From Pagrus major (Eukaryota; Chordata; Actinopteri; Spariformes; Sparidae): 64,000 nucleotides of DNA. Location: the NCBI RefSeq assembly GCF_040436345.1, contig NC_133230.1:26229697-26293696 (forward strand), written 5' to 3'. The notes under the pieces are model-generated. The model saw only the letters and a list, made by a program, of their open reading frames with translations. It made no database searches and had not been told where the DNA came from. This document shows, one piece after another, positions 1 to 64,000 of the stretch; the first letter of the stretch is position 1, and each line of letters begins with the position of its first letter. The position numbers were made by a program, and so were the translations under genes.

Positions 1-2499
<2,499 letters not shown>

Positions 2500-2710
2500 T
2501 CAAACACGCCAGGAAGAATAATGCCGGTATGAAGTGTGTCCTGGGTCCAAACTGCGCCTCAGTTCTCGCCTAATAAAGACACCGACAGCTGGCTCTGAGG
2601 TCCAGCTTTGTTGAAAAAATGTCAAACCTGAAAAATCACGACATAAGTCGATGTCTTCTGAAGTCTTCCGTCAAAGATGCCAACTTCGGGTTAAGCCCGA
2701 GGCCTCTTGT

Positions 2711-2840
2711 TTCTATTTTTTATTATTAATTTTTTGCTATTTTTTTTTAATGTTTGTATTTTTTTTTTTAAATAGTGAGGTTCTTATTTTTATGGAGATT
2801 TTGTTGCTTTTATATTTTTTTATATTATTTTTAAGTTTTT
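2711..2840 (-). promoter_or_regulatory. A-rich 5' UTR element, candidate PABP autoregulatory sequence
   Basis: On the minus strand this segment is a series of oligo(A) tracts (runs of 5 to 10 A) separated by a few other bases. It lies about 50-180 nt after the predicted cap site and 250-380 nt before the pabpc4 ATG. PABPC1 mRNA is known to carry an A-rich 5' UTR element that binds PABP and represses its own translation. The position and composition here suggest the same device in fish pabpc4. The function is inferred; AT-rich fish DNA could give such runs by chance. Confidence 0.5.
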
Positions 2841-2880
2841 CAAGAACAGTGAGTTAGACACTCACGGTTGTTTTGTGGCT

Positions 2881-2921
2881 GGGGAAAGAGGCTGCGTGAG
2901 GAAAAGCATGGGCACTTTATA
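2881..2921 (-). promoter_or_regulatory. pabpc4 core promoter: TATA box and 5' TOP start
   Basis: On the minus strand TATAAA lies at 2921-2916. Exactly 30 bp further on, an 11-nt pyrimidine run starting with C (CCTCTTTCCCC, 2891-2881) begins. That is the form of a 5' terminal oligopyrimidine (TOP) mRNA start, a known property of PABP transcripts under mTOR-LARP1 control. The predicted 5' UTR would be about 431 nt if unspliced. The start site is inferred from motif spacing only. Confidence 0.55.
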
Positions 2922-3110
2922 GAGAGTGACGGTGCGGAGGAAATAGTGGCCAGGGTCAAACTTGGGAGAGAAAAAACACTGAGCGTGCAGCGTAAAAGGG
3001 AGAGCGCACACAGAGCTGCTCCAACTACAGCGCCCAGCTCCCCACAGCGACATCTGGGTGGGAATACAAAAGGATCGCACACAAAACACACCGTGGACAG
3101 GGCTTTTTAA

Positions 3111-3953
3111 GCTTAGGAAGGTGATTACTGATGATTATTGCAGCATGAAACAAATGATTTTTTTTTTAAAGGGGGACTGGTGTCTTCAATAGGTAGGGAA
3201 ATGCAAAGGGAAAATAATCCAGTGTGTGATTATTTATGTATACATTTAAATGAAAGTACATTGATAAAAAAAAAGGTAAACAGAGGCAAGTTACAGGAAT
3301 AAATGTCATATTTTATAAATGTAATGGTTACATTTATTTTTAAAGCAACATAATGTCAGTTTTTACAGCTTCTAAATCACTTTGATGTTAGTGTCTTGTC
3401 ATAGGGTGAATGGTGTCTCCATCACTTGTTTCTGCACTATGCAACTTCAGTTAGAGGGTAGGATCACAGCGTTACATGCACATTTACCTCAAGATACCAA
3501 GTTATCAACACATAACATTGTTATGATGTATTGAGTTTTGTTTGTAATCAGCACCTACATTTCATCTGACAGATTGTTACAGACCTGGGATTTGTGTTTA
3601 CGACAGTGGTGTTGCACTCAAACTGTGGGGGGTGCTAAATTGCACAAAATGCCAATTTCTACATAATGTTGCTTAATGGCAAATTTATTTATGGAGCCAG
3701 TCATTTCTTTTTGGGTTTGATTTTGGCAGTTTCAGTCTGGTTGAAGTGAAAACCTGCTTTGCTTCTTAAAACATTTGTATATGCATTTAATTAAAGACAA
3801 AAACAGATTATTGCTCAATATATTTATTCAATGCAATTATAAAATATTCTTAAATTGTAATTATTCTGCTTTGTCCATCCTCCTGAGGATAAAAGATTAA
3901 GAAATAAATTAGTCATTCACATGCATGAAACATACTGAAGTCGCAGATTAAGA
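3111..3953. other. Intergenic, pabpc4 promoter side to zp3 3' end
   Basis: AT-rich spacer. It holds one inverted-repeat element (3343-3674). For the zp3-type gene on the minus strand, a polyadenylation hexamer AATAAA reads at 3828-3823, about 126 nt after the stop codon. No coding signal seen. Confidence 0.6.
3343..3674. mobile_element. Short inverted-repeat element (MITE-like), copy 1
   Basis: The 332-bp segment begins AAGCAACATAATGT and ends with its exact reverse complement, giving perfect 14-bp terminal inverted repeats. A related copy in opposite orientation lies at about 7125-7394, on the other side of the zp3 gene. No coding capacity, so it is a non-autonomous DNA element. Superfamily not assigned. 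Confidence 0.7.
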
Positions 3954-6455
3954 TTACCTTAACAAATCCAGGAAAGTTGACCGCAGCCCCGTCTGCCTGG
4001 GTTCTCTTTTAATTCCATCCATCCCAAATCTTCTGACCACACCTTCGTCCTCCTCTTGCTTCACCTCTTCTTCCTCATAGCTCAACGTTTGCAAGCCACC
4101 TTTTCCTTTTGAGAACTGAAGTTTTGAGCGAATTATAGGACGTGCATTATTTGGTTCTTCTCTGAGCATCACAGCTGCATCTGCCTGCCTTTGAGCCAGC
4201 TCGTCTCTCATTTTGCTAAAATGAACCTTTTCAGGTGTCGTATCTGGCAGAGGGACGTCAGCTTCTTCTGGAGCCTCTGTGTCAAACAATTGAACTCTTC
4301 CTAACCACATTTTTATTTGAGAGTCCTCTGCAGTTGATGCCTCTTCCAGTTGTGGAGGAATTATCAAGTCAACCAGTGTAAGAAGATTTAAATTATGATC
4401 CCTGATCTCATTTTGAGACTCTTGGTCTGCGGTCGAGACTTGCAGCTCAGGAAGGTAATTTGCCTGTAACTCAACTGTCAATTTGTCTTCAGACTCAGAA
4501 CCAATATTCTCTCCGTTTTCAGTATCTTCCACCTGTCCAGGCAGCCAAAGGGTCAGTCTGCCAGCTGGGTCCTGGCTCACAACCACAACACCCTGAGGTG
4601 GAGAGGAGAGCTTGCTTCTTGATATAGAAGTACCAGAAACAATCACATCCTCAGTCGCTGCTCCATCAGAGGTCTCAAACTGTATGGGGTCACTAACAAG
4701 AGCGCTGGGGGTTTCTTGCGGTTCAGAGAATGAAGGCTCAGGACTCGTCTCTACATCTTTGTCCACGATGACTAACGGGCCAGTGCTAACAACAGCCTTG
4801 ACATCTGAAATGACACGCTAAGTGAGTCACTGAGTTAGAGACCAGAAATAGCACAAATCCATTTGCTGCTGCACTTTGACGTTAACCACAAAGCACTGAC
4901 CTTCAGGAAGGCGATTGACTGACAGGCCTTTACACTTTGAGCTGCAGCACTTGCACACCTCTGCCGTTCCACTCAGGTCCTCCCACCTGGAACAGAAAAA
5001 TCTCATCAAGTAATGAAAAAGGTCACTAAATACAGTTTTATGTGTATACAAGTACCTTGACTGGATCATATTATAGTTGCAGGATTTAGAACCAAAGGTG
5101 ACACCCTTGTCTGAGAGGAGGACACTGCAATGGATGTACATCTTCGGAGGAAGAGAGTTCACAAGGTCATACAGCTGACCAGGAGATGCATGATAGTAAA
5201 ACCAATTTTTTTTTTTAATTTTTTTTTTAAAAAAACAAAAACAAAAAAACAAAAAACACACACCTCAGAAATGAGATAAGACGTGTTCAGAACCAAATTA
5301 ACCACATCTGCTCTGTTAGAAGCCACGAATCGTACGACAGCATGAGGAGAACCCAACGGGGCCGTGCACCTGCAGAGAGACGCATCATCACAGCTGATCG
5401 TATCATCATAGTGCAAGCATTACTATCAGCTCCTGACTGGCTGCTTACCCTTTATTCAATATGACTGCGTGCCTGGGTGCAGTCTCAGGTTCGGGAGATG
5501 CAGAGACAAAACAGGACTGGATGAAGAGCTGCTGCTTGGGTCTGGTTTGGGCAGAAACCTGGAGGTTGACAGCCTGGCCTCTTTTATAGATATTAGACTC
5601 TGCAGTGCTGCTCCAGGAGGCTACAGGAAAAACAAAACTTTGTGTCTGTCAAACAGCCTAGCTTAATGGCATCTTTCTGACTTATGAGATTACTCACAAT
5701 TCATGGCTTTGATGTTAAAGGGCTTGCCATTTTCAGAAAATGCAGCTGAGACAAAGAAGTTTGGATCAGCATATGACCTGAAAGGACAAGCAGTCCCCTT
5801 TAGTATGGTTACTTGTGACCACTTAGAAAAGTTTTAGTAACTCTATAGATGCACCTCTTTGGGGTGCAGGAGATGTGCACTGTGGAAGGAGTTTGCCACC
5901 AGGTGGGAGGAGGTTTTTTGAGATTCAAGTAGAGTGTGTTTGTGAACATCGCCAGGCCATTCTGCATCTGTAAGAAAAAGTCTAATCTCAGAAAGTCCTC
6001 ATGAAGCCTTGGGGAGGAAGTAACAAAGAGTTTGGTCAACTCACCACACGTGTAGTTCCACACTCATCCAAACTGTACGTGAAGACAAATTGGTGTGGTA
6101 GCGCTCTGTTGCTGTAGCAGCCATCACCCAACTGTATCTCCTCTTCAGTCAGCATGATACCGTATGATCTTTTATCCACCCGCAGAATCAGCTCAGATTC
6201 ATCGCAAAACACCTCTATTTTGGGAACATGCATGATGGGAGGGAAATCAGCAAGCATGTGAAAGTCAGGGGTCCGAGTTTGCCACGAGCTGAAGATAGTG
6301 TCATACGGAGTGAAATCAAAGTTGCGTTTAAATGGAAAAGGCGGTAAAAATCCTGGAAACTCTTGGGGAAAGGTGTCATCCTGCCTGATCATTCGCGACT
6401 GAACTGTGATAAAATGTCCAAGAAAAAAGCAGAGGAATATCTCTGTTGTCCCCAT
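3954..6455 (-). CDS. Zona pellucida glycoprotein, ZP3 type (egg envelope)
   Basis: Eight exons: 6045-6455, 5855-5967, 5698-5777, 5449-5620, 5264-5369, 5056-5174, 4901-4986 and 3954-4804. All phases close to 645 codons. I chose the ATG at 6455 because it begins a signal peptide (hydrophobic to about residue 20); an in-frame upstream ATG at 6500 would put polar residues first. The ZP module runs from about residue 80 (IEVFCDESELILRV) through GQAVNLQVSAQTRPKQQ and FIQSCFVSA to the Cys-rich CKCCSSKC near 350, the order typical of ZP3/ZPC. Such proteins polymerise into the egg coat after secretion. Odd: the last exon alone encodes about 280 mostly acidic residues with no visible transmembrane anchor, longer than usual for ZP3. 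Its stop overlaps a donor-like AAG|GTAATC, so a further exon could be missed. Confidence 0.85.
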
Positions 6456-7950
6456 TGTAGACCTCGAAGTGGACAAACCACTCTGCTGCTCTCCTACCAC
6501 AGGTGTGTCATTAAGAAGGAGCAGTGGCTGGAGGGACAGGTGAAGGAAATCAAGCTAACGAGGCTCACAGGCAATTATGCAGCCAGTAATGCTCAGTTGT
6601 GCTTTCTCTGGGTTTTATTGTGAAACAAAATGTATTTAGCAACTATAACTTTTTTTTAAATGAAGGAAATTGTGTATTTTTTTCAAAGTCATTTCAGATT
6701 TTAGGGGTCTTTGTTAAACCCTGACACCTGAGGCAAATTGTATCTAGAATAAATAGTCCAGTCTTCCCCATCTAGAATAATAGAATCATTATTCACTTGA
6801 TGATATCTATCTATATAAGTCATGGATGATTTAAAAAAAATCTGAATATTATATCCTCATCCATAAACACCCAAATCTGCAACCTTTATGATTTTATACT
6901 GATATTATAATCTTTAAAAGTAGAATTGTGTGTATAATACAGTTTTAATAACTTCCTTTATGTAGGAATCAGGTCACATTTACATATTGAAAGGACTGAA
7001 GAATTAGGACGCTAACTCTATGGGCATGTAGCAAAAGAACTACTTGTATATTGGTTTATACATTTGAAAAGCAAATAACATGATCAGTAAAGCTAAAGAT
7101 AAAAAAATAAAAATGTTACTAAACAACAATCTGTCAGATATAATGTAGGTGTAAACTACAAACAAAATTCATTACATCATAACAATGTGTTGAAAACTTC
7201 TATCTTGAAGTAAACATGTATGTAACGCTGTGATCCTACCCTCTCACTGAAGTTACATAGTGCAGAGACAAGTGATGGGGGGCAGAGTTGCTGAGACAGA
7301 CACCATTCACCCTATTATAAGACACTGTACCATCAGAATGATTCTGAAGCTGTTATTTTAAGGTAGAGGGAAAAAAAGTCACATAATGTTGCTTTAAATG
7401 TGAATATTTTCTAGTTTCTTTACTCCTCTATGACAGATTTGACAACGTTGGGATTTGGAAATACTGATCAACATTTTCACCATTTTCTGACATTTTATTG
7501 ACCAAACAACTAATCTAGTAATAAAAAAAAAAAGTTATATGAATAGACCACAGAAACCGGGTATTAGTTGCATTATAAACTCACTATAGCAGGCTATATC
7601 TTATGCAATATGGTGTGGTATTTAGATAGTGAAATTTTTTATCTGCTTTCTATTTCTTGGTATAATTTTGAAATATCCCTTTAAGTATCAATAGTCAGTG
7701 GTTATAGAGTTGCATGTGTAACAGGTAAATAACTTTTCCCTCCCAAACACCACTCTTGTACAGTGAACGTGCACCGGGCGGGGCGGCGCCTCCGCACAGG
7801 TAGGCGGAAGTTGGTCCCTGTTTGTCCGCAGGTGAGCGGCACTGAAAGAAGACAACGACCCATCGAAGGCGGAGTGTCGGAAAAAGCTGTCAGAAATGAC
7901 TTTAATACCACTTTAACACTAATGTGATCTAAGGGGACATAGAATACACC
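6456..7950. other. Divergent intergenic region between zp3 and tmem54
   Basis: Both genes start here and point away from each other. The left 650 bp is AT-rich without clear signals. A MITE copy occupies about 7125-7394. The right end (about 7760-7900) is GC-rich with CpGs and is the likely tmem54 promoter and 5' UTR. No other coding signal. Confidence 0.6.
7125..7394. mobile_element. Short inverted-repeat element (MITE-like), copy 2, inverted
   Basis: Read in reverse complement, this segment matches 3343-3590 over most of its length, including the shared block around the GTAGGATCACAGCGTTACAT region. It ends at 7381-7394 with the same 14-bp terminus (ACATAATGTTGCTT). The other terminus is degraded. 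Together with copy 1 it forms an inverted pair flanking the zp3 gene. Confidence 0.7.
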
Positions 7951-10900
7951 ATGGTGAATCTAGGTACGTTGAATTTCATGTGAGCTTCCTGAAGTGACAG
8001 GTATGTAGTCGGTCATGTTGCGTGCTGAAGTTTTTAGGCGTGGTCTGCTGTTGTTAACGGATAGCCAAGGAGAAGAGACGTAGCTTTTCCGGGGTTTTCC
8101 TTACAGAACTCATTGTAATCTCTTATTTTTTGTGTTAATATTTATGAATGATATTTAATTGTTAAGCCCTACACAGGTGTAGCCTAGCTTGTTTGGAGTT
8201 TCACTGAAATACAAGTAAAACTTTTTGGGTAGCTCTTGGCTCACCTTGGATTCAAGACTATGACCTGTCGATAGGTCAGATGTAGACACAGTCTAGTAGG
8301 CTATGGGTCCCACACTGTACATTATATCATTATTATTGAACCTAAACAAGTATCTGACATCACCAAGCAGAATCAAAGAGACATGCTGTCCCTGTCAGAT
8401 AAAAGAAGTTAGATAAATAATAAAGTTTGGTCTGAACATTACAGCAACAATGTGTGATTATGTCTTCTTGAATGTCAGCTAACATCAGACCAACACTATT
8501 ATGACCAAAAACATGAAGTCAGACGGGTCATAGGTATCTGTTACTACCTGACCCCTTAGGCCTCCTAGGTCCTCAACACTCCACCCAAAGCTTTGTCTTG
8601 TTTGGTTCAGGAGGGGCTTACATGGTCTTTGCGTGGGTGCTTCGCCTTTTACGCAGAAGAAAGAACAACATAGTGTAACATAATCCCCATCCTTTCTCTG
8701 AGGTGTCACCATAGCTGCAGCATTTTTTGCAGCATGCGGTGGATGAGATCTTCTTCTCTGCAGGGGTCGGAGATAATTGTGGTAACTGCCTTATTCTCAA
8801 GCATGAACCACTTGCCCGCTTCCTTTCTGAAACCACAGCAGTGCAGTGAAGTCAATTCTCACACGGGTTCACACTCATCACATTTAATACATCTGCATAA
8901 AGGAATTTCTTGGTGAATACAAAATTGGTTCCTGTGGGATTAGAGGCACATGCTTTAGTCTGACCATATGGACTGTTGTACACACAATGCCCTAAATGAG
9001 TTAATTATCTTTTATTTTATTTTGGCAGTGGTCCTGATGCCTTAAGTGAAGTTATGAGGTCAAAATAACATCTTTCTTCTTCCTCTAGGAGTATGCTGTG
9101 CCAACCTCAAGGACAACAAAGCCCTGATGAAGATGGGGCTGGGGCTTGTGCTCGTGGGCCATGTCAATTTCCTTCTTGCAGCACTGGTGCATGGCGCTGT
9201 ACTCAGGCACATCAACGTGCACGCTCAGGCCCGGACCATGGTGTACGCCATCTCTAATGTCATTGCCATCGTGGCAGGCTTGGTGGTAAGTGTTGGGACG
9301 TGCAGATCTCCAGGCAAACTTTATATACTGGCTGCGCTGGTGTGCCTTCATTTAGGGGCATTAGCACATTTAATTTCTTAACAAATTATGTAAGTGACTA
9401 CAAGTCTACACACCTTGATGATATTTGTTAAAAAATATTTTGATTGGCTACATTTTTTTTCATCTGACCTGCTGAAAGTCATGTGCACCGTGTGATCAAT
9501 GAAAATGGAGAAGTCGCACTTGACAGATCTTTGGGTGCATGTACGACCAAAATAGTTGCTCCTGGAGCCCTGATGTGAAGAACTTTTACATCAAACTTCA
9601 ACCCTGATTCCAAATATGTTGGGATGTTGTGCAAAACATAAATAAAACAAGCAGAATGTAATAATTTGCTGATCCCTTTTTTCTTCATATACTCAATAGA
9701 AATCATTTATCTGCATTCATATTTATCCATATATTTTTATTTTTATTCTGAATTTGAAGCCAGCATAAGTTGGGACAGGGCAACAAAAGACTGTAAAAGT
9801 TGTGGAATGTTTCAAGAACACCTGTTTGGAAAATTCCACAGGTAAATTGGTTACAGGTAACAGTATCATGATTGGATATGAAGGGCGTCGTTCACAAACA
9901 AGCATTTTCTTTTAAATAGTTTTACAGTTCCAAACTTTTTTGGAATTGGGGTTACAGGTTTTACCTAGAAGAGCAGCATTTTGGCTGGTGATATTGTATT
10001 ATATATCTGTGAATGAAACATCTGTCCTTTGTTTTTTCTTTTTTTGTGTTTGTGTTTGCCCTTTAGGGAATAATCAGCGGAATAACGGCCATTGTTCTGT
10101 CGAAAAACAAGAAAAACAGGATCCTGGTAAATACTACTCCCGTCTGTCTGACACGGCTTCTCCCTCCTCCATTCTCCTGTCAGAACTTGCACTTTGTTTT
10201 TTTTGAGTGAGTGAGTGAGTGCGTGTGTGGAGATACAGACGTGGATAATTATTTAATAAGTAACATACTAGTACAACCAGAATTCTTTCAAATACTGGAG
10301 CAACCTGTGATTTCCATGTTCCCACACTACTTCCCTCTTACATCTACTTAACATTAAAAAGCAGGTACTCTTTTCACATACAACAGTAAGGGTTGTCAGT
10401 TTTCATTTAATAACATTCTCATGTCATGTTGTCTTTGCAGCAGTGGGTCTTGCTGGTCATGAGCTTCCTGTCAGGTCTCCTGGCAGTTGCCTCCACCGTG
10501 GGCTTGTCAGTTTCTGTGATCAAAGCTATCATGAACAAAGGATGGAGCCTGTTAACACACTGCACGCATCATGTCGGCTCCTCTTCCAGCATCACATATG
10601 AATGTCCCTTTGACCCCACCCGGATCTATGTAAGTTGGATATAATTAATTATCCACTTGCAGTTTGGATATTGACTTGAATTGATGCAAAAAGGTTGATC
10701 AGAGTTTTCTCACCCTCTGTTTTGTCGACAGGGGACCACGATCATCCTGTGGGTGCCTCTCATCTTTATGTCCGTGGTGGAAATGGTGTTCTCCTTCCGC
10801 TGCTTTGCTGTCTGTACTTTGTTCCTCTACCTCTGTCCGTGCCGGAGGAGGCCGTCCAGGGTTAGAAGGGTAAGATCACTGACTCTACTGCATCTGGATC

Positions 10901-12022
10901 ATTGGTCAAAAGATGTGTTTGTGTCTGTAGTGTGGTGGATCACTGATTGCTTTGTCATCTCACTGTGTCATAAATAGCATGTAATTTTGACTTGAACGAC
11001 TTGGATCTAATTAATTGAACATGTCTGTTAGTGATGTATATGGCTTCAAAGGAGAAAAAACAAAAAGAACAAAAGTGAATTTCTCAAACCTCACATAACA
11101 GAACTGAAAAATCCATACAGTGAAATGGACAAACACTGTATTGTAACCTTGATTTGCTAAAGAAGAAGTGTATTTTTTACAAGAGAAATCAGCACCTTTT
11201 TTGCCGGACTGTCATTCTGAATGACAGACTGTACTGTACTGTTTGAGGTTACACGTCTTTAAAACCTATAATTTAAGTTTAAAATTATAAAACTATTCTC
11301 ATACAAAACATCATTTTAATACAAGGCTAAGAAGTAGCATAGAAGAATTAAAAAACGTTTTAATCAAGCCAGTGTCGTAACGTTAAACTGACATGGCTTC
11401 ATATATCCACAAATAGCAATGTGACATTGAATTTAATACTGGCAAAGAGAAACCAGTGGTGAAGACCTGCTGACAAGGAAAACTTGAACAGAGCTGTGTG
11501 GTAATTGTGTCTCCTCTTATGCTATCTGTGCACCATCACATGGCTTGATCTTGAAACTGAAAAAGCATGTTTCATTAACAGTGGCTCAGTTTATTTCCTA
11601 TCATTGGATTTGTCAACACTTCACAAAGGCATATAAAAATTAAATGTGTGATAAATGTATTAATTGTTATGTGTTGCAAGCATTGCAGTAAGATTAAAAC
11701 TATTATTTAAAACACAGTCGATATACTTTTGACATGTATTACCAGTAGTTTTTGTGCAGCCAGCTCTATAAACAGGCAGCAATGTGGTCAAATGATTAAC
11801 CTTCACCATGTTCAAATATGGTGTATAAAATATGCAAACGGAAATCCACAGTATTGTTAAAACTTTGTATGCGTTGTTTGATAGGAAGTCTTTTCATTCT
11901 TGTCGTAGTTGTCATACAAATGTAGTAAAACAGCTGTCACAAGTTTGGACAGGCTTTCACATGCTTAAGCAACACTGCTACTGTATACCTGGGAGATAAT
12001 ATATATCAATATTATGTATGTA

Positions 12023-12055
<33 letters not shown>

Positions 12056-12291
12056 ATGTCAATAAATTATAGCATGAACCTTGCTGGAGCATTCAGGATC
12101 TGAATGCAAGTTAGCATCTCGTTACTGAAAATCTAATTCATGTCATGTTTCAGGTGCGCATCCAGAGACCTGTTGAAATTCGATCATCGCCTCCAGCACG
12201 AGATCCAGAGAGTGATGCTCCAGCTGAGCCCGCAGAGCAGGATGAACTGCTGGACTCTGTCACTGCAGTGGAGCAGAGTGAATGGCTCTGA
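7951..12291 (+). CDS. tmem54: Transmembrane protein 54
   Basis: Six exons: 7951-7963, 9089-9285, 10067-10126, 10441-10629, 10732-10869 and 12154-12291, giving 244 codons (human TMEM54 has 222). All junctions are GT-AG and in phase; the first exon holds only four codons plus one base. Four membrane segments are visible: residues about 20-40 (LGLVLVGHVNFLLAAL), 58-85, 92-114 (VLLVMSFLSGLLAV) and 155-176. The loop before the last segment contains CPFDPTRIY, which I recognise from human TMEM54. The C-terminal tail is Arg- then Glu-rich and cytoplasmic. The molecular role of the family is not established; it is a four-pass protein with claudin-like topology. AATAAA at 12652-12657 is the likely poly(A) signal. 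Intron 2 contains a MITE (9600-9953); intron 5 (10870-12153) holds an AT microsatellite and nothing else I can name. Confidence 0.9.
9600..9953. mobile_element. Non-autonomous DNA element in tmem54 intron 2
   Basis: It begins AACCCTGATTCCAAATATGT and ends with the imperfect reverse complement (TTTTTTGGAATTGGGGTT), so the termini are inverted repeats of about 25 bp. I recognise this pair of ends from a common teleost repeat family, with the usual internal GTTGGGACAG block. About 354 bp, no coding capacity. Superfamily not assigned. Confidence 0.75.
12012..12055. repeat. (TATG)n/(AT)n microsatellite
   Basis: A few TATG repeats running into a pure AT tract of about twelve units, in tmem54 intron 5. 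Confidence 0.9.
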
Positions 12292-13675
12292 TGCAGCTAA
12301 ACCTAATGAGACAGGTTGCAAACGGCTGGGCTTAACGAGATAAAACTTCATATGTGAGGCTGTTTTCAGTGCGTCTGTTACATTAAACGTCTGAAGAACA
12401 CATCCATGGGACTTGAGCCAGCAAAGACAATGGCATTTTATTTCCTTCTATATCAAAAGGAGGATTTTTTTCTTCTAAAATATTGCTGTTGGTTTGGTAA
12501 TCAGATGTTGTTTGCGTATGTTAGTATTGTCATAAAATACAAAGAGCTGTTACCTGTATCTTGAGATTAAAATGATTTCTTTTTAAAATGTTGTCTAATC
12601 ATTTAATCAGACGTAACGTTTTGTAATTTTATCTTAAACTCAACTTTGCAGAATAAATCTACATTAACTTTACTGGGTGTAGGAAGTGGGGTCAACACGC
12701 ACCAGGGTCTGTCAAATTTAAATGACATTTGCAAGTTCTCATGTGGAACACTTTTACTTAAGTTTCAGAATACAAATATATATACACAACATATGAATTC
12801 TGGTATTTTTCTGCTTCACACCGAAGACAACTGGACATTTATGTCCAATTTCGGCAGAATGAAAAAGCCTGACACCCCAAGTGTGACAAATGTGACTAAA
12901 TTTTCAATATAGTGAGGCAGGAGTGTAGAAAATTTACCAAAGATGTCTACGCATCAGTAAAGGGCACATACTAAATAACATTCTAAAATATAAGACTGTA
13001 ATATACTTACACTTTGACATGTAAATGGTATTCAGGTCTATACACAACCCTCTTAACCACTTTTGAAGACCTTATGGAAGCAAGACCAGTGACACAAATG
13101 TATTACAGAAAAGTTTCTATTGTATAAACATGCTTCAACTACATATTCAAAGACAGGAGAAACATGGGACTGAAAGACAAAACAGAGTAGCCAAAATATC
13201 TGATTTAAATAAATTAAATCCATCAGATATATAAAAGCATACGTGTACTAAGCCATTTTACAGAGTTGTCCACAAGGGAAAAGCAAATGTGGTAGCATAA
13301 AAAGATGAAGGATAAAAAAAATGAGAAAGCATACAAAAACAATACTCAAAAACACTGACTGACTTCAGTCCATAAACGGCAAGGTTGAAAAGGTGTCCTA
13401 GAAAATTATGTTTAAGATCCCTGTCCCATTGTGAGGGAGTGGGGTCTGATTAAAAAGGTACAGTCCTTCATGGAGGTCCACGGCAGCAGCCTGGACAGAT
13501 GGTTCATCCACAAAAATCTTGCACAAAGATCCGCCCTGATCAGTTGCATGGCTGCTGAGGACCTCAAGGTGTCTTGGACTCCTCCTTAGGCCTAAAGGAC
13601 CCAGAGAGGAAAAGATTAACCCTCACAATAAGCCACTTCCTGGACAACATGGTAATTAAGTTGTGCCGTGTTTTC
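12292..13675. other. tmem54 3' UTR and convergent intergenic spacer to hdac1
   Basis: The two genes end towards each other. The left part is tmem54 3' UTR up to the AATAAA at 12652. The right part should hold the hdac1 3' UTR (minus strand), but I found no clear AATAAA for it nearby. No other gene signal. Confidence 0.55.
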
Positions 13676-16600
13676 TCACTTTGAGGTGTCCATTTTCTCC
13701 TCCTCTGGCACCTTCTCTTCTTCTTTTACTTCTAGAAAAGACAAAAAATCATGGCAATCATAACAACAAAGCCTTGTATTAAATAGGACGATCTGACTGA
13801 AAATAAGATCTCTTTATGTTATGAAATGACATGAGCAGTGAGATGAAAATGAGAAAAAAAAAAATGAATAGATACCTTTTGTTTCCTCCTCACCTTTCTT
13901 CTCCTTTTCTTCTCCCTCTTTCTCTCCTTCGGTTTTGGCTCTCTTGACTTTCTTGAAGCTGGCTGCATTTCTGCGGCCTCCTTCGCCTTCATCCTCCGAG
14001 TCAGAGAACTCCTCCTCACATGCTATCCTCTTGTCATGAGCACGGACTGAACATTAACAGAGGACAGGGTTAAATCAAAACATCAAACTCTACTGTTCCA
14101 AGAAAGCTGTGACTGTGTGAAAGGTTCTTACTGGAGATGCGTTTGTTAGGGTCATCCTCCTCCTCATCTCCACTGTCCTCCTGTACAGCATCCTCAGGAA
14201 TGGCCTGCATCTGAACTCCCGGGGCATGGGGCAGCATACGCAGGTTCTCAAACAGGCGCTGCCTAGAAAGCAAAACACAGGGTGAACATACTGATCACTT
14301 ACAAGTTGAAACCACAAACAACCTGAGATATGAACCTGTACCTACAATATGGCCTATCTCTCTACCTATCAATCACAACACCAGTAACAAGTCAAAGCTG
14401 CTGAAACTACTGAATAATGGCTCAGGTGAAGCTGAGCAATACACATTATGCAACTCTCATAAAACATTCAGGACATGAATAAATACATTGAATGGCACAG
14501 TTTCATGCACTCACTTGATCTTCTCCAGGTAGTCGTTGGTGTTCTGATTGGTCATGTTGGAGGGGCTGATGTGCAGCTTGAAGTCTGGTCCAAAGTACTC
14601 AAAGTAGTCGTTGTATGGGAGCTCTGTTGAATTGAGTGAAAATTTACAGAACGATGTCATCATATAATTGAATACTTCTCAACTATGTAAAAACAACATA
14701 TTTGAGGATGTAATTTTGGGCTTTGGGAAACACTGATCTACATTTAAAAAAAACAACTGACATTTTAAAGACTAAACAGCTAATCAATTAATTGAGAAAA
14801 TAATCAACACATTAATTAACAATAAAAATAATAGTTGCAGCTCTATATGCAATTACTTGTTTCTAAAAAGGTAAGAAAAGATTTGAAACATATGAAAAGA
14901 GAAGTTGTCACAGCCCAGAGAGATATCTTCGCATTGCTATTCATATTCAGCACAACATGGGCATAACGTCTCACCGTTGGGGATGGAGGTATCAAGGGCT
15001 ACAGCAGTCTCGTACGTCCAGCAGCGTGCCACATTACGGATGGTGTAGCCGCCTCCGCCCAGCATCAGCAGTGGCAGGTTGAAGCTCTTCATGTACTCCA
15101 CACACTTGGCATGGCCTGAGCACACAGCAAGTAAAAATATTAAGTTGGGAGAAAATTCTTTGTTTTCATAGTTAAACTTTACTGAAGATAGTTGCAGTTG
15201 TGCCATCAGGAGAGAGATGTTTCGTTATCTCACCTTTAATGGTGAGGTTAAAGCAACCGAGCCTGTCTCCTGACAGAGAGTCAGCTCCACACTGCAGAAC
15301 CACTGCGCTGGGTTGGTACATCTCCATCACTTTGGCCATGATCTACACAAACAACAACATTCACTCTCTCAAATGCTTCTGTCCATGAAGGGAGCTCTCA
15401 GCTACCAAAACATCACAGTCAACAAGGTCCTTCTTCATTTACTCACAGGTTTGAATATGGCTTCATATGACTCATCGTCAATCCCATCCCTCAGTGGGTA
15501 ATTCACAGCGTAGTATTTACCCTTCCCAGCACCAATGTCCTGCAGAGAACAAAGCAAATGTCAACGCACTGTTCGACTATGATGTATGATTCTTAGCTGT
15601 CAAATAACTTCAAGGCTTACTCTCAGGTCGCCTGTGCCAGGGAAGTACTCCCCATACTTGTGGAAGGAAACGGTCATAACACGGTCTGTGGTGTAGAAAG
15701 CCTCTTCCACACCGTCCCCATGATGGATGTCAATATCTATGTACAGAACTCTCTGGTGGTATCTGGAAAGAGGGGGAAGTGCCTTTAAGTCCTAAAACTT
15801 TTGGATCTTGCTTATGATGTTTATGGAAATATTATAAAATGATATATTTGTTGGACCCTAAAGAAAATAAGTATCATCCACTCGTGCAAAGCAAACTATG
15901 ATGTGGCTTTTGTACTCACTTCAGTAACTCCAGAATAGCCAGTACGATGTCGTTGACGTAGCAAAACCCTGAGGCCTCAGACTTCTTGGCGTGATGCAGG
16001 CCTCCAGCCCAGTTGATAGCAATGTCTGTCTGCTGTTTGTTCAACTTCACGGCGCCAGCTGAAGCACAATGAAGGAAGGAAAAATTAGCAGCCTTCATAT
16101 AATGAATCTAACAGATTATTTGTGTGACTACAGCATAAATTTACCAACAGAGCCCCCTCCTGAGAGCTGGCAGAACTCGAATAAACCATCAAACACTGGA
16201 CAGTCCTCTCCCACATTAACTGCAAGGCAAGGGCAGAAAGATAATCAGAACATGAACACAAAACTTTTCTTACACAGACCACCTCTCCGACCAAACTTAC
16301 ATCTCTGCATCTGTTTGCTGTACTCTGACATGTTGTCTGGTCGGATTGAACGCAGGAATTTGATGTAATCATCGCTGTGATACTTGGTCATCTCCTCTCC
16401 GCTGGCTTTGTGTGGACGCTAAAACAAAGGACAAATTAGTACCTGAGACACACAAGAAAAGCTAGGGAGGACCAGAAATGTGACTGAGAAACACTGTTAC
16501 TGTAACTCATCATACATATATCTCCATCTTTCTGTAGAGGCCATAATTGAGCAACAGGTTGTGAGTCATACGGATTCGGTGGGGCTTCATGGGGTGCCCC

Positions 16601-17407
16601 TGACCATAGTAGTAATTTCCAACATCACCTGAAACATAAGCAAATAAAACACACCATGTTGGATCGTTAATTTATTATATTTGCAAAATGATTAAATGTA
16701 AATATGGAGTAAACAGCAAACACTCTGACATCACATGTTTCTGTGCGGAAGAGGTTCATGCATCGAAAAGGTGGCGAAGGAATTCAACAGCAGCCTCATG
16801 CATAACTTATGTATCATGATCCCGAAACCGGACTTCTCCTCCAAAATGTTTAAAATCAAATCGCCTCCATGGAGCTATAAAAGTACCAAGCTGTAACTAA
16901 AGGCTGGCGCTTTGTTACAAGCTGCGATTAAAGTAGAACAAAACACTAGTTCAAGCCTAATTACTCGAGGGGAGCAAGACGAGCCATTTTAATGTTAGCT
17001 TAGTGTTGACGTTAATTGCGGTGACAATGAAGTAGCTTCTCATATCCCCTTTGTTAGCTCTCAAGCTAGTAACGTTAACTAATCAAATTAAAGTGCTAGC
17101 ATCTGGTAGATAAACGCCTGAAATTGTATTTTAAGATGAGCCGGCGCATTTAGGTAAACTGAGCAAATACTATCAGGGCATTAATACTCTGTGTGGACTC
17201 TTGTGTTTTGAAGAGAGCCGCCTGCTACTCAAGCTAGCTAGGTTAGCTAACGTGCCAGGTTAGCAAGAGGTGAAATAAGCTGCAACCTTTGTGAGCCCAA
17301 AGTGCCGCTTTTCATTCAATAGTGCGTCCGCCGTCTAAAGTACAATACTACTCACCGTCATAGTAGTAGCAAACTTTTTTCTTTGTTCCTTGGGAAGTAA
17401 GCGCCAT
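13676..17407 (-). CDS. hdac1: Histone deacetylase 1
   Basis: Thirteen exons: 17356-17407, 16516-16628, 16301-16418, 16145-16219, 15920-16058, 15621-15762, 15447-15539, 15234-15342, 14975-15115, 14515-14623, 14132-14262, 13876-14046 and 13676-13731. The phases close to 482 codons, exactly human HDAC1 length. The class I deacetylase domain shows [19 protein letters not shown] (catalytic His pair), [11 protein letters not shown] (zinc Asp and His), the second zinc Asp in [13 protein letters not shown], and LMLGGGGYT (transition-state Tyr). The tail has [13 protein letters not shown], with the paired CK2-type serines known in HDAC1, then a Lys/Glu-rich region with the KKVKRAKT nuclear signal. It removes acetyl groups from histone lysines within Sin3, NuRD and CoREST complexes. 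The tail wording ([15 protein letters not shown]) fits HDAC1 better than HDAC2. The start ATG lies in an AAAATGGCGC context, a YY1/TISU-like start element. Confidence 0.96.
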
Positions 17408-18029
17408 TTTAGTGCTCTTTGGCTGCCTTTCACCGCACACCGCAAGAGACAACAGCGACCAGAGGCGGATAGTTTGTATCACGTCCAATCAATGAGGTGT
17501 AATGTTAGCTGCGTTCAACAGGGGGCGGCAGAGCTGCGGTCTGTCCCACACTGTGGACTGTGGCGTTGTGTTGTAGTTGTTTTTACACAAAGGAAATCCA
17601 TTACTTAAAAATTAAATAAAGCAGCAATACCACAATGTTTAAACTCAAACTTAATACAGAAGTATTATCAAAAATACACTGAAAATGGTAAACATTCACG
17701 TTAAGCAGCCAAATGGGTCCGTGCATGGTGCACCCCTTGAACAGTAATGTGGTCACAGCAATTAACTGCTTTTCCCAGATGCTTCAAATATGATTTTATT
17801 TCTCCCAGGTCATCGAGCACAGAGCCATTGACAAAGAGTTTGCAGGTGGAGATCACCTTTCCTATGACAAGTGTAAAAGAAGTCAATATCATCACTTTTT
17901 TTTTTTTTTTAAATAAAGTTTGAATTTCATACCGACTGCCTGTTTGTTCAATTTGTTCAATGAAATCAGAAGAAATTCAGTTAAGTGTGAAAATGTTGCA
18001 GTCTCACAGCAGGTCTTTACTTGACTCTG

Positions 18030-18240
18030 TCTACTCTGATACTGGCGGTGATGGAATGTGATCATCTAAGTATATTTACCCAAGTACTGCGCTTAAGCAT
18101 ACATTTTAGGTATTTAATTGAGTATTTTTATTTCATGCAACTTTTCTGATGATTCAAACACTTTGTGTTGTAAGGGATAAATGTTATGCTCAGGCAAAAG
18201 TAGTACTTATAATCATCAAGAGCAGTTAAAGAAGGTGTGG
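18030..18240. repeat. Dispersed teleost repeat (TACTTAAGTA-rich family), fragment
   Basis: It contains a degraded form of the 'taagtacatttactcaagta' type core followed by 'gagtatttttatttcatgcaac', which I recognise from a very common percomorph non-autonomous element. Related copies in this window: 36420-36885, 51267-51440 and 58884-59441. Confidence 0.6.
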
Positions 18241-18889
18241 AATTTGTCCTCCCTTACTGTAATATTCCCTTCCCCATTTAGAAAACACAAACTCATATTA
18301 TGGGATTAAAACCAAAAGTTAATACAAAATGGACTAGGCTACAGAACATCGGGCTATGTATTGTGTTGAACTTAAATCTAAACTCTCATCATGACTCATA
18401 AAACATGCCAAAACCAGGGTCGACTTGTGTACCTCTGATCCTGAGGCTCGACAGATGGAGCCTGGAAGTCAGTCGAGGTTGAGGACCCTTCCTGTGGCCG
18501 ACCCTCTGCTGAGCTCAACAGGAGATACCCTCTCTGAGGACACCATATTCAGGTATGAATGTTCAGTGGTTGTTGCATCCTCAAATATGCTTATAAGGTG
18601 CAAGAATCCATTCTTGCCTTAATGAGAATCTACCACAATAAATATGAAAATATGAAGTCAGAAGTGATTTGAGGACTTTGTGGTGAGATTGTTTATTTCT
18701 TGCTTTAACAATTTTCTGGCAACACTTTGGTGTGGAGATACTGTGTCCAAAAAGAAGATGTTTTCTATTTTCCTAATTGTTTTTTTAATTTTAATAATGC
18801 CTTCACAAATTAAAACATACACAGAGAAACAAACAAAACATTCAATGGGTGGTGAGCCTCATGTCTAATGGAGCTGGGGTTAAAAAACT

Positions 18890-19160
18890 AAAAACATTCT
18901 GTACTGCATACAACACCCTCTGTCCTTAGACCCTCGACTCGGATGAGGAAAAACTCCACGAAGAAAAAAGGGAGAACCCTCAGGAAGAGCAACAGAGGAG
19001 GGATCCCTCTCCCAGGATGGACAGGCATGACTACGGAAGAGTATTAGGGCCAGGGATGAGGGAAAAAATGAGAGGAGAAAGTTTGTTTTTTTCATTATGC
19101 ACAAAATGTTGCATAATGAAAATAAAAAAACTTCCTCCTGACTTTGTCCATCAGGGGGGA
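18890..19160. repeat. Dispersed teleost repeat (GACCCTCGACTCGGATGAGG family)
   Basis: The block 'ccttagaccctcgactcgg' followed by 'aggaagagcaacagagg' and 'gatccctctcccaggatgg' is a hallmark of an abundant percomorph repeat. A fragment of another part of it (the 'gtgtcaaatcacaacagaag' block) lies near 56754-56800. Family name not known to me. Confidence 0.65.
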
Positions 19161-19498
19161 AAGTAGACATGGTTTTGATTGTTGGCAGGTTTTGATTGTC
19201 TTTCTAATTCTCCTCTCCTTCCTCGGAGACGTCACGGGCGGCTGGGGGTGAAGTTGTCCTTCTCTGTTCATCTTCTTATCTTGAAGAAATTACCACACTT
19301 TACTGAGAATCTTGCTTCGATATAGCTGGGATAAAACCTGGCTTCGTATATTCCTGAACTGACTGCAACATTTGTAACACCTACTACTGTGATGTGTGTC
19401 TTACAGCAGTGATCAGAGGAATGGAAGGAATGGTCACATGCAGTCAAAGAGCTTGCCAGCTTTAGAATTACATTCTCTCCCATTGGTTTATAGCCATG

Positions 19499-20003
19499 TG
19501 TAGTGGCAAATGAGAAACTGGGTCATGATCATGTATGTGATTAGATTTTGGAATATCCCTTGCAGTCCCAACTGTGCTCTAATTGAGCTTGAGGCTGATA
19601 AAAGACCAATGTTTGATGCACCATTTAAAATGAGCAACAGGTGCTGCCACAGTTTACCCAAGGCCACAGAAGAGGCCTGAGCAAGACATTTGTAGGTTCT
19701 TTAGAGCACACCCAAGAATGAGAATAATAAGTGATAAACCCAGGATGATCAAAAAGGTAAAAGGATGGTCCATAGGGGCGTGGGGACCCTGGACCACGGG
19801 TATAAAAAGGGGAGAATCAGCGAGAGATCTCAGTTGCCCCGGGGCAGCTCACGGATGTATATTTTCTGTTTTTGGAAATAAACACCTTTTGGACTGAGGA
19901 CCTGCTGCTTTGCCTTTGATTTTTTGGACTTCAACCTTGAGCGGATTTTCAGAGTCAGATAGTGCATTAATTGGAAAGATAAGAAAAGTAGTCTCCCACT
20001 ACA
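19499..20003 (+). repeat. 5' LTR
   Basis: 505 bp, TG...CA. It contains a TATA box (TATAAAAAGG, 19801-19810) and AATAAA at 19877-19882, placing U3, R and U5 in normal order. It matches the 3' LTR base for base as far as I could compare by eye. Confidence 0.95.
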
Positions 20004-21665
20004 TTTTGGCGACGCTAGCCGCGGAGGAGTGACCGGCACACAGCCTGCGGCAAAGGGACTGGGCGGGAAAGGACGGCGGAGCTCAGGCGCGCCCCACATC
20101 CACCATTAAGGTGAGACAAATTTATTATTATTATTTTACATGAGTAATGCTGTCCGCTCCTTCCCAGCCCACAAGTCTCAGGTATTTTGCTAAAACCTCT
20201 CCAAAAGAACCTAAAACTGATAAAAATTAAAATTAAAATAAATAAAAAATATATATAAAATTAAATTAAATTAAATTTTAAATTGTAAAAATAATAACCT
20301 GAATTGAGGTATTTAAGAGGCTTGACAGCGGTCTTCAGGTCAAAATCGTGAGTATGTGTGATTAATGATTATATATGTATGTTTAAGTCATATTATGTAA
20401 ATGTATGATTTAGTCATGTCAATTCATGTGTGCATGTGAATTATGTCTGAATATTAATGTTCATGCATAGCCTGTCCTAATCAAATTTTAATGGTAAAAC
20501 AAAAATATGCATGAAGAAAGATGGATAAATGTGAAAGGATGCTTTTTAACATGTTAATTTGCATGTGGATTTGTATGTGTTTGAGTCTAGGAAGTGGAAT
20601 AATATGGTATTTTGTAAAATATACGGCAGTACCAAGAATGATGATACAAGAAAATAGTACTAATCCATTATCTGTTGAAACAAATAATTCTAGCTGTGAA
20701 GAGTAGGGACAGATCAGCTGAGGATAAAATGCATGTTAATGTCTGAACAAGTTGTTATCGTTGTCTAAGCGTCTTATCAGTTGTTATCATTGTTCAAAGA
20801 AAAAATCTGAAGAAGTCGTTAATAAGTTTTATTGATGTTTGAGATTTGAGCAAGCGCTCGTAGCGACCCGATGGGAGGGTCGAAAGAACTATATGTCTAA
20901 TCAGTTGTTATTGTTGTTTAAAAAGTCTGAATAAGTCGTTAAATAAGTTGTTGTTGTGGTTTGAGATTCAAACAAGAGCTCGTTGCGACCCGGGTGAAGG
21001 GTCAAGAGAACTGGCGGTCTTACGTATAATCACCGTGCCCTCTCCGGGGTGATTTAGACGCGGGAAGTTCTGTATGGCAGGGAAGCCAGGTCATCGTGCC
21101 CTCTCTGGGATGACTAAAATAAGATAAAAGGATCCAAAGACAGCGCCTAAGTAAGAGGGCTGTGACATAGTAGTAAAACAGCTGTAGAGTAGAAAAAAAT
21201 AAGAAAATAGCATAAGGCCTTTGTAAATATATGTACAAAAAAGCATGAAAGTTGAAATATGCATGAATATATGTCATAAAATAAAAGAGGAGTATGAGTA
21301 CTGTGTAAATAATAAAGAGAATAATTGAGGCAGAACAAGTTATAAGAAATAAAATTATATTAAGAAATAAATTATTAACTATTAAAAAATACATTATTAA
21401 GAAATAATAATAAGAAAATAAAAGCAGTAAAACGCAGTGAAGAAGAAATTAAGAAAACTTGTTTGACAAAAATACGTAAATAATAAATAATATATAATAT
21501 ACAATAATAATATAATAATATTGAAATTGATTAAGAGAAAAAGAGATTAATAATTGGAGGGCCAGAAGAGGAGCAGTCTAATCTAAAAAGATAACGGCGG
21601 CAAGAAAAGAAAAATAGAAGATAAAAGCAGCGCGGGGCCTGCTGTACCAGTTAGCGTCTAACAGA
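20004..21665 (+). other. Retroviral leader: primer site region, splice donor, repeats and hairpins
   Basis: Directly after the LTR comes TTTTGGCGACGCTAG. TGGCGACG is where a tRNA primer-binding site should be, but I match it to tRNA-Ser(GCU) over only 8 bases, so the primer is unassigned. A strong splice donor (AAG|GTGAGA) sits at 20110/20111 and would serve spliced viral mRNAs, as the family is known to use. At 20774-20898 and 20899-21022 lie two diverged copies of a unit of about 124 bp, each holding a hairpin with a 7-nt loop (stems CGACCC/GGGTCG at 20864-20882 and GACCC/GGGTC at 20987-21003). Two more hairpins follow (21028-21054 and 21089-21115). The rest is AT-rich. A 61-codon open stretch (20521-20706) with one hydrophobic segment may be chance. 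Confidence 0.75.
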
Positions 21666-24236
21666 ATGGGCATAACGCACAGTAAGCGGCCGACGGGATT
21701 GACACCAGTCGAACTAGTAATGTTGAAACATCCAACACAAAAGAGAAAAATCCAGGAGTGCATGAAAAAGTGGCACAGAGTATCCTCCGGAGCCACTAAG
21801 TGGCCAATAACAGGGACTTTTGACCTAAATTATTGTGACCGAATAGAGGCTGAATTACGGAGAAAAGACCTAAAAAATGATAAAAAGCATCAAAATAAAA
21901 AGATGAATCACGCTGAACAGAGAGATGTGCTGCAGTACTTCAAAATAGAAGGAACACAGAGGCTAATGGCAGTACAACAAAAAAGGGAGCAGAATAAAAC
22001 AAAGCCCACTGCTCCGGTCTTAGAAGCACAAACACCGCCACCGCCATACGTGTCTGGGGAGGAAATAAGACAGTTTCCACTGAGAGAAGTGGATGGGAGA
22101 ATAGTGGGAAAACTTACAGTAGACTTGAGAGAGAAAACGGAACATCAGAAGCAAATAACACACACAAAAGCCAAAAGATTAGTGAAGACCTTGAATACTA
22201 GCCAACGCTCAGCACAGCACAAAAGAACACACAGTCAGGGTAGTATTTCAGAGGATTTAGACCACAGCCAAACCTCTGAGCATTTAGCAGAAAATTTAGA
22301 CAGAGAAGGAAGCGACCATGACAGTGATGTGACTGATCTCGACCGTGACGTATCACCAGCACCGTCCGAAACACAGACGGTGAAAAGCAGAGAGCAACAA
22401 CAACATGGTACAGCACGGCACTCCACTCCAACACAACATGCACTAGACCCTAAAGTGTTCAAGGAGTTCAGCAGGCTGATGGAGAAGCTGGAAGAAAGTC
22501 AAAAACCACATGCACACACACTCCCCTGTGAAGACAGAAGGGGAGTGAGAGAATGGCTCAAGTACTCCCACCCAGGCGACAGACAGCTGCACAGAGGCCA
22601 AATTGAACCATGGGAAATGGAGTTTGGAATACAAAGATGCAGAGAAATAGAAGAAAAAATAGAAACTGGAAAGGCCACACGGGAGGAAAAGCAGTGGTAC
22701 CACGAATGTAAAGCACAGCTCGTGAAAGACGCAGGAAAACACTCAGGCTACACACCTGATTGGAATGGCTTAATGAAAAGCTTTCGTCAACAATACGAAG
22801 CTGACATGATAAAAGAGGAACAGGAGATATTAAAGGAACAGGCACAGGAGAGGAACAGAGCCAAATCACGACAACCTCTGACATATGAGGTAAACTTGGC
22901 AGTTGCCGGAAATATGGACACAGGGTTAAATCACCTGCAACTACGAAGGCGACGCATCCCTGATTATCATACAAAGGTCAACCCACTCACTGGAGAGAGA
23001 GAGGAGGAAGAGGAACTCTCTGAAGAAGAGGAAAGAAAAGGTGAAGGGTCAAAGGAAACAATACTGCCCCTCCTGGCCAAAGGACCAGGCGAGGCTGAAA
23101 GATATGTGCCCTGGAGTTTCATGGACATGACAGGGTTAATAAACCGTCTACCTGCACTAACAGAAGGAGCTGATAAATGGATCAGAGCCTTTGAGGAAAA
23201 CACAGGAGGAGTAAAGCTGGCGCTGGGAGATATTAAGGCCATACTAATGAAGATAGTAGGCCAGCAGATGGCGGCCGAAATCTTTGAAGATGGAAGTGCA
23301 AGAGCATTAAATCATAATCACTATCATGATGCTAAACCCTTTGGACACTATCGAACAAAAATATGGGAGGCATTACGAAACAAGTATCCATCTAAAATGG
23401 ATCCATCCAAGCTGGAAAGGCAGACTTTGAAAGAAGGAGAAAATCCAACACAGTTTTTACATGAGTTTCAAAGAAAGTGGAAAGAAGAAACTGGAAGTGA
23501 CTGGAACGCAAATGAAGCATCTAAAGCTCTGTTCAAGCTGTATGTGAAAAATGCCATGCCAAAAGAAGTACAAAATAAACTAAACCAAGTGGTTGGCCTG
23601 ATGAAAATGGACTGGCCTGTGTTTTCAGAACACATTGTACATTATGTGGATACATACAGAGCTGAAAAGTCAAGCCAAGAAGAACAGAGCAGAATGTTAG
23701 CTGGAAAGCTAACACAACTCCAGATTGGAGAATTGACCAAGAACATCAAGAAAGACAAAGATAAGGCTAAATACCAAGCATCAGTGACAACTACAGCATC
23801 AGAAATCAAGCCTAATCCTGCACCTGAGGTAAAAGCTGAGCCAGCAATCACTCAGGCACCAATGTTTGCAGCAGCAGCGGCACCACCACAAACTCTGCAA
23901 CAGCCCTCAGCTGTCCAGCAACCAAACTATGCAACAGCTCCAACAACAATGCAACAAGCTCCTCCAATACACGTGCATTTTGACCAAGGAGGAAACACCG
24001 GCTACCCGCCACAGGGTAGAGGAAGAGCAAATCAAAATGGAGGACCGCCACAAAGAGGAAGATGGAGAAGAGGACCTCCACAAATGCAATACCAACGTCA
24101 ACAGCCTTCATATGGCCAACCAGCACAAAACACACAACGACAAAACAGCCAATGCTGGGGATGTGGACAATCTGGACACTTGCAGAGAAACTGCCCAACC
24201 AATCCCTGGATGGGACCCGCAGCACAATGGCAATAG
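21666..24236 (+). CDS. gag: Retroviral gag
   Basis: 856 codons, open throughout. The start MGITHSK fits an N-myristoylation signal (Gly2, Ser6). A PPPY late-domain motif lies near residue 125, in the matrix/p12-like part. A charged central region precedes the capsid (from about residue 480, PWSFMDMTGLINRLPAL), which resembles gamma/epsilon capsids. The C-terminus is Gln/Pro-rich with one CCHC zinc knuckle (CWGCGQSGHLQRNC). It is long for a class I gag. pol follows in the same frame after a stop, the arrangement for which gamma- and epsilonretroviruses are known to use read-through. Confidence 0.93.
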   Translation: MGITHSKRPTGLTPVELVMLKHPTQKRKIQECMKKWHRVSSGATKWPITGTFDLNYCDRIEAELRRKDLKNDKKHQNKKMNHAEQRDVLQYFKIEGTQRLMAVQQKREQNKTKPTAPVLEAQTPPPPYVSGEEIRQFPLREVDGRIVGKLTVDLREKTEHQKQITHTKAKRLVKTLNTSQRSAQHKRTHSQGSISEDLDHSQTSEHLAENLDREGSDHDSDVTDLDRDVSPAPSETQTVKSREQQQHGTARHSTPTQHALDPKVFKEFSRLMEKLEESQKPHAHTLPCEDRRGVREWLKYSHPGDRQLHRGQIEPWEMEFGIQRCREIEEKIETGKATREEKQWYHECKAQLVKDAGKHSGYTPDWNGLMKSFRQQYEADMIKEEQEILKEQAQERNRAKSRQPLTYEVNLAVAGNMDTGLNHLQLRRRRIPDYHTKVNPLTGEREEEEELSEEEERKGEGSKETILPLLAKGPGEAERYVPWSFMDMTGLINRLPALTEGADKWIRAFEENTGGVKLALGDIKAILMKIVGQQMAAEIFEDGSARALNHNHYHDAKPFGHYRTKIWEALRNKYPSKMDPSKLERQTLKEGENPTQFLHEFQRKWKEETGSDWNANEASKALFKLYVKNAMPKEVQNKLNQVVGLMKMDWPVFSEHIVHYVDTYRAEKSSQEEQSRMLAGKLTQLQIGELTKNIKKDKDKAKYQASVTTTASEIKPNPAPEVKAEPAITQAPMFAAAAAPPQTLQQPSAVQQPNYATAPTTMQQAPPIHVHFDQGGNTGYPPQGRGRANQNGGPPQRGRWRRGPPQMQYQRQQPSYGQPAQNTQRQNSQCWGCGQSGHLQRNCPTNPWMGPAAQWQ

Positions 24237-24284
24237 GGATGCCCAGAGAAACCTGAAGGGGAAGTTATAACACCTGTTCTAACC

Positions 24285-27200
24285 ATGCAACCACAAACTG
24301 AGCCCACCATAGAGGTAACAATACAGAATCGTCAGCATAATTTTATGGTGGACACAGGAGCAACACACTCCTGTATTGGAAAAGAAGGAGCTGGGCTTCC
24401 CCTTTCATCAGCAAAAATTCGGACAGTTGGTTTCTCTGGGAAGACTCAAATAATACCAATGACAGAACCAGTTCCTATGAAAATTGCAGGAAGAACTGTT
24501 TATGCGCCACTACTCTACTCAGTTGACACACCCATCAATCTATTAGGAAGAGACATTTTGTGTACACTACAAGCAAGAATAATGTGCACACCGGATGGCT
24601 TACATTTCGATCTGCCAGAAGAAAATCTGCAGACATTAATGGCACCAGTGATGGAACAACATATGGTGACCAAAGAAGCACATGTATATTGGATGAAAAT
24701 AACCTCACCAAACTCTTTTCTGCATCAAGAATGGGAAACATGGAAGCTATTTGTTACACACTATTATGAAGCAGCCCAAGAACCCACTCTTCCACTTCAC
24801 TGTACCATGATGTATGATGCTGATGGTGAACAAGAGGACTATGATGCATGTTGGAACGAACTGATTAATCACACCACGACAGTCATACAATGTGAGGACA
24901 TCATAATGGGACCTCAAGGAACAGCAGCAGCAGTCAGGCTCTCAGAAGATGTGAAAGAATGGTTTCAAGATTCTAACTCATCACCCCATGTGACATTACT
25001 GGTGGCAGCTGGACATGAATCACATGAATTAGGACCAATGATAAAAGAAGCTCAACAAATCCAAGAATGGATTTCCACAGACAATCAATATATCCATACA
25101 TCACCAGATGGACGTTTTCTGAGAATTTCATACAAAAAAGCCGACGAAGTGATTGCAGAAAAAGTGTTGTTGCCCACAGAAGAAAAGACACAAATGTTCT
25201 TGACCAAAGATCATGAAGACCTGTTGTCACAAGTCCCATCACAAGTATGGTCAGCACATAAAACTGATGTAGGTTTAGTGAAATCAGCAACCCCACAGCG
25301 ATTTCAAATAAAAACAGATGTACGTTTACCATACCAAAAACAATATCCTCTCAGACAGGAAGCAATCAATGGCATAAAACCAACTATAGAAGGATTATTA
25401 GAGGCAGGAGTTCTAATAAAGACTAAAAGCCTGTGCAATACACCAATTTTTCCAATAAGGAAACTAAATTCCAACGACTACAGGTTGGTGCATGATCTAA
25501 GAGCAATAAACGCCATAGTAACGGAAGAAACACCAATCGTACCAGATCCACATACATTACTGTCCAACATTCCTCCAGAGACAAAATGGTACACGGTGAT
25601 AGACTTGTGCTCTGCATTTTTCAGTGTGCCAGTTCATCCAGAGTCACAATATCTGTTTGCATTTACTTATCAAGGACAGCAGTACACTTACAGCAGACTG
25701 CCACAAGGGTTTGTGCACTCTCCATCAATATTTAACAAAGTTCTAGCAGAAGACCTGCAACATTTAAATGTTCAGTCCACCACTTTAATGTATGTCGATG
25801 ACATTCTTATATGCTCAGACAGCCAAGAGCAGTGCAAAAAGGACTCAATTACAGTTCTGAAAGCACTAGCAGCAGGTGGACATAAGGTCAGTAAAAGCAA
25901 ACTGTAGTTTTGTCAACAAACGGTAGAATACTTAGGCCGGCAACTGAGTGGGAATAAAAGACAAATTGCACCCTCTCAAGTTGAAGCTGTAACAAAGGCT
26001 CCAAAACCGCAAACGGTGGGGCAAATGTTGTCTTTTCTGGGCATGACTGGTTACAGCAGACCATGGATATGTGACTATGCAATCAAAACAGCTCCATTGA
26101 GAGCTCTGATACGTGCTGCAGGGCAGACAAACAGGTCAGCCCAGTTAAATTGGACAGAGGAAGCCGAAAAAGCATTCTTCCTCCTTAAAACAGATATGCA
26201 GACTGCCCCCGCTCTGGCCACCCCAGATTATAGTAAACCCTTTCATCTTTATGCAGCTGAACGACAAGGTTATGCATGTGCTGTGTTAATGCAGGATTCC
26301 CCCACAGGAAAACAACCATTGGCTTATTATAGCACAAGACTGGATAACATAGAAGAAGGCCTGCCTCCCTGTTATCAGGGATTAGCTGCAGCTGCCTTTG
26401 CTTATAAAAAGGCATCAGTCTTGACAATGGGACATCCTGTTACATTATATACATCACACCAGTTACATGCCATGCTAACCAGCCCACGGTTTGTATTAAC
26501 TCAAGCCAGAAGAACTGGTTATGAAGTTTTGTTATCAGGAACAGAACTTACAATACAGCGATGCAACACTATAAACCCAGCAACAAGAATGGTGTTGCCC
26601 ACTGATGGCATTCCTCATGATTGCCTTAAAGAAACAGATAGTTTCATGAAAATACGCGAGAATTTGTACAACCAACCAATCCCATCAGAGCTAACATTAT
26701 TTGTAGATGGATCTTGCGTACGAGGTGACATAGGTAATTGTGCAGGATATGGAGTTGTGCAGTTGAACCCAGATAATACATTCACCAAACTCCTATCAGT
26801 GCGTTTAGATCAACCATGTTCAGCTCAATTAGCAGAAATAAAAGCCCTAACTGCAGCTTGTCAGTTAGCTGCAGGAAAAAGGGCAACTATCTATACCGAT
26901 AGTGCTTATGGTTACGGTGTTTGTCACATTAATGCCAGTATTTGGAAACAGCGAGGTTTTGTTCGTGCAGATGGCACTCCTGTAGTGCATGGACATGGAG
27001 TGTCAGAGCTAATCCAGGCAATACAATTGCCTACAGAATTAGCTATAGTTAAGTGCGCAGCACATCAGACCAACGACTCACTGGTAGCTAGAGGAAATAA
27101 TTTAGCTGATGAGGCAGCAAAAGAAGCTACAGGGCAAGCAACTCAAGCCCCAATTTTGTTTGAGCAAGACTGTGCCCCTATAACCAGTTTAACCTCACTA

Positions 27201-28682
27201 ATAGAGGCACAAAACCAAGTCCCAGAAGCAGAAAAACGCTTATGGGTTCAAAGGGGGGCAATCAGAACAGTGACCCCCCATGAAGGACTGTGGAGAAGCA
27301 GTCATGGACAATTTGTCCTACCTCTGTCATTGCTAAAGATAGCAATAAAGAAAATGCATGAGCCAGATCATTGTTCACGAGCTCAGGTTTTGAGAAAACT
27401 ACAAGCAGTATGGTGGTCTCCATACATGATGGCAATGGTAGATAGAGAATTGGCCATATGTATATATTGTCCAAAATATAATGTTCGCAAATCATTCACT
27501 CATCCATTGGCTCATATCCCAGTACCAGAAGGCCCATTTAGGCATCTGATGATGGATTATGTAGACATGCTGGATAGAGTTCAAGGCAAAAGATATATGT
27601 TTGTGGTAATTTGCAGATTCAGTAGATGGGTAGAGGCATGCCCAACTTCTAGAAATGATCACAGAGCAGCTGCTAAATTTTTGTGTACAGAGGTGTTCCC
27701 CAGATTTGGCATGCCAGACACCATCTCATCAGACAGCGGACCACACTTTGTGTCCTCTGTCATAAAAGAAATGTTTAAAACACTTGGAATACAACAGAAA
27801 TATGGATGTGTGTATCACCCACAGTCACAAGGTTCTGTAGAACGTGCAAATGGTGTATTAAAAACTAAAATAGCCAAAATCATGGCTGGCAGTAATGGTA
27901 AACTCACCTGGGTGGATGCTTTGCCATTAGCACTAATGTCTATGCGCTCGCAAACTAACAGACTAACCCATCTAACCCCGCATGAAATGCTTACTGGACG
28001 CCCAATGCCTCTGCCACAGTGCAGAGGCCCTATAGAGGGACCGCCGCTTCAGCAGCTGGAGCGAGAATTGGGGGACTATTTACGGGGTTTAACTCAAATC
28101 CACAGACTTGTCTTCCAACAGGTGAAAGAAGCCAATAAAGGAGACGATAAGGGAATTCCAGTGGATGCTCGTGAGACTCAAGTGGGAGACCAGGTGTTCG
28201 TACGAGTATTTAGACGCCAGTGGCACGAGCCCCGTAGGGAAGGGCCATTTAAGGTGGTACTTACTACACCCTCAGCCTTGAAAGTAGAAGGTAAGAACTT
28301 TTGGTACCATCGTAACCACTGCACCCGTCACCGACCGCCAGACCCGCCTGGGCATTTGCCTGAGCATGCTGAAGGGGCTGCGGAAGACACCCCCCGCACT
28401 GTCACACCTAGTGAAGGGGAGGCGGAAAGCACACCCCGCAGCGTCACACCTGGTCCCACTGCATCGCCTCAAGGGGAACGACGTTCAGCCCGATTACGGG
28501 CCCGACGTGACAGTACTCCCCTATCACGTACTGATCATAGTGTTGGAGCGGCTGCAAAGAATGATGCCGCCAGCACTGCCACAGGCGGTGACACTCCAGA
28601 AAGTGCAAGTGCAGGACCGTCTGGCCTGCAAGATACAGACTGCCCACTCACGCCTGGGGGGGCGTTCTCTGACTCAGATTAG
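24285..28682 (+). CDS. pol: Retroviral pol (protease, reverse transcriptase, RNase H, integrase)
   Basis: Parts in order: aspartic protease (VDTGATHSCIG), a spacer, reverse transcriptase with LPQGF and YVDD motifs, RNase H (LFVDGSCV, then YTDSAYG), integrase with its HHCC zinc region, the D,D35E core (MDYVDM, SSDSGPHF, and Glu in QGSVERANG), and a GPY/F-type C-terminal domain (EGPFKVVLTT). The tail is Pro/Ser/Thr-rich and overlaps the start of env. It looks almost intact, with about one break. The wording places it in class I, gamma/epsilon side. Confidence 0.92.
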
Positions 28683-30636
28683 TTTGTTTGTTTTCTTTTT
28701 CTTTGTGCTAACCCTTTCAGGTTTCGCAAGGGGGGAGGGAGAAGGAGAAGTCCTAATGACACGATCCTTTTCCGCCACTATTAACACACCACATGTTAAT
28801 TGTGTACTTGCCATGATTATGTTAGCCACTGATAAAGGCATGATACAAATAGGAGAACCACATCACTTTCTGTATGTAAAAGCTGACACATATGAGTATG
28901 TACTAACCACCGACATCACAACAGCCAACGCTCCAGGTAAACATTGGGTGGGATTACCCCGCACCGCTGACTGCCGAGAAGAAGGGATGGTGACATTGCA
29001 GGTAATATGCACCAACACATCATGTCAGGAGGTAGAAACAAACCAGGAAATGACAATAGTAGAAGCTAGCAAGTGGATTCAGCTGATGAACAAGCGAGAA
29101 AAACGAGATTTGGCCAAACTAAAAACTGCACAGTGGGACTCAAACATGTTTCAACAGTGGATAACCTACTCAGCTGAAGCAGTGTACAAAGCACAGAATA
29201 AAGACCGACAAGAGTGTATTGCATGTTACAACGCCAAAAGAATACCACAGCTCATGCCACTGCCAGGAAGTCACATAGGTGACTGTCCAGACCTAACTGA
29301 ATGTTTTGCTTTTTGTGCAATGCACATGGCAGGGAAATTGGATGGATGGAGTAAAGACTCACAGATATGCCCATATAGATTTAAAAAGCATGACAGCTAT
29401 GACATAGCAACAGCAATGCCACCTGTGGTACGTAAACCTGATAAACTACTCTTCCCTTTCTGTGTAGTGCGAGGAGAAGAGTTGGAATATGTAACCCAAA
29501 GATCCACACCCAACATGACGGATGCAGCAGGACTGGTGAGATGCAGCAAGGAAACCTGGTATCCAACCACTGACACCGGAAACACCACAGCCACCATCAA
29601 AATGTGTGAAACCAGCCCAAAGGCCCGTATCAGGTGTGGTCAGGTTGTGCCAAATGGAGGACAGGTAATCTATGAGAAAAACTCATCTCATATAGCTCAG
29701 TACCGATTGCTAAATTGGGCACATGGTACTGCCCCATTGGGCGACATCTACTGGATGTGTGAGCACAATGCCACCCTATTAACCCAATTACCAAAGGATT
29801 GGACAGGCATATGTGCCCCGTTAATGTTGACAGGACAATTGACCTTAATCACACCAAAAGATAACCAAATTCACAATCGAGCTAAAAGAAATAGTGAAAG
29901 TGAGAACGGTAATACAGATTGGAATTGGAAATGGAAACACTCAGATGAGGTATATATCAGCTGGGATCAAGTCCCTTATGGAGTCCCAGCAGAGTATGAG
30001 GCCATAGGAGACTTATGGATAAAATCAGGACGAGGTTTGGGAATTGCTCCATTTGTAGGACAAATAGCAAATGCCCAATATATAGCACGAAATAGTAGAT
30101 GGGCAAATTATTTGTGGTATAACCAACAGAGATTTATAAATTATACCATTTTGGCCCTGGGACTAGTGAAAGAACAATTACATGCCACCTCAGTAATGAC
30201 CATGCAAAATAGGTTTGTGATTGAAACTATCATGGCAGGTGATCAAGGAGTGTGTGATGAAATTGGAGATGAGTGCTGTACTGTAATACCAATGCACACT
30301 GGTGAAGAAGGCAACCTGACCCACGCTTTAGAAAATATGAAAAAGTTGCAGGATGAGCATGTCAGAAATTCCAATTGGAACACACAACTAAAAAGCTTTT
30401 GGGATTGGCTGGAAAGAATGGGCTGGGGACGATTGTTCAAAATGATAGGATTGGTGGTCGGGGGGTTCCTGTTGTTGGTTGTGATGGTGGTTTGCTGTGT
30501 TTTACCTTTGCTGCGCATTCTAATCGAGCGAGTATTCAAAACAATAACTGGTCAGTACCCACTATTGCAGGTGCAGCACGAGTTTAACATGCAAATCTAT
30601 GATCAAATCAGCATTGTTGATAGTGAGATAATCTAA
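28366..30636 (+). CDS. env: Retroviral env
   Basis: An open frame of 756 codons overlapping the pol end in another frame. The true start may lie further in: a hydrophobic signal segment (FVFFFFVLTLSG) occurs only about 110 codons along, at about 28690-28725, and the same bases form a polypyrimidine tract ending in CAG. The surface subunit has many N-glycosylation sites. A furin site RAKR lies at 29878-29889. The transmembrane subunit has MQNRFVIE followed by the CX6CC motif (30253-30279), typical of gamma-type envelopes with covalently linked subunits. The membrane anchor is near 30450-30520, followed by a cytoplasmic tail of about 40 residues. It looks whole. Confidence 0.93.
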   Translation: MLKGLRKTPPALSHLVKGRRKAHPAASHLVPLHRLKGNDVQPDYGPDVTVLPYHVLIIVLERLQRMMPPALPQAVTLQKVQVQDRLACKIQTAHSRLGGRSLTQISLFVFFFFVLTLSGFARGEGEGEVLMTRSFSATINTPHVNCVLAMIMLATDKGMIQIGEPHHFLYVKADTYEYVLTTDITTANAPGKHWVGLPRTADCREEGMVTLQVICTNTSCQEVETNQEMTIVEASKWIQLMNKREKRDLAKLKTAQWDSNMFQQWITYSAEAVYKAQNKDRQECIACYNAKRIPQLMPLPGSHIGDCPDLTECFAFCAMHMAGKLDGWSKDSQICPYRFKKHDSYDIATAMPPVVRKPDKLLFPFCVVRGEELEYVTQRSTPNMTDAAGLVRCSKETWYPTTDTGNTTATIKMCETSPKARIRCGQVVPNGGQVIYEKNSSHIAQYRLLNWAHGTAPLGDIYWMCEHNATLLTQLPKDWTGICAPLMLTGQLTLITPKDNQIHNRAKRNSESENGNTDWNWKWKHSDEVYISWDQVPYGVPAEYEAIGDLWIKSGRGLGIAPFVGQIANAQYIARNSRWANYLWYNQQRFINYTILALGLVKEQLHATSVMTMQNRFVIETIMAGDQGVCDEIGDECCTVIPMHTGEEGNLTHALENMKKLQDEHVRNSNWNTQLKSFWDWLERMGWGRLFKMIGLVVGGFLLLVVMVVCCVLPLLRILIERVFKTITGQYPLLQVQHEFNMQIYDQISIVDSEII

Positions 30637-30794
30637 ACAAGTCACCATCCACTTCTCTCAAGGTATGTAAGCATTCTTGTCTAAATATAAAATATATGAG
30701 CGTTGTATACACATGTAAATATTTCATATGTAAATATCTTTTATGCTAAATATACGAGTAGTAATTGTATTGTCTCCATCACAGACTGGACACA

Positions 30795-31757
30795 ATGGTG
30801 GAGGCATACATATACAAGTCGCAGTCCACAGAGATGCACACCAGGCACAGCAGCGAGAATTATGGTCCAACACACACACCTACATCTACAGTTACACAAT
30901 ACACAGCTATGCAGCCAGCAGGAGCACCAGCAGACCAATATGCACAAATGGGAATGCCTGGCAGCATGGGAGAAGATACACCACTGGTAGGTCGACACCC
31001 TTCGCCACAACCGCCGCCGGAGCATCCAGAACACCCACCGATAACCTTCGCCCAACCTTGGAGGGCAGGTTTCAACTCATCCCAGGACCTGGCAATGCGA
31101 GTATCCGCCTCATCAGAAGCAAGAGTGGTTCCACACCGTCCAGGAGTCTCCCCAACGGGGAACATGTTCAGCCCAGCGAGCCCGGACGGCGAGGAGGACA
31201 GAGGACTCCATCGCATAGAGCCCATCAGACCTGCACTACGAGGCAGGTGGGCCCAACGGCTAGCCCAACCACTACAAGATGAGTTTGCTGCAGACGACGT
31301 GGGAAAGCTCAATGAAGTGCTGCCACAGCCACTGAGCACATACCCATCACGCCGAGATGCTGAGACTGCAATAGGCAATCTGCCTAAACCCGTGTACCGC
31401 ACCCTGCAAACACACCTGTCACCCCAAGCACATGACATGATAATCAAAATCAGGAGAAACGTACTTGGGCGCAAACGCACAGTTAAAGCTGTGCAGCTAC
31501 AAATGGACAATGGGCACCTGAACACCTCTCTGAAACACGTGCAAAATAGAGTTACAGAGCTGCAGGCAGAGAATGCACACTTGCAGATGATGGTGAAGCA
31601 ACTGCAGCGCCAAAAGGATAGCTTGCTGAAATTCTGCAATGAAAGACTGCAACAACAAAGAGCAGCATTGGCGATGTTCAACACAGGGGTGACTACAGTG
31701 GGAAATAGTCACTACCCTGATAATGGCCAGAGGGGTACTTACAACAGTGCCCAATAG
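30795..31757 (+). CDS. Retroviral accessory frame A, leucine-zipper protein of unknown role
   Basis: 320 codons from the ATG at 30795, which lies 11 bases after an acceptor-like site (CCATCACAG at 30776-30784); the frame is also open from 30765. The first 130 residues are Pro/Ser/Thr-rich and look disordered. The C-terminal part has a basic run (RRNVLGRKRTVK, about residues 220-231) followed by leucine or valine at every seventh position seven times (codons from 31497 to 31623), with Asn at two 'a' positions. This is a clear coiled coil of bZIP style, but the spacing between basic run and zipper does not fit canonical bZIP. I recognise no homolog. By position it corresponds to orfA of walleye dermal sarcoma virus, which is a cyclin, but it shows no cyclin box I can see. 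Confidence 0.75.
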   Translation: MVEAYIYKSQSTEMHTRHSSENYGPTHTPTSTVTQYTAMQPAGAPADQYAQMGMPGSMGEDTPLVGRHPSPQPPPEHPEHPPITFAQPWRAGFNSSQDLAMRVSASSEARVVPHRPGVSPTGNMFSPASPDGEEDRGLHRIEPIRPALRGRWAQRLAQPLQDEFAADDVGKLNEVLPQPLSTYPSRRDAETAIGNLPKPVYRTLQTHLSPQAHDMIIKIRRNVLGRKRTVKAVQLQMDNGHLNTSLKHVQNRVTELQAENAHLQMMVKQLQRQKDSLLKFCNERLQQQRAALAMFNTGVTTVGNSHYPDNGQRGTYNSAQ

Positions 31758-32667
31758 AGGACAAAACATGAGTCGAGCACTGCTGTATGACACAGCTTAT
31801 GTAAATAGATGGGAACAATGGAGAGAGCTACGCGACCAACATGTTCCTGCCGGGAGAACGGTAGGAGGCTGGTCATATGGAGACTTTTTGACACCCTATG
31901 TCCAATATATAGATAAAGACTCAGACATTCGCTGCCAAGCCCCAGGCCCCAAAATAATAAACACATTAGTTGGTTATGTACCACAACTCCAGCATCGGGA
32001 TGACTGGTACGAACCCTGGAAGCAAGCATCAGATCCCATTACCCCCTACTTACAGTGGAATGCATCAGAAGACCTACGATTAAACTGGATGCTGGTTAAC
32101 AGAAATCACAGAAGATCCCTCCTCAGACAAATTGAGGAAACTGAAACCTACCGCTATTGGGACGAGGGGTTTGCATTGTTGCAAGGTGAGACTCTGACTG
32201 ACAATATCATGCCCTTGAACCACAACTTACGTGTGCAGACTGTGAACTATCTGGTGACAGCAACATATGTATTGTTCCTCTGGACATATCCTTTTTTCAA
32301 CCAGAGCCGCAATCCTTTCACCATATATCCTGGGCTAAAAACGACGTCCTATGCCCTGATGTTTCACAGTAGCCAGGAAGTCATCAACATTATGGATAAT
32401 GGACAAAATGTGATCTGGTCAAATGTGCCAGCAAAAATGCAAGCCTGGCTAAAGTTGCTGTCCGCACCTGGAGTGGAGAAACCCAGGTGGAGACAGCAGG
32501 ACAGAGGTAGCCATCGGTACCTACATTCCCCAGGAAGAAGGGTGAGGTATCAAAACGGAAACTACCGTGCAAGAGAGAGAGAGTTTGACAGGTTTATAAA
32601 TGGAGCTCCAGCAATTGTACGACGATCCTTTGGATTCAATACAGTTATGTGGGATCACTTGTTGTAA
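31723..32667 (+). CDS. Retroviral accessory frame B, unknown protein
   Basis: 314 codons, overlapping the end of frame A by 35 bases in a different frame; an in-frame ATG at about 31768 is an alternative start. The protein is rich in Trp, Tyr and Arg, with no signal peptide and one moderately hydrophobic stretch (YLVTATYVLFLWTYPFF) in the middle. The C-terminus is very basic (RRVRYQNGNYRAREREFDR). I recognise no family. Length, composition and position right after frame A argue that it is real. By position it matches orfB of complex fish retroviruses. Confidence 0.7.
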   Translation: MARGVLTTVPNRGQNMSRALLYDTAYVNRWEQWRELRDQHVPAGRTVGGWSYGDFLTPYVQYIDKDSDIRCQAPGPKIINTLVGYVPQLQHRDDWYEPWKQASDPITPYLQWNASEDLRLNWMLVNRNHRRSLLRQIEETETYRYWDEGFALLQGETLTDNIMPLNHNLRVQTVNYLVTATYVLFLWTYPFFNQSRNPFTIYPGLKTTSYALMFHSSQEVINIMDNGQNVIWSNVPAKMQAWLKLLSAPGVEKPRWRQQDRGSHRYLHSPGRRVRYQNGNYRAREREFDRFINGAPAIVRRSFGFNTVMWDHLL

Positions 32668-33944
32668 ATGTGTAGTGATGATGAAATGAGTGTTTGATAA
32701 AGGTAAGAGGGCACTCATTTGTGAAGGTAACGGCAGAAAGCTGAGTGCCGTAACAAGCACGAGAAAGGTTTTAAACCAGTGTGGTTTGCAGGAAACCAGT
32801 AAGCTCATAGGGGCTCTGGTGGAATGTTAGTTTTTTGGAAAACAATAATAAAAGCCTAAAAATTAAATATATATATATATAAGGAGGTTAATCTCCATAA
32901 GTGGTACCTAGACATAGGTTGACAAAACCAATGTTGAGATGATAGACAAAGGTTGCAAAGGTTGTTAAAACCGATGTTGACAAAGTGATTGTCACCTATA
33001 TATATATATATTACTCTTAATCACTTTAATATAATCATAATGTGCACAAGTTATTAATTATGCATGAAATAAAGCACATGTAGTTCTAGATGATTACACT
33101 TTGTGGTATTAAATATGATTCACAATGTAGTATTAGTAGATTATATGTTAACCATGTAGTTTTAATCCATCCACGAAGGGTAAACTGTCCATGCAAATTA
33201 CCCAGGCGTGTTGTTTTTTAAAGTCCTGCTCTATTATTAGACTAGAGTTTCTCTATCTTACTATGGAAACAGGCAAAAAAAGTATTATTGAAAAATCTCA
33301 ACAAAAACAAAAAGACAATATGAGTATCTCATGACGATGATCTAATAACTGTTGATCTAGTGTTTACTTGTGTTGACTTAAGGTGGATTACCGCCACAAG
33401 AATGTGTACCCATTTAATGTCATGGACTTAAATGTGTTTATTAAGCATGTGTAATGTGTTTTATCATCATTTATATATCTATTTTACCATTGAGTTTAAA
33501 GTGTTTTGCCATTTGATTTTGAAGTTATTCTGTGTTGTATGCAGCACCAAAAGGACAGGTCAGTTTGAACAGTGGGCCACATGATGGGGCCTTTACCTCT
33601 CAGAAACAGCTAAATTGGAGAGGATGTTTCCCCCATCATGTTGCCAGGTCAGAATAGAAATCTGTTAATGAATATCACTGGGTCATCTGTTTGAGGGCCG
33701 GTCCAGAAGATGGCTCAGGGAAAACTCTCAACTATCCTCTTGATAGTTGAAGCACTTCCCTATGGGTTGATACTCATTGTCAGTCTTATAGGTTGGAGTT
33801 GCATTTATATCGTTTGATACCATATATACTATGTGTTATTTACATTATATTCATGCTATTGTTTGTGTTGTGTTGACTTGTGTGAGCTCTCCCGGGTCAT
33901 TAGTGGAAGTATTGGTCCTTTTTTTTAAGGACCAAAGGGGGGAC
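32668..33944 (+). other. Retroviral 3' non-coding region and polypurine tract
   Basis: 1.28 kb without a long frame, unusually long for a provirus. It holds two short AT tracts (about 32864-32881 and 32998-33011) and scattered repeats of a 'gttgacaaa' type phrase near 32920-32990. It ends in the polypurine tract AAAGGGGGGAC (33934-33944) directly before the 3' LTR, the plus-strand primer site. Confidence 0.75.
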
Positions 33945-34449
33945 TGTAGTGGCAAATGAGAAACTGGGTCATGATCATGTATGTGATTAGATTTTGGAAT
34001 ATCCCTTGCAGTCCCAACTGTGCTCTAATTGAGCTTGAGGCTGATAAAAGACCAATGTTTGATGCACCATTTAAAATGAGCAACAGGTGCTGCCACAGTT
34101 TACCCAAGGCCACAGAAGAGGCCTGAGCAAGACATTTGTAGGTTCTTTAGAGCACACCCAAGAATGAGAATAATAAGTGATAAACCCAGGATGATCAAAA
34201 AGGTAAAAGGATGGTCCATAGGGGCGTGGGGACCCTGGACCACGGGTATAAAAAGGGGAGAATCAGCGAGAGATCTCAGTTGCCCCGGGGCAGCTCACGG
34301 ATGTATATTTTCTGTTTTTGGAAATAAACACCTTTTGGACTGAGGACCTGCTGCTTTGCCTTTGATTTTTTGGACTTCAACCTTGAGCGGATTTTCAGAG
34401 TCAGATAGTGCATTAATTGGAAAGATAAGAAAAGTAGTCTCCCACTACA
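33945..34449 (+). repeat. 3' LTR
   Basis: 505 bp, same length and, by eye, same sequence as the 5' LTR. It is followed directly by the CATG target repeat. Confidence 0.95.
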
Positions 34450-36138
34450 CATGCTAATAGTGTTGGTATAATGTATCCAGTCACATAAAATCAAAACCAT
34501 CGTCATGTCAAATGGGATACGTGAGAAAGTATGTTTTCAAGCGATGTGACCCTTTAATTCATCTGCCAACCCCCAAGTCCTCAAAGGCTTCCCCACAATG
34601 CATCTCATGCATGGATGTGTTAATATTATAATGAACAATAAAAGATGATTAATGGAAGATTTAACAAACAAGTCAGTGCATCAATTAACTGCTTTTCCTA
34701 GATGCTTCAAATATAATTTTCTTTGCAATTTTGCTATTAATGCTATCAATTAGGGTGAACGAACAACTGATTCATCCAAATGGTTCCTGTAGTATTACAT
34801 TATTATATATTTTCTGATTAAAGGGTAAATTCGTCCAAAAATGAAAATTCAAAGGTAAGTGTAAAATGTAAATGTAAGTCTCCAGAAGCCCTAAGATCCC
34901 AAATTGATTTGAAAAGATGTTATTTACACCATTGATGCACTGGTGATCTTGTGCACCCACTTCAGACAGGATGCGCACTAAAGGACTATTTTCTATAAAC
35001 AGTCATAAAAGACTTGAAGAGACTATGGATTGGACCAGGGGCACGTGTTTATACATCTCCGCCTTGTTATATGGTATTTGTTGTATGTTTTGCTGACTGA
35101 ATATGTAAAATAAAAAGTGAGTTAAAAAAAATAAAAAATAACTGATGTATTAATGCACAAGCAGAAGTAGCTGTCAAGGAGTGTTTCAACCTACTCATAG
35201 GTATATGGCTTTGTTGTTTAATCTGTGGTTATAAAGTTATAAGTTATATAAGTTTTAAATATAAATCTTAGTAACTCCAACCATCAAATAAATATAGTGT
35301 GGTATAAAGTATCATATTTGGCTCTAAAATGTGATGTATATCTTTTATAAGATGGTAAAGTAAAAAGAAAGTGTGCATGAACACTGCAAGTACCACAAAA
35401 TTGCACTCAAGTTCAGTATTGAAGTAACTGTACATTTTACCACTGTTGCTCAATATCAATCAAAGACTATGTGCGTGATCATCAATTCATATTTTTTTGT
35501 GGCTGTTTTATTTATTTTGGCATCTCTGCAGAATTGTTGCCAACAAACTACACTGTCTAGAATGCAGCATGATTTAATTTGATAAATGTACTTAAATGCA
35601 GGAATATTATTTGAGTATTTTTGTACATTATGAAACATATCACACAGTATATCCGGGCTGATGGTGGTTCATTTTAGCTTAAGTGAATGGTGATGGGTTT
35701 TGCTTTATTCAGTATAACATCAAACAACAACCATGTAAAGATTTTTACTGTAGGTAAAACAATTTGAAAACACTGATTAAACTGCAGAGGTAAGACATGG
35801 CTGAAGCAGTTTGACAATATTTACATCTTAATAATAAGCACCAGGAGAGCAGCTACGTATTCAGCGACATCAGACAGTTCCCAGCTGGCTCCACAGTGTG
35901 CTTCAGGTTCCACATGTGACTGTATCATATCAAAGAGGCCATTTCAATATAAGATTGATGCAGAAACAAAGTACTCTTATTTGCAAAATCTCAGTGTGTA
36001 CCTCAATATAAAGGCACGTACTCTTTAACAAACAAACAAACAAACAGAAAAATATAATTCAGCCTCCACCTTCACAGGCTAGGCCTTTAGTTTGAGTATT
36101 TCTATTGCATGTCTCAATGTCTTTCTGCCCCATCAGGG
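34450..36138. other. Intergenic and lck 3' UTR
   Basis: AT-rich. On the minus strand AATAAA sites read at 35507-35512 and 35511-35516, about 620 nt after the lck stop, and could end its transcript. A block of about 44 bp at 34682-34725 closely repeats 17759-17803 on the other side of the retrovirus. An AAAC microsatellite lies near 36026-36047. No gene seen. Confidence 0.5.
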
Positions 36139-49046
<12,908 letters not shown>

Positions 49047-50723
49047 CTTTCCTGCAATTCAGAGGTTCAAGCTTTTTTTAAAAATATCGCGTATAGGCAT
49101 CAAAGTGTTAAAAAAAATGACAATGACATTTTTTTAATTGCGAAAAATTCTCTAACGGAAGTATTTTATTTTTGACCGGCAAATAAATGTCTCTCATACC
49201 AATCCAAGACAGTTTTTAATTGAGAGACAAACAAATACTCTTAGCAAAATAATGTAATTTTTCCCAATTTTTTTTTAGACCTTTTTCATGGTTGCATTTC
49301 AAGATTTACAGGTGAAGGACGCTTAAAGAAAATGTTTTCGTTTCAGAAAACTGCTTGAATCGGATGTGACTGAGGGCCTCGCCTCAAAATGGAGGTTTGA
49401 CGGTGAATCGAGCTGGAAACTAAGAGCCGAATACCTGTAAAAGTTTCCACTTTAGACACTCTTTTGACACTGTATAAACATTTACAGAACAATGATGTAA
49501 AATCACATGCGGACCTGCGACAAACGACTACCGTTCAGTGTTGCAATACACAGGCCGTTACATGTTCTAATTCTAATTGAGACTTGAATATCAGGCTTTA
49601 CTAAAGTCCACAAATACTAATCTTGTATAATCCAACGTCTGCATGTGCTCTGCATTGTGTTTTACACTGGTGCCCTGTACAAACAGGTTTTTCTCAAGCT
49701 CACTTGGCTCCCATTGGGCCACTCGTGGAACAGGGTCAGTGTGCTAATCGCAGCAGTCGTCTGTCCCAAGGGCTCCAAGCCGTGAGAAAAATCTGAGGAG
49801 GCCTGACCCGGTAATAACAACACACCACTGACCAAAGGAGCAAATCATTGGAGGATCACCAGAAGTTTTTTTGGAATGATCAGCACTCCTACGCCTGCAA
49901 GTGAGCACTCAAGGACAAACAAAGTCAGCATTTTCCATTGAGGGGCTACCCTCTTCTTTTTATGATGTGCAGCTGAAGGCCGTTCCAAACAAATAATGAA
50001 GATTGTTACTGTTTGCAAAGTATTATGGGTATTGAGAAATGAAGTTAATGTAAGAGGAGCTTGTGGGCTAAAACTGTATCTTTTCAAAAGACTATAAAAC
50101 GAGACACATTTACACAAAAAAGACTTTTTATGGTTTTTTTTGGTGTTGCATCAGTTTCACATGAACAGTTTGTTGTTCCACATTCTGATTTTATACTTCA
50201 CATCTTGTCATTATCTCTTGCATTTAGACATGTTGGTGTGACAGCTAAACATTTATAAAACACATAATTGCCTGATGTTTTTGTTAGATTTTTATAGTAC
50301 ACTTATGAGATTAATAAGATAGAGTGTATGTTTTATTGCAGTGCAAAAGCATCCTTGTTCATATGTGATCCCGTATTCTTTGAAATAATGATTTTTAACA
50401 ACAGTGATGATGACACAACTAGTACCTGAACATGTGTTTTATTGCTAGTTTTTATGTTGTATCATATTGAACAAAATATGTATTTTTCACAATTGGCCAT
50501 CACTTCTGGGTGCGGCCATACTCTGCTCGTACAATACATACTCGTACGATTTATTTTATAAAAACATCGAAAGATCAAATGTTTTATCTACTCTAACCAA
50601 CCCCTCTGCTTTATGTAACATATTTTATGTAACAAATATGATAATGTAATCTACCTACCACAGTCTTTTCTTTCTCCATTTTTAACTATGTAACACCGAT
50701 CAAATCACAAGTTTGAAACTTAC
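49047..50723 (-). other. lck 5' UTR intron (inferred)
   Basis: An acceptor (GAATTGCAG) ends at 49052, five bases before the lck ATG, so a non-coding upstream exon is needed. A matching donor lies at 50723. Nothing else recognisable is in the stretch. Confidence 0.55.
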
Positions 50724-50960
50724 CTCTTGAAGTTTGACTTTTCTCTTCAAGTGTCCAGTAATATCAGATTTCAAGCACCGCCATAGAGATATTCTTTATT
50801 CAATAGTTCTTTTTTTTTGTTAGCAGTTTTTGAGTTTTTCACCACCGGAGCCTGGGTGTGAAGTTGTCATCATCCGCTTCTCTTATTGCTGATATGTGTC
50901 TGTACACACACACACACGCAAACACAGAGCGTAGAGGAGTGGAGAATAGCAGCCCAGAGA
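50724..50960 (-). promoter_or_regulatory. Candidate lck non-coding first exon and promoter
   Basis: On the minus strand the sequence ending at 50724 reads CTTCAAGAG|GTAAGT, a strong splice donor that can join the acceptor just before the lck ATG. The upstream end of the exon cannot be fixed; a CA-rich run near 50907-50920 lies in the presumed promoter. Inferred from splice signals only. Confidence 0.45.
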
Positions 50961-53900
50961 GCTTCCTGTCGTTGAAAGGTTGAGGGTTGCTCTGCAGGCT
51001 TCTAACAGGTGCTTTACCATGCAGCTGTGTGTGAGCAGAGCGAGGGGAACGTCATGGGCTCCATGGTTAACGGGTCAGGACAGCACCACTCCCAAAGATG
51101 TGAATGTTCCAATACAGTTAGACAAGGAGGGTAGGAGACAATGGTGGGGTTATATTTGTGTATGTTTGTGCTACTTTTGTGTGTAACAATTGTTAGTCTG
51201 TGACCTTTAAAGGTGAGGAACACCATCAGGGTTGAGGTGGGGGTCCAGGGTTATCCAAAAGCAGTGATGAGTGAACATTTACTAAAGTACTGTACTTTAA
51301 GTACAACTTTGAGGTACTTTGAGGCACTATTTCAATTTTCTGCCACTTTTTCCGTCCACTCCACTACATTTGGAGGCAAATGTTGTACTTTTTACTGCAC
51401 TACATTTATTTGATAACTTTAGTTACTAGCGACTTTGCAGATTACATGATGCATCAGAGCCAAAGCAGCACATTTTAAAAAAAATTTTTTTTATCTGCCA
51501 TCAGATTAAAACAAAAAACAAAAAAAGAAGCTGATTCCGATAATCAGAAAAATGCTGAATATTAGATCTGATAACACCATCACTGATAACACCAACATCT
51601 GTAACACCAAGTCAATGCCAAGTATACAGTTTATACATACATGTAAATATATGTTTAAATTACCTTTAATTGTACTTTTGATGCCAAGTACATTTCATAT
51701 CAGATACTTTGTATGACTTTTGGATACTTTATACAACACTGTCCAAAAGAACTTACCATGTAAGAGAGTATTTGATAAGACAGCATCAGATTGATCTTAG
51801 CAGTATTGTAATTAGTTACAAATGATTACATTAAAGCCACACAAAAGAGCGTTTAGTGATTTGGAACTGTTGTGTTTCCTGTTAAGTAGTTTCAGGCCAT
51901 CATCAAGACAACAAGACATCAAGGCTATTGGTGTCAATCACACATGTGGTTTGTGTCTGCTCTGTGGCCAGCGACCATTCAAAAAAAGACCCCGACCTTG
52001 GTTTTTACGAGTCAAGTGTAAAAAAATGGACAAAATCACCCACAGAGACAAAAATAAACACATATCAATCAGTGAATGACCCTCTTACAAATCAACACAT
52101 CTTTGTTGAGCAGGGGCCACAGCATGATAACTCTGAGCCCTGAGAGGAGACATGAATTATAAAGTCTCTCACACACTCTGAGCCTGTGCTGTCGCATTCT
52201 CTACCTCTCAGACAACTCTGCTGCGGGCCGCATCTCTTGTCTTGTGGTGAACGGCTGCTGCTACAGAGCATGCACTGGCAGGAAGTCAGTCCAAACATTA
52301 CAGGAAGTGCACAGAAAAATGTGCTTAGAAGACTGCCACAGCATAGATTAAGTCACTTGCGATGAAACCACCTGAGCTCACTCTTTTTCCGTTAAAGCAC
52401 ATAACTGAGAGGGTGTATAGGAGGATGGGTGAAGTAGTCTTACCTTTTTAGACATTTTGATAGTGATGTATGCTGCACACCCTTTTACTGAGCTCATTAC
52501 AATAAGACAACAATAAGAAAAAATAGCAATGGTATTTTATCTGTTTCTGGCGGAAGAATTTTATCAGGCACAAATTCATCATTAATCTGATGGAATAATA
52601 CCGTAGATCATCTTGCTTCATCATCTTCAAGCTCAGTTTTTGGCAGGCTCTATGAGCCTTAAAGGGTATTCCTAGTTTCCCCTCAACCGCAGTTGTCACT
52701 ACTTCCAAATGTGGTTGGAAATCACATTCTGTTACGCAATCAACAGAGATAATATCAATATGTGGAAAGTTTTCCAACCCTCCTCCCGCCCGCTTCTTGA
52801 TGCAGGTGTTGGCCTCTTTCATGTGAGCGAGCGCCGCTTTTGTTTCCCTGCAGATGCATACTCACGTACCCTTTAAAAAGTCTTAAACAAATTCAAATAC
52901 CATGCATTTTTAAGTTTGCATAAGTTCAAATCAAAACTATGTGGTTTATTTACTCCCTGATATCAACTGCTGCTCGTACGATGACATGTGGTATGATATG
53001 GGGAAAAGGTCCAGGGAAAGTATCTGCAGGGCAGAGCTGAGTGGCATGAGAAACACAAGTCTGCAGCGCTTTCTTCCAAAAGCACTCACCAAAGAGGCCT
53101 GGAGGTACAATACCTCTGCTTCTGTGCATTTTCCATAGATATTCATTTCCACTATTGAGGTCATCACATGAGGTCATGTGTCCTGAAGTATGCCACATTA
53201 TGCACATTTCAGCAGTCTATGACTGTGCTCTCATTTCACATAGTGACCACAGTCTGCTAAGGCATATTTGGTTTCCTGTTTAACTAATTATGCCCAACAA
53301 TGTCTATGGTTCTGCACATCCCTGTAGGGCCCCATTCATATGTTTGGATAGTACACCAGGTCATGAATGTGTCGCGGAAGAAAAGAAAAGACTATTGTGC
53401 AGGTTGATTTTAAGAGCGAGGGAAGGATTTGATGGATTATATGGTGACACTTGGCCTAGATAATACTAATGGTAAACTGTGCATTAACAAATGCAAATAA
53501 CCACTCCAAAATACCAACTGCACATGTAATAAAATATCACAACAAACGAAATAGATACAGTTAAGTTTATTTAATATTGTGTTGTATGTGCAACAGAAAA
53601 TAACAATTTACATTTTAAGGCCTTTTTCTTTTACACTCATTTGTCATGTAGATACATTCATATTACAGTAGCATGATCTAATAAGGCTAATTGTAGCATC
53701 TTTTTTATATTAACAATCAACAAAAATATCTTCTTCCTCCTATTTGTTGTTAGTAAGCTATGTGATAAATGATTTAACTCTCCCTCAATTGCCCACGCAG
53801 CAACAACATATACTTGGTCACTTGTCCACCCATATATAGTTTCCAAACCGTGCTCTGCAGCATCTGGACATGGTAATGGAAAACAAAATGCATTAAGCAT

Positions 53901-54148
53901 AGTCTCCTGGGTGCTGTCACTGCAGTGGTGAGGCTATGGAGATATTTTTGGTTTGTGAAGAAGAGGTGTAAAAATGCTGGAGTGTGACCTCCCACTTCCC
54001 TTGAGGACAAAGTTAGAGACAGTCACCCAGATGAAAGTGTTGTTGAACATTTCCTTTATCTGGCCAGTTCACACCAGATATGCCACCTTCATACTGTTTT
54101 TATTTCAGCCACCTCCACAAAAAATGTACTAGTACTAGTAATGTAAAG
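50961..54148. other. Intergenic between lck and fam167b, left part
   Basis: 3.2 kb without a gene I can support. It contains a dispersed repeat at 51267-51440. The longest open stretch (52448-52822, minus strand, 124 codons) has no recognisable content and no flanking splice logic. Confidence 0.5.
51267..51440. repeat. Dispersed teleost repeat (TACTTAAGTA family), fragment
   Basis: The phrases 'ttactaaagtactgtacttt', 'ccactccactacatttgg' and 'tttatttgataactttagtt' mark one end of the same family as 36420-36885, opposite orientation. Confidence 0.75.
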
Positions 54149-55272
54149 CAGTGGCTCCCAACCTTTTCATCTTGTGACCTCTTAAAATGAAGCGTTTGAA
54201 CGTTTACTTAAAACCCCTTTTTGAACTTGCATGTTTCATACGTATCATCAACATTTCTATAATATCTGTCATATCACATTCACATTACATGTATATGAGC
54301 TGAGTATCATGTCTAGAGGAGGAGGGGTTGGTGGTGGTATGACAGCTAGGCCTTTCAACACGGGGTAAGCATGAAACCACTGAAAAATTTTTATGAGAAC
54401 CACCCTTCAAGACGGCGTGTTAACATCTGTACTGCTTTTAAGTGAGAGCCCGCTGTTTGAGACGTCGTTTTAACATCTGTAAGAGCAAAACCACTGGATA
54501 TTTTTGATGAGAGACCAGTGTCTGAGACGGTGTTTCAATATTTGTACTGCTGCAAAGTGAGAGAGCACTGTTTGAGACGGCGTTTCAACATTTTTACTGC
54601 TGTTAAGCGGGAGACCACTGGTTGTGCTGGTGTTTTAACATCCGTAAGAGCAAAACCACTGGAAATTTTTGACAAGAGACTACTGTTTGAGACAGCATTT
54701 TAGTATTTTTTGCTGCTGCCAAGCGAGAGATAGCTCTTTGAGACGGTGTTTTAACATTTGTAAGAGCGAAACCACTGGATATTTTTAATGAGAGGCCACT
54801 GTTCGAGACAGCGTTTCAACATTTGTACTGCTGTTAAGCAAGAGACCACTGTTTTTTTATGGTGTTTTAAAATTTGTAATCGTGAAACCACTGGCTATTT
54901 TCCAGTCCTGTAATTGGCAACAAAACTGGATATTTTTGACGAAAAAACAGGATAATTTCTAGCTAAAAACTTTACCAAGACGTCTTGACAGAACCACATA
55001 AGCCCAAACATGATCTTTCCGTGACCATAACCAAGCGGTTTTTGCGCCTAAATCTAACCTGACCGTAAGCATAGTGTTGTCAAAACATAAAAATGAAAAT
55101 TGAACATATAAAATGTAGTTTTGCAACATATAAAAAGTAAAGTTTCTGAAGTTTGCAGAAATGTACAGTGCCAACATTTATTCTGGCGATTCGGTTTTAA
55201 TCAGCTCACGGCCTCTCAGATTTGTGTTGTGATGCCTTGTCTGGGTGCTGACACCTAGGTTGGGAACCACTG
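54149..55272. mobile_element. hAT-type non-autonomous element with internal tandem array
   Basis: It begins CAGTGGCTCCCAACCT (54149) and ends AGGTTGGGAACCACTG (55272), 16-bp inverted ends with one mismatch and the CAGTGG start typical of hAT elements. The flanking 8-mers (ATGTAAAG, ATATACAA) no longer match but both fit the hAT pattern nTnTnnAn. About 54375-54925 is a nested tandem array: monomers of about 57 bp built on GAGACGGCGTTTCAACAT, alternating with AAACCACTGGATATTTTT blocks in longer units. No transposase. Confidence 0.8.
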
Positions 55273-55842
55273 ATATACAAAAATAAGACTACCTGTCAGA
55301 AGACACTGTCCTCTATTCTGAAGGGAACTTCTTCTTATTTCTATGACAGTCTTCCTGCAAAAAAATCAGCGCTACTCTTCCTGTAACTGTCTTGAACTTC
55401 TTTGGCACATATGAAACTTTGTTTTGTACATTACCAAATCATTGGAAATAAGATACTGAACATAATGCCCATTCCATATCTACATTTACATTTCAGTCTA
55501 GCTGTTACTCTTCATCTAAATACTCTAATGAACACTGCACTGTGCAAAGAACAGTTAACAGTGGCGCAGCAGATGCGCCGTCCACCAGGAGGGCATGTTT
55601 GTATTAAGGGTGTGTGCCCCTGCAGGTCTGCATGCTGACACTTCTTCATGCATGTCAGGCCAAGGTGCGCATCAAAGGAGTCATTTTCATTTCCTCCTAG
55701 GGCACCAAAACTGGCAATCTCCCTTCACTCTAACATGAAACACACCTTCCTCCAACAGAGGAAATAACCCTACTAACTAGCCAATACAAACACATGGGAG
55801 GTGATGGGAATGTCCTGAATGTTACATGACTAGTTAGAGGTT
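55273..55842. other. Intergenic and fam167b 3' UTR
   Basis: 570 bp following the last fam167b codon on the minus strand. No repeat or coding signal that I can name. Confidence 0.5.
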
Positions 55843-59939
<4,097 letters not shown>

Positions 59940-62900
59940 ATGGAGTTTTCTGAGCACATCAAGACGGCCAACGTGGAGGATGTTGTCCTCCGACAGCCGC
60001 TGCACCCGCCGAGCAGAGGCACCCTGTGCATCACCGGCCACCACCTGCTCTTCTCGGACAGAGAAGAGGGCAGCTCGCGGCAGGTTTTGCTGCTCCTCAG
60101 GAACATCGATGCCATAGAGAAAAGGTGGGGGAGGAGGACTGAGTAGTGGCACCTCATCATCACTGCAATAATATACTTTTGATTGAGTAGTTTAGTTGAG
60201 CATTACATCATGAAATTAAGCTATAAAACAGTAGTAAACAGACATTTCTTTCCTAAAGAATTGACATTAGATTCAACAAAATTCAACTGATAGCCTGATT
60301 TTATTGCTTGAAATGCTAATTGCAGCACTTAATAACCGGCGTATGGATCATTTTAGCACTTATTTATTCTAAGGTTTATAATTACAAACCAAAAAAATAC
60401 ACTAATTCACACAACTAACTGTGTCAATGTCTAATTCATGTCTAATTCCATTATTCCTCAAATCTTTTTAACCAGTGTGGAAAACCTTTTGGTCTATTCG
60501 GGCCTCTTCTCTAATGCAGGCGGTGGTAAAAGGTTGGACATCATCTGTGTTGCCATGTGTCTGCTGTGTGCTGAAATAGGAAATTTACTAATAAGATTAC
60601 AGCAACTCTGGTTTCTCATTACCTTCCACACACACACACACACACGCACGCGTGCACACATACACACAACATGTTGTGTGTTGCTTGCTACTAACAGCTT
60701 TGTATTAGCTTCGTGAAAGCCTATGCGTTAAAACCACTTGATATATTTTTGGCCGACAACAGGAGCGGTTGCACACCCAGTTTGTCAGCAGAAGACACAC
60801 ACAGCTCAGCTGACTGGGTTCGCCTTCCTTTGCTGCTCTAAGTCAAACTTTCTGCACTGCCAGGGTCAAAACATGAGGGGTGAGGCGGGAAGTGCACAGG
60901 GGCATTATTTCTTATTGTTTTGCGTGCTTGTGTGTATGTAGGATATCTGGATCTTCAGGGACAATTATCATTAAGTGTAAAGATCTGCAAGTGCTCCAGC
61001 TTGACATCCCAGGCATGGAGCAGTGTCTCAACATCGCACACTCTATTGAGGTATAATAAATAATACAATCATTTGATAAAAAATCTGTGCTTTACATTTG
61101 ATTACATTCATGACATGTCTTACAACAATCTCTGTTTCTCTTCCCATTTCTCTTTCTGTAGACCCTGTCCTGTCTGGACAGTGTGTCGGAGATGTACCCT
61201 TTCTTTTACAGACCCTCTGATCTCAGCCTGCAGGACCAGTGGGGACTCTCATCCCCTGAAAAGCACTACAGTCAAATGAAGGAGCTGGTAAGAAACATAC
61301 TAAACACTTACAAACTGGTTTCTGCTACAAATGAATGTAATCCACCATGCATAAAACGTACAGTACGCACACCCAGCCACTCACAGGCAACCTTTTCTAG
61401 CAATGATCTAACATCCGCATGACAGGAAAATGCCAGCAAAAGTGAATGCAGGGGTCGAGAGTCAGGATGTCCTTCTTGCTTAGCTCTCATTTGTTTTCCT
61501 TTAGCTCAAGAATGTGCTGCACACAGCTTGATTTTGTGTTTAATAGAAAGACACCTTCCTCTGCGACTGGCATGTTGCTGTGGTGAGGGCTATGCCCTGA
61601 GGGCAGCATTGTTGAATGTGTTTTTTTCGGGACAATGTTCCCAGAACATGTACGATATCTTTAGTTTTCAACAGGCCAGTCTGGCAACTGTCCTTCTCCT
61701 AGAAGAAACTGGTTGGAGCTTGGGAGCTTGCTCATTAGTCAAGTTGATTCCTGCTTGAATCAGGAATCGGGGGGGGGGGTTTCCAGACACGTCATTCTTA
61801 CAGTTTCGTTTTTATTGTTTATCGGTTGAACAAGCAAGATATCATTGTGTAACTGTAACTGTTTCCACACTTTATTGTAAACTAAGTTAAGCAAGGCTAA
61901 ATCTCTCCGGTCTCCTTCCTGTAGCTTCATATTGATCGTACAGACTTAAAAGTGGTTTTGGTCTTCTCAACTAACTATTGGCAAAACAGCAAGTAAGTGT
62001 ATTTCCTCAAATGTCAAACTGTTAATTTCAAGCTCAGATAGTTTTTTAAAATCTTACTAACCTATAAAAAACAAGGTAGAATTACAGAAAAGCATTCACA
62101 TAATTTAGTTTTGTCATTTTCTGATGTAATTTTGGCATTAGGGTTGACCTCTTCTTCACCTATAGGAGGTGACAAATAAAAAAAAATGAAATTGAAAGGT
62201 GAAGTACAAAGTTTTTTTAAGAGTGAGTAAAGACATGCTGTGTGCAGAGGAAGCCACATCAGCGCTGTTTCCTGTCATTCTAGTATCCGTTGACATTAAG
62301 TCATTACAGACAAAGCAGCGTGGAAAACAAGGCTGTGCTGTGTGCAGATTACTGGCAAAGGTTTACATGATTAATGTGTATTAAGTTCAAATTTTCCAAA
62401 TAGTGAGTTATTGTGAATCCAATTGTTTTGCATTCATTTATTCATTACCCATGTGTCACTGGGACTAGCGCTCATCATCCTCTCTCTCTCCTGTTTGCAG
62501 CATGATAGGTGGAGGCTGAGCACTGTGAACAGAGACTACTCGGTGTGCCCCTCATACCCTCCAGCTGTCATCGTCCCCAAGAACACAGATGACGAGGTGC
62601 TAAAGAAGGTGGCCAAATTCAGACAGGCAGGACGCTTCCCTGTCCTCTGCTACTACCACAGGAAGAATGGCATGGTGAGGTGCTTTTATGTATCTCTATT
62701 GTTAGCTCACAATCCACAAATGCAGCAAAATGATTCTAATCAAACAAAAACTCTTCAGGTAATCATGCGGAGCAGTCAGCCACTGACAGGAGCCAATAGG
62801 AAACGCTGCAGGGAAGATGAACAACTCCTCCAGGCTGTGATTGAAGGCTCAGATAAAGGCTACATTATCGACACGCGCTCCAGTCAGCAGGCGCAGCAGG

Positions 62901-63890
62901 CACGGATGACAGGTGGAGGGTTTGAGTCCAAATCGTCTTATAGCCACTGGAAGAGACTGCACAGACAGATGGAGAGGTGTGTGTGTTTGTAAACCGTGTT
63001 GCTCACCTTTCTATAATATCTGTTCTGTTCCATCAAACTCACTGTCTTTATATGTGTGCACAGGGCTAAAGCACTGCAGGAGAGTCTAATTAAACTGGTG
63101 GAGGCTTGTGGTGACTCGTCCCATAATATGGATCGTTGGCTCAGTAAGCTTGAAAATTCAAAGTGGCTGTCTCACGTCCAGACGGCTCTGTCGACTGCTG
63201 GCCTGCTGGCGGAGTGTGTGGAGAGGTAGGAACTACACCCACTGTGTGTGTCTGTGTTGGGATTACAGTTTGTGTGCTCTGATCTCCTGCTTGTATAACT
63301 GCAAACTGTATGCAAACAACCTTTTGAGAAGATTTTTTTTTTCACTTCACAGGAAGAGGGTAAAATCCACAATTATAATGTGTAAATAGAATGATAATAT
63401 TTCATTAATTGAACCTGTACACAACTCAAACAGAATACATTTAGTGTGTGCAAGTTGCAACACTTTAATCAGCTTGTCTATAGGGACAGTCGTAGCCACT
63501 TGAAGTAATATCGGGGGGAAAGAAAAGGTAAATTTCACAGAAGACAAAACAAATCACATATAGAACATGATGTCAAAAGACAGTAAAATACCACAGGCAT
63601 AGGCTGGACATAAAAAATAAGAATAAAAAACAAACATAAAATATGTTAACAGTACCAGTAGAAGGGCTTCAGTAATTTTTAGTATGCCTTTTCTTATACA
63701 TGTGGAAGAACAGAACTGTATTACTGTACATCTATGGGTTTTTTCCAGGGACGGTCATTCAGTTCTAGTTCACGGCTCTGAAGGGACAGACTCCACTTTG
63801 CTCATCAGCACTCTGGCTCAGCTCATCATGGACCCATGCTGCCGCACACTGGAGGGCTTCCTGGCTCTGCTGGAGAGGGAGTGGATACAA
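59940..63890 (+). CDS. mtmr9: Myotubularin-related protein 9-like (partial, first seven exons)
   Basis: Exons 59940-60124, 60942-61050, 61162-61287, 62501-62674, 62759-62976, 63064-63225 and 63749-63890, all GT-AG and in phase: 372 codons of an expected 550 or so; the rest is off the right edge. It starts MEFSEHIKTANVEDVVL with a PH-GRAM domain (GTLCITGHHLLFSD, GTIIIKCKDL), then the phosphatase-like domain (YSVCPSYPPAVIVPK, GRFPVLCYYHRKNGM, MRSSQPLTGANRKRCREDE, KGYIIDTRS). The active-site loop reads VHGSEGTDST: the Cys and Arg of CX5R are absent, as in human MTMR9, so it is a normal inactive family member. MTMR9 binds and stimulates active MTMR6-8, which act on PI3P and PI(3,5)P2. Beside fam167b and lck this is probably the 1p35-type ohnolog, which human keeps only as pseudogene MTMR9LP. 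Confidence 0.9.
60631..60670. repeat. (CA)n microsatellite, interrupted
   Basis: About eight CA units followed by CG/CA variants in intron 1 of the mtmr9-type gene. Confidence 0.85.
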
Positions 63891-64000
63891 GTGAGTGTAC
63901 TGTGTGTATGTGCATGTGTAAAAGACTGGAAGATGTCTAATTTTGTAAAGATTTGTGAGTATACATTTTATTTTGTAGGTGATAGAATAAAGCTCAATGG

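What the first reader, a model, noticed from the sequence alone, without database searches (positions are those of the whole stretch)
19499..34449. Very young, complex fish retrovirus with two unassigned frames after env
A 14.95-kb provirus has LTRs identical by eye over 505 bp, an intact 4-bp target repeat, long open gag and env, and two further long open frames (320 and 314 codons) between env and the 3' LTR. Extra frames there are known for epsilonretroviruses such as walleye dermal sarcoma virus (12.7 kb). The predicted products here do not look like its cyclin-type proteins. This may be an undescribed lineage of complex class I retrovirus that entered a fish germ line recently.
Basis: partly seen in the sequence, partly recalled or inferred. 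Interest (0 to 1): 0.88.

Follow-up and report, generated by a model that had tools for sequence, protein, structure and literature searches.

The report
Young fish retrovirus, two extra genes
A retrovirus that inserted itself recently into a fish chromosome carries, besides the usual virus genes, two extra genes that have relatives in other sequences and match no convincing described protein family, although its copying-enzyme gene is now broken by a stop signal.

Summary
The LTRs are identical over 505/505 bases, with a CATG target repeat. Between them lie gag, a pro-pol frame behind a readthrough-type UAG, env, and two overlapping frames of 320 and 314 codons. Not in the finding: pol carries a second in-frame stop (TAG, 25905-25907) just after the RT core, so this copy is not autonomous.

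Pol is 92-95% identical to a Sparus aurata Gag-Pol and groups with fish class I ERVs; MLV and a bird gamma-like ERV fall outside. Both extra frames have relatives elsewhere: ORF-A 63-67% (3 proteins, one an annotated S. aurata gene), ORF-B 48-81% (5 proteins). They are not one-off captures. Neither matches a cyclin; ORF-A draws only scattered coiled-coil-type Pfam hits. ORF-A has a predicted splice acceptor before its ATG and a leucine zipper, complete in 2 of 4 homologues, behind a basic stretch. A Maf/bZIP relationship was tested and not supported. ORF-B could not be modelled.

No WDSV, SSSV, ZFERV or SnRV sequence was reached, so "undescribed lineage" and genus membership stay unproven. New variant of a known kind.

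The parts
19495..19498 (.). target-site repeat CATG, left copy (right copy 34450-34453)
19499..20003 (+). 5' LTR, 505 bp, TGTAGT...CTACA; TATA box at 19801, AATAAA at 19877
20004..21665 (+). 1.66-kb untranslated leader; longest plus-strand stop-free stretch 63 codons (20004-21617 scanned); the one splice donor found by simple consensus is AAG|GTGAGA at 20110|20111
21666..24236 (+). gag, 856 codons; MG start, PTAP and PPPY motifs, one CCHC box; ends in TAG followed by GG, same frame as pol
24237..25907 (+). pro and RT core (to past YVDD), ended by an in-frame TAG at 25905-25907: pol is broken here
25908..28682 (+). pol, second piece: RT tail, RNase H, integrase with MLV-type C-terminal domain
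28561..30636 (+). env (stop-free from 28288; start codon not settled); CIAC motif, RAKR site, CX6CC; weak matches to syncytin TM
30765..30784 (+). predicted splice acceptor TTGTATTGTCTCCATCACAG|, its exon starting 10 bases before the ORF-A ATG; the S. aurata protein model diverges at this point
30795..31757 (+). accessory ORF-A, 320 codons; basic stretch and leucine zipper (L245, L252, V259, L266, L273, L280, L287 in P0001 numbering)
31723..32667 (+). accessory ORF-B, 314 codons, overlaps the end of ORF-A; conserved, no known relatives found
32668..33944 (+). 1.28-kb untranslated stretch (longest plus-strand stop-free stretch 60 codons); 9-bp inverted repeat at 33912-33935 running into the polypurine tract AAAGGGGGGAC
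33945..34449 (+). 3' LTR, identical to the 5' LTR

Best explanation
A recently integrated provirus of a complex, class I (epsilon-like) retrovirus of spiny-rayed fish, now pol-defective. Shown: identical LTRs, target repeat, gag-UAG-pol layout, class I RT/IN, gamma-type Env motifs, and two extra frames with relatives elsewhere. Inferred: Pol is made by UAG readthrough. Env and ORF-A come from mRNAs spliced from the leader donor near 20110, ORF-A through the acceptor at 30784. ORF-A would act as a zipper-dimerising regulator that adjusts LTR or host transcription, the kind of job that rv-cyclin does in WDSV. ORF-B would be a second, globular accessory protein made from the same or another spliced mRNA; its task cannot be named from sequence.
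For: LTR identity 505/505 and target repeat. Pfam RVP, RVT_1, RNase H, rve and MLVIN_C. The window's own RT piece matches MMLV RT (1mml) at 4.3e-48, entries labelled Peptidase A9/RT (foamy by recall) at 2.3e-28, Ty3 at 4.5e-20 and HIV-2 RT at 1.6e-18. Pol is 92.8% and 92.2% identical to S. aurata A0A671WVG1 over 540 and 924 aa. Both trees pair it with S. aurata (SH-aLRT 100 and 97). ORF-A relatives: 3 of 1053 candidates scored. ORF-B relatives: 5 of 727. P0006 holds an ORF-A piece fused to ORF-B, so the two frames were neighbours at another locus. The acceptor before ORF-A lies where the S. aurata model changes from MGD to the shared RLDTM. Start context ACAATGG. Seven L/V/I/M heptad steps, a run reached in 43 of 20000 shuffles; P0010 has leucine at all seven.
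Against: No RNA data, and no DNA of other copies. The fourth zipper step is glutamine in 2 of 4 homologues, P0009 and P0011. No basic-region homology to bZIP proteins: the non-zipper part scores against MafG much as shuffles do (137 of 5000 reach it), and a PDB search with that part finds no bZIP protein. Several coiled-coil Pfam families score ORF-A better than bZIP_2 does, and CP12 just passes its cut-off on a 101-residue slice of one member (23.2 against 22.7 bits; 20.3 on the whole protein). A looser acceptor scan picked 30663 rather than 30785. ORF-B has no acceptor in either scan, and 21 AUGs lie between the two starts.
Confidence: 0.72

Rival explanations
1. The two frames are fragments of host genes captured by this copy only.
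For: Neither frame has a retroviral relative in Pfam, and ORF-A is richer in GC (0.53) than the other coding parts of the provirus (0.41-0.46).
Against: Relatives of both frames occur in other sources, and P0006 shows pieces of both side by side. Third-position A (0.34 and 0.31) is like env (0.34); no host codon baseline was computed.
Confidence: 0.05
2. ORF-A and ORF-B are WDSV-type accessory proteins (rv-cyclin / Orf B) diverged beyond sequence recognition.
Against: No cyclin family at E up to 1 for either frame or the homologues scanned. ORF-A carries a zipper. For ORF-B both fold predictions failed (mean pLDDT 34.5 and 32.0), so it is not excluded.
Confidence: 0.12
3. LTR identity reflects assembly collapse or gene conversion, and the insertion is older.
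For: One locus in one assembly; the pol stop is a possible decay mark.
Against: Intact target repeat, and gag, env, ORF-A and ORF-B all open.
Confidence: 0.12
4. The antisense frame opposite ORF-A (30860-31708, 282 aa) is a gene, as HBZ is in HTLV-1, and partly explains the conservation there.
For: 4 of 2000 synonymous recodings of ORF-A give an antisense frame as long; median 112.
Against: The translation is cysteine-rich and unlike a regulator by eye; no homologue DNA to test; conservation of the ORF-A protein explains the region without it.
Confidence: 0.06

Closest known systems
Sparus aurata ERV: Gag-Pol A0A671WVG1 (P0012) and LOC115590547 (P0009)
   Same: Pol 92-95% identical; ORF-A 67% identical
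   Different: Its pol frame is open (1464 aa); whether P0012 and P0009 come from one provirus is not known
Walleye dermal sarcoma virus and WEHV-1/2 (Epsilonretrovirus)
   Same: Fish retroviruses of 12.7-13.1 kb with accessory frames (passages of PMC3185748); two of them after env (recalled)
   Different: WDSV has rv-cyclin, Orf C before gag and a tRNA-His primer; here no cyclin match, no leader frame over 63 codons, and a different primer-site start
Snakehead retrovirus (SnRV)
   Same: Exogenous complex fish retrovirus with a 3' frame (PMC12193657, first part of the text read)
   Different: 11.2 kb, four frames of 52, 94, 76 and 205 codons; no sequence could be compared
Teleost epsilon-like ERVs with additional frames (CNPase, macro domain)
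   Same: Fish ERVs that occasionally carry extra frames (passage of PMC4977317)
   Different: ORF-A and ORF-B gave neither domain in the Pfam scans
HTLV-1 HBZ (recalled; papers seen only in listings)
   Same: Retroviral leucine-zipper protein
   Different: HBZ is antisense; ORF-A is sense. Their sequences were not compared directly

Membership tests
Class I ERV (gamma/epsilon-like) | RT nearest to MLV-type RT | tested here: met
   Window RT piece alone: MMLV RT 4.3e-48, Peptidase A9/RT entries (foamy by recall) 2.3e-28, Ty3 4.5e-20, HIV-2 1.6e-18. A six-row fish/bird profile agrees, but it contains a gamma-like bird row and not the window
Class I ERV (gamma/epsilon-like) | gag and pol in one frame separated by a stop | tested here: met
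   TAG at 24234-24236 followed by GG, frame continues
Class I ERV (gamma/epsilon-like) | gamma-type Env with SU CXXC and TM CX6CC | tested here: met
   In P0003 numbering CIAC at 310, RAKR at 531 (and REKR at 270), CX6CC at 656; syncytin-2 E 3.3e-4. Pfam gave only sub-threshold GP41 and TMIE
Genus Gammaretrovirus | RT inside the gammaretrovirus clade | tested here: not met
   MLV and a bird Gag_p30 ERV lie outside the 63 other rows (SH-aLRT 97); the outgroup was set by me and the bird row is a long branch
Genus Epsilonretrovirus | RT groups with WDSV/WEHV | not testable with these tools
   None named so among the 120 listed of 152 hits; no pol relative in viral contigs
Genus Epsilonretrovirus | rv-cyclin accessory gene | tested here: not met
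   No cyclin family at E up to 1; a fold-level cyclin in ORF-B is not excluded
Genus Epsilonretrovirus | Orf C before gag | tested here: not met
   Longest plus-strand stop-free stretch in the leader 63 codons
Genus Epsilonretrovirus | tRNA-His primer (PMC3185748) | tested here: inconclusive
   Primer-site region begins TTTTGGCGACG, unlike the tRNA-His end as recalled; no host tRNA set was at hand
SnRV clade | RT groups with SnRV | not testable with these tools
   No SnRV sequence reached; the MLV-like RT and integrase C-terminus argue against it
bZIP transcription factors (ORF-A) | leucine zipper | tested here: met
   7 hydrophobic heptad steps in the window copy, 43 of 20000 shuffles reach it; unbroken in 2 of 4 homologues, glutamine at step 4 in the other 2
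bZIP transcription factors (ORF-A) | homologous basic region | tested here: not met
   137 of 5000 shuffles reach the MafG score (733 of 5000 for the basic stretch alone); no bZIP protein found with this part

The most novel reading that the evidence does not exclude
A lineage of complex class I retroviruses in spiny-rayed fishes that carries its own two-gene regulatory set, unrelated to rv-cyclin, Tat, Tax or Bel: a sense-strand leucine-zipper protein that controls LTR and host transcription, and a globular partner (ORF-B) of a new family, with relatives recent enough that infectious members may still circulate.
Probability: 0.27. Interest if true: 0.76.

Novelty: new variant of a known kind. 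Interest (0 to 1): 0.56.

Why it matters
Only a few complex fish retroviruses have named accessory proteins. A second pair of accessory genes, present in several sources and without a cyclin match, would suggest that class I fish retroviruses acquired regulatory genes more than once. It would also give a defined marker (env - ORF-A - ORF-B - LTR) for surveying farmed and wild sparids.

Tried and rejected
Maf/bZIP homology of ORF-A: suggested by eye, by C/EBP-beta making up 10 of the 12 PDB rows of a single-sequence search (E 0.16-0.4), and by MafG being the PDB match with the longest span of the A6 profile (positions 6-87, E 0.7, fifth of nine rows). Rejected: the non-zipper part is reached by 137 of 5000 shuffles and the basic region alone by 733 of 5000; a PDB search with that part finds no bZIP; the whole-length profile finds none either. 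The zipper half scores above all 5000 shuffles, but no unrelated coiled coil was scored as a control.

ORF-A/ORF-B homology to each other: hhalign gave 31% probability, P 5e-4 over 34 columns, where the chimeric P0006 puts ORF-A residues into A2. Without P0006 (A8) the signal is gone: probability 0.04%, P 0.87.

ORF-B fold: two AlphaFold jobs, pLDDT 34.5 and 32.0. Too poor for a fold search; none was run.

Viral and prokaryote collections: no confirmed relatives of ORF-B, pol or ORF-A in viral contigs. Genome contigs gave none for ORF-B and one distant pol-like contig of a Methylococcales MAG, 27%, not followed.

Rest of the window: no LTR match by blastn and no match of the six provirus proteins by tblastn, both at E up to 1e-3.

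Literature: nothing matching this layout in the listings or passages seen (searches; one search was on lokiretroviruses). The library holds only open-licence papers, and no supplement was read.

The window's own RT was then run against the PDB, because the earlier profile held a bird gamma-like row and not the window.
Full report
What is there. The 14,951-bp element at 19499-34449 has two LTRs that agree at all 505 positions, TG...CA ends and a CATG target repeat on both sides. Each LTR has TATAAA at offset 303 and AATAAA at offset 379. A polypurine stretch abuts the 3' LTR. A primer-site-like TGGCGACG starts at 20007, three bases after the 5' LTR; by recall it matches only about 8 bases of a serine tRNA end, so the primer is unsettled.

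Genes. Gag is 856 codons, with an MG start, PTAP, PPPY and one CCHC box; Pfam sees only the knuckle, below its cut-off. It ends in TAG followed by GG, and the same frame runs on into protease and RT, the layout that MLV-type viruses read by UAG suppression (recalled). A second TAG at 25905-25907 lies past the YVDD-containing RT core and cuts pol; the rest of RT, RNase H and integrase follow in the same frame. A database Gag-Pol protein of Sparus aurata is open across that point (1464 aa), so relatives with an open pol exist. Env has gamma-type marks: CIAC, RAKR and CX6CC, and a weak syncytin-2 match at E 3.3e-4; Pfam gives only sub-threshold GP41 and TMIE. Its start codon is not settled.

Age. 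No difference in 505 bp gives a 95% upper bound of about 0.3-1.5 My for assumed rates of 1e-8 to 2e-9 per site per year (the rates are assumptions). Assembly collapse or conversion could mimic this. Recent retroviral insertions are common in vertebrates: PMC10435555 (passages read) reports 412 identical-LTR, coding-intact, polymorphic elements in 123 species. This copy would fail its coding criterion.

Placement. The window's RT piece matches MMLV RT at 4.3e-48, far better than Peptidase A9/RT entries (foamy by recall, 2.3e-28), Ty3 (4.5e-20) or HIV-2 (1.6e-18). The second pol piece had 152 relatives at E up to 1e-20 among 7999 scored candidates, 120 listed; the best is S. aurata, 95% identical over the 820 residues searched. 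Over the two whole pieces identity is 92.8% and 92.2%. A tree of the second piece used 65 rows: the window and the 64 of 120 listed hits aligned over at least 650 residues. It pairs the window with S. aurata (SH-aLRT 100) in a nine-row set (100) whose named members are Sparus, Oreochromis (that cluster also carries a Mustela label), Centropristis and Festucalex; four rows are unnamed. The RT-core tree (65 rows: window, MLV and 63 hits) repeats the S. aurata pairing (97), with Takifugu next (94), in a 13-row set of weaker support (91) that also holds Myripristis, a holocentriform; so I say spiny-rayed, not percomorph. It leaves MLV and a bird Gag_p30 element outside the other 63 rows (97), rooted there by my choice. 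Both trees are quick searches without bootstrap. PMC4977317 (passages) states that ray-finned fish mostly contain epsilon-like elements and that no gamma sequence had been found in teleosts (2016). I therefore call it epsilon-like class I. Genus membership is untested for want of reference sequences, and the cyclin and Orf C features of WDSV are not met.

The two extra frames. ORF-B has five relatives at E up to 0.01 among 727 candidates, 48-81% identical. ORF-A has three among 1053, 63-67%; one is the annotated S. aurata gene LOC115590547, isoform X2. Two of the ORF-B relatives (P0005, P0007) are partial and one (P0006) is a chimera of ORF-A and ORF-B residues, the only hit that shows both frames together. 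These databases list open frames, so openness there is partly selected; length and patterned conservation carry the argument. No DNA of other copies was available, so dN/dS was not measured, and no hit was seen beside its own pol or env. ORF-A and ORF-B are not related to each other once the chimera is left out.

ORF-A. The first 130 residues or so are the most variable; from there on there are invariant blocks (NMFSPA, EEDRGLH, GKLNEVLPQPL, TYPSRRD) and then LSPQAxDMIxxIRRNxLxRxR followed by heptad positions L245-L252-V259-L266-L273-L280-L287. The hydrophobic run of 7 is reached in 43 of 20000 shuffles. P0010 has leucine at all seven steps; P0009 and P0011 have glutamine at the fourth. Pfam hits on the C-terminal slices are scattered coiled-coil families: bZIP_2 in 3 of 4 members, best E 0.012, against GIT_CC 0.0027 (3 members), UPF0242 3.2e-4 (2) and CP12 1.2e-4 (1, just over its cut-off). 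I take none of them as kinship, since they disagree and most lie below cut-off. The single-sequence PDB search gave 10 C/EBP-beta rows among its 12, E 0.16-0.4, but the profiles did not repeat this. The Maf test failed outside the zipper. What stands is a probable dimerising zipper behind a basic stretch; a nuclear regulatory role is inference.

Expression. Simple consensus scans find one donor in the leader, 20110|20111. Before ORF-A the stricter scan finds one acceptor, CACAG|A at 30784|30785; a looser scan had listed 30663. The S. aurata protein model changes from MGD to the shared RLDTM at 30784|30785, as expected if the same acceptor is used there. The ORF-A start context is ACAATGG. ORF-B starts 32 bases before the ORF-A stop codon. 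Neither scan finds an acceptor for it in 31300-31750, and 21 AUGs intervene, so plain leaky scanning is unlikely. How ORF-B is made is open.

Judgement. The finding is real. It is weaker on coding integrity, because pol is interrupted. It is a new variant of complex class I fish ERVs. The step to a described new lineage needs reference viruses that I could not reach, and the genome search, which might have given copy number, never answered.

Noticed in passing
window 30860-31708, minus strand: A 282-codon stop-free frame runs antisense to ORF-A; 4 of 2000 synonymous recodings of ORF-A give one as long.
   Followed up: partly
window 33912-33935: A perfect 9-bp inverted repeat with a T loop lies just before the 3' LTR, its right arm running into the polypurine tract.
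   Followed up: partly
window 20004-20030: The primer-site region starts TTTTGGCGACGCTAGCC and fits no vertebrate tRNA end that I recall beyond about 8 bases; a short or unusual primer match is possible.
   Followed up: partly
window 62417-62989, plus strand: Host coding stretch of a myotubularin-related phosphatase (Pfam E 2.3e-43).
   Followed up: no
window 6036-6551, minus strand: Frame with a weak ZP-N domain match (E 3.2e-4, below the curated cut-off), perhaps an egg-coat type gene.
   Followed up: no
P0069: A pol protein 55% identical to the window's is filed under a Brevinema sp. MAG, probably fish host DNA in a bacterial bin.
   Followed up: no
P0006: A protein that joins a truncated ORF-A to ORF-B, probably from a copy with an internal deletion.
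   Followed up: partly
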